A stretch of DNA of 64,000 bases from Lentisphaera profundi (GTDB lineage: Bacteria; Verrucomicrobiota; Lentisphaeria; Lentisphaerales; Lentisphaeraceae), in NCBI RefSeq assembly GCF_028728065.1, contig NZ_CP117811.1, positions 1,488,001 through 1,552,000 of the forward strand. Direction: 5' to 3'. Positions 1-64,000 of this stretch are shown piece after piece. The number at the start of each line of letters is the position of its first letter. Position 1 is the first letter of the stretch. Below the pieces are notes generated by a model. The model saw only the letters and a list, made by a program, of their open reading frames with translations. It had not been told where the DNA came from and made no database searches. Position numbers and translations under genes: made by a program.

Positions 1-1
1 T

Positions 2-1801
2 AATTTTAAGTGGATGAATGAGCTTGATCGCAGTACTTGTCGTCAGACGATTAACTCATTTATCAATGGCAAGACGACTATGGGCTCACATATGCCTCAT
101 CATTTTCGTAATTGGAATTGGGTAGCTATTGGTTCCGGTGGTTTACTTAGTTCTGCAGCTGCAACACTTGGAGAAGAGGGTAATGATGCACGAGTATATA
201 ACCATGCGCGCGAACTCATCAATGACTACCTGACTTATGGTTGGTCGGAAAAAGGAGCCTCGCGCGAGGCTATTGCCTACACGCAATTTGGTTTACGTTG
301 GTTGATGCCTGCCATGGTAACACTCGCTCGCAATGGCGATAACCTATGGAATACAGATAACTGGTATAAGTCATTGGAATGGTATGCCCAGTCAGTACAA
401 AATGAAGATGGCCGTTTTCTTAGTCATGGAGATGGTGGAAATGATGGCGTGCTGGATTTGACTGCAATAATGTTTAAAAATGCTTACCCAGATAGCGAGC
501 TGGCGGATTATGTCTTAGCTGAAACTCTAACAGGTTCAGATGATCCCGAAACTGATAAGGGGCTAATGCTTTTGAGAACTATTTTTGCGGTAGATCCCGA
601 TAAGGACCTTGAGGAATATAAAAAAGGATCAGAACTTGAACTAGCAATAACTCATTTTGACCCTGAACGCAATCAACTTATCACCCGTAATAAATGGGGC
701 AGAGATCAACTCAAGCTTAACTTTGAATGTCGAGCTGATTCTTTTGCGCCCAATCACCAACATGCTGACCGAGGTATATTTTCTATCACTGGAGCAGGAA
801 AGACCTGGGGAACAGAACATTTTAGAGGAATAGAAAGTCGTCATCATAGTGTGGTGACAATTGATTATAAAGGTCAGGGTTACTTTGCGCCTCCGGGCAA
901 GTGGCTAAGTTTAGTTGATAATGAGCACGCGACCTTTGGTGTATGCGACAGTAAGTACGCCTATGATTGGTATTTTCATCCAACTTTATCAGGTTTTGCC
1001 GACAAGAATAAGTCGCGTAGAAAATATGCGAGATGGTCAAGGTTTGTAGAGGATACAGATTTGTGGTTAAAAGATCATCCCGATTTTGATTGGAAAGCCA
1101 ATATCGATCGCAGTCCGCAAATTGAAAAATATTGGCGTGGTTTCGAAAAGGGTGATCCGAGAATGTGGGATGAATATTCACGTCCGGTGCGCGTGCCCTT
1201 TAATCCAGTGGAGAAAGCTTTTAGAACGGCAGGTCTTATTCGGGGAGAAAACCCCTATGTGCTAATTATGGATGATATTAAAAAGGATGATAAAGCGCAT
1301 ACTTATGATTGGAATATGATGTTTGATCCTGACACAGAGCTCATTTCAATTGATACAGATGAAATTTTATTGGGTTCAAATACAGACTTAATAAAAGGGG
1401 GATTTACTTATACTTTTAAGCGCAAGGGGCCAAAGAAAGCTTCACAACTCTACATTAAAGTACTTGAGAGAACTATTCCAAAAGATGTTCAGCACAATCC
1501 TGAAATACGACTCGAAACAGCGGATTTTAAAGAAGCGAGAAAGTGGCCAGAGGGACGGAGTTATGGTCTGACCAAACGTTTGGTAATCCCGAGTTTTAGC
1601 CGCGAACCTAAATTCAAAGTTTTGCTTTTTCCTCATTATCAAGGTGACGAACTGCCAAAAATAGAGTGGAATAATGACAAGACTGAAGTCAAAATTCAAT
1701 GGAAAAATCAAATTGATATACTGTCGTTTAGCCAAGCAGATGGTGGCCGTACACGAGTGGTAATTGAACGTAATGGAAAGATAATTAGCGAGGTAGATTA
1801 A
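2..1801 (+). CDS. heparinase II/III-like polysaccharide lyase, 5' end outside window
   Basis: The reading frame is open from base 2, so the gene begins before the window. Alignment by eye with the next gene (shared 'FMNE..R' block) suggests that about 260 N-terminal residues are missing. What remains is the end of an alpha-helical toroid and a C-terminal beta-sandwich of the heparinase II/III type. The beta-sandwich has an 'NHQHADRG' motif, which is the His-rich catalytic block of the fold, and the block 'RTAGLIRGENPYVLIMDD' that recurs in all four lyase-like proteins of this window. Enzymes of this fold cleave uronic-acid polysaccharides by beta-elimination, usually outside the cytoplasm. 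The substrate is unknown. The stop is 2 bases before the next start, so the two genes are very probably one operon. Confidence 0.8.
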   Translation, partial: NFKWMNELDRSTCRQTINSFINGKTTMGSHMPHHFRNWNWVAIGSGGLLSSAAATLGEEGNDARVYNHARELINDYLTYGWSEKGASREAIAYTQFGLRWLMPAMVTLARNGDNLWNTDNWYKSLEWYAQSVQNEDGRFLSHGDGGNDGVLDLTAIMFKNAYPDSELADYVLAETLTGSDDPETDKGLMLLRTIFAVDPDKDLEEYKKGSELELAITHFDPERNQLITRNKWGRDQLKLNFECRADSFAPNHQHADRGIFSITGAGKTWGTEHFRGIESRHHSVVTIDYKGQGYFAPPGKWLSLVDNEHATFGVCDSKYAYDWYFHPTLSGFADKNKSRRKYARWSRFVEDTDLWLKDHPDFDWKANIDRSPQIEKYWRGFEKGDPRMWDEYSRPVRVPFNPVEKAFRTAGLIRGENPYVLIMDDIKKDDKAHTYDWNMMFDPDTELISIDTDEILLGSNTDLIKGGFTYTFKRKGPKKASQLYIKVLERTIPKDVQHNPEIRLETADFKEARKWPEGRSYGLTKRLVIPSFSREPKFKVLLFPHYQGDELPKIEWNNDKTEVKIQWKNQIDILSFSQADGGRTRVVIERNGKIISEVD

Positions 1802-1803
1802 TT

Positions 1804-4317
1804 ATGATAAGTAGAATATTCAGCATTGGTTTTATTACTTTATTTTGTTGTGCATGCGAAAACTCAACAAAACAATCGCAAAATGAGGAAGTGAAGAGTT
1901 TTGAATTAAGTCCAAATACTTCTTTGTTTGATATCGATATTCCAATGGTACAAGGCGAGGTATTGGAAGTAGAAGAGCATTTGGATTTAAAAATGCTCGA
2001 AGATCAGAATAATTTCGCTTATTCACCTAAAGAAATTCAGCAGCATTTTTCCAAACCCTACACACTGAAATATGATTTCACCGGATTTGATCCCGACAGT
2101 GTTCGTCGAGTACCTAAGCCGGGGATTCATCCTCGTGTTTTTTTTGGACCGGATGAACTTCCTGACTTAAGAAATCGTCTTAAAACGACTCTGCCTGGGC
2201 AGAAGATCATGACTTCAATCAATAAAGAGCTGAACAATAATATTCGCAAAGAAGGCAGCCCTACAAGTGCAGGGTATCAAGCGCTAGTAAATGGCGACGA
2301 AACTGTGGAGATCCATAAAAATATTTCCATAGCTTACGGGGCTTTATACGAAGCCTTCCGTTGCCTTATTGAACAGGATGAAGAAGGTGGTAAGCAAGTG
2401 GCTAAGGCCATTGTGACCATAGCAAAGATTGATCAGAAAAAAATTGCCGCTGAGATTAAGAAATTTAAAGAAAAGAACCCCCAGGCGAAACGCATTGATT
2501 TTCGAGTTACGGCAAAGAATCCATCACAGAACGGTGCTCTAGGTTTAATGTACGACTGGGCTTATCATTTTATGAATGAAGAGCAAAGAGATATAGTTCG
2601 CGAGGCGATTGTTATGGCGTCGAATAAGATGACTTTGCAGGGTGCGCAAAACCTGCGTACAATTCGAACAAATTCCAGTAATTGGATTTCATGGACATCA
2701 CGTCTCGTGTGTTTGCTCGCAGCAATAGAAGGAGAAGAGGGATACGACCCGGTGGCTTATCAGCATTCAGTACAGGCAATGAAGTGGTTCTTTTCTTTGA
2801 GTATTTTTCCTGATGGAGAAAGTCATGAAGGCTGGGGAAAACAATTTCTCATGGCTGAATTAGTTTACATTATGGCGAGAAGAGGAGAGTATTTTTTTGC
2901 GAACCAAAATGTTCGCAATACTTTTAATAGATATTGGCTTCATGCGCTCAATCCATGGGGACGTAAAGATGAAGAGTTTGGTGGGGTTTCAGGGCCATTT
3001 ACATTCTATGATTCCCAGGGAGGAACAAAGACTCGTATCCCTTCCTTGCCAGATATTTTGGTTTACAAAAAACTTTATCCCAAAGATCCGGCCATAGATT
3101 TTATTTATCGTAGTGCGATGGGAGAAGACTACGGCAGTTTTTCTGAACGCATTAATTTACGGCATCATTTCTCAACTTATGACGGTTTCTGCAAAGCCAT
3201 TTTTGCGATGAACTTTGATCATAGTAAGACTTGGGAAGAAGCTCATGCTGATTTAACAAAAGATAAGGATTTAACGTACTTTAGCGTAGATACGGGGAAT
3301 ATGATTACGCGATCAGACTGGAGTCCTGATGCCCTTTACTTTCACTATAATAATCGTTCCATGCCGGGTGGACACAAGTACTCGGACCGCGGGCACTTTA
3401 ATGTATATGCCGATGGTCGCTATTGGGGGATTTACGAAAAAATGCGTCAGGTGAGGGAAGCCTTTTTGCCGATGAACCGAAGCACAGTGATGATTGACGG
3501 GCGGGGCGTGTCTATTGCTCCAGGTAAATGTGTGGATCATGTGAGTAATGACTTAACGAGTTTCACAGTTAGTGACTTGAAGATAACTTATGATTATTCC
3601 CACAACTACCTCTTTCCTTTGAAGGGAGAAGATAGAAAGAAAAAAGTTATGTTGCCACATTCATATAATGAATTTCGCTTAGAGCCGTCGGAATACCCTT
3701 ATTATAATTTAACTCAGGATATGAGGCCTCATTGGTACGACAGCCTCAAAAAGCCCTATGATCAACGCATGGGGGGAAGTAATTCAGCAGCTTGGAGAAA
3801 GCATGATATCCCCATGAAAAAAGCTTTTCGTACGGCAGGTATGGTACGTGGGAAGCATCCGTATATTCTCATTGTAGATGACATACAAAAAGATGATCAA
3901 AAAAGGCATTACGAATGGGGAATGACTTTGGCGAGTGATGTGAATTTAAATAAGGCGTCAAAAGATTTGGCTATTTTAGGAGACGACAAAAACCGTCAAT
4001 TAGTGGTACAAATGCTCAGTGCGGATGGACTTGAAGATGCCCCCAAAATAAAAGAAGTACGCAGTAAGAATCCACCTCAGCCGGATAAAGTCATCCCTAA
4101 GTTAGTGTTCAATTCACATGCTAAAGCCCCAAACTTCAAAGCGCTTATCTATCCTCCACGGGGTGAGCAAGCACAAGTTAGCTGGAATGAAGACAGAACT
4201 CAGCTCACACTTACTTGGTCAGACCAAGTGGATTTGATTACTTTCCGTGAGGCAGAAGATGGAAGGACTCGTATACAAATTCAGCGACAAGCTAAGTGTA
4301 TAGTTGAAATCAAATGA
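1804..4317 (+). CDS. heparinase II/III-like polysaccharide lyase, probable lipoprotein
   Basis: An 837-residue exported protein. The N-terminus is a short hydrophobic signal ending in a cysteine cluster ('FCCACEN'), consistent with a lipoprotein signal, though the lipobox is imperfect. 'GIHPRVFFGPDEL' near residue 108 opens the alpha-helical toroid. A beta-sandwich from about residue 480 carries 'GGHKYSDRGHFNV' with the expected His/Asp/Arg positions. The family block 'RTAGMVRGKHPYILIVDD' follows. The C-terminus ends in the motif 'DGRTRIQIQR' shared with the upstream gene. This is a paralogue of its upstream neighbour, probably acting on a related uronic-acid glycan at the cell surface. The ATG overlaps nothing upstream (2-base gap), and its TGA overlaps the next ATG (ATGA). 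Confidence 0.82.
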   Translation: MISRIFSIGFITLFCCACENSTKQSQNEEVKSFELSPNTSLFDIDIPMVQGEVLEVEEHLDLKMLEDQNNFAYSPKEIQQHFSKPYTLKYDFTGFDPDSVRRVPKPGIHPRVFFGPDELPDLRNRLKTTLPGQKIMTSINKELNNNIRKEGSPTSAGYQALVNGDETVEIHKNISIAYGALYEAFRCLIEQDEEGGKQVAKAIVTIAKIDQKKIAAEIKKFKEKNPQAKRIDFRVTAKNPSQNGALGLMYDWAYHFMNEEQRDIVREAIVMASNKMTLQGAQNLRTIRTNSSNWISWTSRLVCLLAAIEGEEGYDPVAYQHSVQAMKWFFSLSIFPDGESHEGWGKQFLMAELVYIMARRGEYFFANQNVRNTFNRYWLHALNPWGRKDEEFGGVSGPFTFYDSQGGTKTRIPSLPDILVYKKLYPKDPAIDFIYRSAMGEDYGSFSERINLRHHFSTYDGFCKAIFAMNFDHSKTWEEAHADLTKDKDLTYFSVDTGNMITRSDWSPDALYFHYNNRSMPGGHKYSDRGHFNVYADGRYWGIYEKMRQVREAFLPMNRSTVMIDGRGVSIAPGKCVDHVSNDLTSFTVSDLKITYDYSHNYLFPLKGEDRKKKVMLPHSYNEFRLEPSEYPYYNLTQDMRPHWYDSLKKPYDQRMGGSNSAAWRKHDIPMKKAFRTAGMVRGKHPYILIVDDIQKDDQKRHYEWGMTLASDVNLNKASKDLAILGDDKNRQLVVQMLSADGLEDAPKIKEVRSKNPPQPDKVIPKLVFNSHAKAPNFKALIYPPRGEQAQVSWNEDRTQLTLTWSDQVDLITFREAEDGRTRIQIQRQAKCIVEIK

Positions 4318-5999
4318 TAAACAACAAGATATTTAATCTATGTTATCTTAGTATTTTAAATGCAATAATATTTAATCTAAATGCTGCAGATTTGTCGCCA
4401 GAGGCTATGCGTTCGCCGGTGAATCAGGTTTTTCAGTTTAAAGTAGAAGTGAAAGAGACGGGCTGGAAGCAGGGGCCGGACACTAAAACGCTTAGCTATC
4501 TTTGGATTCCTGAAAAAACAAAAAAAGTCAAAGGTGTTTTAATTCTCTGCAGTAATGCACCCGAGCATATACTCGTAGGACATGAAAAATTACGCGATGT
4601 TTGCCGTAAACATGACTTAGCCATCTTTTGGGGTGTGCGGTCCTTCTATAATTTTGCCTCTAAAGAAAATGAAAAAATTGTTGCCTTAGCAGAAAAGATT
4701 CTTGTTCGCTTAGCGGAGGTTTCTGCTTATAAGGAACTTGCTACGGTTCCCTGGATTCCCCTTGGTGAATCGGGACACCTTTTGATGGTTCAGGCTCTAT
4801 TAAACCATCGGCCTGAACGCTCAATTGCGGGGGTCGCACTCAAGGATCCCGCGATGGCCAACAGAGCCTGGGAAGTTCCTCTTCTCTCTATCCACGGAAC
4901 CTCACATGAGTGGAGTCAGACCAAAAAAGATTATCTAAATATATGGAATGGTAAAGATAATAAAGAGGGTTTGAGGTCTTATCAGAAGTATTCAGAAACC
5001 GCCAAAGCCAGAAGAGATTGGCCGGCCAGCCTGGTGCTCGATCCCGAGAGTGGACACTTCGAAATTTCCGAGCGTTTGGTTGAGTATGTGGCGGAATTTA
5101 TCGATGCCATTGTACCGCTTCGTTTAAATCCTGGAGGTGAATTAAAGCCAATAGATTTTTCGTCTACTTATCGTGCGGATCTTGCATACAGAAAAGAACA
5201 GGTCCCGACGCCTTTTGCCGCTGATCAGGATGGCGTAGGTTTTTGGTACCCCACAAAAGAACTAGCAAACAAAGCTCAGGAAATAAGTGATTATAATTGG
5301 GACGCCGAATCCCAGTTAGTCGGCGTAGCTAATACGGATGGAGAAGTTTTTAAATTCAGCTTTGGGGGTATTTCCTATATCGATGTGAATTATCCTACAG
5401 AGAAGCATCCTAATGCTCCAGTGGTAAAAATGCTGGATGACGGCATCACTTTTGAATTGAAATCTGTCGTAATGGATAAACTTCCTGCCGAATTTAAGCA
5501 GGCGGGTCTTTCCCTTTCAAAAGTGCCAGGTACACCAACTGTGGAATGGGTTTGCGGTGCCTTTGAACCTTTAGGTAATAATCGCTTTCGAATGGCTATT
5601 GATAGAACCTGGCCGTCACCATTGTACTTTGCCGTTCGCCATACAGGTACGAATAAAGTACGCGGGGTTTGTCAACCCATTCAGATGAGCCGCTGGGGTG
5701 AGCCAAAAACTAATGTGGGTCAGTCCATTAAATTTGATCATATCGAGGATGTGAAAGTGGGAAGGAAAGAGCTGCACTTGAAGGCAGAGAGCAATAGTGA
5801 TTTACCCGTGCGTTTCTATGTGGATTCAGGTCCTGCGATCATTCAGGGGAATAAACTCATTTTCACCGAGATCCCCCCAAAAGCTAAATTTCCAATTGTT
5901 GTAGAAGTCGTGGCCTGGCAATGGGGCACAAGTAAGGGAGAGGGCGTTCGCCGAGCAAAAAACGTACACAATACTTTTCGCATATTAAACTCCGAGTAA
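4314..5999 (+). CDS. secreted alpha/beta-hydrolase with C-terminal accessory region
   Basis: A 561-residue protein with a hydrophobic N-terminus (ends near 'NLNAAD'). Residues about 60-270 look like an alpha/beta-hydrolase. A nucleophile elbow 'LGESGHL' stands near residue 160, a strand 'PLLSIHGTSHEW' follows, and 'DPESGHFEIS' supplies a plausible catalytic His. The elbow lacks the usual second Gly of GxSxG, so activity is likely but not certain. The C-terminal half resembles a beta-sandwich and matches no family I can name. It may be an esterase trimming ester groups from the lyase substrate. It is translationally coupled (ATGA) to the lyase upstream. A broken copy of its 5' end lies at 9634-9737 on the other strand. 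Confidence 0.65.
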   Translation: MINNKIFNLCYLSILNAIIFNLNAADLSPEAMRSPVNQVFQFKVEVKETGWKQGPDTKTLSYLWIPEKTKKVKGVLILCSNAPEHILVGHEKLRDVCRKHDLAIFWGVRSFYNFASKENEKIVALAEKILVRLAEVSAYKELATVPWIPLGESGHLLMVQALLNHRPERSIAGVALKDPAMANRAWEVPLLSIHGTSHEWSQTKKDYLNIWNGKDNKEGLRSYQKYSETAKARRDWPASLVLDPESGHFEISERLVEYVAEFIDAIVPLRLNPGGELKPIDFSSTYRADLAYRKEQVPTPFAADQDGVGFWYPTKELANKAQEISDYNWDAESQLVGVANTDGEVFKFSFGGISYIDVNYPTEKHPNAPVVKMLDDGITFELKSVVMDKLPAEFKQAGLSLSKVPGTPTVEWVCGAFEPLGNNRFRMAIDRTWPSPLYFAVRHTGTNKVRGVCQPIQMSRWGEPKTNVGQSIKFDHIEDVKVGRKELHLKAESNSDLPVRFYVDSGPAIIQGNKLIFTEIPPKAKFPIVVEVVAWQWGTSKGEGVRRAKNVHNTFRILNSE

Positions 6000-6020
6000 T
6001 TGAAGAATTGTTCTCAGGTA

Positions 6021-6179
6021 ATGAATGTGGATAAAAGTAGCGAGATATTTGACAAGGCTCTACTATGGATTAGTGCTGGAGAGAAAGTAACTGTCTTTGA
6101 GGAGAAATTGATTCAATGGCAGGGCAAAAAAGATGTTAAATTATTAGCAAGCGGTAATGTCACATGGTCGGGGAAATAG
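6021..6179 (+). other. short ORF (52 aa), possible gene fragment
   Basis: An open frame MNVDKSSEIF...NVTWSGK with no clear ribosome site lies just after the hydrolase gene. The composition looks protein-like (ends 'ASGNVTWSGK'), but I recognise no family. Because a lyase-gene remnant follows at 6459, I read it as a possible leftover of a deleted gene rather than a functional small protein. Confidence 0.25.
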
Positions 6180-6217
6180 TTTTTATCCGCCCGTATGGCA
6201 ATACCTTGCGCATGTAA

Positions 6218-6321
6218 GTCCGGCATAGAGTGTCGGACCCGAGTTTGGGACCTCGTGAATGATCTCCTCCTAGTCATGCTCCTCACGGAGCACGCTACAT
6301 CCTAGCGGACTCACAGGTGAG
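6218..6321. repeat. hairpin-rich intergenic block
   Basis: Inside the 6180-6458 gap, the sequence is GC-richer than its surroundings. It holds several short inverted repeats: GTCCG/CGGAC (6218-6222 with 6234-6238), TGCTCC/GGAGCA (6277-6282 with 6287-6292) and CTCAC/GTGAG (6310-6314 with 6317-6321). No ORF is convincing. It could be a structured RNA, a palindromic repeat element or debris. Only the stems are seen; the function is unknown. Confidence 0.35.
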
Positions 6322-6458
6322 CCCTGGATCAATTTAGATCCCTTTTGTGCCCCTAGAGCCTTAGTCCGGCAAAAAATATGCGTGTTGGACCCACCCAATT
6401 AAACCATTCACTTAGAGTCATTTATTCAATCTATATCCTTGCCAGATTAATAGATTAA

Positions 6459-6535
6459 GTGGATTTGATTACTTTCCATGACGCACAAGAATGATAATTG
6501 AATGCGATGGCAAAGTTATGCGTAAGCTCATATGA
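6459..6535 (+). pseudogene. 3'-terminal remnant of a heparinase-like lyase gene
   Basis: Nineteen bases (6459-6477) are identical to the 3' part of the lyase gene at 4231. The translation continues VDLITFHDA, then after a deletion of about 12 bases RMIIECDGKV, ending in TGA. This matches the C-terminal ends of both upstream lyases ('RTRVVIERNGK', 'RTRIQIQRQ'). It is the tail of a lost third paralogue. The rest of the 6536-6667 gap shows nothing I can identify. Confidence 0.7.
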
Positions 6536-6667
6536 GTCTCTAAAAAGATAAGAAATTTTTAGAAAAAAAAATGGCTATGATTCGTGGCTGAATTTAGATG
6601 ACTCAATGTAATTTATGAGATCAAATTAATGATTGAGCGAAATAAATGTATAGATGCTAAATTCTCT

Positions 6668-8104
6668 CTAGTGTCGGTACTGATAGGTTGCGTTATTGAA
6701 TGTGCTGGCGTCTACGCCACCTGTTATATAGAGCTTAGTATTTAAGTTAAAGCCTGTACCCCAAATAATTCCGTGTGGCAGTTGGGGCCCCTTGCGAAAA
6801 GTGTTTTTCCCTGGTGAAAATATGTACACATCGCGATCAGAAGTTTTGTTGCGACCACTCATGATCCAAATTTCCCCTTTATAGTGAGCTACAGCGGCAG
6901 AGCGAGGTGAATTGGGGACAGCAATAGTTGTCCAGCTCATAGTTCCAAGATCTAAAATAGCTAGGTATTTATGATCGACAATGTGGTAAAATTTATCTTT
7001 GAGCTTAGCTCCATAGGAAGAACCCTTGCCTAGAGGTCCCTTGTTTTCTACTTGCCATTGTGAATCACCATCTGCCAAGCTAAACAAGTGAATTTTATGA
7101 TCTTCTTTTTCTTGTCCATACCCCATGAGGTAATAACGGTTTTGGTGGTTGAATGAGAGGGCACTGGGAAGTGCAAGAGGGAGCTCGGGAAGAGAACTGA
7201 TTTTTTTACTTTCGATATCAAAGGATTGGGCAATCGGGGGATAAGTTTTTTGACCTTCTGCATCACGAGATTCGCCGCCGGCAGTGATAATGTTGTTTCC
7301 TAGGTAGGAGAGGCCACAGTATGCCCGTGCCATGCCATAATGGGCTTCTATTTTCCATTTTTCACCATCAAAACTTAGGAGCTCTTCGTGACATTTTCCC
7401 TGATTGGGGAAGTCATACATGCCTGTTAAGGCCCATTCCATATAGAATTTCCCGTCGAGGACATCACCGCCTAAGTCATGAGTTCCACTGGGCATTCTAG
7501 CCACGAGTTTCCAATCGCGTTGCCAGGCGTCCTTGGAGGATTCTTTCACGTAGTGATCCTTTCCGGATCTAAACCAAATACTCCCCAAGTCATCAACAAA
7601 AATTTTATCGATTTTATACTTAGTTTGATACACAGTGATGTGATCTTTCTTTTTGAGGTCGATGATTTTATTGTTATCACAAGAGATCAGCATACCTCCA
7701 CTGGGAGCAATGGTAAGATCGGTGATTTTGGCTCCTTGGATCAAGCTAGAATAATCTTTCCAGCCCTGATTGACTTTGGAAGGATTCAATCTGAAAATTT
7801 GTGTATCATCTGCAATGATCAGCTTGCCAGTTTCATCATTAATCAGGTGTTGCCATTTCCCTTTTGGCACATTATCCACCTTTCGCCATTGTTTTGAGCT
7901 GGCTTTGAGGAGCCATACTTCATTATCCACTAAAGTCCAATAATTACCATAAACATCAAAGCTTCTTTGACTTGATGATTGGGGCCATTGACTTGCAGGC
8001 TTAGGGGTATTGATTGGAAATTCCGGAAAGTTGTTTTGCTTTGATAAAACAAAATCTTCCGCCATGAGGCAAAGACTAAAGCACAGTAAAAAGAGTATTT
8101 TCAT
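6668..8104 (-). CDS. secreted kelch-type beta-propeller protein
   Basis: A 478-residue protein with a clear signal peptide (MKILFLLCFSLCLMA, cleavage before EDF). The body is built of repeating beta-blade segments of about 50 residues with kelch-like signatures, for example 'GLSYLGNNIITAGGES', 'AAVAHYKGEIWIMSGR' and the C-terminal 'GFNLNTKLYITGG'. Such propellers bind or oxidise carbohydrates (galactose-oxidase-like fold). I see no copper-ligand pattern to claim oxidase activity, so a glycan-binding role is the cautious reading. It lies 46 bases downstream of the esterase gene on the same strand. A fragment of a second copy is fused into the chimera at 21327. Confidence 0.65.
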   Translation of the reverse strand: MKILFLLCFSLCLMAEDFVLSKQNNFPEFPINTPKPASQWPQSSSQRSFDVYGNYWTLVDNEVWLLKASSKQWRKVDNVPKGKWQHLINDETGKLIIADDTQIFRLNPSKVNQGWKDYSSLIQGAKITDLTIAPSGGMLISCDNNKIIDLKKKDHITVYQTKYKIDKIFVDDLGSIWFRSGKDHYVKESSKDAWQRDWKLVARMPSGTHDLGGDVLDGKFYMEWALTGMYDFPNQGKCHEELLSFDGEKWKIEAHYGMARAYCGLSYLGNNIITAGGESRDAEGQKTYPPIAQSFDIESKKISSLPELPLALPSALSFNHQNRYYLMGYGQEKEDHKIHLFSLADGDSQWQVENKGPLGKGSSYGAKLKDKFYHIVDHKYLAILDLGTMSWTTIAVPNSPRSAAVAHYKGEIWIMSGRNKTSDRDVYIFSPGKNTFRKGPQLPHGIIWGTGFNLNTKLYITGGVDASTFNNATYQYRH

Positions 8105-8150
8105 GGTGATACCTAGGTTCTTATTTTTTTTTCTTAAAATCTCAGATTGA

Positions 8151-9515
8151 TTAGAAGGGGGAATTATAGAATTTCAGATCTTTGATCTCGGCTTTTAAGC
8201 CTTTGCCAATAATCACTGTGTTTGAAATGAATCCTAGGGGAAGATTTTTTTCATATTCTAATGTTTGGCCGTTCAAAGTAATGACAACTTTATCTTTAAA
8301 AACGGCTAATTGGTAGTCATTCCATTGCTCTGCAATGAGCTTAAAATCATTGTTTCTTTGACGGAATCGGCAGCTGGATAAGTCGTGCCCATTATTATGT
8401 ACGTTGTGATTAAGCCCAAAGCTACCTGCGAGTTGCAAGAGACTACCATTAAATTTCTTTTCGGGTTTAATTTTTAGGCTTAAGGTAAATTGCCCAGGAA
8501 AGTCAGCCACTTGTGTAAACTCCTGTCCTGCTTTTACTTGTTTTGATTCTAAAATAATTCTTTTATCAGAGTTAGAATAATTTGGCATCTTTATAGTCGC
8601 AGGACCCTTTAAAAAATTGTGTTTTACCGCAAATGCATCAATATCTAAAAGGCATTGAGTCGTTTCTTCTAAAGTTGCACTGTAGTTGTACACGATAAAG
8701 GCGTGACGAGCTCCTTTATAGAGTTTGAATTCTGACGAATATCCTTTGCTATACAAGGCATTATGGAATTCTCTTGCCATTTTTTCAACAACAATAAAGT
8801 CTTGGTCGCCGTGAAGAATGAGAGCGGGTATGGGCTGCGTCGGGATGTTGAAGACGGGAGAAGCTTGTTTAGCCTTGCTAATCGGATCATTACAGGGTTT
8901 TACATTACTGATCCAGGGTTCATAAGTTAAGTCAGTAATGCCATTGCAATCAACAAGTGCATTGGCTCGAGCTTCTGGTTTGACAATTGTAGCCATACAT
9001 GAAGCTAGGTGACCTCCGGCCGAATCGCCAATGACAATGAGACCTTTGGGGTCAATTCCATAAGAACTGGCGTTTTTGCGAATATGAAGCATGGCCTTTT
9101 CACAATCGGAAATTAGCTCAGTTAATGAGGGACCAGCAATAAATTCTTGGAGCTTTTTCTGCTCATTAATTTTATTTTCTTCATCACTTAATTTTTTATT
9201 CCAACGGTAATTTTTTGTCTTTAGCAAGCGGTAATTGATGCTGAAACAGACTGCACCCCTAGATGAAAAATAGCGCATGTGGGGGATGAAATTTTCTGGT
9301 TCTCCCGCTAGCCAACCACCACCATGAATAAATACAAATGCGGACCGTTTGTCAGATTCTTGCCAATTGTCAGGCAAGCTGGAAATTAAGCGTAATTGAT
9401 GTTGTGAATCAATGATTTCACTTTTAATTTCGCGTTTATCATGTTCCGCAAAATAGCGTAAATCATTAGCTTGTAATACTGTTCCAAACATAATTAGAAG
9501 TGAAATTATTTTCAT
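8151..9515 (-). CDS. secreted esterase (BD-FAE/lipase-like) with C-terminal LamG-like domain
   Basis: A 454-residue protein with a short signal peptide (MKIISLLIMFGTVLQA). The catalytic domain, to about residue 300, has the oxyanion motif 'HGGGWLAG', the nucleophile elbow 'GDSAGGH', the acid strand 'LILHGDQDFI' and the His in 'GARHAF', all in family order. The C-terminal 150 residues ('GQEFTQVADFPGQFTLSLKI' onward) look like a concanavalin/LamG-type sandwich. The likely role is to remove acetyl or other ester groups from an extracellular glycan. It is co-directional with the kelch gene. The stop of a degraded regulator lies 3 bases before its ATG. The N-terminal third is nearly duplicated at 21500-21920. 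Confidence 0.78.
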   Translation of the reverse strand: MKIISLLIMFGTVLQANDLRYFAEHDKREIKSEIIDSQHQLRLISSLPDNWQESDKRSAFVFIHGGGWLAGEPENFIPHMRYFSSRGAVCFSINYRLLKTKNYRWNKKLSDEENKINEQKKLQEFIAGPSLTELISDCEKAMLHIRKNASSYGIDPKGLIVIGDSAGGHLASCMATIVKPEARANALVDCNGITDLTYEPWISNVKPCNDPISKAKQASPVFNIPTQPIPALILHGDQDFIVVEKMAREFHNALYSKGYSSEFKLYKGARHAFIVYNYSATLEETTQCLLDIDAFAVKHNFLKGPATIKMPNYSNSDKRIILESKQVKAGQEFTQVADFPGQFTLSLKIKPEKKFNGSLLQLAGSFGLNHNVHNNGHDLSSCRFRQRNNDFKLIAEQWNDYQLAVFKDKVVITLNGQTLEYEKNLPLGFISNTVIIGKGLKAEIKDLKFYNSPF

Positions 9516-9518
9516 GCT

Positions 9519-9633
9519 TTACCTTTTACTACTGTTTCTTATAATGAGTTCAGATTGAACTTTATGGTATTCTTTCTCTTCAAGTTCTCCGTTAATGTCA
9601 CGAAGTAATAATTCTATGGCCAAACGACCGAGA
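9519..9633 (-). pseudogene. 3' remnant of a GntR/LacI-type regulator gene
   Basis: The minus strand encodes LGRLAIELLLRDINGELEEK and on to RNSSKR-stop. This is almost identical to the last 38 codons of the intact regulator at 21924-22952. Homology stops abruptly at 9633/9634, where a different gene fragment begins. The spacing to the esterase ATG (3 bases) is the same as in the intact copy, so this is the left-over tail of a duplicated regulator-esterase unit. Confidence 0.8.
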
Positions 9634-9737
9634 GTTCAACTTTGTATTGGTAAACCTGATTCACTGGAGAAAGCATTTCCTCTGGAAAGGTGACAAATTA
9701 GGCTGAATGGAATAAGTAAAAGCAAAAAATAGTTCAT
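9634..9737 (-). pseudogene. 5' remnant of an alpha/beta-hydrolase gene (paralogue of the 4314 gene)
   Basis: An ATG at 9737 behind a good GGAG site starts a signal-like peptide (MNYFLLLLIPFSLIC). In the next frame, PEEMLSPVNQVYQYKVE matches 'PEAMRSPVNQVFQFKVE' at the start of the hydrolase gene at 4314. The original frame ends in TGA near 9637. So this is the first ~35 codons of a second hydrolase copy, frameshifted once and then joined to the regulator tail. Its promoter and ribosome site are still present. Confidence 0.72.
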
Positions 9738-9765
9738 TTTGATAAAACTCCTCTATGTATGATAA

Positions 9766-9793
9766 AATGTATTCTATAAAATCAATAAGTCAA
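9766..9793 (-). promoter_or_regulatory. promoter-like bipartite element
   Basis: On the minus strand TTGACT (9793-9788) and TACATT (9771-9766) are separated by 16 bases and lie 29 bases before the remnant ATG at 9737. The spacer contains TATAGAA. The same arrangement occurs twice before the lyase gene at 19010. The shared sequence TGTATTCTATA-N9-AGTCAAATG (plus-strand reading) suggests a common promoter and operator. Confidence 0.55.
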
Positions 9794-9870
9794 ATGCAAT
9801 CCACATATCTTCAAAATCCACACTTGGCACTACGCCATAACTATGATACTTTTTTTGAATCAGTAAAAAG

Positions 9871-10167
9871 CTATAGCCATTTTATATTCCCTGTCGGAAT
9901 TGGTTTCATCCGCACCCCCCCATTCACATAGATGGGGAGGGTGAAGTACATAGCATGAGCTCTCGCATTATTAGCATCACCTGCTTTATACCACGGGAGA
10001 TACCCCCGCAAATCATTCCCATACATGGCCACTGCAAGACCAAGCTGCTTATGATTACTCATACTCCCGACCTGCTCAGCCTTGGCTTTTTTAAGGCTAG
10101 GCAAAAGCATGGTTGCGAGAATAGAGATGATAGCAATAACCACCAATAAGGCTGCAAGGATAAAAAC
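9871..10167 (-). pseudogene. pseudopilin gene without start (prepilin-type N-terminus, truncated)
   Basis: The open frame encodes a decayed 'FTLIELLVVIAIISILA' prepilin segment (here FILAALLVVIAIISILA), followed by LLPSLKKAKAE and 'HKQLGLAVAMYGND', typical of GspG/DUF1559-like pseudopilins. There is no ATG: TAA stands two codons before the segment, and the conserved Glu of the cleavage motif is lost. It ends after about 95 codons, where the intact relative at 42366 has 271. It is therefore a broken gene. The short gap to 9800 holds no other ORF. Confidence 0.65.
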
Positions 10168-10180
10168 TTATGATGGTATT

Positions 10181-13100
10181 TTATTTTCGACTAAGCTCAC
10201 TTCTATCTCCTGGTGAATTACCCAGACGCAATTCATCAACCTGGTCTCCAATAGTAATGGTGTAACGACCATTGCCACCAGTTATCTTCGGTAGTTCATC
10301 CCCTTGCTTGTGGGCGTAGATGAGGGTTCTGAATTTCGCGGTCTTGGCGGCATTCTTAAACTTAAGATTATAGGGCATCTTCTTAGTATTAAGATCCATC
10401 TTCGCACGATCAACATCTTGTGTCGGTAGCGAATGCTCTATAACAAAGGAACCCTCTCCCTCATTGCCAAACATATGAACGAAGAGACGTTGGCTTGGAT
10501 CTTTGGGGTCCACCAGAATGGCGGTATTAGCCGTGATCGTGTGATCTCCCAAATTCTGTTTGAAGTCATCAGGGAGCGCACCATTCCAGACATATTCCCG
10601 CTGCTTATCATCCTTTTTGACATCATCAAGAATAAGGATGTAGGGATGTTTCCCTCGCGCAAATTTGGCAGTGCGGTAAGCATAATCAAATTCTTTTTTC
10701 CCACTGTAGTTCTTTGGGTCAAAGGGAACTTCATTGGGTTCGAGAATTTGGTGCTGGGGGCGATCGCCAAAATACCAATTAACGAGATACTTAAAGGGCA
10801 TATTAAACCAGGGGCGTGCATCTGGTTTCAATCGCGTGTAGTTAAGGTTGGGCCAGGGGTTATTTGCCTGACGATACGCCGCGGTGAGGTCACTACCCAT
10901 ACTATCAAAGGTAGCATTCTTGTCTTTGGCTACCCCACTATAGTGAAGTGTACGTACAGCAGAGTTATCCTGTCCTTCACCATCTACGGTTACTAAAGAG
11001 TTGGCCCGACTGTGGTGATTTGCACGGCTACGAAAGGTAAGCCATTGCCGTCCCAGGCCGTTCACCTGAAAATAACCCCGAATGGGCGCCTGGTGTCCCG
11101 CGGTGACCACCCGTGCTACGTAGTAGAGCTGTAGCGCATCGGCTCCCCAACTCGAACGACTGACCATATGACCTCGGGCATCACTAAAATATCCCAGGGG
11201 CTCGCCGGTTTCTTTCACTACTTGTTTCAGATGATCCTGCAGATCTGCAGGTCCTTTCCAATCTTGGGTATAGATCGCAGATATCATCCATGATTCTTGA
11301 GAAAAAGTTCTCGGCCGCAATGAAATATATTTCTTAGGACCCGAATCAATGACGTGCTTCATAAAATTGAGAATAGGATCATCCGGATAGGCATAATGTA
11401 ATACATTTATCGCTGCGATAGGCAAGGGATGATTACCGCCATTTTTCTGGTCATACATCACCGTACCTGGATCCCAGGGCAGGGTATTGTGGAAACGGAA
11501 CTTGGCTATATTATTGTACATTGCCTTACTGGAGATTATTTTCTTTCCCTTGGGCTGCATCATAGATATGACCGACATTTGTGTAGAGGCTATGTTACTC
11601 TTACCCATACCTTCGCGATGAACACCCGACTCGGGGTCATTCATCACCTCTGCGCAGAGTTCAACCGCCCGCACCGCCTCTTTATAGGTGGAGGGATCAA
11701 AACCATTCTCCCCGTAGATAGATTGAAGTGTAATCACCATGTCCCCGGTAATCCATGGTTGCCAATTTGAGCTATTACATTGCCCGGCAGGCATGGTAAA
11801 CATGCCTATGGAATAGGAGCCAGCGGTAGCGGTTGCCAACACCTTGCGAATAATCGCCCGTTCTTCAGTTGTCATGAAATTGTAGAGGTAGTCATAGAGA
11901 ATCGGGGTCATGCGCCGCCCGAGAATACCCTGTGTTTCTTGCCAACTACTAATCTTGCGCGAAATATACCAATCGAAATGCTGTTGTTGCAACGTAGCCG
12001 ACTCCAACATCCCGTCAATTAGAATACGGGCCATGTCTGTATCGGCCGTTAATAGGGCCTCTAAGGCCAAGGCAATACGGGCCGTTGCAGCCCAATCAAC
12101 ATCGTGCTGGGGGTAGCTTCCATTTTTTAATTGGAAGGGATTTTGACCCGCTGGCGGTTTATCACTTGATGTGGAATTTGGACTATAGTTCTCAAGCTCA
12201 TGACCAAACATAGTGCGGGCATATATATACATAAATGAACGATTGTTGTTGCCATGCCGGGTTTTACTAAGGGCCTCTCGAATTCGAGGGAGGTCCTCGA
12301 GGGTCATATTAAGTCGTGGATGGCTATAGGCGGGTAGATCTCCGCCGTTAAAGCGCTCTTCTGCAAAGCCCTGCAATTGATATTGAGGAGTTGGTTCGGG
12401 AAACCATTTCTTTACAAATGAGTTGGGGTAGGCACGGGTGCTGTAAGGATCCTCCGGCACGCGCATGGTTAAGGAAGGAACGCCGTTCTTATAAATCTGG
12501 AGCACCTCTTCATTATTAAGCATCTTATCATAAAGGGCTACTTCATCGATAATGCCCTCGAAGGCGTAGTTATCTCCCGGAATATTAAAAATAAGTTGGG
12601 GAACCCCAGTCGCTTCATTCGATAGAGGCGCATAGGCTTTGGTGCCCGCCAGCCAACCATTAACCCAGAGCTTTCGCATCTGACCGGTTGGACCATAACT
12701 AATCACAATATGATTCCAGTTACCTTCCAGCTGTATGGGATAGCGAAGGCTCCCAAACATCAAGCTACTGCGATTGGCGATCTTAGAAGTATTATGGCTA
12801 TTGTCCATGGCCCAATAAGGCTTGCCATTCTCACCCTTCGCTTGAAAGAAAGACGCCCTACGACTATCTCTTTCGGAGGTCGCCCAAAAAGAGATGGTAA
12901 ATTCATCCGCGAGGGCTTTGAAGGATCCAAAGTCAATAACCCCGCTTTTGTGTTTATCTGGCCTGATGGCCAACCCATTGCCTAGCTTGCCTTCGGGAAC
13001 AATGGATGCGGCTTCGGACATGGTGACAGAACTTGCCTCAGGCATGGCATCAAAATTCCAGTAGGCTATGGGGTCAATGGACTTCCCCGCTATTTTTGCG

Positions 13101-14236
13101 ATTCGTTCAGAGTGGGAGCCAATCACAAGCCCGTCAAAACGATCGGCGGGCATCTCGTAGAATGTTGTAGTTTTCGGACCCTTATCCGGAGTAAAAATAG
13201 CTGCATTAACCAGGGCGGTGTCGCTTCCTGAATTATTGGATGTCTTTAAGCGTAACTTGTAAGCCCCCGCCTTATTGGTGGAAAAGCTTGTAAGAGGATC
13301 ACTCGCATTAGCAAAGCTAGGTTTTGCTCCCGCCGGCTTTTTCACGACCTCCCAGAGGTAAACTGTCTTTCCTGCAGTTGAGCCTTTTTCTTGATCTGTG
13401 TACATTTCCCCACCAGCCATGGTAAAACCGGCCTTGCCATCTTTTAGCCATGCTGTATACCCCATTCCCCCATCGGCGATGGGACTTCGCTTCTCAGTAG
13501 CATAGTAGCTTAGTTGGCTTAATTCTTTGACCTTCTCAGCAGAAAGCGCGCTGCCGTATATTCGTAACTCATCAAATAAGCCGAAAGATCGATGTTGATG
13601 ACTCCCCCCAGAAAATTCCATGGATAATTGTACCGCTGGATTCCAGCTTGATTTTAAGGGTAGAGTTTTGGATTCACCCTGGTAATAACAGCTTATTTCC
13701 TTAGCCCCCCATACCACCACTACGTTATTCCATTGGTCTTTTTTCATTGTGGGAAAGACAAAGGGATATAGGTGGCTTGTATCCCCAACTAGGTGGGAGA
13801 GAGTAAACCCTCCTTTATTGTGGCCACTCACATTTAATACCCGCTTACCATCTGAGTTAAAACACACAAGGCTATCAATACGACCCTTGCTGACATTGGG
13901 TTTAATCCATAAGGAGAGAGACCATTGAGTTGGAAGTGATAGTTTTCCTTGGGTTCGTATGTAACCACGTACACCTTCTTTCATGTTGGCCGCACCGCCA
14001 AACACACCTCTACCGGGTGCCCATTGCATACCACCCGTACTACCAATTCTATCCCAAACGACTTCACCGTCCTGATTATTGCCCGATGAATCGTATTCTT
14101 TTGAACCAAACTCAAAGGGTGAATCAAAGCCCCAGTGGAGAATAGGTTTTACCGGGGCTGTTTCTGCCTGGGCAAATGTTGAACAGTTCAAAGCCATAAA
14201 AGTAAGTATGGATAGGCTAGAGGGAATAAATTTCAT
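10181..14236 (-). CDS. multidomain secreted lyase: LamG + Ig-like + LamG + heparinase II/III-like
   Basis: A 1351-residue protein with a signal peptide ending AQA at residues 22-24 and a good GGAG site before the ATG. Domains by eye: LamG/concanavalin sandwich about 30-240 ('FGLFDELRIYG'), an Ig/PKD-like domain 250-350, a second LamG 385-585 ('EGIIDEVALYD'), the alpha-toroid 655-1010 introduced by 'YSHPRLNMTLEDLPRI', and the C-terminal beta-sandwich with 'AGHQAPIRGYFQV' near residue 1046. The family block 'RGKHPYILILDDVKKDD' is present. The central toroid holds 'QCNSSNWQPW'. The normal Asp of the GH..D.G motif is absent ('APIRG'), so the catalytic detail may differ from its paralogues. It is probably an extracellular lyase with two carbohydrate-binding modules. 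Confidence 0.78.
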   Translation of the reverse strand: MKFIPSSLSILTFMALNCSTFAQAETAPVKPILHWGFDSPFEFGSKEYDSSGNNQDGEVVWDRIGSTGGMQWAPGRGVFGGAANMKEGVRGYIRTQGKLSLPTQWSLSLWIKPNVSKGRIDSLVCFNSDGKRVLNVSGHNKGGFTLSHLVGDTSHLYPFVFPTMKKDQWNNVVVVWGAKEISCYYQGESKTLPLKSSWNPAVQLSMEFSGGSHQHRSFGLFDELRIYGSALSAEKVKELSQLSYYATEKRSPIADGGMGYTAWLKDGKAGFTMAGGEMYTDQEKGSTAGKTVYLWEVVKKPAGAKPSFANASDPLTSFSTNKAGAYKLRLKTSNNSGSDTALVNAAIFTPDKGPKTTTFYEMPADRFDGLVIGSHSERIAKIAGKSIDPIAYWNFDAMPEASSVTMSEAASIVPEGKLGNGLAIRPDKHKSGVIDFGSFKALADEFTISFWATSERDSRRASFFQAKGENGKPYWAMDNSHNTSKIANRSSLMFGSLRYPIQLEGNWNHIVISYGPTGQMRKLWVNGWLAGTKAYAPLSNEATGVPQLIFNIPGDNYAFEGIIDEVALYDKMLNNEEVLQIYKNGVPSLTMRVPEDPYSTRAYPNSFVKKWFPEPTPQYQLQGFAEERFNGGDLPAYSHPRLNMTLEDLPRIREALSKTRHGNNNRSFMYIYARTMFGHELENYSPNSTSSDKPPAGQNPFQLKNGSYPQHDVDWAATARIALALEALLTADTDMARILIDGMLESATLQQQHFDWYISRKISSWQETQGILGRRMTPILYDYLYNFMTTEERAIIRKVLATATAGSYSIGMFTMPAGQCNSSNWQPWITGDMVITLQSIYGENGFDPSTYKEAVRAVELCAEVMNDPESGVHREGMGKSNIASTQMSVISMMQPKGKKIISSKAMYNNIAKFRFHNTLPWDPGTVMYDQKNGGNHPLPIAAINVLHYAYPDDPILNFMKHVIDSGPKKYISLRPRTFSQESWMISAIYTQDWKGPADLQDHLKQVVKETGEPLGYFSDARGHMVSRSSWGADALQLYYVARVVTAGHQAPIRGYFQVNGLGRQWLTFRSRANHHSRANSLVTVDGEGQDNSAVRTLHYSGVAKDKNATFDSMGSDLTAAYRQANNPWPNLNYTRLKPDARPWFNMPFKYLVNWYFGDRPQHQILEPNEVPFDPKNYSGKKEFDYAYRTAKFARGKHPYILILDDVKKDDKQREYVWNGALPDDFKQNLGDHTITANTAILVDPKDPSQRLFVHMFGNEGEGSFVIEHSLPTQDVDRAKMDLNTKKMPYNLKFKNAAKTAKFRTLIYAHKQGDELPKITGGNGRYTITIGDQVDELRLGNSPGDRSELSRK

Positions 14237-14318
14237 GTTTCTCCTTTGTAGGTGTTGTACCTAAATTTTCATTTTTATAGTTGTTTATAGTTGATCTGTA
14301 TTCTATTTCTCTATTTCT

Positions 14319-17300
14319 CTATTTACCAGCTAGAACCTTGATAGCTGTATCGGGCAGGGCAGTGTCGAAGTAGCGCACATCGGCGGCAGCGCCGCTATAG
14401 CAATTACCCAACAGGTCTTTAAGCCCTTCAAAATTTAGTCCACCCGTGGTTAGCGTTTCGGTTTTTTCCCGGTTAACCTGGCCAAAAAATTCCATGTAGG
14501 TGACAGGAATATCGAGGCCCTTGCCGTAAAGATCGCTGTAAATGCGCTGGCCATCAAGCCAGACCTCGACCTGAGTCTTATTGCCGGGTCTAGCGTCAAT
14601 AGTCATAGCTAGGTGTTGCCACACATCGGCTTTCACCTTGCCCACGGTTATTGGTTGACGGTTTTGGCCGTGATAGTGTACACCAAGCTGGTCGTTCTTG
14701 AGATTGAGGGCAATGCCACCGCGTTGGGTATAGACCCAACCAACGTTCTGGCGGTTCCATAACCACTGCATGCCTTTGAGCTCGTTGGGTTTGATCCACA
14801 TACTTATGGTGCAACTCTTGCTCGTTGGTTTTGCATCGCGCACTAATATCATACTCTTATCACCTGAGAACTGATGGGCTCCTGGACGTTCACCAACTAA
14901 TGCTTTGGCTCCGAATATTTCACTGGTCAAGCGGGTGTCGACTTTAGTCTGTTTATCAGATACTAACCAAGCACCCATGGCAAATGATGCTGGCTTACCG
15001 GTGACATCGGCCGTAAATGGTTTCTGCTCAAGTTGGGTATCATAGAAAAAATCATTTACCTGAAGCTGAGTGGGTTTTGTGGCCCGTGGAGCCTTAACGA
15101 ACAATTGAGGTCTGGCGGCAACAAACATTACCGTCAGTTCATGCCAACCTTGTTCTAGCATGACCTTACCCTCGGTGCGACCATTTTTGTTATTGTTACT
15201 GGCCACATGCAGGCCGCCGATTTCGAGTTTACTACAACCCTCATAGTTCATGGAGAATTCATAGACACCGTTTTCAGGTGCACGCCACATACCGGTGTAG
15301 GTACGTACGATGCCGCCAACCTTGTCGTTGATCATCTCGCTAACCGCCAGCACCTCTTGAGGCTTTGTTTGTTTGAGCATGGCGAAATTATCGACAGTCG
15401 AATCGGTGGGGTAGCTAATGATCTGTTTGCCCTGGTTGGACGAACTGAAACCAAGTGCCATCGGAACATTGTGAAGATAGCTACGCCGAATCATGCCGGC
15501 CTTGAGTACTGGCAGGAATTCTAAGGCCTTGAGTTTGGCAATCACATGCAGGGGCTTGTCGATAACGGGGCCATTGGCATCACGACGCACCTTCAGGTCG
15601 ACATTAATGGTCTCATCAAAGACTAGGGGCTTTAAGTAGGTCTGATAGCTCTTGCCGCCATCGAGGCTTACCTGAATCTCTCCATCCCCTTGGTTTTCGA
15701 TAACAAGTGGCTGACCCAATTCGACATAATTACTGCTTATATTGAAGGCTAGGTCCTTGTCCCGGAAAAGATGAGTCTCATCTAGGCTGACAAAATCAAC
15801 TTTACCTGGCGCCTTCATCTTGAGATCGAAATCTACCACTGGAACAGTTGCGCTGGTGAAGAAGATTGGGTCGGCAGCGATAGCCTCGAAGCGGTGCAAA
15901 CCCGCTTTAAGAATAACTCTACCTTCTCGTTCGGTTAGGCGGGTATGGTATGGGCCAGGGATATCGACTAGAACCTTGCCTGCAACCGTGAGTTTAGTTG
16001 GGCCACAGGATAACATGCGAAAATCATAGGTACCTGCCACCGGTGCATTCACATAAGCACTGATCACGTAGAGGCCCTGATACATCTTAGACTGCTCGAC
16101 GGTTTGGGGGATACGTGGTAAGATCAAATTCTGCTGATAGCTACGGTAAATGGGGACCAACTTATCAAGATCCTTCGGCATCAGGGGTGATTTGAGATCT
16201 ATTTTTGAACCGCGCCACATGGTGATTGGCAATTCATAGAGGGCCAGTTCAATACCAGAAGAAACGGTATCTGCTGTAGCGACGGGAGCTGCGGCTGGCA
16301 CCTTGGTATAGCGGATGCTCAGCGGAGTCGAAGCCTTAGTATCTATTTTGCTAAGCTTCTGTTTGTAGGTTGGCGCTGTGTTCTCGATGAAACCGGTGTT
16401 TACCAGTTCCCGATAATTAGCGCTATTAGCATCGCCGAAGGCCCACTCGGGGGCAACGGTGATCGCGCGCACCTCGGTGCTGCGATCTATGGTGATGGGG
16501 CCGCTGTAAACAGGTGATTTTGAACTTGGCTCGCTACCGTCAGTGGTGTAATGAATAAGCTGGCCATGGTTAGGAGATTCGAAGGCCACCTCCATGCTGT
16601 CGATAAAATCTTTCGCCGGGCTTATGGGGCGGGGCAGGGACGGGGGACCGCCAACGGTTATTATGGTAGAGTCATCGCGAGTAATCGTATAATAGGTTTC
16701 TTCACCATGGCCGCCCATAGGACGGCGGTCAACATACGCAGATGCAAAATCAATACGATCAGACTGACCAGCTATATCGACACTTAGACTGGTCTTAGTA
16801 GCGTTCCATTTGGTGATAGGCAAGGGATCACCATGGCGATGCGGATAGAGCAGGACCTTAAAATCTGGAGCTACACTCATACTTGGGACAACGATGCGTT
16901 GGTTGTTTCCGCCCTCACCTTGATCGATATCGAGGCGGATAGTGGGGAAGCCGGCAAAATTACGCTGCAGGACCCGGACTAAGATAAGAGGCTCACCCTC
17001 CTGTAATTTGGCTCCATCCTTGGATGCGCGACGCAGAATGATCTGCGGGAAGTCCTTATGCAAGTCTTTGGTCTTAGAGACAACCTCGTTCTGTCCGGTC
17101 AAAGTCATCAACCAGGTGTAGAGTTGCTTCTGATCATCAACTTGAATGTCATCGACGGTGAGAACATAGGGATGATCACCTCGCACCATGGTCACGCTGC
17201 GAAAAGCTCGCTCAACGGGTAGGTTTTCAATACGACGGGTGGGGTGGCGATCTTCACCGTTCCACAGGCCGTAGTTGGTGCTGGCCATACTCCAGAACTC

Positions 17301-19010
17301 CCGCGAAAAGGGCGTGGCATCGGGCTCAGAGCCGCGCAATCTGCGCGCGTTGTTGCGGGCCCAGGTGTTGAGATAGTTATAGGGGTCTTCCTCGAACATC
17401 GGTGAGTAGAGAACGTTGTAACGGCCATTCTGTATCCTCCAAGAAAAGGCGTAACTCTGATCGCTACGGCCGCTGGTGGCCATTTTTTTATCAACAGTGG
17501 GTAGCCATAGGCCGGGGGCTGTTCCGTACTTCATGCCGCCGCCATTAATGGCAATATAATTTCGCCAGGCTGATTCTTTGTGATATTTATCACCTATGCG
17601 GGTCCAGTTTTCACCTTGTCCAGCAAGAGAGAAGGTTCCAGCGTCGGGGCCGTCATGACCCGTATCACGCATTTTGGTATAAGATGCATAGGTGAGGTGA
17701 ATATCGTTTTTGGCATCCCAACCCGAGCGGGTGGCCATGTAACCACGAGTGGGGGATTCGAATGTAAGGGGGCCATTGTTTTTATTCCAGAGTGCATCTG
17801 GATCAATATTTTGATCAACAGCAAAAAGCAGCATTGGTAAACCAAGGCTACTGCGCAGTAGATGGTAGGATTTCTTATTAATTTTGCCTTCTGATAATAA
17901 TTTCACACCGAATGAATTGACCCATTGAATCTGCCAACGCTGATCATTGGGATAAGCCGCGCGCATTAGATGTGTGAACTCCTGTTGTGGTGGGCCACCT
18001 GCGGAATCACCGCGACCATACCAGGTGCCGGTGGGTGTGGCTTGCTGGGCGACAAGTGCCGCGATTTTGGCCTGAAGATGTGGGTGGGTAAGAAGACTTG
18101 GCGAGGTTCGGCGTGCGATGGCGTGTAATGATTGTACACCGCCGCCACCATAGGCTAGGCCATTGTAGCCCGTGGATTCAAAGTCCCAGCCATTGGGCCC
18201 TATCTTATAGGTTTGGAAATCCGTAACAGCCTCGCGGCAGACCTCTAAAGTACGAGGGTCGTAACCTTCTTCACCTTCGATAGCCAACACATCGTTGACC
18301 ATTTTCTGTGAAAACTGTGGCCAGTTCCAGGTGCGCCACGAACGAGGCAGTTCCATACCATGATTATAACGACCAGCAGTGGCCTGGGCGATCACGGCGC
18401 GCACGGCATTCCGTTGTTTATCAGTCATAAAATTGTAAACAAAGTCATAAGCTTGGGCCACCTTGCTCACCTTGTCTCGGGTTCCGCTTATCCACCAGTT
18501 ATCCCAGTAGGGTTTGGTGGCATCGTTTTCTTTAAAAAGTTCGCTGACCTTCTGGGCTTGTTTAACCAACTCGGTAGCCACTTTTTTGCCGTATTCGGCA
18601 TCATCTTTAACCAAGGCGTAGAGAGCGGCGGCATCAATGCGTGCCTTGGAGATAGGTTTCATCTCACCCTTCTTGGTGTCCATAACCATTGGCAGAATGT
18701 ATTGCTCCCAAAATATTTTACTGAAAGCATTCTTTTCGATGTTTTCACGAATGCGAGGTACATCTGCAGGGCTCATTAGTACGCGTGGGTGTATCCCGAC
18801 CGCCGGAATCTTACTCAAGACATCTATTTGATAACCCTTATTCTTATAAACCAACTGCGGCTCAGGCTGGAGGTGGGGCACAGACCTTTTATTCAATACC
18901 GATTCCCCATCGGGGAAGCCTTGTACGGGTGGAATATCCAGCGCCGCCGAACAGGAAGTAAGTGAAGACAGCATCAGGCTTAGCATAGATATGGTGGTGA
19001 TGAGTTTCAT
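14319..19010 (-). CDS. giant lipoprotein lyase: heparinase II/III-like + chitobiase-C-like + PA14-like + LamG
   Basis: A 1563-residue protein. Lipobox LTSC (Cys20) predicts a lipoprotein. 'GIHPRVLMSPADVPRI' at about 72 starts the toroid, and 'GHDGPDAGTFSLAG' from residue 451 is the catalytic-type motif. The family block 'RGDHPYVLTVDD' follows. Then come a chitobiase_C-like Ig domain near 785-850 ('IHYTTDGSEPSS'), two PA14-like sandwiches near 890-1060 and 1190-1310 ('AGTYDFRMLSCG', 'NGVYEFSMNYEGC') and a C-terminal LamG. The start is set by GGAGACTC before the ATG. It is likely a surface-anchored lyase with several glycan-binding modules. It is followed after 82 bases by the other LamG lyase on the same strand, so the two may be cotranscribed. 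The 300 bases upstream carry a tandem-duplicated promoter. Confidence 0.78.
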   Translation of the reverse strand: MKLITTISMLSLMLSSLTSCSAALDIPPVQGFPDGESVLNKRSVPHLQPEPQLVYKNKGYQIDVLSKIPAVGIHPRVLMSPADVPRIRENIEKNAFSKIFWEQYILPMVMDTKKGEMKPISKARIDAAALYALVKDDAEYGKKVATELVKQAQKVSELFKENDATKPYWDNWWISGTRDKVSKVAQAYDFVYNFMTDKQRNAVRAVIAQATAGRYNHGMELPRSWRTWNWPQFSQKMVNDVLAIEGEEGYDPRTLEVCREAVTDFQTYKIGPNGWDFESTGYNGLAYGGGGVQSLHAIARRTSPSLLTHPHLQAKIAALVAQQATPTGTWYGRGDSAGGPPQQEFTHLMRAAYPNDQRWQIQWVNSFGVKLLSEGKINKKSYHLLRSSLGLPMLLFAVDQNIDPDALWNKNNGPLTFESPTRGYMATRSGWDAKNDIHLTYASYTKMRDTGHDGPDAGTFSLAGQGENWTRIGDKYHKESAWRNYIAINGGGMKYGTAPGLWLPTVDKKMATSGRSDQSYAFSWRIQNGRYNVLYSPMFEEDPYNYLNTWARNNARRLRGSEPDATPFSREFWSMASTNYGLWNGEDRHPTRRIENLPVERAFRSVTMVRGDHPYVLTVDDIQVDDQKQLYTWLMTLTGQNEVVSKTKDLHKDFPQIILRRASKDGAKLQEGEPLILVRVLQRNFAGFPTIRLDIDQGEGGNNQRIVVPSMSVAPDFKVLLYPHRHGDPLPITKWNATKTSLSVDIAGQSDRIDFASAYVDRRPMGGHGEETYYTITRDDSTIITVGGPPSLPRPISPAKDFIDSMEVAFESPNHGQLIHYTTDGSEPSSKSPVYSGPITIDRSTEVRAITVAPEWAFGDANSANYRELVNTGFIENTAPTYKQKLSKIDTKASTPLSIRYTKVPAAAPVATADTVSSGIELALYELPITMWRGSKIDLKSPLMPKDLDKLVPIYRSYQQNLILPRIPQTVEQSKMYQGLYVISAYVNAPVAGTYDFRMLSCGPTKLTVAGKVLVDIPGPYHTRLTEREGRVILKAGLHRFEAIAADPIFFTSATVPVVDFDLKMKAPGKVDFVSLDETHLFRDKDLAFNISSNYVELGQPLVIENQGDGEIQVSLDGGKSYQTYLKPLVFDETINVDLKVRRDANGPVIDKPLHVIAKLKALEFLPVLKAGMIRRSYLHNVPMALGFSSSNQGKQIISYPTDSTVDNFAMLKQTKPQEVLAVSEMINDKVGGIVRTYTGMWRAPENGVYEFSMNYEGCSKLEIGGLHVASNNNKNGRTEGKVMLEQGWHELTVMFVAARPQLFVKAPRATKPTQLQVNDFFYDTQLEQKPFTADVTGKPASFAMGAWLVSDKQTKVDTRLTSEIFGAKALVGERPGAHQFSGDKSMILVRDAKPTSKSCTISMWIKPNELKGMQWLWNRQNVGWVYTQRGGIALNLKNDQLGVHYHGQNRQPITVGKVKADVWQHLAMTIDARPGNKTQVEVWLDGQRIYSDLYGKGLDIPVTYMEFFGQVNREKTETLTTGGLNFEGLKDLLGNCYSGAAADVRYFDTALPDTAIKVLAGK

Positions 19011-19091
19011 GAGTCTCCAGTCTAATTTATTATTTTTTTATCTACAGCAAAAAAGATTCCAGTAGTAGCCCGAAACATTAATGTATTCTAT

Positions 19092-19119
19092 ATAGTATTC
19101 TATAAGTAACAAAAGTCAA
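19092..19119 (-). promoter_or_regulatory. promoter-like bipartite element, proximal copy
   Basis: On the minus strand TTGACT (19119-19114) and TACTAT (19097-19092) are spaced 16 bases, about 80 bases before the ATG of the giant lyase. TATAGAA lies in the spacer, and a further TATAGAATACA follows directly at 19092-19082, giving two direct repeats of TATAGAATAC. Confidence 0.5.
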
Positions 19120-19174
19120 ATGACTTATTTTTTTATCTACAGCAAAAAAGATTCCAGTAGTAGCCCGAAATATT

Positions 19175-19202
19175 TATGTATTCTATAGTCCAGAAAAGTC
19201 AA
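19175..19202 (-). promoter_or_regulatory. promoter-like bipartite element, distal copy
   Basis: On the minus strand TTGACT (19202-19197) and TACATA (19180-19175) are spaced 16 bases, with TATAGAA in the spacer. It has the same design as the elements at 9766 and 19092. Confidence 0.5.
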
Positions 19203-19298
19203 ATGACTTATTTGTCTCCGTCATTAGCTATTACTTTGGCAATGAATGAGATTTACTTGAATAACTGAGTTCTTAAGAAACGGATCAAAGCCCTAATC

Positions 19299-19339
19299 CA
19301 TGCTTACAGCATTCATAATATATTCATGCTTACAGCATT
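19299..19339. repeat. two direct copies of a small inverted repeat
   Basis: CATGCTTACAGCATT occurs at 19299-19313 and 19325-19339 in a 26-base period. Each copy contains the inverted repeat ATGCT-TAC-AGCAT. It lies between the sulfatase stop and the lyase promoters and could be a protein-binding site. Confidence 0.5.
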
Positions 19340-19368
19340 ATTAGCTAATACTTTTTTACTCTATATTG

Positions 19369-19405
19369 TCGCCGGATTAATAGTGACTCCTCGCCGGATT
19401 AATAG
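19369..19405. repeat. TCGCCGGATTAATAG direct repeat
   Basis: Two copies (19369-19383 and 19391-19405) with a 22-base period stand just beyond the sulfatase stop. A variant GCCAGATTAATAG at 6441-6453, preceded by the same CTATAT, sits next to the lyase remnant. It may mark a recombination-prone site. Confidence 0.5.
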
Positions 19406-19420
19406 GCGCGCCATGGTAGC

Positions 19421-21325
19421 TTAGGGTCTTGAATCTCTTTTAGATATTGCTTCGGCTTCGAGACGCTGGTATTTATTTTGTGCCCAGTTGGAATCATAGG
19501 GAAGTCCGTTGTTTTTGAAAATGAGTGAGCGCATGTCTTGTTCATAATGACAGTCTGTATCCATTGCTTTGAGTTCATCAATAAATTGCTTGCCAATTTT
19601 GAGCCAGTCTATGGCGTTGAGTAGAGTAAGACGAGCATAACTTTTCTGATCAAAGAGGGTTCGCAAGCATGGATAGGCTTCTTCGCTATGGCCATTTTTT
19701 ATGAGCGCGTAAGCCGCAAAAATGCGCACCTCGTGAGACTCGTCGGAAAGGCAGTGTTTAAGTTTGCTTATGGATGGCTTACTTAAGTTGTTTAAACGGC
19801 AGAAAGCCGTAGCCGCCCAATAGCGAATCCCTAGATCTTGGGAGTTTAACATATTACAGAGCTGTACTTGATCTGAGTTTTTTGCGCTGATCGCAAAATC
19901 GGCAGCATCTAGCAGTGCGGGCAAATTATAAAGCTCCGGTTTACGGATGAGTTCATAAATCGTCATTTTATATTTTTGCGCTAAACGCAAACGTTCACTT
20001 TCGGGAAGTAAGCCTGAATCAAAGATTTCTAGCTGATACTCACGCATGGCTTGCTTGAGCTCTTTAAGTTTTTGACTATAAGGTTCGTCCTTGGCAAGGT
20101 TATTAATATTGTCGTAATCCTTGTTGGAGTCATAGAGCTCGTCACTATCTTTGGCGCCAAAGATACGGCCTGTAATGCTATCTGTAAGTCCTTGTTGATG
20201 TTGTTCACGCCATTCCTGAGTCGCTTTCATAATATTGGGATACATCAGGTTCTGCCCGGTGGGAACAAAAGGCAGGTAGTTTTTGATGTAAATAAATTCT
20301 TTATCTCTAATCATCCTAGCATTATCTATGCGTTCATCAGCACGTTCGCGAAAGGAGAAGTGAAATGAGGCTTCTGGTTCAATTTCTGAGCCTAAAAATA
20401 TACGCCCCTGAAAATTTGCGGGAATCGCAGATTGACTAATGCTGAGCCAGGTTTTGGGCATATCCACAAAACTTACCAGGCGGTGAATAACGCTCCCGGG
20501 CATTTGAGTCGGCCAAAGTTCTTTATATTTTGGCGGAATGCGCAAAATGAGCGGGCAGTGAGTTCCCGAATTATAGATAAAACGTTTGCTGCGGAACATC
20601 ACACCGCCGTGATCAGAACTATAGATTACAATGGTATTATTCTCCAGGCCATCCTTTTTAAGCTCTTTAAGGATGTTTCCAACCTGGCGATCCATGTCCT
20701 CAATGTTATCTAAATAACGAGCATAGTTCTGGCGCATGACTTTAGTATTTGGGTGATATTTGAAGGGAGTGATTTGTTTGGGGTCATGACGGGTTTGATC
20801 AATTAAGCCAAAGGCTTGGCTCTCGTGGGAATCGTGAATATTTATTTGGCAAAAGAAAGCTTTACCTTTTGGAGCCTTCTTCCACCCATAGATCTTTTGG
20901 GAATCATTTTTGTCATTATCCCAGCAATCAAAATCGTCGCGTCCGCCAATATTGTAATCTGTTTTGAAGTGATTGGAGACGTAATAGCCATTTTTTTTCA
21001 AGTGATCGGGGAAATAGCTGATTTGATCGTGTGGGATAGGGTAGTGGCTACGCATGGGCTGAGTTCCCATAGCAACCGCATGAATGCCTGTAATCCATGT
21101 AGAGCGTGAAGGGGCACATACCGCCGCATTTGAATAACATTGAGTATAGGTAAAGCCCTCGCCGGCAAGTTTATCTAAATTGGGGGTTGTGGCATTTTTG
21201 TTGCCGTAAACTCCTAACCAGTTGGCACTATTATCTTCGCTGACAATCCACAGGATATTAGGCTTTTGTAGAGCCATAGAATTGAATGATAAGCTAAGAA
21301 GGATGATGAGCTTGTGCAATTTCAT
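19421..21325 (-). CDS. secreted S1-type sulfatase with C-terminal HEAT-like repeats
   Basis: 634 residues from the ATG at 21325, chosen because GGGA stands 6 bases upstream (a GTG start 12 bases earlier is less likely). The signal peptide ends near 'NSMA'. The formylglycine motif C70-A-P-S-R with 'STWITG' defines a type I (S1) Cys-sulfatase. 'VSEDNSANW' supplies the metal-binding Asp, and 'YSSDHGGVMF' is the second metal block. After about residue 480, segments such as 'IRYWAATAFCRL' and 'VRIFAAYALIKNG' form HEAT-like repeats, probably for substrate or partner contact. The Cys needs conversion to formylglycine, most likely by the maturase at 27206. It removes sulfate from an extracellular glycan (substrate unknown). 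Confidence 0.85.
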   Translation of the reverse strand: MKLHKLIILLSLSFNSMALQKPNILWIVSEDNSANWLGVYGNKNATTPNLDKLAGEGFTYTQCYSNAAVCAPSRSTWITGIHAVAMGTQPMRSHYPIPHDQISYFPDHLKKNGYYVSNHFKTDYNIGGRDDFDCWDNDKNDSQKIYGWKKAPKGKAFFCQINIHDSHESQAFGLIDQTRHDPKQITPFKYHPNTKVMRQNYARYLDNIEDMDRQVGNILKELKKDGLENNTIVIYSSDHGGVMFRSKRFIYNSGTHCPLILRIPPKYKELWPTQMPGSVIHRLVSFVDMPKTWLSISQSAIPANFQGRIFLGSEIEPEASFHFSFRERADERIDNARMIRDKEFIYIKNYLPFVPTGQNLMYPNIMKATQEWREQHQQGLTDSITGRIFGAKDSDELYDSNKDYDNINNLAKDEPYSQKLKELKQAMREYQLEIFDSGLLPESERLRLAQKYKMTIYELIRKPELYNLPALLDAADFAISAKNSDQVQLCNMLNSQDLGIRYWAATAFCRLNNLSKPSISKLKHCLSDESHEVRIFAAYALIKNGHSEEAYPCLRTLFDQKSYARLTLLNAIDWLKIGKQFIDELKAMDTDCHYEQDMRSLIFKNNGLPYDSNWAQNKYQRLEAEAISKRDSRP

Positions 21326-21326
21326 T

Positions 21327-21920
21327 TTAATTCCCACACTTTAAATTTTTTGAAGATGGCATGACTTGGGGACATCTGATGCCTGTTTTAAGCCATTGAC
21401 TTATAGGCTTCGGGATGATGATTGAAGATACTGGACAGTTCTTTTGCTTTGATAAAACAAAATCGTCTGCCAGAAAGCTAAAGCACAGTGTGATCATGGC
21501 CTTTTCACAATCGGAAATTAGCTCAGTTAATGAGGGACCAGCAACAAATTCTTGGAGCTTTTTCTGCTCATTAATTTTATTCTCTTCATCACTTAGTTTT
21601 TTATTCCAACGGTAATTTTTTGGCTTGAGTAAACGGTAATTTACACTAAAGCATACGGCACCACGAGATGCAAAGTAACGCATTTGGGGGATGAAATTCT
21701 CGGGTTCTCCAGCGACCCAACCACCGCCGTGAATGAAGACAAATGCGGGCCGTTTATCAGATTCTTGCCAATTGTCAGGCAAGCTGGAAATTAAGCGCAA
21801 TTGATGTTTTGAGTCAATGATTTCATTTTTGATCTCGCGTTTATCATGTTCCGCAAAATAGCGTAAATCATTAGCTTGTACGATGGTTCCAAACATAATT
21901 AGAAGCGAAAAAAGGTTCAT
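21327..21920 (-). pseudogene. chimeric gene: esterase N-terminus fused to kelch-protein N-terminus
   Basis: Codons 1 to about 141 copy the esterase at 8151-9515 (same signal peptide, HGGGW, up to 'SDCEKAM'). The frame then jumps without a stop into the beginning of the kelch protein (LCFS..ADDFVLSKQ against LCFSLCLMAEDFVLSKQ) and ends 36 codons later after unrelated residues. The join is near 21491-21497, where AAAGCACAGT of the kelch gene meets the esterase sequence. The nucleophile, acid and His are all lost, so it cannot be an active esterase. It lies 3 bases after the regulator stop and immediately before the sulfatase. Confidence 0.85.
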
Positions 21921-21923
21921 GTT

Positions 21924-22952
21924 TTACCGTTTACTACTATTTCTTATAATGAGTTCAGACTGAACTGTATGGTGTTCTTTCTCTTCAAGTTCTCCGTTGA
22001 TGTCACGAAGTAAGACATCGATGGCTAAACGACCGAGATTTCCAAAGTGTTGCTCGATGCTAGTGATATCTAGCTTATGAGCAATTTTGGTGTTGTCGTA
22101 GCCTACTAAGGCAATATCGCTAGGGATACTCACACCCTTTTGTAAGCATATTTTTACAAGTTCAATTGCGCACTCATCGGTATCGCAAAAGACGGCATCA
22201 ATACCATCGAAAACTTTTCTTTTTTTTGCTAATGCTTTGCAGTTCATTATTGGGTAGGTTTTTAAATTGGCTAAGCCCAAAGATTTTTTGTACTGTTCAT
22301 AACGCTTTTCTGTAAAACTAGGAGTATTAGCAGTACTTTTTGTGACAAAGAGGATGTTTTTATATGAAGATCCTAAGAGGTGAGTCATGACTTCAGAACT
22401 ACCAGTGTCATTGCGATTAGTCACTAAATTACAGTTTCTATATTGGTGTTGAAAGTCATCTGGAACAACAACAAAGGGGATCTCTTCATCAATAAGATAT
22501 TGAACACCCGGGGAGACTTTGCCATCGTTCCAACTTGGCCAAATCACGAAACCATCGACTTTTTGCTTCTCCAATAGTTGCTTGATTTGCGTGACTTCTT
22601 TTTTTACATTACCGAGTGTTCCTGCTGATACAGCGACAACTTCATTAAACTTTTCTGCTTCGCTATACATACCTTCAATTAATTGTTCGTGAAGAGGTGA
22701 ACCATATTTTGTATGTAATACTGCACCTAATACATGAGAACGCGGACGCTTTAATCGAGTGACCGTAATGCCTCGTTTTGGTGAAGTGTTGACGACTTCA
22801 CGCTTTTTCAGTACGCCAATGGCGCGCTGCATGGTAACTCTAGAGACTTTATAAATATCACACAATCCATCAATTGTGGGAAGGCGTTCCTCATACTTCC
22901 CGTCTTTGATTTCTTGTTCCATTGTTTGTGCAACTTCTTTGTAGCCGGGCAT
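21924..22952 (-). CDS. GntR-type HTH regulator with LacI-type sugar-binding domain
   Basis: 342 residues. Residues about 5-70 form a GntR winged helix ('LPTIDGLCDIYKVSRVTMQR', 'GITVTR'). The rest has the periplasmic-binding-protein fold of LacI/GalR effector domains ('HVLGAVLHTKYGSPLHEQLI', 'DAVFCDTDECAIEL', 'DIALVGYDNT'). It should repress or activate neighbouring glycan genes in response to a sugar. An AAGGAT site precedes the ATG by about 8-10 bases. It stands first in the regulator-(esterase)-sulfatase series. The tail of a second copy is at 9519. A possible binding site is the palindrome at 25849. Confidence 0.85.
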   Translation of the reverse strand: MPGYKEVAQTMEQEIKDGKYEERLPTIDGLCDIYKVSRVTMQRAIGVLKKREVVNTSPKRGITVTRLKRPRSHVLGAVLHTKYGSPLHEQLIEGMYSEAEKFNEVVAVSAGTLGNVKKEVTQIKQLLEKQKVDGFVIWPSWNDGKVSPGVQYLIDEEIPFVVVPDDFQHQYRNCNLVTNRNDTGSSEVMTHLLGSSYKNILFVTKSTANTPSFTEKRYEQYKKSLGLANLKTYPIMNCKALAKKRKVFDGIDAVFCDTDECAIELVKICLQKGVSIPSDIALVGYDNTKIAHKLDITSIEQHFGNLGRLAIDVLLRDINGELEEKEHHTVQSELIIRNSSKR

Positions 22953-23072
22953 AATACATTATCCTTAATAATTAAAATACTTATTGTATGATAATTTATA
23001 TATTATAACGTTTTTTTTCCACTTGTAAGCTCCCGTTTTAATTGCATCCAGTAAGTTTAAAATCATAAATAA

Positions 23073-24761
23073 TTAACCAGTCACACTTAAATCGCGATTT
23101 AAGCCGCATTTATGGCTGGAAGTGCAGGTGTTTAAGGGAGTTGAACCGCGCTCGATACTCTTTAAAGCAGTATTTAAAATATTAAATAGTTGCTTGTTTT
23201 GTTTTCTTACAAACAGACCAATACCTGGGCAGGGCGTATCTATAATGAACTCTCCCTTTTTCATTTCTTGCCCACTCCATGCATCAATGAACTCGTCGTT
23301 GGGAATAATGACCTTGCGCTGATTGATCCCTGGGTCTAAAACTGGGCAGATCATTAGGTCGGGACCCAAAAGGTATTGATTACAAATATTTTTCATACCT
23401 GAATTTGGGAAGGCAAATTCCATAGGCTGGATAAGTGGTGCAGAATTATCTTTAGCCATATTAGCAATGTAGTTCTGAAGAGCTTTATGGACCTTGGCGA
23501 AGCCCTTAATTGTATTCTCTGTTTCTTTACAGTAGTTCCACGGGAAATAACTAAATTGTACAAAGGGCATAAAACAGCTTAATTCGGTCCAGCGAATCAT
23601 GAGCTCATCTTTAACCAGTGGGTCATCTGAATTCATGGTTTGTACTCGTCCCGGGATCATATCGGGTATTAGAGCGTCATAGCCACAGAGGGAGAGGTGG
23701 AAACTTAAGTTAAGCAGTGCCTTAAGGCCATTATCTTCTCCCCAGTGAGAGTCCTTGCCTCCTAAGCGCCAAATAATATTGCGATTTTGACTCATCCATG
23801 CAGCTCTAGATTCACAATTTCCCGGTACAATTTCCTCAAAAATTTCAAGCAATAAATCTGCGTATGCAGAAGGATCCATATCCCATTTTGTGATCTCATC
23901 TGAGGGCATATACTTGGCGTCACCACCATCTATTTTAAAGCCATCAACACCGAGATCTTTTAATTTATTTAGTTTTGATTTGTACCAACTTTTACCCGAG
24001 TATTGAGTTAAATCGACTAAGCCTGCGGTACCGCCCCACCATCGAAATGTAGCGGCTTCCTTACCATTTTTATGGGGTACGAGGGAGAGGCTTTTTTCCA
24101 ATTCAGAGAAATATTTAGATTCGCAATTTACAAATGGAGTTACCCACAACCAAACTTTGAAACCCATATCATGTAATTGTGTGATCATTGATTTTGGGTC
24201 GGGGAAATCATTGCCGAATTCGAGTTCACCAAAGCAGGATTCCCAGCGATCATCTATGATGATGGTTGAGCAGGGGTAATCGTATTTTTGAATGTCCCTG
24301 GCCATATTGATAATGCGTTCCTGGTTAATAGCCCGAGGGTATTGAGTCCAGGTGCAAAATAGTGAGTCGCCCCACATATCGTCTTTTATTTTCGGTTTTT
24401 GCCAATGGAGAATTGAGGCGAGCTTCTTCCAAAGTTCAGAAAGGTTTTGAGCTTTGAAATAACGAAGTCTGAAGTTTTTTTTACAGGATATATTGAGCGA
24501 ACGTTCTGCAAGGAAATCGACTTGAAGAGCTTGGCAGGTATCTGCTAAAAAAGCTTCTCCATTAGAATTCATCCACAGGGGTGATTGAATATTGTTAACC
24601 GCAAAAAAATCATTTTGTATTTCTTTTAATGGCCAGCTTTGCTGATGGTTAAAGCCATGACCATACCACGAATGATTACCTGTGGGTATGGTAATTAACT
24701 GACCAGCTTTTACGGATAGGCTATCCTTAAAAGCTGTGTTTATGCCATCTACCTTTATCAT
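23073..24761 (-). CDS. GH31-family glycosidase (alpha-galactosidase/xylosidase type)
   Basis: About 562 residues from the ATG at 24761, which overlaps the upstream TGA (ATGA); an ATG 9 bases earlier is possible. The TIM barrel shows 'TIIIDDRWE', 'KVWLWVTPFV', the nucleophile block 'DGFKIDGGD' (Asp near residue 270) and a possible acid/base segment 'RLGGKDSHWGED'. This pattern fits GH31 enzymes of the YihQ/KIAA1161-like branch. 'PLIQPMEF' and 'LGPDLMICPVLDPG' are the usual GH31 C-terminal blocks. No signal peptide, so probably cytoplasmic. It hydrolyses an alpha-glycoside; the sugar is not predictable. It is coupled to the Gfo/Idh/MocA gene. Confidence 0.8.
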   Translation of the reverse strand: MIKVDGINTAFKDSLSVKAGQLITIPTGNHSWYGHGFNHQQSWPLKEIQNDFFAVNNIQSPLWMNSNGEAFLADTCQALQVDFLAERSLNISCKKNFRLRYFKAQNLSELWKKLASILHWQKPKIKDDMWGDSLFCTWTQYPRAINQERIINMARDIQKYDYPCSTIIIDDRWESCFGELEFGNDFPDPKSMITQLHDMGFKVWLWVTPFVNCESKYFSELEKSLSLVPHKNGKEAATFRWWGGTAGLVDLTQYSGKSWYKSKLNKLKDLGVDGFKIDGGDAKYMPSDEITKWDMDPSAYADLLLEIFEEIVPGNCESRAAWMSQNRNIIWRLGGKDSHWGEDNGLKALLNLSFHLSLCGYDALIPDMIPGRVQTMNSDDPLVKDELMIRWTELSCFMPFVQFSYFPWNYCKETENTIKGFAKVHKALQNYIANMAKDNSAPLIQPMEFAFPNSGMKNICNQYLLGPDLMICPVLDPGINQRKVIIPNDEFIDAWSGQEMKKGEFIIDTPCPGIGLFVRKQNKQLFNILNTALKSIERGSTPLNTCTSSHKCGLNRDLSVTG

Positions 24762-25813
24762 GGCATGCAAACCGAATTGCTTATTTTAGCACTACCATTG
24801 CCTTGGTCAGCAATAGACATAGCTGCAATTATTTTGAGTCCTGAAACTATGTCCTTAGGTGTTATTTCGTCGGTAAGTTTTTCTTTGCGAATGGCTTTGG
24901 CAAAGTTTTTCCATTGATATTGACCACTGCACACGGGGATGAATTCTTCTTCAACTATGGTTCGTCCTTTATCAAAATCCCCCATAATTAAGCCCAGTTC
25001 GGCATTCTCCATTCCCTGACTTTGTTTAATCCCAACATTGCGGTATACAGTGCCATTCTCGAAGTTTAAAGACATGCTATTTTTGTAGGCATCACCATCG
25101 TTAATGCAGAAGGAAGCAAAAATATTGGCAATAGCACCATTTTTGAACAGGATCGTCAAATTTGCGTTGTCTGCAGTGGGTCTTTTGGTAAATATTTTAC
25201 TTGATGTCACACTCACACTATCGGCTTCACCAAAAATTTGCACCAAGTCATTGATGAGATAAATTCCCAGCCTGAAAATTGGTGGTACAGGGCATTTCGA
25301 GGGATCGTCGTACCACGAACCATCAGCGACTTCACGGTAAGAACACCACACACTCATATTACAGCTGATAGCCCTTCCAAGAGTATGTTTTATTTGCCAT
25401 TTTTTAATTAAATTTAAATCATGAGGAAGGCATGGAGCCGGTGAATTTAAATGAATGATTCTTCCCATTTCTTGGGCTTTCTCCAAGACTTCCAAAGCAG
25501 CTTCACAATCCACTTCAAAGGGTTTTGTGGTCATTACATCTTTGCCTGAGGAAATAATTTTTTTCAAAAAATCAGCACGTCCACTTGGTCCAGTAAAAAG
25601 TCCCACTGCATCTATTTCGGGATCATTAAGAATCTCATTAAAATCGGTGGTACCAGAAATGTTATATTGTTCTTCAACCTGTTTTAAATTACTTGAATCA
25701 AGATCGCAGACTTTAACTAATTCAAAGTCAGTAGTGCTTTCATCAGTCATTAATTGATCAACAATATTTTTGCCGAAATTGAGGCCGATAATGGCAATTT
25801 TAATTTTGTTCAT
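24758..25813 (-). CDS. Gfo/Idh/MocA-family sugar dehydrogenase
   Basis: 351 residues from the ATG at 25813 (AAGG six bases upstream; the TTG two codons earlier is less likely). An N-terminal Rossmann motif 'IAIIGLNFGKNI' and the family signature 'TTKPFEVDCEAALEVLE' (the EKP-type block, here TKP) identify an NAD(P)-dependent oxidoreductase of sugars or inositols. The C-terminal half is the usual alpha/beta dimerisation domain. It forms an operon with the GH31 gene (4-base overlap), suggesting oxidation of the sugar released by it. The promoter region carries the palindrome at 25849. Confidence 0.82.
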   Translation of the reverse strand: MNKIKIAIIGLNFGKNIVDQLMTDESTTDFELVKVCDLDSSNLKQVEEQYNISGTTDFNEILNDPEIDAVGLFTGPSGRADFLKKIISSGKDVMTTKPFEVDCEAALEVLEKAQEMGRIIHLNSPAPCLPHDLNLIKKWQIKHTLGRAISCNMSVWCSYREVADGSWYDDPSKCPVPPIFRLGIYLINDLVQIFGEADSVSVTSSKIFTKRPTADNANLTILFKNGAIANIFASFCINDGDAYKNSMSLNFENGTVYRNVGIKQSQGMENAELGLIMGDFDKGRTIVEEEFIPVCSGQYQWKNFAKAIRKEKLTDEITPKDIVSGLKIIAAMSIADQGNGSAKISNSVCMP

Positions 25814-25848
25814 ACTCAACCTTAGATTGTATTTTCACATGTATTATA

Positions 25849-25862
25849 ATTAGTATACTAAT
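25849..25862. promoter_or_regulatory. perfect palindrome, candidate operator
   Basis: ATTAGTATACTAAT lies 36 bases upstream of the Gfo/Idh/MocA start. It fits the general shape of GntR-family operators (GTATAC core). The GntR/LacI-type regulator at 21924 is a natural candidate, but this is inference. Confidence 0.45.
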
Positions 25863-25951
25863 GTTTTTCATTAAAATCAAATCCAATCTATTTATTTTTT
25901 GTATTTAGCGAAGGACAGCGATTTTTAAAACAACTGCATAAAGAGTAGTAC

Positions 25952-26188
25952 TCAGACTTTTTTAAAGATGATAAATCCATAAAAAGTAAATAGAAACATT
26001 AGCCCACTCATGATACTCAATAAAATTTCATAGTGCTTGAAATTGAAATTATAAAACTGAAAACTAATCGTTTTATATATATCAAAGAATTTCATGCACA
26101 GAAAATAGCTGACGCTGGTACCCATGGCTATTTGTATAGAACAGAATGAAATACCAAAAGACTTATCCCTTTTATCTACGACATGCAT
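25952..26188 (-). pseudogene. C-terminal fragment of an MFS-type transporter
   Basis: The 78-residue frame MHVVDKRDKSFGIS... has a cytoplasmic-loop-like 'DKRDKSFGIS' followed by two hydrophobic segments ('IQIAMGTSVSYFLCMKFF' and 'ILLSIMSGLMFLFTF'). This looks like the last two helices of a major-facilitator sugar transporter. Everything upstream is missing, as the fragment begins exactly where another broken gene starts on the opposite strand. It is probably non-functional. Confidence 0.5.
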
Positions 26189-26190
26189 AG

Positions 26191-26487
26191 CTTCGCCTTA
26201 ATGCCGATTTCTCTCATTGGTGTTGTGTTCATGAATCTATGCTTCACGATCAGCCGGAGCTCGTGGAACTCGCTATGGAACGCTGTGATTACATTCATGC
26301 CAGATTCGGGCACGAGCAGGGGCCTCAGATCAATGATCCTCGTTGCCCCTGGAATGAGAGTGAAATTGCCAGACATTTCTATTGGTGGGATCATATTTTA
26401 GAACTGAATAAAAGCCGAGGAGTGAAAAAAATATATATGTCCAGAGTTTGGACCGGAACCTTATATGTCAACTTTACCACTAAGTAA
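26191..26487 (+). pseudogene. internal fragment of a xylose-isomerase-like sugar isomerase/epimerase
   Basis: The frame reads LNADFSHWCCVHESMLHDQP, then 'CDYIHARFGHEQGPQINDPR' and 'HFYWWDHI'. This pattern is typical of the central part of the TIM-barrel sugar-phosphate isomerase/epimerase family, with metal-ligand His and Glu residues visible. Both ends are missing (a TAG precedes it, and the C-terminal part is unrelated). I find nothing convincing in 26488-26980. Confidence 0.6.
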
Positions 26488-27010
26488 TATGGCCATTACG
26501 AACCTATGGGATGTTAAAACTTACATATGATGGAGCTTCTGAAAGATAAGTATGGTCATTAATTATCTAAAACAGCTATATCCCCATTACTTTTTCAAGA
26601 ACCTTCCAGGTAAAATGTTTAGAGACGTGATTTTATTGGTTCCAACAAAAACCTTTTTCAATTCTTCAACTATTACTTTGACTGTTACGCACTTTTGTAC
26701 AAAAATGGTTCAACTTGGTCATGCTCTGTATTAAGTTTATTTGTGAGCTTTTATTAATTAAAGTAAAGCTTTGAAATTTAAATATCTTTGTGTTTCTAAA
26801 TAACGAATTCCACCATCTCCACCATTGCCCAGGGTTTAACATTGACTTTCACCACAGATTACCTTCTATAAAATTTGGAATTTTAGTCTTTGATGGATGT
26901 TGAACTCTTCTTCACTTTTGAAAAGACAAATGTGTATTTTGTTTATAACGATTTTGTTAATCTTATGATTATCAAAGATGACATTGAGTTTTGCAAGCTT
27001 TTTTTTGAGT

Positions 27011-27042
27011 AAAAAAAAGCACTTACATTGCTGTAAGTGCTT
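27011..27042 (-). terminator. rho-independent terminator after the tRNA fragment
   Basis: An 11-bp perfect stem AAGCACTTACA/TGTAAGTGCTT (27017-27027 with 27032-27042) with loop TTGC is followed on the minus strand by eight T. It lies 12 bases past the 3' end of the tRNA fragment, as expected for the native tRNA terminator. Confidence 0.85.
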
Positions 27043-27053
27043 GATTACTAGAG

Positions 27054-27093
27054 TCGTAACGACAGGATTTGAACCTGCGACATCATGTCCCCC
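27054..27093 (-). tRNA. 3' half of a tRNA-Pro (anticodon GGG), truncated
   Basis: Read on the minus strand from 27093: GGG at the anticodon position with G37 and G38, the stem side ACATG, a class I variable loop ATGTC, the T arm GCAGG-TTCAAAT-CCTGT, the acceptor strand CGTTACG and A73. G72 and A73 are the known marks of tRNA-Pro. The 5' half is absent: the preceding bases cannot pair with the acceptor strand, and base 33 is A instead of U. CCA is not encoded. The break in the anticodon loop is a favoured crossover point for tyrosine integrases, so this looks like an att-site remnant. Confidence 0.7.
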
Positions 27094-27205
27094 TGACAAT
27101 CATCTAAGCAGAAAAAAGAGCCTTTTTTAGGTAGTTTTGCAAGCTTTTTTACCATTTTTCAACTGCTTTAGTTTTAGTCATTAGTACTGGTGATGATGGT
27201 TGTTT

Positions 27206-28438
27206 TTAAGCATGGCAGGATTTGTATTTTTTGCCACTTCGGCAAGGGCAAGGATCATTGCGCCCTAGATCTTGTTTGGGCATAAAACGGAAGTATTCGG
27301 TGGCCGGAATTCTTTTGCGAAGAGCTAAGCCCATGGCTTTTAAGTATGGATTGAGGTGAGTGAAGAAATTAAAATAACCTTCACAGAGGTAGTTGAGGTG
27401 CTTTTCGCCATTGGAAGTACTGGTAAAGCGGTGGGCAGGGCATCCGCCATGGCATTGGGGACGAACGGGACACTTAAGGCATTTGCTCGGCATTTTTTCA
27501 TACTTATCACGGCCAAATTGTTGTTGTTGTGGACTATCAACAATGTCCTCATAGGATTGGGTCATGATGTTACCAACTAAATCCTTGTCGTAAACAAAGT
27601 GATCGCAACTATAGACATTTCCGTTGTGTTCAATAGCTAAAGAACGTCCACATTCAGGGGAGTGGACACAGATGGATCCGGGCATTTTGAGCTCATTAGC
27701 TAAGGCACCATCGAAATGCTGAATGAATATTTTTCCAATATCTGCCTGACGCCATTGTTCAAAAATACTGATCATAAAGTCCCCCCATTGCTTGGGTCGC
27801 ACCGAGCGCTCATTGACCTTAGAGCCATGAGTTGGTTCAACGATGGGGATGAATTGCATGAATTTGGAGCCTATGGATTTAAGGAATTCATAAACTCTTT
27901 TGGGGTGATCGCCATTATGACTTTGAACCACAGTTAGAGTATTGTATTCAACATTGTGTTGCTGAAGCAGCAAAAGCCCCTTCATTACTTGATTAAAAGT
28001 GCCGCGGCGAGCTTTGTCTTTGCGGTAGTGATCGTGTAGATCTTCTGGGCCATCAATACTGATACCTACTAGAAAATTATTCTCCCTTAAAAAGATACAC
28101 CATTCATCATCTAATAGAGTACCATTGGTTTGCATGGCATTTGTGATATTGGCATGAGCTGGGGCGTATTTTTTTTGGAGTTCAACAATCTTTTTGAAGT
28201 AATCCAGTCCCATCAAGGTGGGTTCACCTCCCTGCCAGGCAAAGTTGATTTCTGAGCCATTGTTGACTTGGGACGAGATGTAGGTTTTTATGTGCTGTTC
28301 TAGCACATCTGGAGGCATTTTGAAAGATTTTTCATTCTCAAAGAGTTCAACCTTATCTAAGTAGAAACAATAGTCGCAATCCAGGTTACAAATAGGTCCC
28401 GAAGGTTTGGCGAGAATATGAAAGGGTTTTGTTGGCAT
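27206..28438 (-). CDS. anaerobic sulfatase-maturating enzyme (radical SAM, SPASM) with SEC-C tail
   Basis: 410 residues from the ATG at 28438 (a TTG four codons earlier is possible). The radical-SAM cluster motif is C17-x3-C21-x2-C24 ('CNLDCDYC'), followed by 'WQGGEPTLMG'. A SPASM-type Cys-rich region ('CGRSLAIEHNGNVYSCDHF', 'CPVRPQCHGGCPAHR') identifies the AnSME/Cys-type sulfatase maturase group. It oxidises the active-site Cys of sulfatases to formylglycine in the cytoplasm before export, and the window's two CxPSR sulfatases are its natural clients. The C-terminus adds a SEC-C zinc motif ('DPCPCRSGKKYKSCH'). No neighbour shares an obvious operon. Confidence 0.9.
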   Translation of the reverse strand: MPTKPFHILAKPSGPICNLDCDYCFYLDKVELFENEKSFKMPPDVLEQHIKTYISSQVNNGSEINFAWQGGEPTLMGLDYFKKIVELQKKYAPAHANITNAMQTNGTLLDDEWCIFLRENNFLVGISIDGPEDLHDHYRKDKARRGTFNQVMKGLLLLQQHNVEYNTLTVVQSHNGDHPKRVYEFLKSIGSKFMQFIPIVEPTHGSKVNERSVRPKQWGDFMISIFEQWRQADIGKIFIQHFDGALANELKMPGSICVHSPECGRSLAIEHNGNVYSCDHFVYDKDLVGNIMTQSYEDIVDSPQQQQFGRDKYEKMPSKCLKCPVRPQCHGGCPAHRFTSTSNGEKHLNYLCEGYFNFFTHLNPYLKAMGLALRKRIPATEYFRFMPKQDLGRNDPCPCRSGKKYKSCHA

Positions 28439-28463
28439 ATAAGGACTCAATTACACTTTTAGT

Positions 28464-29030
28464 TTAGCACGAATGGTTTAACATATATCTTTCTAAGATT
28501 TCTGAGTCCCAAACTTGAACTTCATAATAATGTTCAAAAGAACCTTCCCAATAGCGTTCATAAGAATTTGGTACAAAATCATTTGCTTCCCCATATTCAT
28601 GTATTAATTGGTCTATTTCACTCAAGAAATATACTTTCTCGAAATATGGTTTTGAGGAATCAGTCATTGCAATATAGCTATCAGGAAAAGTAATTGAGAG
28701 AGAATTTTTAGGAAGTTGATCAATTGGGATAGAGATTTCTAATTGTTCACTATTTAAGTTTTTGAACCATTCTGATTTTCCAAGTGTGAAATAAATGGGA
28801 AACTCTCTAGTGACTTTTCCACCACGTTTTATAAAAAGTTCACGTAGTTTAGACTCTACTTTTTTGCGAGTATCCAAGTATGATGTTCCAAATCTTCTGT
28901 TATATCCATGAACACTCTTATGACGATTGTTCATACTCTTAAAAACTTCGCTATTGACTCCGTCTGGAAGATCAGATAAAGAAAGAAACGGTTTTCGATC
29001 TTTAAGATAATAGTGGTATATGTTTTTCAT
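28464..29030 (-). CDS. hypothetical protein, 188 aa
   Basis: I do not recognise this protein. The frame has an ATG at 29030 and normal composition, rich in Tyr, Ser and Lys, with no signal peptide or membrane segment. The N-terminal part 'YHYYLKDRKPFLSLSDLP' and the C-terminal 'SFEHYYEVQVWDSEILER' suggest a compact alpha/beta cytoplasmic protein. It lies between the sulfatase maturase (13 bases beyond the maturase's TTG start) and the histidine phosphatase on the same strand, so it may be cotranscribed, but nothing ties it to sulfatase maturation. Confidence 0.6.
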   Translation of the reverse strand: MKNIYHYYLKDRKPFLSLSDLPDGVNSEVFKSMNNRHKSVHGYNRRFGTSYLDTRKKVESKLRELFIKRGGKVTREFPIYFTLGKSEWFKNLNSEQLEISIPIDQLPKNSLSITFPDSYIAMTDSSKPYFEKVYFLSEIDQLIHEYGEANDFVPNSYERYWEGSFEHYYEVQVWDSEILERYMLNHSC

Positions 29031-29106
29031 AAATGTACCAAGGGTTTTTAAGGTCTTAAGTTAATCGAATTCATGTGTTTACGCATGGTTTTAATTACAC
29101 TTTTTC

Positions 29107-29661
29107 TTAGATTGTGGTTCGGTTTACGTAGTGAATAAATTGATGCTCACCTAGCTCAATTAAAGTGTCTGAGCAATTGCCGATTGGAAACCTTGTATAA
29201 TTTGACGCACCTAAAAATAGATTTAAGGCTTCACGAATAAAGTGACCATGGGTGATACAAATAACTGTTATATCTGTGTTTTCACTAGCGACCATTGAAA
29301 GAAACTCTGAAACTCGACCTCGAAAACTGCCAACAGACTCGGAAGCTTTAGGAAGATTTGATTCTTTGGAAAATTCGGGAGTAGAGATAGGAGCAGAAGG
29401 GTTAAGATTCAATTGACCTTCACATAAAAGAGGCAAATATTCAGGCGTAAACCGAGCTGACTCTATAAATGGGGCAAGTGTTTGTTTAGCTCTTAAAAGG
29501 GGGCTACACCAAATTTTATCGAACTGAATTGTGGCAATATACTTTGCCAACAAGCTTGCTTGTTGGAAGCCCTCCTGATTCAAAGGCTCTTCAGCTTCAC
29601 AAGACAAGAAGCCATTAGCATTAGCCCTAGTCTTAGCATGTCTAATTAAATGTAATTTCAT
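29107..29661 (-). CDS. histidine phosphatase superfamily protein
   Basis: 184 residues beginning MKLHLIRHAKTRAN. The RHA motif (R7-H8) and the downstream 'CITHGHFIRE' supply the phospho-His and second His of the phosphoglycerate-mutase-like phosphatases. 'PLLRAKQTL' is the usual substrate-side block. The family removes phosphate from small molecules (for example alpha-ribazole-P or sugar phosphates); the substrate here cannot be told. A fragment of a flavin-reductase-like gene lies 17 bases upstream. GGAA about 9 bases upstream supports the start. Confidence 0.8.
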   Translation of the reverse strand: MKLHLIRHAKTRANANGFLSCEAEEPLNQEGFQQASLLAKYIATIQFDKIWCSPLLRAKQTLAPFIESARFTPEYLPLLCEGQLNLNPSAPISTPEFSKESNLPKASESVGSFRGRVSEFLSMVASENTDITVICITHGHFIREALNLFLGASNYTRFPIGNCSDTLIELGEHQFIHYVNRTTI

Positions 29662-29678
29662 TTATTAATTCCAATAAG

Positions 29679-29825
29679 CTAAAGTTCTAACTGAGAGAAT
29701 TCTCTCATATCAAATCTACAAACATCAATCTTTTTATTCGTCAATTTTTCTTCAAAAATTTGAGCCAACTCTTGAGACCGTGAATCCACATTTAAGCTGG
29801 TCCCGATAATAACAGTTTTTTTCAT
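29679..29825 (-). pseudogene. 48-aa fragment resembling an NADPH-dependent FMN reductase N-terminus
   Basis: MKKTVIIGTSLNVDSRSQEL and the following helix resemble the first beta-alpha-beta of flavodoxin-fold NADPH-dependent FMN reductases (GSL..SRS phosphate-binding loop). The frame ends at TAG after 48 codons, where the family has about 180. I see no clear continuation in other frames. It is either a degraded gene or a very small unrelated protein. Bases 29826-29956 show nothing else. Confidence 0.4.
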
Positions 29826-29956
29826 GTAATTGTCACCTTAAGCTTTGGCTCTTTATTTGTATGAAGATTAATTTGTGCATCCATGGTTATTATAGGTTAT
29901 AATACATCTTCTTCAAATCTCAATAAGTCTAATCCAAGGGTTTTTTGTATATTTCC

Positions 29957-30805
29957 TTAGCTTAAATCGGCTTTGGGTGAATGACCAAAGTGTTTTTTAA
30001 AGACTTTACAAAAGTAGCTAGGGTCGTGGTAGCCGCATTCGTGCGCGAGTTGTTTGACGCTGAGGTTTTGCGTGAAAAGCAATTTTTGGGCGTATTCCAT
30101 TTTTGTTTTGATGAGGTATTCATTGGGGCTTATGCCTATGGCCTTTGAAAAAACTCTAGAGAAATGATAGCGACTCAATTTGGCGACCGAGGCCATTTCA
30201 TCGATGCTGATGGCTTGATTGAGGTGGTGGTTGATATGATTTAAAACATTTTGTATTGCTTGGGGGAGAGGCTTTTGTTTGTCGGCTAAGATCTCTTGAT
30301 GGAGTTCCATAATAAATTGATAGCATAGTTGTGAGTGCTGGACGTGTGTTTGACTATCGCTTAAGTGAGGGTTTTGCGTGAGCTGCAAAAATAAACTTAT
30401 CAGCTTGGAATTGATGGGTAGGCTACAAACAGGCGATGTTTTGGCAATTAAGTTTTTGTAGTGTTGAACTAAGTCTGTACCACAAAAACTTAGGTAAATG
30501 AATTCCCAGTGGGAGTCCATGGAATCAAAGAAGTATTCGTGATCATCCGGACTTGTGACTAACATGGCTTGATGAGGTTGAATAGTGTAAGTCGTATTAT
30601 TGATTCTTAGCTTACCAGAGCCGGATAAAGTGTATTGCCAAATGGCTGTTTCCAACTTACCACGTTTCAGGCCATGCCACCTGTAGTCGCTGGAAACGAC
30701 TCTTTCTCGACCGAAGTTTAATAATTTATAAGGAAGCTCAAAATTTATATTATTAAAGGATAAGTTGGTGTTTCCATATTGAACATGATTAATTTCATTA
30801 AGCAT
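29957..30805 (-). CDS. AraC-family transcriptional regulator
   Basis: 282 residues. A cupin-like N-terminal sensor domain with 'YRWHGLKRGKLETAIWQYTL' is followed by two C-terminal helix-turn-helix units ('ISIDEMASVAKLSRYHFSRV' and 'LSVKQLAHECGYHDPSYFCK'). This is the standard AraC/XylS DNA-binding pair. It is divergent from the GH36 gene that starts 88 bases away, so it probably controls that gene in response to a sugar (galactoside, by inference). The 87-base gap is AT-rich and holds both promoters. Confidence 0.88.
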   Translation of the reverse strand: MLNEINHVQYGNTNLSFNNINFELPYKLLNFGRERVVSSDYRWHGLKRGKLETAIWQYTLSGSGKLRINNTTYTIQPHQAMLVTSPDDHEYFFDSMDSHWEFIYLSFCGTDLVQHYKNLIAKTSPVCSLPINSKLISLFLQLTQNPHLSDSQTHVQHSQLCYQFIMELHQEILADKQKPLPQAIQNVLNHINHHLNQAISIDEMASVAKLSRYHFSRVFSKAIGISPNEYLIKTKMEYAQKLLFTQNLSVKQLAHECGYHDPSYFCKVFKKHFGHSPKADLS

Positions 30806-30892
30806 AATTTTACCATATATAGCATTTTTTTAATATTTAAACGATAAAAAATATTTGTAAAGTTAGGGCATAATAATTTAAGGAAAAAAAGT

Positions 30893-31594
30893 ATGCCCGT
30901 TAAAGAATTATCGTGTTTTAGTTCCCATGATACTGAATTTGTTTATTTTATAAACGAGGATCAGACCGTGGGCTTTAGTCTTTATCCAAGAGCCAAAAAT
31001 ACTGAGCTTGTTGAACATCGTGAAAATATAAATGATCTAGCCACATCCGTCCCCATTATCAAGGTCTTTGGAGGTGATTGGCCAGCTTATAATGTTCATG
31101 ATTTAGTTCAGATTAAGTGTGTAGGGGAGGTGTCTCCTGGGGCCTTTAGTGCGGGCAGTAGTATGCGTAGCACGGAAAGTAATTTACTATTTCAAGATCA
31201 GCGACTTGAAGGAAATGAGGTGATTACGGTCTTGAAACACAAAGACTTTAATTTAGAAGTGGAGCACAAGTTGGAGTTTAATTATGAAGATGATTATGTG
31301 CTCCTGTCATCTAAAGTGATTAATCGAGGTGAAACTGAAGTGAAGTTAGAGAATTTAAGTTCATTTTGCCTCGATGGTCTTTCGCCTTTTCATAAAGAAG
31401 ATGGCGAGGGGGCTTATTATTTTCATAGGTTTTTAAGTACTTGGTCAGCCGAAGGTAGGCACGAAGTACGTTCTGTTGAGGATTGTAACTTTGAGAGGTC
31501 GTGGACTGGTCACGGCGCTAGGACAATGCGTTATGGTCAAGTGGGATCTATGCCTGTTAAGGATTATCCTGAATCCGTGATGGAGCATGCCTAG
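30893..31594 (+). pseudogene. GH36 alpha-galactosidase, only N-terminal domain left
   Basis: 233 codons with a good AGGA site. The sequence is the N-terminal beta-supersandwich of GH36 alpha-galactosidases, ending with the conserved 'YGQVGSMPVKDY', after which the family continues into the catalytic TIM barrel. Here the homology stops at 31570-31594, and an IS1380-type remnant follows at 31796. The barrel with its two catalytic Asp is gone, so it cannot be an active glycosidase. The divergent AraC gene is probably its former regulator. Confidence 0.82.
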
Positions 31595-31795
31595 AGTTCT
31601 TAAGTCGTGTTTTTAACACTCAAAACAGATGTTTTGACAGAGCCATGGCCCATCTTTCTCAAACTCCCACTAAACGTGGATATCCAATGACAGGAGAGCT
31701 CATTTTGAGTCCTTTATTGGGATATGTCAACACAGTTAGGTAAGGGTGATTCCTATTTAGAATCCCTTATTAGATGAGTGTGAATATGATGTGAT

Positions 31796-32560
31796 TTAGA
31801 GGCTAATTGATATCTTTTTATAAACATCAAACCATGGTGAAGACCTCCCGAATTTAAGTGTTTCGTTATGAGCGTGTTTTACATGTTTGCAGGCAATGAA
31901 AATCAAATCACGAATGATGCTTCGCAGGCGTCGACGCTGAACGGTGATTTTAACTGGAGCTAAGTTTTTGTACTTAATGAGAGCAGTTCCAATCACACGT
32001 AGGATGTTAAACGCAAGCATGGAGCAGTGTAGGTATATTTGATTAGCGTCGAATTTTCCCGAAGGTAACCGCTCAACATTCATATCTGTTTTTAGTTCGC
32101 TATGGTATTGTTCACTGGTCGCATGATCTTGATACAGTTCAATTATCTCCTGTGCTTCCAGTGGTAGGTTGGTCCAATAAGTATCCACTTTGACCTCAGG
32201 TATTAGTAGTGGATTCCCATCTGAATCAATGGTAGTTTCTGTGACTTTAAAAATGACTGGGACAACCTCGCGATCTTTCTTATTGCCAGGGTGTTTGTGA
32301 TGAACTTCACCCACGTAAATATTTTTCCCCTCGCGTGACTCAAGTTTTCGACCGACGGCACGGGCCATCGCTAGCCATTGCCCACGGTTTTCTCGACGGA
32401 GATTACGCTTAATGATGAAGTTGTGTTCATCCGGTAAATGATCAAAATTAATCTCAGCGTCGCATTGCTTTTGGCCCAGGTCAATCCTACTGGTGCCACC
32501 CCCGTGGTTTGCATCTCGAAATAGAGAACTTGCAATGCTATATAGACTCTGGGAAAAGCT
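31796..32560 (-). mobile_element. IS1380-family transposase remnant (C-terminal part)
   Basis: The open frame is continuous from the TAA at 32563-32561 down to the stop at 31796, about 254 codons without a proper start. 'NLRRENRGQWLAMARAVGRK' and 'DHATSEQYHSELKTDMNVER' are the diagnostic blocks of IS1380 transposases, including the final acidic region of the DDE core. Full transposases have about 430-450 residues, so the N-terminal part with the first catalytic Asp is missing. I could not see terminal inverted repeats, so the element borders are unknown. It sits between a truncated GH36 gene and another gene fragment. Confidence 0.8.
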
Positions 32561-32841
32561 TTAAAGTTTATTTGATGTGTCATTCACCCGAAAATTTAGA
32601 TTGGGAATATGAACTCACCGTCAAAAGTGGCTTTAAAGAACTGAGTCAATTCACTCAGCTTTGGACTATCTCTAAAGTGCGTAATCAGCAAGCCATCATC
32701 AGCTTCGAATTTGACCCAAAAGAGCTGGAAATTGATGCACTGAGAATCGGTCTACGCTCCAATCAAACCGCGGTGCTCAACGATTGGTTCCAGAACAAGG
32801 GCTTTATTGCCTGCCTGCAAGCTTTGTGGATCACCGAGTAA
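32561..32841 (+). pseudogene. C-terminal fragment of an unrecognised gene
   Basis: About 93 codons open to a TAA at 32841, without ATG. The frame continues to the left only antisense to the transposase remnant. The translation (KVYLMCHSPENLDWEYELTV, then 'ISFEFDPKELEIDALRIGLR') looks like a beta-rich C-terminal domain of a larger protein. I do not recognise the family. Its 5' part was probably lost with the IS event. Confidence 0.45.
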
Positions 32842-32904
32842 ATTATAGTACTCATGTAATAATTGAAAAGGAAAAGTGATTTAGTTAAATAATCGAACTT
32901 AGAC

Positions 32905-33765
32905 TTACCCAGCGAAGCAGTAGGTGGGGGCAGCTTTGGCGTCGACTTTTACTGAGAAAAGCTTACCTGCATTGACTTCGTCTTCCATTCCTACTGCAGC
33001 GGTGGTGATGAAGAGGGTGTCGCCATCTTTACCGCCTAGAGCACAGGCGCTGACTTGGCTAGCTCCTGGGATGTGTACTTGGGCTAATTCTTCACCATCG
33101 GGAGAGATGCGGCGCACCATGGACTCACCCCAAAAAGCTACCCATAGGCAACCTTCTTGATCCAGGCACATACCATCGGGGAAGCCACCTTCTGGCCCCA
33201 CGTCAAAGAGGATGTGCTTATTGCTTATGGAGCCAGTGGCTTGGTCGTAATCAAAGCGGTGGATTTGTTTAGTTGGAGAATCGATGTAGTACATTTTATC
33301 ACCGTCCCAGCAAATGCCATTAGAAATGGTGATCTTGTCTAATTTCTCACTGAGCTCAGCAGTGGCTTCTAAGCAATAAAGTTTCGCAATTTCGGGTTCG
33401 GTCTCATAGCCAATCGTTCCCGCCCAAAAACGACCAACAGGATCGCATTTACCATCGTTAAAACGAACTTGGGAATTGTTTTGTTCAGGTAAATTAATGG
33501 GGGTGAGTTCTTTTGTTTCTTCGTTAAAGGAATAAAAACCATCAGGTGTAGTGATCACCAGTCCACCACTCGCTCTCTTAACGACAGTGGAGACATGGGG
33601 GATTTCTGCAAGAACTTGATTCTGTTCCGTTTCGGGATCAAAATATTGTAGTTTATTGCCGAGAATATCTACCCATAAAAGAGCTTGCTTGTCTTGGTCC
33701 CAGAGGGGGCCTTCGCCTAATTGAGCTTTATCCTCTAAACAAACTTGTGCCTGATAGTTTTTCAT
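32905..33765 (-). CDS. SMP-30/gluconolactonase-family sugar lactonase
   Basis: 286 residues. The six-bladed propeller of the SMP-30/regucalcin family shows the metal-binding Glu in 'LGEGPLWD' (E18), 'FNDGKCDPVGRFWAGT', 'ISNGICWDGD' and 'GFPDGMCLD'. These enzymes open sugar-1,5- or 1,4-lactones with a divalent metal in the cytoplasm. Its place after two SDR dehydrogenases and the FAH hydrolase suggests the lactone step of a non-phosphorylative deoxysugar pathway (fuconolactone or rhamnonolactone). AAGGAAAAAG precedes the ATG. It is the last gene of the minus-strand operon, separated from the FAH gene by a 192-base gap with hairpins. Confidence 0.87.
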   Translation of the reverse strand: MKNYQAQVCLEDKAQLGEGPLWDQDKQALLWVDILGNKLQYFDPETEQNQVLAEIPHVSTVVKRASGGLVITTPDGFYSFNEETKELTPINLPEQNNSQVRFNDGKCDPVGRFWAGTIGYETEPEIAKLYCLEATAELSEKLDKITISNGICWDGDKMYYIDSPTKQIHRFDYDQATGSISNKHILFDVGPEGGFPDGMCLDQEGCLWVAFWGESMVRRISPDGEELAQVHIPGASQVSACALGGKDGDTLFITTAAVGMEDEVNAGKLFSVKVDAKAAPTYCFAG

Positions 33766-33848
33766 CTTTTTCCTTTTGTAACTTTGTTTCTTGGTGAAGG
33801 AGATGCACTGTTGAACTCTGACGTGTTAGATAGGTATGCTTCGCAGAC

Positions 33849-33931
33849 GAGGGGGGATTCTATCCCCCTCGAGCTCCCCCAGCAAAGACTTGCCAGTCTT
33901 TGAACTGGCGACTAGTGGTGCTGCGCACCAC
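33849..33931. repeat. cluster of three palindromes between operon genes
   Basis: GAGGGGG/CCCCCTC (33849-33855 with 33864-33870), GCCAGT/ACTGGC (33892-33897 with 33904-33909) and GTGGTGC/GCACCAC (33915-33921 with 33925-33931) stand in a row. The composition is much more GC-rich than the flanks, like dispersed intergenic palindromic elements. It may affect stability or partial termination of the operon mRNA. Confidence 0.6.
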
Positions 33932-33957
33932 ATCAATTAATAATGAGTCAGGAGATT

Positions 33958-34806
33958 TTAAGCTTGGTAGGCTCTGAAGGTTTGTTTAGAAGAACCCAGA
34001 CCCTCGATACCTAATTCCACCACGTCGCCATCCTTGAGGTATTGTTGTGGATTAAAGCCAAAGCCAACACCCGCTGGCGTGCCTGTAGAGATCACGTCAC
34101 CAGCCTCTAAAGTCATGAAACGACTGAGGTAAGAAATGATGTAGGGAATATCGAAAATGAGGTTAGCCGTTGTGCCATCCTGTTTTGTTTCGCCATTGAC
34201 TGTCAACCACATTTTAAGATTGTTGACATCTGAAATTTCATCGGCAGTAGCAATGTAGGGGCCGAGGGGAGCAAAGGTATCGCAACTCTTGCCCTTAACC
34301 CATTGACCGCCCATTTCCAGCTGGAAAGCACGCTCAGAAACATCGTTGTGAAGCACATAACCACCGAGGTAGTCCAAGGCTTCTTCCTGTGAAACGTAAG
34401 AGGCATCTTTACCCATGACAAAGGCGAGCTCCACTTCCCAGTCGGTTTTTTCCGAATCTTTTGGGATGATAACATCGTCATTGGGGCCAACAAGTGAGCT
34501 GGTAGCTTTGAAAAAGACCACGGGTTCTGCAGGGATGGCCATATTTGATTCTTCAGCGTGATCTTTGAAGTTTAAGCCAATGCAAATGATTTTGCCAGGA
34601 CGTTTAACTGGAGCGCCTAAACGCACATCAGAGGCTACACTTGGGCATTGAGATAAATCAGCTTGTGCGAGTTTGTTGAGGCCATCATTTTTGAAAAAGT
34701 CATAATCAAAATCAGCTACGATTGAGGTAACATCAATTCTTTTTCCATCTTCAAGTAATACACCAGGTTTCTCTGAACCCTTTTCACCAAAACGAATGAG
34801 TTTCAT
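33958..34806 (-). CDS. fumarylacetoacetate hydrolase-family protein, probably 2,4-diketo-3-deoxy-sugar-acid hydrolase
   Basis: 282 residues with the full FAH signature: 'IICIGLNFKDHAEE', the metal-binding acidic stretch 'DWEVELAFVMGKD' and 'STGTPAGVGFG'. FAH proteins cleave C-C bonds of diketo acids. The L-fucose/L-rhamnose oxidative route uses one to split 2,4-diketo-3-deoxy-L-fuconate (or -rhamnonate) into pyruvate and lactate. The surrounding dehydrogenases and lactonase support this reading over ureidoglycolate or catechol pathways. An AGGA-containing site stands before the ATG. Bases 34807-34946 hold only the upstream spacer. Confidence 0.87.
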   Translation of the reverse strand: MKLIRFGEKGSEKPGVLLEDGKRIDVTSIVADFDYDFFKNDGLNKLAQADLSQCPSVASDVRLGAPVKRPGKIICIGLNFKDHAEESNMAIPAEPVVFFKATSSLVGPNDDVIIPKDSEKTDWEVELAFVMGKDASYVSQEEALDYLGGYVLHNDVSERAFQLEMGGQWVKGKSCDTFAPLGPYIATADEISDVNNLKMWLTVNGETKQDGTTANLIFDIPYIISYLSRFMTLEAGDVISTGTPAGVGFGFNPQQYLKDGDVVELGIEGLGSSKQTFRAYQA

Positions 34807-34946
34807 TGTTTTATTTTCCTTTTTTAGTTTAATTTTTTACTGCCAGTAATTAGTGAGTTTCACGTCAGGGTCTACAGGTACCTTTAGCCATATCATTTCT
34901 GGCAAGTTTAAGTTTTTTCTGTGGTGTTATAAATTAATTTTTAGCC

Positions 34947-35741
34947 TTAGTCGATACTCTCTGAATCGTAGGGAGCTTGACTGATTAGTTGACTCGTCAT
35001 ACCGCCGTCCACATAGATGTTTGTACCTGTAGTGGAGCTGGAGCGGTTACTGAGTAAGAAAGACACTGTGTAGCCAATCTCTTCTGGCTCACTGGGGCGA
35101 CCAATAGGGATTTGTTGCTTCCAATAATCTAGGCATTCTTTTTCACTAGGTGCGGCTTCAATGATGTCCTGCCAAATATTCGTATTGCACAGACCCGGTG
35201 AGACGGTATTGATGCGTATGCCCTTGCTGCTCAATTCATTGACGACACTTTTCATAATGCCCAATAAGCCATTTTTTGTGGCGGCATAAGGGCCAGCGCC
35301 TGGTAAAGTTGCTTGATTGTGAACGCTGGAAATATTCACAATCGAACCCTTGATTTGATTTTCGATCCAGTATTTACAGAGTTTTTGCATAAAGAAAAAG
35401 ACCCCTCGCAGATTGGTGTCGATGACCTTGTCCCAATCTTGCCTGGTAGTTTCCAGGAAAGGCTTAGCAAAATTGATTCCGGCATTATTGACAATACAGT
35501 CCACGCGACCCCATTTTTCAACGGCCTTATCGATGACATTTTGCTGAGCTTCATCACTGCATACATCGCAGGCGACGGCCAGAGCATTTGAACCCAGTTC
35601 ATCCACGACTAATTGACAGGCTGCCTGTTCTAAGTCAGCAATGACAACTTTGGCTCCATCGGCGTGACAGGCACGGGCAATGCCTTTGCCGAGGCCATTA
35701 GCTGAACCGGTGACGATGACGACTTTTTCTTGTAATAGCAT
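34947..35741 (-). CDS. SDR-family dehydrogenase (L-fucose dehydrogenase-like)
   Basis: 264 residues with the classical SDR motifs: 'TGSANGLGKG' for NAD(P), 'NNAGIN' and the active-site pair in 'YAATKNG'. The C-terminal 'NIYVDGGMTS' is usual. The sequence resembles the HSD17B14/L-fucose-dehydrogenase branch, but this is a hint rather than proof. In the operon it could oxidise the free sugar to its lactone, or act on 2-keto-3-deoxy acids. It starts behind GGAGCACAAG and ends 141 bases before the FAH gene start. Confidence 0.8.
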   Translation of the reverse strand: MLLQEKVVIVTGSANGLGKGIARACHADGAKVVIADLEQAACQLVVDELGSNALAVACDVCSDEAQQNVIDKAVEKWGRVDCIVNNAGINFAKPFLETTRQDWDKVIDTNLRGVFFFMQKLCKYWIENQIKGSIVNISSVHNQATLPGAGPYAATKNGLLGIMKSVVNELSSKGIRINTVSPGLCNTNIWQDIIEAAPSEKECLDYWKQQIPIGRPSEPEEIGYTVSFLLSNRSSSTTGTNIYVDGGMTSQLISQAPYDSESID

Positions 35742-35759
35742 CTTGTGCTCCTTTAAAAA

Positions 35760-36512
35760 TTAATAGGTTGCGCGACCACCACTAATATCGAAAGTGAAAC
35801 CAGTGTTGAAGGCGGCTTCAGGCGAGCAAATATAAGCGCAGATGCTAGAGACTTCATCTAGTGTGCCACAACGCTTCATGGGTATTTTATCAGTCATGTA
35901 CTTAACTTGATCATCTGGAATAGTTTCGATGAAGGCAGTGCGAATAACTGCTGGTGCTAAGCCATTAATGGTGATGCCTGTTTCGGCATATTCTTTACCA
36001 GCCGCTTTTACTAAGCCAATCACACCTGCTTTTGAAGTTGAGTAGCAAGTCATGCCAGCGTTACCTTCTTTACCGGCAATTGACGCGATGAGAAGAATAC
36101 GACCATAATTGCGTTTTTCCATGATTTTTACGGCTGCTTTGGCAGTGAGGAATGAGCCCGTAAGGTTGATGGCATTAACTTTTTCAAAATCTGCTAAATC
36201 CACATCAGAGAAATTGATTTTTGTGGGGCCCACGATACCAGCGGAATTCACCATCACATCCAGTTGACCAAAAGTAGTTTCGATTTTATCAAAAGCGGCA
36301 TTGACGCTTTCTTCTGAGGAGATGTCGCCTTGGCAAGTTAAAACTTCGTAGCCAGCGGCTTCGAATTCTGCTTTAGTTTTTTCTAAAAGTTCGGCATTGA
36401 AGTCAATGAGAGCAAGTTTTGCACCTTCCTCTGCGAAACGTTGAGCAATGGCTTTACCTAAGCCTGTAGCACCGCCAGTGATAGCAGCTACTTGATTTTC
36501 ATATCTTTTCAT
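35760..36512 (-). CDS. SDR-family dehydrogenase (2-keto-3-deoxy-fuconate dehydrogenase-like)
   Basis: 250 residues with 'TGGATGLGKA', 'NSAGIV' and the catalytic 'CYSTSKAG' of classical SDRs, and the C-terminal 'FDISGGRATY'. Length and motifs fit FabG-like sugar-acid dehydrogenases such as 2-keto-3-deoxy-L-fuconate dehydrogenase, which makes the diketo substrate of the neighbouring FAH protein. It lies 11 bases after the GlcF-like gene and 18 bases before the next SDR. The two SDRs are only distantly alike, so they probably catalyse different steps. Confidence 0.8.
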   Translation of the reverse strand: MKRYENQVAAITGGATGLGKAIAQRFAEEGAKLALIDFNAELLEKTKAEFEAAGYEVLTCQGDISSEESVNAAFDKIETTFGQLDVMVNSAGIVGPTKINFSDVDLADFEKVNAINLTGSFLTAKAAVKIMEKRNYGRILLIASIAGKEGNAGMTCYSTSKAGVIGLVKAAGKEYAETGITINGLAPAVIRTAFIETIPDDQVKYMTDKIPMKRCGTLDEVSSICAYICSPEAAFNTGFTFDISGGRATY

Positions 36513-36523
36513 AATTTTTTTCC

Positions 36524-37717
36524 TTAGTTATAATTTTCTGCTAAAAGAGTCATAATGTGTTGCACACGGAAGTTTTCATTGGGGAAATTGCGTTTTACAG
36601 AGGCTGACCATTGCTGCATGCAGATGGCATTGGCCGTTGTAATAATGACTTCTTGTCCCGTGTGTTTTTGGAGGAACAAGACTTTTTCGTCAATGATTTT
36701 TTCAGAGTTCTCTGCCTTTTCAATATTGTAGGTTCCAGCGGCACCACAACAGTCTTGGCAGGAGGGAGCATAAGTGACGTCTGAGCCCAAAATCTCCAGG
36801 ACATTTTTTGGGATTTCCTGAACTCCCTGACCGTGATAGAGGTGGCAGGGCATATCGATGAAAATTTTGGCATTTTGAACTTTTTTGGGTTGCTTGAGTT
36901 CCATTTTACCCAAATAGGACAAGGCATCCATAACTGGACTCGCCAGGGCGTGTTGCAGGCTCAAGCCACAGCCGGCGGCATTGGTAAGAACAGCTTTATC
37001 TTTATTTTGATCAAAGACCGCCTGATTCTTTTGGTCTAATTTTTCTTTGTCTTTAAGGCCTGAATGTTCGTGAATGGCGCCACAGCATTGTTGTTCTTTG
37101 GGGACTTCAACTTGAATGCCATTAGCCGCCAATACATCGATGGTGGAAAAGTTGATCTCGGGATAAAAGTTCTCGGTGTGACAACCCGTGAAGAAACGTA
37201 CCGATTCACCCTTGGCGCCTTCTCGTTTTTGCGCTTCTTTTGCATAGCTATAACTGGATTTAAATAGGCTTGTCTTACCCGGCGGAATGAGTGGGTCCAC
37301 TTGAATGCCAGCATTGCGCAACCAGCGCATGGGTAGGGTGGCGGCTTTCATTAAAAATGGCTTTTTTGCTAAGCCCGCAATAGCTTTGACTTTTGGGTTA
37401 ATTTTTTTGCCTTGTTCAACTTGCTTGATGCGCTGTTCCATGAGGATTTCTCCGTAGGGAACATTGGCGGGACAGGCTGTTTCACAAGCGAGGCAACCGA
37501 GGCATTCGCTGGTGTAGTGATTGATTTTTTCTGCTTGCTGAGTTCGACCTTCATCTTCTGCTCGCCACATGGCTAAGCGGCCACGAGGTGAGTTATTTTC
37601 GTTACCCGTGAGTTTGTAGGTTGGGCATTGATCTAAACAAAGACCGCAGTGAACGCAGTTCAGAAGCTTATTGGATTCCTGGGTCAGTAAATTTTGTATG
37701 CGTAATTCGTTGCTCAT
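36524..37717 (-). CDS. GlcF-like (Fe-S)-binding oxidase subunit
   Basis: 397 residues. Two 4Fe-4S ferredoxin motifs are present (C21/C24/C27/C31 and C72/C75/C78/C82), followed by two CCG domains ('QQCCGAIHEHSG' and 'QDCCGAAGTYN'). This is the arrangement of glycolate/lactate oxidase subunit GlcF. It passes electrons from the FAD subunits to quinone at the inner membrane. The ATG overlaps the GlcE-like stop (4 bases), so the three subunits are translationally coupled. In this context lactate from the deoxysugar pathway is a more likely substrate than glycolate, but both are possible. Confidence 0.87.
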   Translation of the reverse strand: MSNELRIQNLLTQESNKLLNCVHCGLCLDQCPTYKLTGNENNSPRGRLAMWRAEDEGRTQQAEKINHYTSECLGCLACETACPANVPYGEILMEQRIKQVEQGKKINPKVKAIAGLAKKPFLMKAATLPMRWLRNAGIQVDPLIPPGKTSLFKSSYSYAKEAQKREGAKGESVRFFTGCHTENFYPEINFSTIDVLAANGIQVEVPKEQQCCGAIHEHSGLKDKEKLDQKNQAVFDQNKDKAVLTNAAGCGLSLQHALASPVMDALSYLGKMELKQPKKVQNAKIFIDMPCHLYHGQGVQEIPKNVLEILGSDVTYAPSCQDCCGAAGTYNIEKAENSEKIIDEKVLFLQKHTGQEVIITTANAICMQQWSASVKRNFPNENFRVQHIMTLLAENYN

Positions 37718-38607
37718 GGAGTTAATCCTAATTGCTCGAGGTATTTGTGGTGACTGGCCTCATTATTTGAATTGATAGCTGGGCTGTAGTTTTTACTTTT
37801 GATGAAACCGCCATCAATGGCGAGTTCCTGGTTCCATTGATCTATGACTTCTGGGCTTAAAGCCTGCTCAGATTTCCAGATGATACTGGCATTGCCATAG
37901 TGCAGGATTCCCGTACCTGCCAGCTCTTTTTGCATGAGCTCACACCACTGCATGCTATCGCTAATTTTACAGTGAATAACGGTGAGTTCATCCTTCATGC
38001 TAAAGGGGAAAGAATAGTCGTAGGCTGTGATTGAAAGCTGATTATTCTTTGCACGCTTTGCCATTTCTTGTAAGAGGACTTCGATCTCGGTCTGTTCACC
38101 ATGAAAACTTACGTAGACTTCTTTTTGACTGTAATTGAGGTCCAGGACATCAATGGCAAGGGCCCAGGGGCTGCGGGCTAATGCCGAGCAAAAGGATAAG
38201 AGGTCTTCTAGCTCACCGTTGATTTTAACTGATTGAATTTTGTTGAGCGGGCGTAAACGCAGAACGAGATCTTTGGGCTCGAGTATTGACCAGCCGCCAT
38301 AGGCGATAGCTCGAGTAAAGTCAAAGCCAGTGACATTTTTAACTACTCGGCCGCCGATGGAGATTTCTTGACCTTTGTAAGAAATGTTCATGCCTAGGAT
38401 ATTGTCAGCCCAAGAACCGTAAATCATGGAATAGCTCGAGATGGGGCTGAGTTTGAGCATGTCTAAAAGACTGGCATCATCATCCCAGGCTAAGGGGAAA
38501 TAGAGCTGATCCTTTTCAATACTTGATTTAAGCTCAGAGAGTTTGATCTGAGCAGGGACACAAATAGACATGTCATCTGGATCATAAAAGTGCTTGAGTC
38601 GGGTCAT
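37714..38607 (-). CDS. GlcE-like FAD-binding oxidase subunit
   Basis: 297 residues from the ATG at 38607, one base after the GlcD stop and with GGAAAG upstream. A longer frame would overlap GlcD by 44 bases and is less likely. The protein is a shortened FAD-binding oxidase domain with 'IGGRVVKNVTGFDFTRA', the hallmark of GlcE, which partners GlcD and GlcF. The usual N-terminal FAD-binding motif is weak, as in GlcE proteins generally. Confidence 0.82.
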   Translation of the reverse strand: MTRLKHFYDPDDMSICVPAQIKLSELKSSIEKDQLYFPLAWDDDASLLDMLKLSPISSYSMIYGSWADNILGMNISYKGQEISIGGRVVKNVTGFDFTRAIAYGGWSILEPKDLVLRLRPLNKIQSVKINGELEDLLSFCSALARSPWALAIDVLDLNYSQKEVYVSFHGEQTEIEVLLQEMAKRAKNNQLSITAYDYSFPFSMKDELTVIHCKISDSMQWCELMQKELAGTGILHYGNASIIWKSEQALSPEVIDQWNQELAIDGGFIKSKNYSPAINSNNEASHHKYLEQLGLTP

Positions 38608-38608
38608 T

Positions 38609-40069
38609 TTAGGCTTTCCTTTCGTGTTTGTGTGGAGCGCAACAACCGACAAAGGATCTTTGCGGGATGATTTTCCCTGGGTTCATTTGGTCGTTGATGT
38701 TGAGGGCACGGAGTAGGCTCATTTGAAAATCAATTTCTTCAGGAGAAAAAATTTGGTCGAGGTAACAGCTCTTATCATTTCCTAAGCCGTGTTCGCCAGA
38801 TAGGGTGCCGCCTAGCTCAATGACTTTGGCGATGAGTTTATTGGAAAGAGTCTTGATGTTTTTCATTTCTTCAGGAACTCGATCGTCAAATAAAAAGTTG
38901 GGGTGCAAGTTGCCGTCGCCAGCGTGGAATACATTGAGTACAGGTATGTCTAATTCATCGCCCAAGTCATAGATGTATTGCAAGACTTCTTGTAAGTGAG
39001 CCCTAGGAATAACGGCATCCTGAATCATCAGGCCGGGACTTAATTGTCCCATAAGGCCACCAGCGACTTTGCGAGCCTTCCAAAGTTTGAGGCGTTTTTC
39101 ATCATCATCTTCAGCACTGACTTTAGTAGCGTCGTGACTTTGGAGAATTTGTTTGACTTGCTCCACACGACAATCCACCAGTGGAGCTGGACCGTCGATT
39201 TCGGTAAGGATTACCCAGGACTTCTTGTCGATGCCAACCGCCATATTGGAGTTTTCTACCAATTGCACGACAGCATTATCAATGAACTCAATGGCCACGG
39301 GTGGGGTGGGCATATGCACCAGTTCATTAATGGCTTTAGTACAGGATTGTAAGTCTTTGTATTCAGCGAGGAAAGTCCACACTTTTTCCGGGATGGGTTT
39401 GAGTTTAAGCCAAATTTTGGTGATGATGCCAAGGGTGCCTTCTGAACCGACCATGAGGCTGTTCCAATGGAAAGTTCCCACTGAGCCACCTTGGGCACTG
39501 GGGCCGCCAAAACGAACCAATTGCCCATCTTGTTGGATCACTTCCATACCCAAAACGTAATTGGCGGTTACACCATAGCGAAAACAGCGAATGCCACCGG
39601 CATTTTCAGCCACATTGCCTCCGAGAGTGGAGGCAAAACCACTGGAGGGGTCGGGGGGATAAAAGAGGGCATGTTCCTTAAGGTGAGTATTGAGTCGATT
39701 GAGGACCAGGCCCGGTTCAACGACGCAGTACATGTCGTCTGGATTGATCTCTAAAACTTTGTTCAAGCGTGAAAGGTGAATGATGAGTCCACCTTCAAGA
39801 GCCACTGGACCACCGGATAAAGATGTGCCAGCTCCTCTTACTGTGTAGGGGAAGCCGCAGTCCTGGGCGACTTTCAAAATAGGAGCGATTTCATCGGCAT
39901 TATTAACGATAATAACGCAATCAGGTAGGTAGCGGTGAAAGCCCAGGCCATCATTTTCGTAAACGGTGAGCTCTGCTTGATCAGTCAAAACCTGGGCTTG
40001 TGGACAAGCCTTTTTGAGTGCTTGAGTCCAGGTATCTTGCCATTGAATTTTTTCTGTATGTAGGTCCAT
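38609..40069 (-). CDS. GlcD-like FAD-linked 2-hydroxyacid oxidase subunit
   Basis: 486 residues. The PCMH-type FAD domain has 'YTVRGAGTSLSGGPVALEGG' and 'LFYPPDPSSGFASTLGGN'. The C-terminal FAD-oxidase domain has 'VLNVFHAGDGNLHPN' and 'GTLSGEHGLGNDK', the metal/substrate motifs of glycolate/D-lactate dehydrogenases. It oxidises a 2-hydroxyacid with FAD and hands electrons to GlcE/F. It is first gene of a seven-gene minus-strand operon, divergent from the FCD-type regulator. Confidence 0.9.
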   Translation of the reverse strand: MDLHTEKIQWQDTWTQALKKACPQAQVLTDQAELTVYENDGLGFHRYLPDCVIIVNNADEIAPILKVAQDCGFPYTVRGAGTSLSGGPVALEGGLIIHLSRLNKVLEINPDDMYCVVEPGLVLNRLNTHLKEHALFYPPDPSSGFASTLGGNVAENAGGIRCFRYGVTANYVLGMEVIQQDGQLVRFGGPSAQGGSVGTFHWNSLMVGSEGTLGIITKIWLKLKPIPEKVWTFLAEYKDLQSCTKAINELVHMPTPPVAIEFIDNAVVQLVENSNMAVGIDKKSWVILTEIDGPAPLVDCRVEQVKQILQSHDATKVSAEDDDEKRLKLWKARKVAGGLMGQLSPGLMIQDAVIPRAHLQEVLQYIYDLGDELDIPVLNVFHAGDGNLHPNFLFDDRVPEEMKNIKTLSNKLIAKVIELGGTLSGEHGLGNDKSCYLDQIFSPEEIDFQMSLLRALNINDQMNPGKIIPQRSFVGCCAPHKHERKA

Positions 40070-40151
40070 AATCTTTCTTATGTAAATTTTATAACTGCAA
40101 ATACTATTGAGTTATAATAGGGTATTAGCAAATTGAATTTTAACTAAAAAT

Positions 40152-40167
40152 ATGCAAAATATTGCAT
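40152..40167. promoter_or_regulatory. inverted repeat in the divergent promoter region, candidate operator
   Basis: ATGCAA-AATA-TTGCAT lies midway between the divergent starts of the GlcD gene (40069) and the FCD regulator (40261), flanked by runs of A and T. Its position and symmetry make it the best candidate site for the regulator. The rest of the 191-base gap is AT-rich promoter sequence. Confidence 0.5.
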
Positions 40168-40260
40168 TTTTATATATTTTATTCAAAAATTAGCTCTGTA
40201 AATGTTTGGTAAATTAAGCATTTATCTCTAAGTTTTAGGAGTTAAAGAAAGGCGAAGTTA

Positions 40261-41157
40261 ATGAGTAAAGATTTAAGTGTTTATATAAAGCAAGTTTATA
40301 ATTCCTGGCTTGATCTATTAAAAGGTAGGGATGAAAGTGCTTTGTTGACCGATGGCGACTTATCTAAAAAATTTGATGTCAGTCGTTTTACTGTTCAACG
40401 GGCCAAATCTCTACTAGAAGAAAATGGTACACTGATCATTCAGGGACACAAGAAATCTTTTGGACGAGCAGTTGTTCAGGACGATTACTTCGAGGTATCT
40501 GAGAGTTCGGAGAAGAGGTCGACGCAGATTGTGAAAGAGATTCTTATGGACTTGGGTTCGGGTCACTACCAAGCGGATCAAGCTTTAAGCGAAACCGACT
40601 TAGCTAAAAAATACGGTTGTCATTTAGCTCTTATTCGAGAAGTACTGTTGTCCATTCAATCTTATGGCTTAGTTCTTAAGAATGGTCGCAGTCAGTGGCG
40701 AGTTGTCCCTATTAATGCTGAAAGTACTAGAGAAGTGGTGGAGTTGCGCGAGGCTATAGAGCTCTTTGCCTTGAAGCAAATGCTAGAGCGCGATAGTGGA
40801 GATCCAGTCCGCAGAAATTTTGAGGCCCTTTATGATTTACATGAGGAGATGTTGTGTAATCAGGGTGATTATGGCATTGAGCAGTTTATGGAGCTGGATA
40901 ATAAGTTTCATCACGGTTTGATCGAAGCCTGCTCTAATCGTTTTTTCGATCGTTATAAGTTGCTGATTAGTTTCTTTATCTATAACACTTTGCGGGTTCG
41001 TGAACAAGATGAAGGTAGTTTTTCTGGTTTGATTCATCACCTAAACGTACTGCGTTATTGTAAAGAAAATAAAAAGAACCAAGCGCTAAAAGAAATGCAA
41101 AAGCATATTCACGTATCTGGTTCAGTTCTTGCGGAAATCGCAAGCTTTAGGAAATAA
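40261..41157 (+). CDS. FCD-type GntR regulator with two winged-helix domains
   Basis: 298 residues. Residues about 25-65 read as a GntR winged helix ('LTDGDLSKKFDVSRFTVQRA'). A second one follows at about 87-147 ('LSETDLAKKYGCHLALIREV'). The C-terminal part from about 155 ('VELREAIELFALKQML', 'DNKFHHGLIEAC') is an FCD ligand domain with the usual metal-binding His. FadR/FCD proteins normally have one DNA-binding domain. The location next to the glcD operon suggests control by a hydroxyacid or sugar acid. AAAGG stands before the ATG. It is followed by a second GntR-type gene. Confidence 0.82.
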   Translation: MSKDLSVYIKQVYNSWLDLLKGRDESALLTDGDLSKKFDVSRFTVQRAKSLLEENGTLIIQGHKKSFGRAVVQDDYFEVSESSEKRSTQIVKEILMDLGSGHYQADQALSETDLAKKYGCHLALIREVLLSIQSYGLVLKNGRSQWRVVPINAESTREVVELREAIELFALKQMLERDSGDPVRRNFEALYDLHEEMLCNQGDYGIEQFMELDNKFHHGLIEACSNRFFDRYKLLISFFIYNTLRVREQDEGSFSGLIHHLNVLRYCKENKKNQALKEMQKHIHVSGSVLAEIASFRK

Positions 41158-41248
41158 AGGTTATAAAAGGTTAATTTATTTTTTATTAAGTCTTGCATAG
41201 TCGCTCATCTTCTACTATACTTTTAATAAAGATAAAGATATAGCAGAG

Positions 41249-42355
41249 ATGGTAATGAATAAGAATGACTATAATTTGAGCAAAACGATTGCCGGGGAAA
41301 TTCGTTCGTGGATTATTAAAGGTAAGCTCAAGCCCCAGGATAAGCTCACACCTCGCGCAGAGTTGGAGCAGCGCTTTTCCACGACTCCTAAGACAATTCA
41401 GAAATCCTGTGATCAACTTGTACAGAGCGGTTTTCTTAAAGTTGTACCGCGCAGGGGAACCTATATAGCTGATTACCTACCCCATAAGTATAACTTTGCA
41501 GTTCTCATTAAATCAAAAGCTGATTCACCCGGTTGGACCAATTATTGGTCCGTGATCCAAAAAGTCTGTGGCGAAATCAGTAAAAGTAGTCGCTTTAATT
41601 TTGAAGTTAGAACAGATGTTAATGTAGAGACTCGATCGGAGTCCTACCTCAAGCTTTTAGATGATGTAGAAAGCCAGCGCTTAGCCGGAGTTGTTTTTGC
41701 GATGAACGCAAAGGACTTTCTTGGAACAGCTACCTTGGAGTCACAACAACTGCAAAGGTTTTCTCTCAATCACAATAATTTAAACATTCCTTCTCTTAGT
41801 TTGTCTATGGAGACTTTCTCTCGTAAAGCCTTGGCTAAACTCAAATCATTAAAGGCTCAAAAGGTAGCAGCCCTAATGCCCATGGGGTTTAATGATGAAC
41901 AAAAAGATGCAGTGTTACTACAGGCAAAGAACTTAGGTCTTGAGATGGACGAGTCCATGCTTCAATCTTTGGATATCCACCATTTATCATGGGTAAAAAA
42001 TATATTGTCACTGATGTTCGCAGTCGAAGATAAACCCGATGCACTGATTGTCTTTGACGATAACTTTTTGCCAGAAGTTGAAGGCGTTTTGGAGGGTCTA
42101 AAGCTGATTGGCAAGGTGCAAATTTTGAGCCACGCCAACTTTCCTTTATTGCAGAAAAGTAATCATTCGTGCTTGCGTCTTGGCTATGATGTACGGGATG
42201 TTTTCCAACAGATTATAAATCACATCAATAAGCAAAGGCTTGGCGCAGAAGTATTAGCTGAACTTGTAGTTGAAGCCAAATTTGAAGAAGAATTATGCGC
42301 CATAGAGCATTCAAAAAATTTAGAAAAAGTTAGCCAGCTTGTAGCCATAAGCTAA
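41249..42355 (+). CDS. GntR-type HTH regulator with LacI-type effector domain
   Basis: 368 residues. The GntR winged helix is at about 10-75 ('LTPRAELEQRFSTTPKTIQ', 'PRRGTYIADY'). The remainder folds like the periplasmic-binding domain of LacI regulators ('YNFAVLIKSKADSPGWTNYW', 'DALIVFDDNF'). An ATG two codons later could also be the start; neither has a strong ribosome site. It lies directly ahead of the pseudopilin (10-base gap) and the long plus-strand operon, which it probably regulates in response to a sugar. Confidence 0.82.
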   Translation: MVMNKNDYNLSKTIAGEIRSWIIKGKLKPQDKLTPRAELEQRFSTTPKTIQKSCDQLVQSGFLKVVPRRGTYIADYLPHKYNFAVLIKSKADSPGWTNYWSVIQKVCGEISKSSRFNFEVRTDVNVETRSESYLKLLDDVESQRLAGVVFAMNAKDFLGTATLESQQLQRFSLNHNNLNIPSLSLSMETFSRKALAKLKSLKAQKVAALMPMGFNDEQKDAVLLQAKNLGLEMDESMLQSLDIHHLSWVKNILSLMFAVEDKPDALIVFDDNFLPEVEGVLEGLKLIGKVQILSHANFPLLQKSNHSCLRLGYDVRDVFQQIINHINKQRLGAEVLAELVVEAKFEEELCAIEHSKNLEKVSQLVAIS

Positions 42356-42365
42356 GGAGAAAAAA

Positions 42366-43181
42366 ATGAGAAAAAAGCAAGTTTCACTTATAGAGATTTT
42401 AGTGGTCGTCGCCATTATTGGTATTTTAGCATCCTTACTACTACCTGCTTTGGGAAAAGCTCGAGACACATCTCGTAAAGCTGTTTGTAAGAATAACTTA
42501 AAACAATTGAGCCTTGCCACCATTTCCTATGAAATGGATTTTGAGTCTCTACCAGCTTTGGGAGGTAATAGCGCTCCTTGGTATGGTGCTCATACAGCGG
42601 ACGCCATGCTAATGCTCTATGAAGATTACCTTGGTGGTGGATTGCAAGGTGAGAGTTCAATAAAAAATGCAGTTAAATTTAACCCACCAAGTTTCTACAT
42701 TTGCCCTAGTAACCCGAAAGAAAGTTACTGGTCAGGGAGATATGGTTCCTATGGTTTATTTGCGGGTTCATCAAATGACATAAAAATGAGTATGGCCGAT
42801 GCGCAAACAGGCTTTTCTAGCATGGCAAATGCAAGTGTTAATGGCCCCTGGGGGACTAGTCCCGCCATGTGGGCGGATATGTCCTTCATCGGTGATTCAT
42901 CACCCTACGGGACAACAGCAGATACCAATCATGCAAAAGGAGGTGTTCCAAACGGTTCCAATGTGAGTCATTTAGATGGTTCGGTATCTTGGTACCGCTA
43001 CTATGGAGCAGATGTACCCACAGAAAAAAGTTTAGCAAAAAGTCCTATTAATGGGCAAGTCTTACAACCCATAACTAGTTTTTTCTTTTATAATGATGGG
43101 ACAGGGAATATTAACACAAGCATTCGCGCAGGAGGCACGTTAGTTACTGGGCGAAGTATGTTTGACTACGGAAGTTTATAA
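42366..43181 (+). CDS. prepilin-type pseudopilin (GspG/DUF1559-like)
   Basis: 271 residues starting MRKKQVSLIEILVVVAIIGI. This has the prepilin peptidase site (S|LIE-type with conserved Glu at +5) and the hydrophobic helix of type II secretion pseudopilins. The rest contains 'CKNNLKQLSLATISYEMDFE' and the C-terminal 'GSNVSHLDGSVSWYRYYG', typical of the large pseudopilin-like family abundant in Lentisphaerota and Planctomycetes. AAGGAG stands right before the ATG. It probably helps display or export enzymes of the operon. The intact relative of the broken gene at 9871. Confidence 0.85.
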   Translation: MRKKQVSLIEILVVVAIIGILASLLLPALGKARDTSRKAVCKNNLKQLSLATISYEMDFESLPALGGNSAPWYGAHTADAMLMLYEDYLGGGLQGESSIKNAVKFNPPSFYICPSNPKESYWSGRYGSYGLFAGSSNDIKMSMADAQTGFSSMANASVNGPWGTSPAMWADMSFIGDSSPYGTTADTNHAKGGVPNGSNVSHLDGSVSWYRYYGADVPTEKSLAKSPINGQVLQPITSFFFYNDGTGNINTSIRAGGTLVTGRSMFDYGSL

Positions 43182-43197
43182 TAAATAAAGGAAAATA

Positions 43198-46100
43198 ATG
43201 AAGGCTTATCAATATACAGTCATGATCATCTTGTGTCTTTTTTCGACACAAGTTATGGCAACACCAACTGAAAATTACGGTTTTAATGCCTTGCCAGCTG
43301 ATGGCAACATCAAGATTGATGGTAAATCCGATGATTGGGATCTATCACAATCAATATTCATCTGTAACGATGTACATTTATATGCCGAAACCTATGCCAT
43401 GCGCTTTGCTGCCCAATACGATAACAAGTATCTGTATCTTCTTGGCTACTGGTACGATAAAACGCCGCTGAATAACCCGGGGCAGGTGAGCGCTGACCAT
43501 GGTTGGCTAGGTGATTCTCTTCAGGTACGCATTATGACAGGTGAACGAAAAACAGCCAAGGTTACCCATGTAACCGCATGGCGTGGCGTTGGGGGTGGTG
43601 ATATCGTTACCTTTCAATACGGTGATATGGCTGTAAAAGGTAAGAAGGTCGTAATAAAAAATGCCAAACTCAATGGTGTATTGCAGGCTTTCGGCGTGCG
43701 TAAGGATGGTAGTGGCTATGTACAAGAGTTGACGATTCCTTGGGAGCTCATCACTAAGGACAAGAAAGCTTTGGTCAAGGGTGATAGACTCAAATTGGCA
43801 GCAGAGGCCAATTTTACGCTTGATAACGGAACTCGTCTAACAATTAAGGGTAACTGGAACCCAGACGGGCCAATCGATCGTATCTTTACCTACAGGAGCC
43901 TTGCACCTTGGGGTTATGCTACACTAGCTGATAAAGCAGCTGCTAAGCCTTTGGACGTTCGCTTGGGTGACGGTAGAACTTTTCCAACGATTATGAACGG
44001 TAAAGAGCCCAGTATTGATTGGACAGGATTAAAAGAAGAAGTGAAGAGCGACGGTTTTAAAAATGTTACCGTAAATGCTCCTGCAGATGGATATGTTTCA
44101 ACAGTCATCAAAGATAAAGACGGTAAAATTGTTCGTCATTTGGCCAATAATCAAAAAGTGAAAAAGGGTGAGAATGTTCTTAGCTGGGATGTTTTGTCGA
44201 CACCAAATTTTGAGACATTGGGCATGCCAATTAAACCGGGGACATATAGCGTCCATAGCTTATGGCACCCAGAGTATGAAATTATGTGGCGTGGTTGGGC
44301 AGGTTCATCTGCGCAAACGCCATGGGAAAATGGCCCAAAAACCAACTGGGGCGGAGACCACGGCTCGCCAACAGCTATAGCCACAGGTGATAAAGGCGTT
44401 TTTCTCGGTTGGTTCAAATCTGAATCGGGCAGGGCCTTGGTGGCAACAGATTTTGATGGCAAGGTGATGTGGCGCAAAAAATTTGGCGGTATGAGTTCCG
44501 TCAAAGGCTTGGCGACTGCTGGTGATATTGTTTTTGTTTTAGGTGGTCCTTCTAGAGGGAAAAGTGCCAATGGTGCTGCCGTTTATAAAATGGATCAGTC
44601 GACAGGGCTTTACAAAGAATGGGCAGGCTCACCCGCTGCAGAATTGGCCATAGATAAACTTAGTGATGACCCTCAGCTTCAGGAGGCAACCGCCATTGCA
44701 GCTTTTGCAGATCGTTTTTATCTAAGTTTTAGTCAGGCAAATAAAGTACGAGCCTACGACAGTAAATCAGGTAAACAGCTTGCGGAATATGATGTGCCGA
44801 AGCCTGCCCAGATCAGTTGTGACCCACAGGGTAATCTATACGTTCTAAGTGGTGGCGATTATACCCTTGATCCCAATGGCTACAATGGCATTCATGAACC
44901 AGCGATCGTAGAAAGTCAGTCAATTTATAAGCTAGATACAACAACAAAAAAAGCGACAAAACTTACCTTTGCTGGGCTTAAAAATGCTTGTGGTATTTAT
45001 GTGGATAAAACAGGTGACGTATACGTAGGCATACGTGAACCCGTTAATCAGGTCTATGTCTACAATGCGAAGGGAAATATCCTCAAAAAAATCGGTCAAC
45101 AAGGTGGTCGTCCTCTAACGGGGCCTTGGAATCAAAATGGAATGCGCTTTGTGTCAGGTGTAGCTATTGACAAAAACAATCAGCTATGGGTTTGTGAAGC
45201 CGACAATCACCCCCTTCGTTTCAGTCGCTGGGATGTCAAGACTGGGGCGTTCTCAAAAGAATTCTTTGGCCCTACAAATTACGGAGCTAGAGGTGCAGCC
45301 ATTAACCCAGAAGATCCTAACAAGATGATGGGTATTAGTGCAGAGTGGGAACTTGACCCTAAAACACAGACCTTTAAATGTCTCGGGGTGATTACCCGCA
45401 AACCTACGGCTAACTCGGTTGCTCTTAAGGCATCCAATGGTCGCGTCTACTTTATTTCAACAACAGAATGGCGTTCAGGCGATATTGATATCTTTGAACG
45501 ACTCGGCGATGGTGACTTTGTCAAACGTGCCAGCTTTACTTACGAAGGAAAACGACTCTTTGGACAGAAGAAAAAAATAGATGCCTCAGTTCCTCAGAAA
45601 ACCCACTACTGGGCAGACCAAAATGGCGATGGCAAAGAGCAAGCAAATGAAGTAACGACGGTTGATTGTATCTTACACTTTAACCCTTGGAACCTTCATG
45701 TGTGGAATGACTTCACTTTCTACTCAGCAGAAAAAGCCTTTCCTCTTAAGGGCTTCACAAAGTGTAATGCGCCAATCTTTGATATTAAGAACCCTGAGAT
45801 TATGCCGGTTGCAGGTGTGGGATCACTCAATAGTGATGTGATGCTGTCTTACAGTCGTAAGGACTGGGGTAAATATAATTCCTGGTATACGGCTTATGAC
45901 CGTAAAACAGGCGAAGAACTTTGGAAGTACCCAAATACCTTTGTAGGGGTTCAGGGTTCACATAAAGGACCTGCATTTCCACAGACTGGTTTGATTCGTG
46001 GTTCCTATGGTCCGCTAACAAGTATTAAACTTCCAGCGCCCATTGGCAATGCCTGGATTTTTACCACTAATGTTGGTGAATGGCATGTATTAACTGAAGA

Positions 46101-47079
46101 AGGATTTTACCTGACCAATCTCTTTAATGGTGATTACCTGAATTGGAAGTGGCCTGCAAAACCTGAATATGGTGCGAATATGAATGGAGCCCCGTCCGGT
46201 GGTGGTGGAGAGGACTTTGGTGGCTATGTGCAAGTTACCGAGGATGGCAAAGTTTATGCACAAAGTGGTCACACGGCTTTTTGGAACCTTGAATTAAAAG
46301 GCTTTGACAAAACAGAGCGCTTAGCTGTTACCAGTGTGAAGGTGACGACTGAAGACTTCCAAAAGGCGGCGGATCTAACCATAAAAATGGCAAAGGCAAA
46401 GTATGAACCTTCTATTTACAAGATCATGAAGTACACACCTGGTGCTTATTACGCCAACCTAAATGCTGACTTTAAGGGACAAGAACAAATAAAATTCAAT
46501 AAAACTAAGCACACTCATGTGAAAGTTGCGGCATCCTATGATGACAAGAATCTTTACGTGGGCTGGCAAGTGAAAGATAAAACACCATGGGTTAACGGTG
46601 CAGAAGAGGCGCAATACATGTATGGCCGTGGTGATACTGTGGATTTACAAATTCAGGCGGCTGATTACAAGGGAAAGAAGGCCTATCAACGCCTATCTAT
46701 CGGTAACTTGAAAGGCAAAGATACAGCTGTTCTCTACCGTGAAAAATCTGCGGAGAAAAAGCCCATGTCCTTCAGTTCTGGTGTGATTACCGACTTCCCG
46801 GTTGATTATGTCGCTGTTGAAGGATCCGTAAAAGTTCAAAGTACGGTTCGTGGAGAAAACTATTGGGTACAAGCCTCCATTCCATGGTCTGTTCTAGGTA
46901 TTCAGCTCAAGAAGGGCGATAAACTTAAAGTTGACTTTGGTGTTACTTACGGCGATGCCAAAGGAACTGACACAGTACTGCGCAATCACTGGAGCAACAA
47001 AAGTACTGGATTGGTAAACGACGAGGTCTTTGAGTTAAAACTTGATCCTAAGAATTGGGGAGAATTAAATGTTCAATAA
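43198..47079 (+). CDS. giant secreted protein: CBM9-like + FlgD-Ig-like + beta-propeller + CBM9-like
   Basis: 1293 residues with a signal peptide ending VMA near residue 22. The N-terminal part (about 30-235) looks like a CBM9/DOMON carbohydrate-binding sandwich ('DGKSDDWDLS', 'DNKYLYLLGYWYD'). A FlgD-type Ig domain follows (about 285-350, 'DGYVSTVIKDKDGKIVRHL'). A long NHL-like propeller fills 360-1040, containing a calcium loop DQNGDGKEQANE near 804. A second CBM9-like domain ends the protein ('YDDKNLYVGWQVKDKTPW'). No catalytic motif is visible. It probably binds a glycan outside the cell. Its stop overlaps the next gene by 11 bases. AAAGGAAAATA precedes the ATG. Confidence 0.72.
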   Translation: MKAYQYTVMIILCLFSTQVMATPTENYGFNALPADGNIKIDGKSDDWDLSQSIFICNDVHLYAETYAMRFAAQYDNKYLYLLGYWYDKTPLNNPGQVSADHGWLGDSLQVRIMTGERKTAKVTHVTAWRGVGGGDIVTFQYGDMAVKGKKVVIKNAKLNGVLQAFGVRKDGSGYVQELTIPWELITKDKKALVKGDRLKLAAEANFTLDNGTRLTIKGNWNPDGPIDRIFTYRSLAPWGYATLADKAAAKPLDVRLGDGRTFPTIMNGKEPSIDWTGLKEEVKSDGFKNVTVNAPADGYVSTVIKDKDGKIVRHLANNQKVKKGENVLSWDVLSTPNFETLGMPIKPGTYSVHSLWHPEYEIMWRGWAGSSAQTPWENGPKTNWGGDHGSPTAIATGDKGVFLGWFKSESGRALVATDFDGKVMWRKKFGGMSSVKGLATAGDIVFVLGGPSRGKSANGAAVYKMDQSTGLYKEWAGSPAAELAIDKLSDDPQLQEATAIAAFADRFYLSFSQANKVRAYDSKSGKQLAEYDVPKPAQISCDPQGNLYVLSGGDYTLDPNGYNGIHEPAIVESQSIYKLDTTTKKATKLTFAGLKNACGIYVDKTGDVYVGIREPVNQVYVYNAKGNILKKIGQQGGRPLTGPWNQNGMRFVSGVAIDKNNQLWVCEADNHPLRFSRWDVKTGAFSKEFFGPTNYGARGAAINPEDPNKMMGISAEWELDPKTQTFKCLGVITRKPTANSVALKASNGRVYFISTTEWRSGDIDIFERLGDGDFVKRASFTYEGKRLFGQKKKIDASVPQKTHYWADQNGDGKEQANEVTTVDCILHFNPWNLHVWNDFTFYSAEKAFPLKGFTKCNAPIFDIKNPEIMPVAGVGSLNSDVMLSYSRKDWGKYNSWYTAYDRKTGEELWKYPNTFVGVQGSHKGPAFPQTGLIRGSYGPLTSIKLPAPIGNAWIFTTNVGEWHVLTEEGFYLTNLFNGDYLNWKWPAKPEYGANMNGAPSGGGGEDFGGYVQVTEDGKVYAQSGHTAFWNLELKGFDKTERLAVTSVKVTTEDFQKAADLTIKMAKAKYEPSIYKIMKYTPGAYYANLNADFKGQEQIKFNKTKHTHVKVAASYDDKNLYVGWQVKDKTPWVNGAEEAQYMYGRGDTVDLQIQAADYKGKKAYQRLSIGNLKGKDTAVLYREKSAEKKPMSFSSGVITDFPVDYVAVEGSVKVQSTVRGENYWVQASIPWSVLGIQLKKGDKLKVDFGVTYGDAKGTDTVLRNHWSNKSTGLVNDEVFELKLDPKNWGELNVQ

Positions 47080-50000
47080 AAAAATCATATTAGCAACGTC
47101 CTTAAGTTTGGCGTTTTGGGGATGTCAGAGTCCTGATAAAAAAACTCAAATTAAGCTTTCTGAATCCCCTTCTGTAGAAATGCCCAGTAAGGATACTAAT
47201 CAAGCACCTATAGCGATTCCACTCGTTCTTGAAAAAGACAGTCATGTGACCATGGTGATTGAAGATCAACAGGGAACACGTGTACGCAACATACTCAAAG
47301 ATCAGTTTTTTAAAGCGGGTTCTCACTGGGTGTATTGGGATGGTATGGATGATCATGGCCGTGCCAATATTGGGCCCCATGGGAACTATACCCAAACGGG
47401 TCGCCTAGTTGATCCAGGGCAATACACGGTCCGTACCTTGATTCATGACAAGATTGACATCACCTATGAGTTTACACCCTATAGTCCTACAAACCCGAGC
47501 TGGCGAAATGCCGATGCCTCGGGCCAATGGTTGGCGGATCACACCCCACCAAGTTCTGTTCTCTATCTACCATCCAGTCAGCAAATGTTGATTGGCAGTT
47601 CATTAGCAGAAGGAGCACATGGCATTGTGTGGACGGATTTATCTGGTAAAAAGATTCGTGGTGCCCAAGGCATTGGCGGTGGCTGGGCCGGCGCAGTGCG
47701 TTTAACGCTGGATAAAGCCGGGCAGGACAAAAATGTTTTAGCCTACGGCTTAGGTGCCTCAAGACACGGTGAGGTTTCTATTGTTGCCATTGGCGAAGAG
47801 GCAAATAAAACACTTTTTAACCGCAAAGAAAAAATTAAACACCATAAAAGTCATTACATCGTGGATTACCCTGTTGCGGGCTTAGCGGTTTATAAAAAAA
47901 TGGCGGTGATTTCTTATCCATTGCGTAAAGAACTTGCCTTTTTTGATGTCTCTAGTGGCAAAAATCTGAGTCAGCCAAACTTTGTTCATAAAATGGAAGA
48001 TCCCCGTGGCCTCGCCTTTGACGCCAAGGGTAATTTATTTGTTTTAGATGCCAAGCAGTTGACTCAATTCAAAGTCGATGGTGAAAAATTGGTTCAAGTA
48101 AACGTACTCAATACGAAAGATTTATCAGATCCACAAGAGTTGATCATTGATGAGAATGGCGATTTTTATATTTCAGATCACGGTGATGTTCATCAGGTCA
48201 AAGTATTCAATGCCCAAGGAAAATTGCTTCGCACAATTGGTACTTCCGGTAAACCGAGTGTCGGTAAATACGACGAAACAAAAATGCATTACCCCATGGG
48301 CTTGACCCTTACACCTTCTGGTGAACTTTGGGTTGCTGAAGAAGATTACCAACCCAAGCGTGTGAGCATTTGGTCAAAAGAAGGTACTTTTAAAAAGGCT
48401 TTCTACGGTTCTACCGAATATGGTGGAGGCGGAAAAATTGATCCTTTAGATAAGACGCGCTTCTACTATTTCGGTATGGAGTTTAAACTCGATTGGGAAA
48501 AGGGAACAGATAAAATAACAAATATTTTCTATCGTCGAGATAACCCAAACAATATCCCATTCTCAAACTCTAAAGGGGATTTAGCGGGTAACCCTGAGAC
48601 TCCAGTTTATATTAATGGTCGTCAATATATGACCAATACCTATACGGGACATCCGACTATGGGGCCGGTTACGGCTGCGATTTGGTTGATGGAAGATGGT
48701 ATTGCGAAGCCTGTAGCGGCACTTGGGCAAGCCAATTATCAGTCCTTATTCAAAACAGAAGCTTATAAAAATAAAATACCCGCTGGGCATGACATTACTG
48801 TGCCAACGAATCAGCAATGGACATACGATCGCACGAAGCCCTATGAAAATTCAGTGATTTATGCCTGGTCTGATTTGAATGATGACCAAAAGATCCAAGT
48901 GAATGAGGTGCAATTCAAAGCAGGTAAAGTGGGTGCCTTGAATCAAGATGAGCAACTTAATTTTTACACAGCTGATGCTCTTAAAATTGCCGTTTCGGAC
49001 ATCGACGACAAAGGTGTGCCACATTATGATTTAAAAGGCGCGCAACGCTTTAGTCCATGGGGGATTCCTATCCCCTATACGGTCCTTATTCCAGGCAGTA
49101 ATGGTGATGTGGCTTTTAATGGCCACGTTGAGTTATTGCCCAACGGCAAACCCTATCACTCCGTTAGTGGCATCACAGCTGATGGTCGTCGTTGGTATTA
49201 CCCAAATCAATGGGGTGGCTTACATGCTTCTCAGAGTTATCCGATTAATCGCCAACCCAAGCCTGGTGACATCATTGGTACAACAAAAGTTATTGGAACT
49301 ACCTTCAAGGTCAGTCAGGATAAAGAAGAACTTTGGGCCTTAAATGCCAATTCAGGTCAAATTTATCTTTTCACAACGGATGGCTTGTTTGTGACCGCAC
49401 TCTTTAAACACGGTTATTTTGCCAAGCCCAACCCTTTAAGAGCCGAGCGTGGCATCGTCATGGATGATTATACCAGTGATGGTGAAGGCTTTTGGCAAAC
49501 CATTACCAAAACATCCGATGGGAATGTCTATGTTCAAGCAATGAACCACACGAGTTCGATTAATCGTGTCAATGGTTTGAATAGCTTGCAGCGCGTACCT
49601 TTACAGACAATCAATGTAAGTAAAACAGAATTAGATGATTGTTTGGCTTGGTTCTCCAAAGCAGAAGCACAACGCCAGGCAGCTTTGGGTAAAAAATCCG
49701 CAAAAGTAGCGATTCGTCAAGATGAGATTGTTTTGGATGGCAATTTAGATGATTGGGCTGGAGCCGATTGGCTGGCGATTGATGATCGTACTTGGGGGAC
49801 CATGCGTCTATCAGGGGACAAGCTATACCTCGCCTATAAAACCCTTCACAAAAACTTAGTGAAGAACTCGGGTGGCGATCCTTGGCAAGGTATGTTCAAG
49901 ACCGGCGGAGCTTTAGATCTGATGATTTCGACTTCTGGAAATGACAAGCGTCATCCTAAATCAGGGGACCAACGTCTTTTAATGAGTGAGGTCAATGGCA

Positions 50001-51067
50001 AGCTCAGAGCTGTTCATTACGAGCAGAAATCAAAGCGCCAAGGTCACGCGAGTGAAATTGCATCGCCAAATCGTACCGTGAAATTTGATTATATTGCTGA
50101 TGTGAGTGAACACATTCAATGGGTACAAGGCAAAACTAAGGTCGCTCATCACGATACCAATGTGGTTTTTGGTACAAAAGTTCAGCTTCGCAATGGTGAT
50201 GCATACGAAGTGGCAGTTCCACTGTCGCTCTTGGCCTTGAATCCACAGGAACAAAAAATTACGGGTGATATCGGTGTGCTCTTAGGTAATGGCAATACCA
50301 CAACACGTCGTCTCTATTGGAGTAATAAAAATACCGTGATGCTCTTTGATGCACCGGAAGAATCTCTTTTAAAACCAGCCTTATGGGGCGAGCTTAAACT
50401 GAAAGTAGAAAAGAAATTGAGTTTTGAAGAGATGCTTATCGAACGCGGCGATGCGGTGGACTTATACACTGGTGTGGCGGGTAACTTAGATATAAAGAAT
50501 AATCAAGCGCAAATTCTATGGTCGGGTAAAGGGACCCTGAGAGACAGTAAGATAGGCCGTTCGGGCTTCGTGATCTTCCGCCCTTACGCCAAGGACTGGT
50601 TTAGCGATGATGTCCCATTAGTAAAACTAAGCGACAAGATTGACTTTAAGTATCATAAAATTGGACGTTTTAATGACGGTCTTTATGCTGGCAGTAAAGT
50701 CAAAAAGATCAACATGAGTTTAGATGGTAAATCACTTGCAGAGCCAAAGGGAATTCTCGGTGGTTGCTTGTGGAATCGACAAAAGAAAGCCCAAGTAGGC
50801 TATTGGGATTTTGAGGCGAAAGATGATAAGCTCCATCAAATGACCATCATCATTGATCAATCCGGTCAACAAAACTTTAGCTTAACAAATGCCAAGGGTG
50901 AAGAACGTGAATTGATCCAACTTAAAGGTGATGAAAGCCTCTGTGTGATTCAGTTTAACTTTTCGGGGAAAGTACGTTTGAACTTAAAGCAAGCGCCATA
51001 CACAGATCAAGAGATTGCTGAGAAAAAGCGAAAGCCAGCAGTAATCACAGCCATCTTTGTGGATTAA
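47069..51067 (+). CDS. giant lipoprotein: FlgD-Ig-like + beta-propeller + CBM9-like + novel C-terminal domain
   Basis: 1332 residues with a lipoprotein signal (Cys19 after AFWG). A FlgD-type domain (about 50-135, 'VTMVIEDQQGTRVRNILK'), an NHL-like propeller (to about 880) with a calcium-loop-like DLNDDQKIQVNE near 602, and a CBM9-like sandwich near 890-1120 ('DGNLDDWAG') follow. Its architecture parallels the gene before it, so the pair seem paralogous. The last 200 residues form an unrecognised domain ('GFVIFRPYAKDWF', 'VGYWDFEAKDD') that is also made as a separate protein by the next gene. It is likely surface-anchored and glycan-binding; no catalytic residues are evident. Confidence 0.72.
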   Translation: MFNKKIILATSLSLAFWGCQSPDKKTQIKLSESPSVEMPSKDTNQAPIAIPLVLEKDSHVTMVIEDQQGTRVRNILKDQFFKAGSHWVYWDGMDDHGRANIGPHGNYTQTGRLVDPGQYTVRTLIHDKIDITYEFTPYSPTNPSWRNADASGQWLADHTPPSSVLYLPSSQQMLIGSSLAEGAHGIVWTDLSGKKIRGAQGIGGGWAGAVRLTLDKAGQDKNVLAYGLGASRHGEVSIVAIGEEANKTLFNRKEKIKHHKSHYIVDYPVAGLAVYKKMAVISYPLRKELAFFDVSSGKNLSQPNFVHKMEDPRGLAFDAKGNLFVLDAKQLTQFKVDGEKLVQVNVLNTKDLSDPQELIIDENGDFYISDHGDVHQVKVFNAQGKLLRTIGTSGKPSVGKYDETKMHYPMGLTLTPSGELWVAEEDYQPKRVSIWSKEGTFKKAFYGSTEYGGGGKIDPLDKTRFYYFGMEFKLDWEKGTDKITNIFYRRDNPNNIPFSNSKGDLAGNPETPVYINGRQYMTNTYTGHPTMGPVTAAIWLMEDGIAKPVAALGQANYQSLFKTEAYKNKIPAGHDITVPTNQQWTYDRTKPYENSVIYAWSDLNDDQKIQVNEVQFKAGKVGALNQDEQLNFYTADALKIAVSDIDDKGVPHYDLKGAQRFSPWGIPIPYTVLIPGSNGDVAFNGHVELLPNGKPYHSVSGITADGRRWYYPNQWGGLHASQSYPINRQPKPGDIIGTTKVIGTTFKVSQDKEELWALNANSGQIYLFTTDGLFVTALFKHGYFAKPNPLRAERGIVMDDYTSDGEGFWQTITKTSDGNVYVQAMNHTSSINRVNGLNSLQRVPLQTINVSKTELDDCLAWFSKAEAQRQAALGKKSAKVAIRQDEIVLDGNLDDWAGADWLAIDDRTWGTMRLSGDKLYLAYKTLHKNLVKNSGGDPWQGMFKTGGALDLMISTSGNDKRHPKSGDQRLLMSEVNGKLRAVHYEQKSKRQGHASEIASPNRTVKFDYIADVSEHIQWVQGKTKVAHHDTNVVFGTKVQLRNGDAYEVAVPLSLLALNPQEQKITGDIGVLLGNGNTTTRRLYWSNKNTVMLFDAPEESLLKPALWGELKLKVEKKLSFEEMLIERGDAVDLYTGVAGNLDIKNNQAQILWSGKGTLRDSKIGRSGFVIFRPYAKDWFSDDVPLVKLSDKIDFKYHKIGRFNDGLYAGSKVKKINMSLDGKSLAEPKGILGGCLWNRQKKAQVGYWDFEAKDDKLHQMTIIIDQSGQQNFSLTNAKGEERELIQLKGDESLCVIQFNFSGKVRLNLKQAPYTDQEIAEKKRKPAVITAIFVD

Positions 51068-51086
51068 GTAATTTTATAAGTAGTTT

Positions 51087-51110
51087 GTCATTGAATTATT
51101 AATGACTTTT
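51087..51110 (+). terminator. weak intergenic hairpin with T tract
   Basis: GTCATT/AATGAC (51087-51092 with 51101-51106) followed by TTTT stands in the 120-base gap. The stem is AT-rich with only four T, so it may only reduce, not stop, transcription into the following genes. Confidence 0.35.
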
Positions 51111-51187
51111 ATGAGCACTCAGATTTTCAGGTCTCGGTGTTTAAAATTACTTCAAAAAAAAATTAATTATAAAAAAAGGAAACAAAA

Positions 51188-51928
51188 ATGAAACTAAAAT
51201 ATTTATCAACATTACTCTTACTCAGTCAAGGTTTATTTGCGCAAGTCGCAAGCAATGTCAGCCTTTACTCAAACGTCAAAGGTGATTTAGCTATAAGTTC
51301 TGAGGCTTTTAATCAAGGGAAAGCTGCCTGTAGTATAGATCTAGCTGGTCAAGGGAAGTTACAAGCTAATCAGGTGGGCTCAAAGGGCTATGTAATTTTT
51401 CGCTATCAGGCAAAAGACTGGTGGGATGCTCATGAACCTCATTTTAATGTGGGCTTACCTTTTGAGTTTATTAAGGAGACCAATGAAAAGACGGTTCGTA
51501 AAGATCGCTTGCACGACAGTCTTAAGAAGCGCGAATTGAATCTAACTGTAGATGGTCAAGAAGCTGGTTCACCAAATCAAGCTGGGAACTTGTGGAAAGC
51601 TAACAAAGAGATCGCCGCTTATTGGGATTTTAAAGTGACAAACGAAATGCCCAACTTAATTACTGTTGTAACAGCTAAGGCGGGAGTAGGTGAATTAGCT
51701 ATTGCCCCTCTTGATGATCCAAAGAACAAACAAATCATCACGAGCATTAAAGAAGAGCAGGGTGCCTGTATTATTCAATTTAATGCTAAGGGGAACTTTC
51801 GCCTTTATCTTCAACAAAGAGCTTACGCTGATAAAGAAGAACAGAAAAAGCGTCCAGCGGCCAATATCTCGGTCATTTTCTTAGATGAAAAAGCTCAAAA
51901 GAAAGAAATAAAAACAATTTCAATTTAA
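51188..51928 (+). CDS. secreted protein made of the novel domain found at the C-terminus of the preceding lipoprotein
   Basis: 246 residues with a signal peptide (MKLKYLSTLLLLSQGLFA). The mature part aligns throughout with the last 200 residues of the previous protein: 'GYVIFRYQAKDWWD' against 'GFVIFRPYAKDWFS', 'AAYWDFKVTNE' against 'VGYWDFEAKDD', and 'CIIQFNAKGNFRLYLQQRAYAD' in its C-terminal part. It is therefore a stand-alone version of an unassigned domain. No known enzymatic motif is seen. It is exported and encoded inside the glycan operon, so a glycan-binding or scaffolding role is a reasonable guess. AAAGG precedes the ATG. Confidence 0.65.
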   Translation: MKLKYLSTLLLLSQGLFAQVASNVSLYSNVKGDLAISSEAFNQGKAACSIDLAGQGKLQANQVGSKGYVIFRYQAKDWWDAHEPHFNVGLPFEFIKETNEKTVRKDRLHDSLKKRELNLTVDGQEAGSPNQAGNLWKANKEIAAYWDFKVTNEMPNLITVVTAKAGVGELAIAPLDDPKNKQIITSIKEEQGACIIQFNAKGNFRLYLQQRAYADKEEQKKRPAANISVIFLDEKAQKKEIKTISI

Positions 51929-51951
51929 AGGTCAATTCTTAGGTAAGAATA

Positions 51952-53952
51952 ATGAAACTTAACAATACTTCCCTCAGTCACATACGTGGTTTTAACTACC
52001 AACCTTCCTTTGCAGGTCACGGTATTCCCCGTTGGTTGGATCGTTTTAATGCTGCAACAATTGAAGAGGAACTGCGCCGAGGGATTGATTACTTTCCTTG
52101 GTACAACACAACGCGAATTTGGTTGTCGATAGATGCCTGGTGGGACAATCGTGAACTCTTTTTGCGTAACCTGCAAAAAGAAATCGAGATCAATCGCAAA
52201 CTTGGCCTAAAAGTTATTCCTGTCTTATTCAATGGTTGCCCAGGTATTCCCGTTTTTGGATTTTTTACTTCAACCGATGCGGATCGCATCTTAAAGTGCA
52301 AACATCCCGATGAAGGTGGTCACAACTTGCGTGTGCTATATTTGGATTACGTCAAGGATATTGCTGAATTGTATGCAAAGGATGATATCATTGCTGCATG
52401 GGATTTGTGTAATGAACCAGGGCTGGAATACAAAGAAGAAGGCAACTTTGTTCGTGAAGCGATCTTCCTGCTACTTGAAAAATCAGCCGAAGAACTGCGT
52501 ACACATGGTGTTCAGGCGCCTATTGGAGTCGGAAACTTCGGGCCCGTTCGTGATGATGAGCGTGTGCTTGACTTTGTGGATTGTATTATGACGCATCGTT
52601 ATTACGTGCCTCATTGTATGACCCTTGAGAAATTCCGTGAGAATGTAAAACAAACCGTTGATTTTTGCAATGAGCACAATCTACCTTGGTGTGTAACTGA
52701 ATGTTCTTGGGGTGCTTGGGATGATGAAGAACGTGCGAAGAACATCCCTGGCTTAAGTGTTTTCCTTGAAGTTGGTGCTGGTATCGTTCCTTATATTCTT
52801 TCTGAAAGTCCCTGTATGGATGCCCATGGCAAAGAAGCCGGTGTACATTATGGTTGGGGTGCTCCAGAAGATCTTTGCTTTATCCGCAGAGATGGTCAGC
52901 TTCGCAAAGGTCATGAAGTGATCAACGATGTAGTGGCTCAGTACCCAATCGAAAATAATCCTTTTGAAACATCAGCGGATGCAAATGCACCCTACGATAG
53001 CTTTCGACCTGGTAAAGTGTGGAATGATGTAGATGGCAAACCCATCCAAGCCCACGGTGGTGGTGTCATTAAAATCGAGGATACCTATTACTGGTATGGT
53101 GAGAATAAAGACGCTGAAACAACGGTCAATTCCTTGGGAACAGCACGAACTCCGCTAACTGGTGTATCCTGTTATTCGTCCAAAGACCTCTACAACTGGA
53201 AGTATGAGGGCTTGGCTCTAGAGGGTGTAAACGAAGAGGGCCATGAATTGCATCCACGCAATGTTTTAGAGCGCCCAAAAGTTCTTTATAATGATGCGAC
53301 GAGTAAATACGTCATGTGGTTCCACTTGGATGCCGAAGATTACTCTTGGGCAAAGGGTGGGGTGGCCATTTCTGATTCACCAACGGGTCCTTTTGAATAC
53401 CTAGGCAGTATGCAACCTAACGATAGCATGCTCCGCGATATGACCTTGTTTAAAGATGATGATGGTAAAGGCTATCTGATTTACACATCAGAAAATAATT
53501 CAACGATGCATATTTCTTTGCTGGATGAAAGCTTTACCAAACCCGTGGGTGAACCAAATCGAATCTTAATCAACATGGTTCGCGAAGCTCCCGCAATCTT
53601 TAAGAAAAATGGCTATTATTATCTCTTCACATCCGCTTGTACGGGTTGGAACGATAACCGTGCATGGTTGACCACTGCAGAAGACCTCATGGGCGATTGG
53701 TTTACCCTACGTGGTGGTGAATGCCTAAAGGGAAATCCCGAACACCAGGCTACGACTTTTGAATCACAAAGTACCTTTGCATTAGTGGTTCAAAATGAGG
53801 AAAAAGAAGATCAGTTCATTTTTATGAGCGATCGTTGGAACCAAGATGATTTAGGCGATTCTCGTTACCTTTGGTTGCCCGTCGAGTTCGATGAGAAAAA
53901 TAATCGTTTTGCTCATGTGGTTTATCACGATGAGTGGAAATTAAATAAGTAG
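51952..53952 (+). CDS. two-domain glycosidase: GH5-like + GH43-like
   Basis: 666 residues without signal peptide. Residues 1-340 have a clan GH-A barrel with 'AAWDLCNEPG' (acid/base E155) and 'WCVTECSWG' (nucleophile E250), like GH5. Residues from about 352 start a GH43-type five-bladed propeller ('VWNDVDGKPIQAHGGG', 'YYWYGENKDAE') with acidic catalytic-type residues, similar to exo-beta-1,3-galactanase-type GH43 branches. The two domains should cut different linkages of one glycan. The lack of a signal suggests the fusion works on imported oligosaccharides. AGGTAAGAATA stands before the ATG. Confidence 0.75.
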   Translation: MKLNNTSLSHIRGFNYQPSFAGHGIPRWLDRFNAATIEEELRRGIDYFPWYNTTRIWLSIDAWWDNRELFLRNLQKEIEINRKLGLKVIPVLFNGCPGIPVFGFFTSTDADRILKCKHPDEGGHNLRVLYLDYVKDIAELYAKDDIIAAWDLCNEPGLEYKEEGNFVREAIFLLLEKSAEELRTHGVQAPIGVGNFGPVRDDERVLDFVDCIMTHRYYVPHCMTLEKFRENVKQTVDFCNEHNLPWCVTECSWGAWDDEERAKNIPGLSVFLEVGAGIVPYILSESPCMDAHGKEAGVHYGWGAPEDLCFIRRDGQLRKGHEVINDVVAQYPIENNPFETSADANAPYDSFRPGKVWNDVDGKPIQAHGGGVIKIEDTYYWYGENKDAETTVNSLGTARTPLTGVSCYSSKDLYNWKYEGLALEGVNEEGHELHPRNVLERPKVLYNDATSKYVMWFHLDAEDYSWAKGGVAISDSPTGPFEYLGSMQPNDSMLRDMTLFKDDDGKGYLIYTSENNSTMHISLLDESFTKPVGEPNRILINMVREAPAIFKKNGYYYLFTSACTGWNDNRAWLTTAEDLMGDWFTLRGGECLKGNPEHQATTFESQSTFALVVQNEEKEDQFIFMSDRWNQDDLGDSRYLWLPVEFDEKNNRFAHVVYHDEWKLNK

Positions 53953-53959
53953 GTTAATT

Positions 53960-55468
53960 ATGTCTAAACCCAATGTTTTATGGTTGATGAGTGATCAGCA
54001 CAATGCCAATTGTACTGGCTATGCAGGTAACCCCAATGTAAAAACGCCCCATCTCGATGACTTGGCCAATGAGGGTGTAGAATTTGAACAGGGCTTTTGT
54101 AATAACCCGATCTGTAGTCCTTCGCGCTTAAGTTTTATTACCGGCTTATACACCAATAATCACGGTTATTTGGGCAATAGAAATAATGACGTTACGACTC
54201 CTAACCCCAATACTCTCTCAAGCCTCTTTCGACGTTTTGGTTATCAAACGGGACTCGTTGGTAAGAGTCACATGATTACGGGTTGGGACAAAGAGGGCTT
54301 TGAATACATTCGTTACACGGATATGTGTGATGCAGATGATAATGATCCCCATACTTGTCATTACTTCGATTACTTAGCACAGCAAGGTCTAGCAGATCAT
54401 TACGAAGAGGGCACACCAAAGGAAGGGCAACAAACCCTTGATGGTTCACAGCCCGCATCTTTGCCTTATAAACACTCGATTGAGCACTACACGGGCAATA
54501 AGAGTTTGGAGTTTTTGGAAAACCGCGATCAGGATCGTCCCTTCTTTTTAAAGATGAGCTTTCAACGTCCCCATGACCCTATTACGCCGGCTCCAGAAGA
54601 TTTCGATATGTACAATCCAGACGATATCGTTTTGCCAAAGAGCATTAGTGACTTATTTGAGAATAAGTTTGCTGGTAAACCACAATTCATGCAAGATTAT
54701 GTGGCCAATCCTGGCGACTACCCCATGTGTGTGGCGGATGAAGCTAAACTCAAACGTGCCTTGGCCAGTTATTATGCTTTGATTACCAAGGTTGATGAAG
54801 AAATTGGTCGCGTCATTGATCACCTCAAAGAAACGGGTGAGTATGATAATACCATCATTTTTTATACAGCTGATCACGGTGATTTTGCTGGTGAGCATGG
54901 ACTCTTTTTAAAGAATCTTGGCATCTATGAATCGATCCATAAAATTCCATTCTTACTCAAATGGCCTGGTGGTCCAACAGGGGTAAAAAACAAAGAATTA
55001 GTTGAATCAGTTGATTGGTACACTACCCTATGTGATTTGTGCAATATCCAGGCGCCAGACAATGTGGATGGCCGCAGTTTAGTTCCTGTAGCTAAGGGTG
55101 AAGCCGAAGGGAGTGATGCGATTATTTGCGAACATCACGCTTGTACGGCTATACGCACTAAGCAATACCGACTGGTTTATTACCGTGAGACGGGTGAGGG
55201 TGAGCTTTACGATCGCGGCAATGATCCAGATGAATTACACAACTTATGGTCCCATGAAGACTACCAAAGTATTCGCATGGATTTGATGCAAGAGGTACTT
55301 AATTACCACATGCGTTATCAGCGCAAAACCTACAATGAACTGGATCAAATTATTAATAAAAAAAGAAAGCATACCTTTTCCGCACTGCTGCAGAAAGAGA
55401 AGGCTTACTACAGTGATCTAGTAAAAGTCTATGAAACAAAAAAACCTTGGCCGCCTCAGGCTAAATAA
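53960..55468 (+). CDS. S1-type sulfatase
   Basis: 502 residues. The N-terminal metal block 'WLMSDQHNANCTG', the formylglycine motif C52-S-P-S-R with 'LSFITGLYTNNHG' and the second metal block 'FYTADHGDFAGEHG' define a type I sulfatase. No signal peptide is visible, so it may act on imported oligosaccharides in the cytoplasm. The window's maturase at 27206 is a candidate activator. It removes sulfate esters from the glycan attacked by the GH enzymes around it. The 7-base gap to the previous gene supports cotranscription. Confidence 0.9.
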   Translation: MSKPNVLWLMSDQHNANCTGYAGNPNVKTPHLDDLANEGVEFEQGFCNNPICSPSRLSFITGLYTNNHGYLGNRNNDVTTPNPNTLSSLFRRFGYQTGLVGKSHMITGWDKEGFEYIRYTDMCDADDNDPHTCHYFDYLAQQGLADHYEEGTPKEGQQTLDGSQPASLPYKHSIEHYTGNKSLEFLENRDQDRPFFLKMSFQRPHDPITPAPEDFDMYNPDDIVLPKSISDLFENKFAGKPQFMQDYVANPGDYPMCVADEAKLKRALASYYALITKVDEEIGRVIDHLKETGEYDNTIIFYTADHGDFAGEHGLFLKNLGIYESIHKIPFLLKWPGGPTGVKNKELVESVDWYTTLCDLCNIQAPDNVDGRSLVPVAKGEAEGSDAIICEHHACTAIRTKQYRLVYYRETGEGELYDRGNDPDELHNLWSHEDYQSIRMDLMQEVLNYHMRYQRKTYNELDQIINKKRKHTFSALLQKEKAYYSDLVKVYETKKPWPPQAK

Positions 55469-55482
55469 AAGAGTTAAATAAG

Positions 55483-57492
55483 ATGGATTTTACTTACAAA
55501 GATGGAGCTTTTTCCTTAGTGGATCAAGAGGGCAATGGTTGGAGAAATTTACAATTTGAGCTCAATGGAGTCTTAAGTTCTCAGCTAAATGAATTATTCA
55601 ATACTCTATCTGATCAAGGTGGCACTGTGCTGTTGTCGGGTTCTGGCTATCAGGAAGAAATTAATTTTACGCTTGATAAGAAAAGCAATAGCTTGGTCTT
55701 GAGCCGCAGTATCATCAATACTTCTGAGCAAGCTTTGGAACTGCAATCAATCCGAGATGGAATCTTGGCGAGTGACGCTGAACTGTGCTACACAAGACCG
55801 ATAAAAGTGATTGATTATTATCGAGTGCGTTACTTCCATTCATCCAATATTAAAACGGAAAAATATCCCCGCTTTCGCGTAGAGCATCCCTACCTCAAGT
55901 GTATTCCCTATGAACCAGTACACATCAATAGTGACGAAGCGAATCACTTTCCGGTTTTTGCCGTAGAGTTTGATCGCGAGCATTCAGTTGTTTTAGTCCA
56001 AGGGGATTTAAATCAAGTTAAGTTTGAGCGCTCGTGGAACTTGGGACTAGAAGGTGAGTCCGATAGTAAGTTTATCAAAACTTATGAAGGCTTACAAAAG
56101 TACACATTGAGTGATGCCTTTAGTTTAGCCGCAGGTGAGAGAGTTGAAGTCTCTCGAGTCTTTTATCAATTAAAGTACGATACTCACCCCCAATATGCCT
56201 TCGATGATTATGTAGCGACACTTAACCAGCATCATAACTTTCAAGGTAAGAATTCAAAGATGTTGCGCGAAGGCGTATTTTGTACTTGGAATTATGGTAC
56301 TTTTGGCAATATCACAGAGGACTTGATTCTAAATCGAGCCAAGGCCATGGCTGAAAATATGCCTAATTGTACTCATTTCTTGATCGATGATGGCTACCAG
56401 GCATTGCGCAATACCTATAATAATCCCAATGCTGGTATCGATTCATTTTACCCTGTACCAGTTGAGGGCTACGATAAAGAAAAGTTCCCCAACGGTATGA
56501 AAGTCGTGGCCGATGGCATTCGTGACTTAGGTTTAAAGCCCTGTATTTGGTTGTCGCCAAAAGTTTACTTGTCCTCACCCTTAGCTAAGGAAAAACCTGA
56601 GTGGTTACAGAAAGATAAAGATGGTTCAGTTCGAATTCTTGGTGAATCGAGTTTTCTTGATTTATCCCACCCTGAAGCCAGAGATTTCTATTTAAAAGTC
56701 CTTGATGCGCTCTTTGTTCAGTGGGGTTTTGAGGGTGTGAAATACGATTTTATGACTCAGTGGTTCTTGAAAGAAGATAGCCGCTTTGGCCATAAAAGTG
56801 GTATAGAATGGCGTGATTTTGCCTTTAGCGAAATCCGCAAACGCATTGGCGATGATGGCTTTTTTATGACTTGTATTGCCTTTAGTGCAGGCAATCCATT
56901 CCCCGGTTTAAATGCAGATTCCTATCGTTGTGGTTTCGATATCCACGATGGAACCTGGAGCGAACAAGTTAGGGCTTGCTCGGGTACAATGGCTCAAACC
57001 ATGATCAAAGGCAAAGACACCTTCCTCCTCAATATGGATAGCCTTGGCTTTGGTGACAATCCGGAAAACGAACAGTTTTTCCGTCTCAATTGGTGCTACA
57101 TTACCCAGGGAATCTTGGAGTTCGGAGGCAAATTAGAAGAGCATAGCCCAGAGCAGTTTGCTATTTTTAACAAGATCTTAGAAAATGCTGATCGTGGCAA
57201 CAAGGTTAATGTACTGGATGACAAAGCCTTCACGGGTGAGCCCTTACCAGAGATCTTGCAGGTGCGCTACGAAGATGACGGTCCAATGAAACAAGCTGGT
57301 GTAAAGCAACACATTTCCTTCTTTAATTGGTCTAATGAAACAAAACTTATTTCCGTATCTTTAGAAAAAGCAGATCTAAATGGAAGCGAAACCTTCAGCG
57401 ACTTCTGGAGTGATCAGGACATGCAAGTCAATGGTAATTTTCTTTCCGTCGAACTTACTCCACATTCCTCAAAACTTATTCAGGTAAAATAA
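55483..57492 (+). CDS. GH36-like alpha-galactosidase
   Basis: 669 residues. The N-terminal sandwich is followed by a TIM barrel with 'THFLIDDGYQ', 'GLKPCIWLSPKV', the nucleophile in 'GVKYDFMTQWF' (Asp near residue 423) and the acid/base in 'RCGFDIHDGTW' (near 487). This is the GH36/GH27 clan-D pattern, but the sequence is divergent from the classic family (no KWD). It may act on alpha-galactosides or related alpha-sugars. No signal peptide, so cytoplasmic. The last base of its TAA is the first base of the next ATG. Confidence 0.8.
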   Translation: MDFTYKDGAFSLVDQEGNGWRNLQFELNGVLSSQLNELFNTLSDQGGTVLLSGSGYQEEINFTLDKKSNSLVLSRSIINTSEQALELQSIRDGILASDAELCYTRPIKVIDYYRVRYFHSSNIKTEKYPRFRVEHPYLKCIPYEPVHINSDEANHFPVFAVEFDREHSVVLVQGDLNQVKFERSWNLGLEGESDSKFIKTYEGLQKYTLSDAFSLAAGERVEVSRVFYQLKYDTHPQYAFDDYVATLNQHHNFQGKNSKMLREGVFCTWNYGTFGNITEDLILNRAKAMAENMPNCTHFLIDDGYQALRNTYNNPNAGIDSFYPVPVEGYDKEKFPNGMKVVADGIRDLGLKPCIWLSPKVYLSSPLAKEKPEWLQKDKDGSVRILGESSFLDLSHPEARDFYLKVLDALFVQWGFEGVKYDFMTQWFLKEDSRFGHKSGIEWRDFAFSEIRKRIGDDGFFMTCIAFSAGNPFPGLNADSYRCGFDIHDGTWSEQVRACSGTMAQTMIKGKDTFLLNMDSLGFGDNPENEQFFRLNWCYITQGILEFGGKLEEHSPEQFAIFNKILENADRGNKVNVLDDKAFTGEPLPEILQVRYEDDGPMKQAGVKQHISFFNWSNETKLISVSLEKADLNGSETFSDFWSDQDMQVNGNFLSVELTPHSSKLIQVK

Positions 57493-59066
57493 TGACCCCT
57501 CTTATTATGGACATGGTTCACCACAATCCAGGTGAAGCCCTTTTTGAAACACCCTTTAATGAGGCGGATTACATAGCTGAAATTGGCTATAACTCCAAGG
57601 CCTATTTTTTGTTTGAGTCTCCTAGTTTAGCGATTGATTGGCGCAGTGTGGATGTGGATGTATTTCCTCAGGGATCTGAGTCAGAGAAATGGTTAAAAGC
57701 AAAACGAGAAAGCATTCTTGCGCAACACGCAAAATGTCGTGCTGCGGGCTTGGCTATTTATGCTCAAGCGGACATGGTGCTCTTTCCCAAAAGCCTCATT
57801 CAAGCCTACGGCATAGAAAAAGAATTTGGTGATCCAAAAAATCCTCTTGTGGTTGATTTGATTAAGAAGCAGATTGCCGAATCATTTGAACAATTTCCCG
57901 ATTTAGATGGTTTTCTCTTTCGTATTGGCGAAACTTATTTACACGATGCGCCTCATCATCAAGGCGCCATTAAGGATAAAGACAACACCCAAGAAACCAT
58001 CATTCCTTTGATCAATTTGTTACGCGAAGAAATTTGCGTAAAGCACAAGAAAAAATTGATTTTTAGGTCTTGGCTAAGCTTTGATCGTGACCCCGAGCAA
58101 TACGCTCTGATTAATCAAGAAGTTGAACCCCATGAGCACTTAACTCTAGCCGTTAAACACTGTGAAGATGATTTTCACCGTGGTACGGCTTTTAGCCGAA
58201 TAATCGGGCAGGGGCGCCACCCCCAGATCATTGAAGTTCAGTGTTCTCGCGAGTATGAGGGCAAGGCTGCTCACCCCAATTATATTGCCGCAGGGGTGAT
58301 CAATGGTTTTGAAGAAAATCTCAATCAGGGTTTAGATATCTACTCTCTTAAAACTTTTGTGGATCAGAAGCCAGAGCTTTATGCAGGGGTTTGGACCTGG
58401 TGCCGTGGTGGTGGTTGGAATGGGCCCTTCGCAGCTAATAAGCTGTGGTACGAACTCAATGCCTGGGTTATTGCCACTTGGGCCCAAGATACCAGCCAAA
58501 GTGAAGAACAGGTCTTTGAGCGTTATTGCAAGGAAAAACTCAATTTAGACCAGGCGTCCAGCCAGCATTTTAGAAAGCTTTCTTTATTGAGTTTAGACGG
58601 GGTCATTCGCATGCGAAACACCCTGGAGTGTGACGTGGACTTGTGGTGGGCCAGAGATATGGGCTTTGGTTGGCCTAAGTACATTAAGGACGATCAAGCG
58701 ACCATTGAAAAGTGCCTAGGATTAAAAGATGAAGCCGTAGCAATTTGGCAGGAAATGTGTTCGCTAGCCGATCAAATTTCTTGGGCAGATAATGAAATTG
58801 CGGACTTCGCAAAAGGCTCTGTGAACTATGGCTTGGGCGTGGCGATGATTTATCGTTCGCTCTTTTATACTGATGCAGCTCTACGCAATGAAGATCCCGA
58901 AGCCATTGTTCAGGGCATTGCAGATTATGATCAAGCTTGGGATTTTTACGAATCATTACCTAGTAAGTTCAAAAATTTATCTACTCAGTATGAGAAAGAT
59001 TATTGTTTACACTTAGACCCCGCCGAAAATGTAATCCAGAAACTTAAAAAGAAATACAATGTTTAA
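57492..59066 (+). CDS. candidate alpha-glucuronidase, distant GH67 relative
   Basis: 524 residues. No usual GH67 N-terminal domain, but the barrel lines up with GH67 alpha-glucuronidases: 'LDGFLFRIGETY' carries E147 at the place of the acid (family E292), 'LAVKHCEDDFHRG' carries D227 (D365) and 'IEVQCSREYEGK' carries E254 (E393). The spacings are 80 and 27 residues, against 73 and 28 in the reference Cellvibrio enzyme, from memory. 'YAGVWTWCRGGGWNGPF' resembles the GH67 block VAGVANTG..RNWTGH. It would remove glucuronic acid side groups. UxaC encoded nearby would use the product. The frame overlaps both neighbours by a few bases. Confidence 0.6.
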   Translation: MTPLIMDMVHHNPGEALFETPFNEADYIAEIGYNSKAYFLFESPSLAIDWRSVDVDVFPQGSESEKWLKAKRESILAQHAKCRAAGLAIYAQADMVLFPKSLIQAYGIEKEFGDPKNPLVVDLIKKQIAESFEQFPDLDGFLFRIGETYLHDAPHHQGAIKDKDNTQETIIPLINLLREEICVKHKKKLIFRSWLSFDRDPEQYALINQEVEPHEHLTLAVKHCEDDFHRGTAFSRIIGQGRHPQIIEVQCSREYEGKAAHPNYIAAGVINGFEENLNQGLDIYSLKTFVDQKPELYAGVWTWCRGGGWNGPFAANKLWYELNAWVIATWAQDTSQSEEQVFERYCKEKLNLDQASSQHFRKLSLLSLDGVIRMRNTLECDVDLWWARDMGFGWPKYIKDDQATIEKCLGLKDEAVAIWQEMCSLADQISWADNEIADFAKGSVNYGLGVAMIYRSLFYTDAALRNEDPEAIVQGIADYDQAWDFYESLPSKFKNLSTQYEKDYCLHLDPAENVIQKLKKKYNV

Positions 59067-59847
59067 GCTCTACGAAAAAATGGATCTTTGGCCGGGTTCT
59101 CCACAGAAAGCGACTTTGCAAAATTTCGCTCTTGAAAATGGTGAAAACTTACCAGCTTTCTTGATTTTACCCGGTGGAGGTTATCAGCGTTGTGCCAAGC
59201 ACGAAGGGGCTCCCATAGCCGCTTGGCTCAATAGCTTGGGCATCAGTGCATTTGTCTTGGAATATTCTGTGGCACCGTCTCGCTATCCTCAGCCCTTGAT
59301 GGATGCTCGACGTGCCATGCAGTTCCTGCGTTTTCACGCCGAAGAATTAAGGATAGATGCCCAGCGCTTGGGGGTGATGGGCTTCTCGGCTGGAGGACAC
59401 CTGGCCGCTAGTTTGAGCAACCTCTATTCAGAAGTCAACCAAGATTGTGATGATGAATTGGAGAAGGTCAGCGCTAGACCGGACTTGAGCGTTTTGTGTT
59501 ACCCCGTAATTTCTTGGGGAGAATTTGCTCACCTGGGTTCAAAAGAGAATTTATTGGGCCAGCAAGCCAGTGAGCAATTAGTGGCAAAAACCTCCATGGA
59601 AAATGCGGTTCACGCAAAAACTCCTCCAAGTTTTATTTGGCATACGGTAGAAGATGCAACCGTGCCTGTTGAAAATGCCTACCTCTATGGCATGGCTCTA
59701 CAAAAACATAAAATTCGTCATGAACTCCATGTTTATCCAGATGGTCGTCACGGTTTGGGCTTAGCCAAAGATCTAGCTCGAAGCAGTAATCAAGCCAGTC
59801 AATGGTGCCAAGCCTGCGAAAAATTCCTCTACAAAGAAGGGTTTTGA
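59059..59847 (+). CDS. alpha/beta-hydrolase, acetyl-xylan-esterase-like
   Basis: 262 residues of the BD-FAE/PF20434-like esterase fold. The oxyanion motif is 'LPGGGYQRCA', the nucleophile elbow 'MGFSAGGHLA', the acid in 'EDATVPVENA' and the His in 'PDGRHGLGLA', in the right order. No signal peptide. It probably deacetylates sugar oligomers in the cytoplasm. The ATG overlaps the previous gene by 8 bases, and it is the last gene before the strong terminator. Confidence 0.85.
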   Translation: MFKLYEKMDLWPGSPQKATLQNFALENGENLPAFLILPGGGYQRCAKHEGAPIAAWLNSLGISAFVLEYSVAPSRYPQPLMDARRAMQFLRFHAEELRIDAQRLGVMGFSAGGHLAASLSNLYSEVNQDCDDELEKVSARPDLSVLCYPVISWGEFAHLGSKENLLGQQASEQLVAKTSMENAVHAKTPPSFIWHTVEDATVPVENAYLYGMALQKHKIRHELHVYPDGRHGLGLAKDLARSSNQASQWCQACEKFLYKEGF

Positions 59848-59850
59848 TAT

Positions 59851-59886
59851 AAAGTCATGAATGAATCCATGACTTTAATTTTTTTT
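59851..59886 (+). terminator. strong rho-independent terminator closing the long operon
   Basis: AAAGTCATG/CATGACTTT (59851-59859 with 59868-59876) is a 9-bp stem with an 8-base loop followed by AATTTTTTTT. It lies between the convergent hydrolase and UxaC genes. Confidence 0.85.
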
Positions 59887-61290
59887 CTAAAGATTAAAAT
59901 CGAAGTAATTGGCAGCGTTGTTGTAGGAGATGTTGGCAATCATGGGGCCGACTAATTTGAGGTCGGCTGGGACTAGGCCTTTTTCCATATCTTTACCAAG
60001 AATATTACACAGGATGCGGCGGAAGTATTCGTGGCGAGTGTAGCTCAGGAATGAGCGACTATCGGTGAGCATTCCCACGAACTGGGATAGGGAGCCAAGT
60101 TGTGAGAGAACTTCGATTTGATTTTCCATGCCATCTTTTTGATCGAGGAACCACCAACCTGAACCAAACTGCATTTTGCCCGCAGCTGAACCACCTTGGA
60201 AATTGCCAATCATTGTGCCAATCACGTGGTTATCACCGGGATTGAGGTTGTAGATGATGGATTTGGCCAATTGATCACTGGAATCCAAACGATCAAAGTA
60301 GCGACTCATTGCCAAGGCCGTATTCGGTGTGCCAATGGAGTCAAAACCCGTGTCGGGCCCAAGTTGTTTATACATTCGGGTATTGTTGTTGCGGATAGCG
60401 CCATAATGAAATTGCTGTACCCAGCCCTTTTCGTGATTCCACAGACCAAAATGATACATCATGCAAGATTTGAATTGCAGGTCTTCCACTTCACTAACTG
60501 TTTGGCCAGAACGGACTTTATCAAAGATTTTTGCGATGTCCGCATCGCTGTATTCGCTAGCGTAGAATTCATTAATGCCGTGATCGCTTAAGCGGCAGCC
60601 ATTATCATGAAAGTAGTCTTGGCGAATTTTTAAAGCTTTGAGGTAATCGTCAAAGCTATTGATTTGGAAATCGGTGATCTCTTGGAGTTGAGCATACCAC
60701 TCAGTAAAGACTTGGCTTTGATCCACTGCCATGGCTTTGTCAGGGCGCCATGTAGGGAGAACTTTGACTTGAAATTGATCGGCAGTAATTTGTTTGTGCC
60801 AACGCAAATCATCAATGGGATCATCTGTTGTACAGACAAGCTTCACTTTGCTCTTTACCATTAGTTGACGTGCGGAAAAGTCATCTGCTTGAACAACTTT
60901 GTTGGCCTCGTTCCAAATTTCCTCGGCTGTATCAGGTCCTAGAAGTGTATCGATATTGAAGTAGCGCTTGAGTTCTAATTGCGTCCAATGATAGAGAGGG
61001 TTGCGCAGGAGTTTGGGCATGCAATCGGCAAAGGCTTTAAATTTTTCCCAATCACTGGCATCACCAGTGCAAAAGCGTTCATCCACGCCATTAGTGCGCA
61101 TGGCCCGCCATTTATAATGGTCGCCATAAAGCCAAATTTGAGTGATGTTTTCCCAGCGTCTATCCTCGGCAATTTCTTGGGGAATCAAATGGCAGTGGTA
61201 GTCAATGATGGGCTGATCTTTTGAAAACTGGTGATAAAGGTCTTTGGCGTACTGATTTTCCAGTACGAAGTCGTCGTGAATAAAGTTCAT
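59887..61290 (-). CDS. uxaC: glucuronate isomerase
   Basis: 467 residues, the normal length. 'IIDYHCHLIPQEIAEDRRWENI' has the HxH metal site, followed by 'TQIWLYGDHYKWRAMRTNGV', 'LRNPLYHWTQLELKRYF', 'TTDDPIDDLRWH' and 'MLTDSRSFLSYTRHEYFRR', all landmark blocks of UxaC (amidohydrolase superfamily). It converts D-glucuronate to D-fructuronate in the cytoplasm. It follows the small ORF and the GH52 xylosidase gene on the same strand. AGGAACATTAT precedes the ATG. Pairing with the GH67-like gene suggests use of glucuronate stripped from xylan- or fucoidan-like chains. Confidence 0.93.
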   Translation of the reverse strand: MNFIHDDFVLENQYAKDLYHQFSKDQPIIDYHCHLIPQEIAEDRRWENITQIWLYGDHYKWRAMRTNGVDERFCTGDASDWEKFKAFADCMPKLLRNPLYHWTQLELKRYFNIDTLLGPDTAEEIWNEANKVVQADDFSARQLMVKSKVKLVCTTDDPIDDLRWHKQITADQFQVKVLPTWRPDKAMAVDQSQVFTEWYAQLQEITDFQINSFDDYLKALKIRQDYFHDNGCRLSDHGINEFYASEYSDADIAKIFDKVRSGQTVSEVEDLQFKSCMMYHFGLWNHEKGWVQQFHYGAIRNNNTRMYKQLGPDTGFDSIGTPNTALAMSRYFDRLDSSDQLAKSIIYNLNPGDNHVIGTMIGNFQGGSAAGKMQFGSGWWFLDQKDGMENQIEVLSQLGSLSQFVGMLTDSRSFLSYTRHEYFRRILCNILGKDMEKGLVPADLKLVGPMIANISYNNAANYFDFNL

Positions 61291-61311
61291 ATAATGTTCC
61301 TAAAAATTAGT

Positions 61312-61422
61312 CTATTTTAATAAAGATTGCTGTATCAACAAATCGATTTGTACCTGTATTCGCAATGAAATTTGCTTAATTTGTTTTTTGTCAGATTGAC
61401 TTTTGGCTGCTTGCTTTGACAT
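61312..61422 (-). CDS. possible small protein, 36 aa
   Basis: An ATG at 61422 behind AGGAGAG encodes MSKQAAKSQSDKKQIKQI and a terminal segment ISLRIQVQIDLLIQQS, reaching TAG at 61312. The second part resembles the strand-helix of ribbon-helix-helix proteins but is too short for a certain call. It lies in the 201-base gap between GH52 and uxaC. It could be a translated leader or a small regulatory protein. Confidence 0.35.
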   Translation of the reverse strand: MSKQAAKSQSDKKQIKQISLRIQVQIDLLIQQSLLK

Positions 61423-61491
61423 GACTTTTCTCTCCTTATTGAGCCTGACACTATCCTTAATATTTGACTTGAGCGATGATACCAATAGTGA

Positions 61492-63591
61492 TTAATGCTT
61501 AGCGCTTTCCTTTAACCAAAGAATGTTGCTGACTATTCTTGGGTAGTAGAGGCTGCCAATGGCTTTGCCGGAAGTGAATTGATCTGAGCAGGCGTGATAT
61601 TTGGCGCCTTCCCGTTGCCAGCGTGCGTGAGCTAAATCAGCTTGTGCCGAGGCCTCTTTAAGATCAATCTTTAGTATTTCACGAGCGACGTATTGGCAAA
61701 TGGAGATCTTGCTCATCCAAGAGTTATCCGCAGTTGAGGATAGCTTCCAGGCCCCGTCGGGGTAGAGGCAGGTATCTGTATTGTGAATATTGTTAAAGTG
61801 GCGTTTGAGCACCTTAATGTAATCACCAAAAGGACCATTTTCGGAGCAGTATTCTTTGGCGCCAAACTCCCATGGGTAAACCAAGGCCTCGATGGCTGGA
61901 ATGATAGCACTCTTGTTGTTATTTTCTAGAACGGCGGGGATAAAGCCTAGGTCTTCATCATAGCCTGCGCAAAGGGCCTTGGCCGTTAATTCAGCAGCCG
62001 AGAAGGCTTCTTCACTCACTTTTGTATCGAGATCTTTAAAGAGCTTGTGAATGATGAGGTAAGATGCCCAGGCTTTGCCAGCCAAATAAATATTGTTGCG
62101 CGATTGACCGAGTGAATGATCTAGTGAATCATAGGTGCTTATTTCTCCGCCACCCTTAGTCATAGAACTTTCAAAAGACATCAGTCCATTGCGTTTTTCG
62201 GGGTCGGGATTGTCGCGGTTGAGTAAGCTGGTTAAACAATCTTGGAAGATGCCTCGGTGACGAGTAAAGAAGTCCGCATCTTTGTTTTGGCCAAGGTAGA
62301 CCCCAGCAGTCAATACCCAATTACAGAGTTGCTCATAAGTCATGAATGAAAAGCACTTGCGATCCAGTCCAGAAGTCTCGTAACTGGAGAATGGTTCAGG
62401 ACTGAATTGATTGGCAACCCCCATGTCGTGGGCAAAAGAGACGCCGCCAGGATAGAGCTTTTCGGGGTTCTCAGGTGAAAAGACTTCATCGTAGTAACGG
62501 TAGTGAGAAACAAAGTTTTCTAGAATGTTTTTAACCGTCCAAGGATTAAATTTAAGCTCAAAGAAAAGCATATCGATGGTTAGGTCAAAGGTGTTCATCA
62601 TCAGATATTCACCTTCATTGACCACCCATAGAGGCTTGTCTGATTCAATGAGAAATTCTGTAGAGCCATAGTAGCTTCTAGTTGCGTGGGCGATGAGGAA
62701 TTTTTGTTCATCGTTCAGGTCTGTACGCGAGCTCAGTTCTTCGTCGCGCTTTGCGGCTAGCGCAAAGTAACGATCTTGTTCCGACATGGCATAGTTGATG
62801 ACATGTTTAATATCGGCAAAGAGCTTGGTGTAGTAGTATTTACTCGTACGATTAAAAGTGGCTTTGTTTTCTAAATAATAAGCTACGCACAGAACTAATT
62901 CTTTTTGTGCTCCAGCTGGGACTGTGATTTCTAGACCACAGGTTTGACCCAATAAGAAATGAGAACGACTATGATCGCGGTCCAAGGCTGTATCGTGGGT
63001 GAAGTCCATGAAGGATTTTGCTTCTTGATTTGTGGTCGCCACAGCTAGTTGATCACGGCTCACACCGCCTATGATTTGTCGATTATTGTCATTATCTAAA
63101 GCAGTCCATCTCGTGTCTGGACTAAGGGCAAAGAAGCCTTGCCAGTCTTCTTGACTTTGATTGTTGAAAGTCAGTCGCACTAGGGTGGCAGGGCAGCTTG
63201 CAAAACGCATTTCATCATCACTTGCTTTTGCGGGGTCAGGGATGCTATCAAAGGGAGAGATGACCTCCATTTGCACGCCCGGCGCCGAGAATTTATCGGT
63301 GGCCCAGAGGTATTCGCGTTGCATATTCTCTTTTGAAAAAATCACATCGGGAAGAGGCTCGGCATTTTCGTCACTCACATAGCGTTCTTTTTCACTTTCG
63401 AGTTTATCAAAGAAAGGGAAATAATGGTATTGGCCAGATGCAGTGCGGTAGCCTACTAGAGTGGCGCCCTCTGCAACGGATCCTTTTTCTGATACGGCAC
63501 CACTATTGGCGTGGTGCATACCTAGGGTAAAAGAGCTGTGAGCTCCCATGGGGGAGTGTTGAGCATGAAAGTCGGGATTTTCAGGTATCAT
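61492..63591 (-). CDS. GH52 beta-xylosidase
   Basis: 699 residues, close to the family's ~705. '[17 protein letters not shown]' is the GH52 N-terminal hallmark. E328 in '[15 protein letters not shown]' corresponds to the nucleophile (E335 in the Geobacillus enzyme) and D488 in '[12 protein letters not shown]' to the acid/base (D495); the spacing of 160 is identical. It releases xylose from the ends of xylo-oligosaccharides. No signal peptide, so cytoplasmic. Its ATG overlaps the GH95 stop by 11 bases, so the two genes are cotranscribed. Confidence 0.93.
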
Positions 63592-64000
63592 AGTGATATG
63601 TTTCTTTGGCTTTTAGTTTGATGGTCTGTTTTTGGCCATTGAAAGTTACGATGACTTCTTGATCAAAGTCCGAAAGGAGTTGGAAGCTTGTTACTTTTTC
63701 ATCTTGCCACTCTATACAGACTTGGACTGACCCACGAGCCTTGAGGCCAGAGACTCGACCTGTGGCCCATTGCTTAGGTAGACAGGGCAGTAAATCGATG
63801 CGTCCTTGATGGGATTGTAGGAGCATTTCTGCTACCGCAGCAGTACCGCCAAAGTTGCCATCAATTTGGAAAGGTGGGTGATCGTCAAAGAGGTTGGGTA
63901 GGGTGGAATGACTTTGCAGGGCGTGGAAGTTTTCATAAGCCTTTTGCGCATTGCGCAAACGAGCAAAGAAATTGATGATCCAAGCGCGACTCCAGCCCGT
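63581..64000 (-). CDS. GH95 alpha-L-fucosidase, C-terminal part only (cut by window edge)
   Basis: The frame is open to the last base, so most of the gene lies outside. The visible 139 codons read '[15 protein letters not shown]', '[21 protein letters not shown]' and '[21 protein letters not shown]', the standard C-terminal blocks of GH95 (alpha-1,2-L-fucosidase, some alpha-L-galactosidases). It removes fucose or L-galactose from glycans. The association with the deoxysugar oxidation operon at 33-40 kb supports fucose, though the two are 24 kb apart. Confidence 0.9.

Follow-up and report, generated by a model that had tools for sequence, protein, structure and literature searches.

Gene content of the locus

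The window (i.e., the whole stretch of 64,000 nucleotides of Lentisphaera profundi that was analysed) ends with a series of genes related to carbohydrate degradation, the coordinates of which are collected in Table 1. The gene considered here, hereafter the target gene, is an intact ORF starting with ATG. The TAA of the preceding gene overlaps this ATG (TAATG) and the 3' end shares 8 bases with the downstream esterase gene, thus the melibiase/GH31-like gene, the target gene and the esterase gene look translationally coupled. Nothing at the N-terminus of the target protein resembles a signal peptide, and the frame stays open upstream for just 18 codons; the protein looks cytoplasmic, unlike several relatives, the N-terminus of which is signal-peptide-like. 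To judge from their N-termini, the products of the sugar-cleaving genes of the locus look cytoplasmic too.

The uxaC, GH52 and acetyl-esterase-like genes, named as neighbours in a preliminary description of this DNA, are real (Pfam matches in Table 1). The esterase scores 182.6 bits against NF041902, i.e., under the cut-off of 550. The product of the upstream gene (669 aa) has modest Pfam scores for both Melibiase and GH31 and, like the target, lacks a clear family assignment. On visual inspection, the approximately 340 leading residues of the GH43 fusion resemble a GH5-type barrel. Past the end of the window, the GH95 gene is followed by an ABC transporter, which includes a binding protein, and by two esterase genes, one of the CE7 acetylxylan-esterase type and the other of the GDSL type.

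Two other parts of the window must be mentioned. Positions 29957-40069 contain SDR dehydrogenases, an FAA hydrolase, an SMP-30 lactonase and an FAD oxidase; the part at 32905-40069, with two of the SDR dehydrogenases and also an Fe-S/CCG protein, looks like an oxidative pathway for the breakdown of deoxysugars (fucose/rhamnose). At positions 43198-51067 there is a pair of unusually long ORFs, of 1293 and 1332 aa, in which NHL, PQQ and FlgD-Ig repeats occur.

The genome (5.46 Mb) has at least 150 sulfatase matches, which suggests that the source organism is a specialist for sulfated polysaccharides, and about eight GH29 genes. Neither GH67 nor GH115 was found in this genome, which would thus have no other route for the release of alpha-glucuronate, except through GH4 or an unknown family.

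Table 1. Position in the window of the genes, domains and residues discussed in the text
Feature	Position	Strand	Basis or remark
Fusion of a leading stretch without Pfam match and a C-terminal GH43 domain	51952..53952	+	PF04616, 2.5e-21, residues 372-604
Sulfatase without signal peptide	53960..55468	+	PF00884, 1e-48
Melibiase/GH31-like barrel enzyme, upstream of target	55483..57492	+	PF02065, 38.6 bits; PF01055, 35.4 bits
Target gene, putative GH67-related alpha-uronidase, 524 aa	57492..59066	+	ORF, Pfam, A1 alignment, AlphaFold2 model, structure search
(beta/alpha)8 barrel, residues 1-315	57492..58436	+	AlphaFold2 model, DSSP
R144	57921..57923	+	end of strand 4; aligned to GlcA67A K288
E147, proposed general acid	57930..57932	+	two residues past strand 4; GlcA67A position 291
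R192	58065..58067	+	strand 5; aligned to GlcA67A R325
K222	58155..58157	+	end of strand 6; aligned to GlcA67A K360
D227, proposed base	58170..58172	+	loop after strand 6; aligned to GlcA67A D365
E254, proposed base	58251..58253	+	loop after strand 7; aligned to GlcA67A E393
Helical C-terminal region, residues 318-524	58443..59063	+	AlphaFold2 model, structure alignment
BD-FAE-type alpha/beta-hydrolase esterase, downstream	59059..59847	+	PF20434, 1.1e-20
UxaC, uronate isomerase	59887..61290	-	PF02614, 1.5e-203
GH52, beta-xylosidase family	61492..63591	-	PF03512, 1.5e-130
GH95, C-terminal end only; gene runs past the window	63584..64000	-	sequence beyond the window, Pfam

Extent of the target family

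The alignment of the target family (A1) comprises 27 full-length sequences and has 54 invariant positions. The target is 32-53% identical to the other A1 sequences and is placed inside A1 on the tree, next to proteins of 45-52% identity. Weaker matches were used to build a sister family, A2, made of proteins of about 575 aa from Verrucomicrobiota (e.g., LFLIDGISPFFRGY..INWSKIPF). The A1 and A2 profiles match each other with a probability of 99.95% (hhalign, E 7e-38), and on the tree the two are split by a long branch with full support.

Of 289 genomes searched within the phylum, 42 contain matches to the target family, the distant A2 included. When GTDB species genomes were scanned, 19 loci were obtained, which belong to Verrucomicrobiota, Bacteroidota (Bacteroides, Dysgonomonas, Paludibacter, Arcticibacter, Muribaculaceae) and Bacillota (Ructibacterium). 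The earlier suggestion of a new subgroup or family of glucuronidases is borne out in part: A1 is widespread, and it is a separate, unnamed family and not strict GH67, the members of which are putative glucuronidases. No paper describing it was found in the literature searched, which consisted mostly of papers free of subscription; the family may correspond to an already existing unnamed CAZy cluster.

Sequence relationship with GH67

The sole notable Pfam match of the target is GH67M, with 17.6 bits, i.e., under the curated gathering cut-off of 23.5. Six of the 27 A1 members match GH67M (best E 5e-6), and three homologues exceed the cut-off. The GH67 N-terminal domain, already described as missing, has no Pfam match in the target and is absent across A1. 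The target has no match in NCBIfam and PHROGs.

The A1 profile was compared with a reference profile of 12 true GH67 proteins (A3). The score is 68.8 (E 1.3e-7) over 298 columns, which span the barrel and the beginning of the C-terminal domain. Sixty column-shuffled GH67 profiles score at most 25.2 against A1 and reversed profiles score 17.4-19.2; the likeness to GH67 therefore exceeds chance, in agreement with what had been proposed. Strands 4, 5, 6 and 7 of the separately predicted structure are in register with this profile alignment. Other families were considered as closest kin and set aside: (i) GH115 (21.1), GH84 (16.5) and GH20 (22.4), the hhalign scores of which lie inside the shuffled range; (ii) DUF4838 (PF16126), for which the target has no Pfam match and the score of 38.0, over 98 columns, is well under that of GH67.

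Neither the target protein nor the A1 profile retrieved anything relevant in sequence searches of the PDB; GH67 and GH138 chains were both missed by the profile. The nuclear-receptor matches obtained there with the A2 profile concern a helical region and were judged to be chance matches.

Predicted structure and structural neighbours

The AlphaFold2 model of the target, built with the A1 alignment, has a pLDDT of 91.8 and a pTM of 0.92. The eight strands of the barrel (DSSP) are residues 4-9, 35-38, 88-93, 140-145, 188-193, 217-222, 245-250 and 297-305. Of the structures compared with it, those of GH67 are the best match. In Foldseek against the PDB, GH67 1h41 is first (E 3.8e-12). In VIA-align 2, the top match is GH67 1mqr (Z 21.0, rmsd 3.5, 409 residues), model residues 1-477 being aligned onto residues 141-679 of the chain; GH67 chains overall give Z 19.8-21.0, rmsd 3.3-3.9 and 391-429 residues. 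In the GH67 crystal structures, the counterpart of residue 1 of the model is residue 141 or 151, and the C-terminal region of the target aligns with the GH67 helical C-terminal domain up to about residue 477-506. The target thus lacks the N-terminal domain of GH67 but retains the helical C-terminal one. The A2 model (pLDDT 79.5) also has GH67 as top structural match (Z 22.0). GH115 is not among the best 50 VIA-align matches, a fact that excludes nothing.

GH138 comes directly behind GH67, both in Foldseek (6hze, E 1.0e-11) and in VIA-align 2 (6hze/6hzf/6hzg, Z 18.7-18.9, rmsd 4.1), and its 456-462 aligned residues exceed, at 462, those obtained with GH67. GH138 is an alpha-galacturonidase family with a retaining mechanism. 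The target could accordingly be read as a GH138-like retaining enzyme that cuts galacturonic acid from rhamnose or fucose, both deoxysugars, and UxaC would accept galacturonate too. Against this reading, the profile and Pfam signals favour GH67. The comparison with GH138 covers structure; a search of the relatives' genomes with the A1 profile, at E up to 10, brought up no GH138 sequence that could be added to it. The GH84 structures align as well (Z up to 18.7), with an rmsd of about 8.

Proposed catalytic residues and basic residues

The numbering of Cellvibrio GlcA67A was fixed by means of the E292A chain in the alignment. The preliminary description had placed three catalytic acids in the blocks LDGFLFRIGE (E147), CEDDFHRG (D227) and SREYEGK (E254). 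They are where it put them and, like R144, R192 and K222, are invariant in the 27 aligned sequences. Their spacing (80 and 27 residues) is indeed near that of E292, D365 and E393 in GlcA67A (73 and 28). The claim that all three acids are in place holds exactly for the two proposed bases, D227 and E254. As for E147, its place in the profile alignment is one residue before the GH67 acid E292, i.e., the block is similar and the register inexact. The GH67 catalytic acid sits on a mobile loop (PMC3879575), thus the shift of one residue is not disqualifying.

In the model, strands 4-7 carry the six residues at their C-terminal ends, which form the catalytic face of such barrels. K288, R325 and K360 of GlcA67A presumably hold the sugar carboxylate in GH67 structures. 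An acidic pair formed by D and E past strands 6 and 7 is the GH67 pattern, which also argues against a GH138-like enzyme. The A2 equivalents of the six residues are all invariant.

It is very unlikely that the target is a barrel hydrolase with another activity (e.g., hexosaminidase-like) or a catalytically dead paralogue. The alignment with GH84 structures would suit the former, although the GH84 and GH20 profile scores stay within the range of shuffled profiles; as for the latter, acids and basic residues that are invariant over 27 sequences are not what is expected from a decaying enzyme.

Gene neighbourhoods of the relatives

At least one of GH29, GH95, GH141-like and GH78 is found near 16 of the 33 target-family loci (the window counted); SASA acetylesterases occur at nine of these loci and sulfatases at five. 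Around the 20 GH67 genes taken from this phylum for comparison, GH29 is found at two loci and GH95, GH141-like and GH78 at none, a contrast that is only suggestive since the seeds of the neighbourhood panel come mostly from target-family loci and the comparison is therefore biased. The association with GH78, GH95 and sulfatases is strongest for the closest homologues (L081, L083, L084). GH2 genes are also often near the relatives, together with GH78, GH95 and GH141-like genes. The gene order of the window (UxaC, GH52, melibiase-like, esterase) was found around no relative.

The mixture of GH78, GH95, GH141-like and GH2 also occurs in pectin (RG-II) loci and fits a GH138-like enzyme; nearby sulfatases, on the other hand, suit pectin poorly. 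With the profile and residue evidence given above, the GH138-like reading is unlikely, although it is the main source of uncertainty for the function proposed below.

The same neighbourhoods bear on the possibility that the target is simply a divergent GH67, i.e., an intracellular xylan alpha-glucuronidase in the role of AguA beside the GH52 beta-xylosidase. The GH67M match, the homologues above the cut-off, the proximity of GH52, GH43, UxaC, BD-FAE and CE7 genes and the seven GH10 matches of the genome are consistent with it. The xylan framing of the preliminary description thus suits this genome, but the relatives have genes of fucosidase-type families (GH29, GH95, GH141-like), GH78 and sulfatases as neighbours more often than xylan genes. 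Moreover, the whole family lacks the N-terminal domain, the target itself scores under the GH67M cut-off, its acid is displaced by one residue, and at locus L091 a true GH67 gene adjoins a member of the target family. A divergent GH67 is consequently rather improbable.

At the 13 A2 loci the carbohydrate enzymes of the panel are absent, except sulfatases at one. The A2 genes at L016-L030 (e.g., L017:1144-2856) keep the acids and the basic residues, and carbohydrate-degrading genes are not close. At six of the 13 A2 loci a homologous gene lies nearby (e.g., L096:14941-17334), which by eye is PHP/glycosyltransferase-like and thus hints that A2 may take part in glycan synthesis or turnover.

Proposed function

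Sequence, model and context together make it reasonably likely that the target belongs to an uncharacterised GH67-related family and is an exo-acting alpha-uronidase on short imported oligosaccharides, the sugar released being most probably D-glucuronic acid. Three points weigh against this proposal: (i) GH138 is nearly equal to GH67 as a structural match; (ii) E147 is off register; (iii) GH67M is under its cut-off.

Working in the GH67 manner, the enzyme would cut a terminal alpha-linked uronic acid from short oligosaccharides within the cell. The basic set R144/R192/K222 would hold the sugar carboxylate, E147 would protonate the leaving group, and D227 and/or E254 would activate water, in a single displacement with inversion as in GH67. 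UxaC, which would accept the expected product, would then isomerise the released uronate. The esterases, the sulfatase, GH52, GH43 and GH95 would strip the remaining substituents and sugars from a substrate that may contain xylose and/or fucose, together with acetyl and sulfate groups. The analysis establishes the ORF, its relationship to GH67, the predicted fold and the invariant residues; activity, inversion, the sugar and the substrate are inferred.

A more tentative extension can be put forward, namely that the family is a new GH family related to GH67 and devoid of its N-terminal domain, which releases alpha-glucuronic acid from fucose-rich sulfated (fucoidan-type) polysaccharides and lies outside GH4, GH67 and GH115. 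To our knowledge, all reported alpha-glucuronidases fall in these three families. If true, this would be a fourth alpha-glucuronidase family, widespread in both Verrucomicrobiota and Bacteroidota, the genes of which often adjoin those of fucosidases and sulfatases; it would provide the debranching step that is missing for algal or plant glycans bearing uronic acids, and it would inform on the divergence of GH67, GH115 and GH138.

Comparison with known systems

GH115 is distantly related to GH67 in structure but differs from it in the catalytic apparatus (PMC3879575). The GH115 alpha-glucuronidases (PF15979) have no profile similarity with the target family (score 21.1). GH138 (BP0997) is the structural runner-up and was compared by structure only; its target is rhamnogalacturonan II according to the PDB title. 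A2 has in common with the target family the six equivalent residues and GH67 as closest structure, and is set apart by long branches.

GH67 (Cellvibrio GlcA67A, 1gqi/1h41; Geobacillus AguA, 1k9d/1mqq/1mqr) gives the best profile and structure match, at about 15% identity, and has the barrel and the helical C-terminal domain in common with the target. The equivalents of D365/E393 and K288/R325/K360 are in register, whereas the acid comes one residue earlier in the target. GH67 differs by its N-terminal domain, by the GH67M cut-off that the target does not reach, and by its neighbourhoods, those of the target's relatives being of the fucose/sulfate type. In Geobacillus, an ABC importer, an intracellular alpha-glucuronidase and GH52 are found together. 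The present locus is similar, with an ABC transporter, a cytoplasmic-looking candidate uronidase and GH52.
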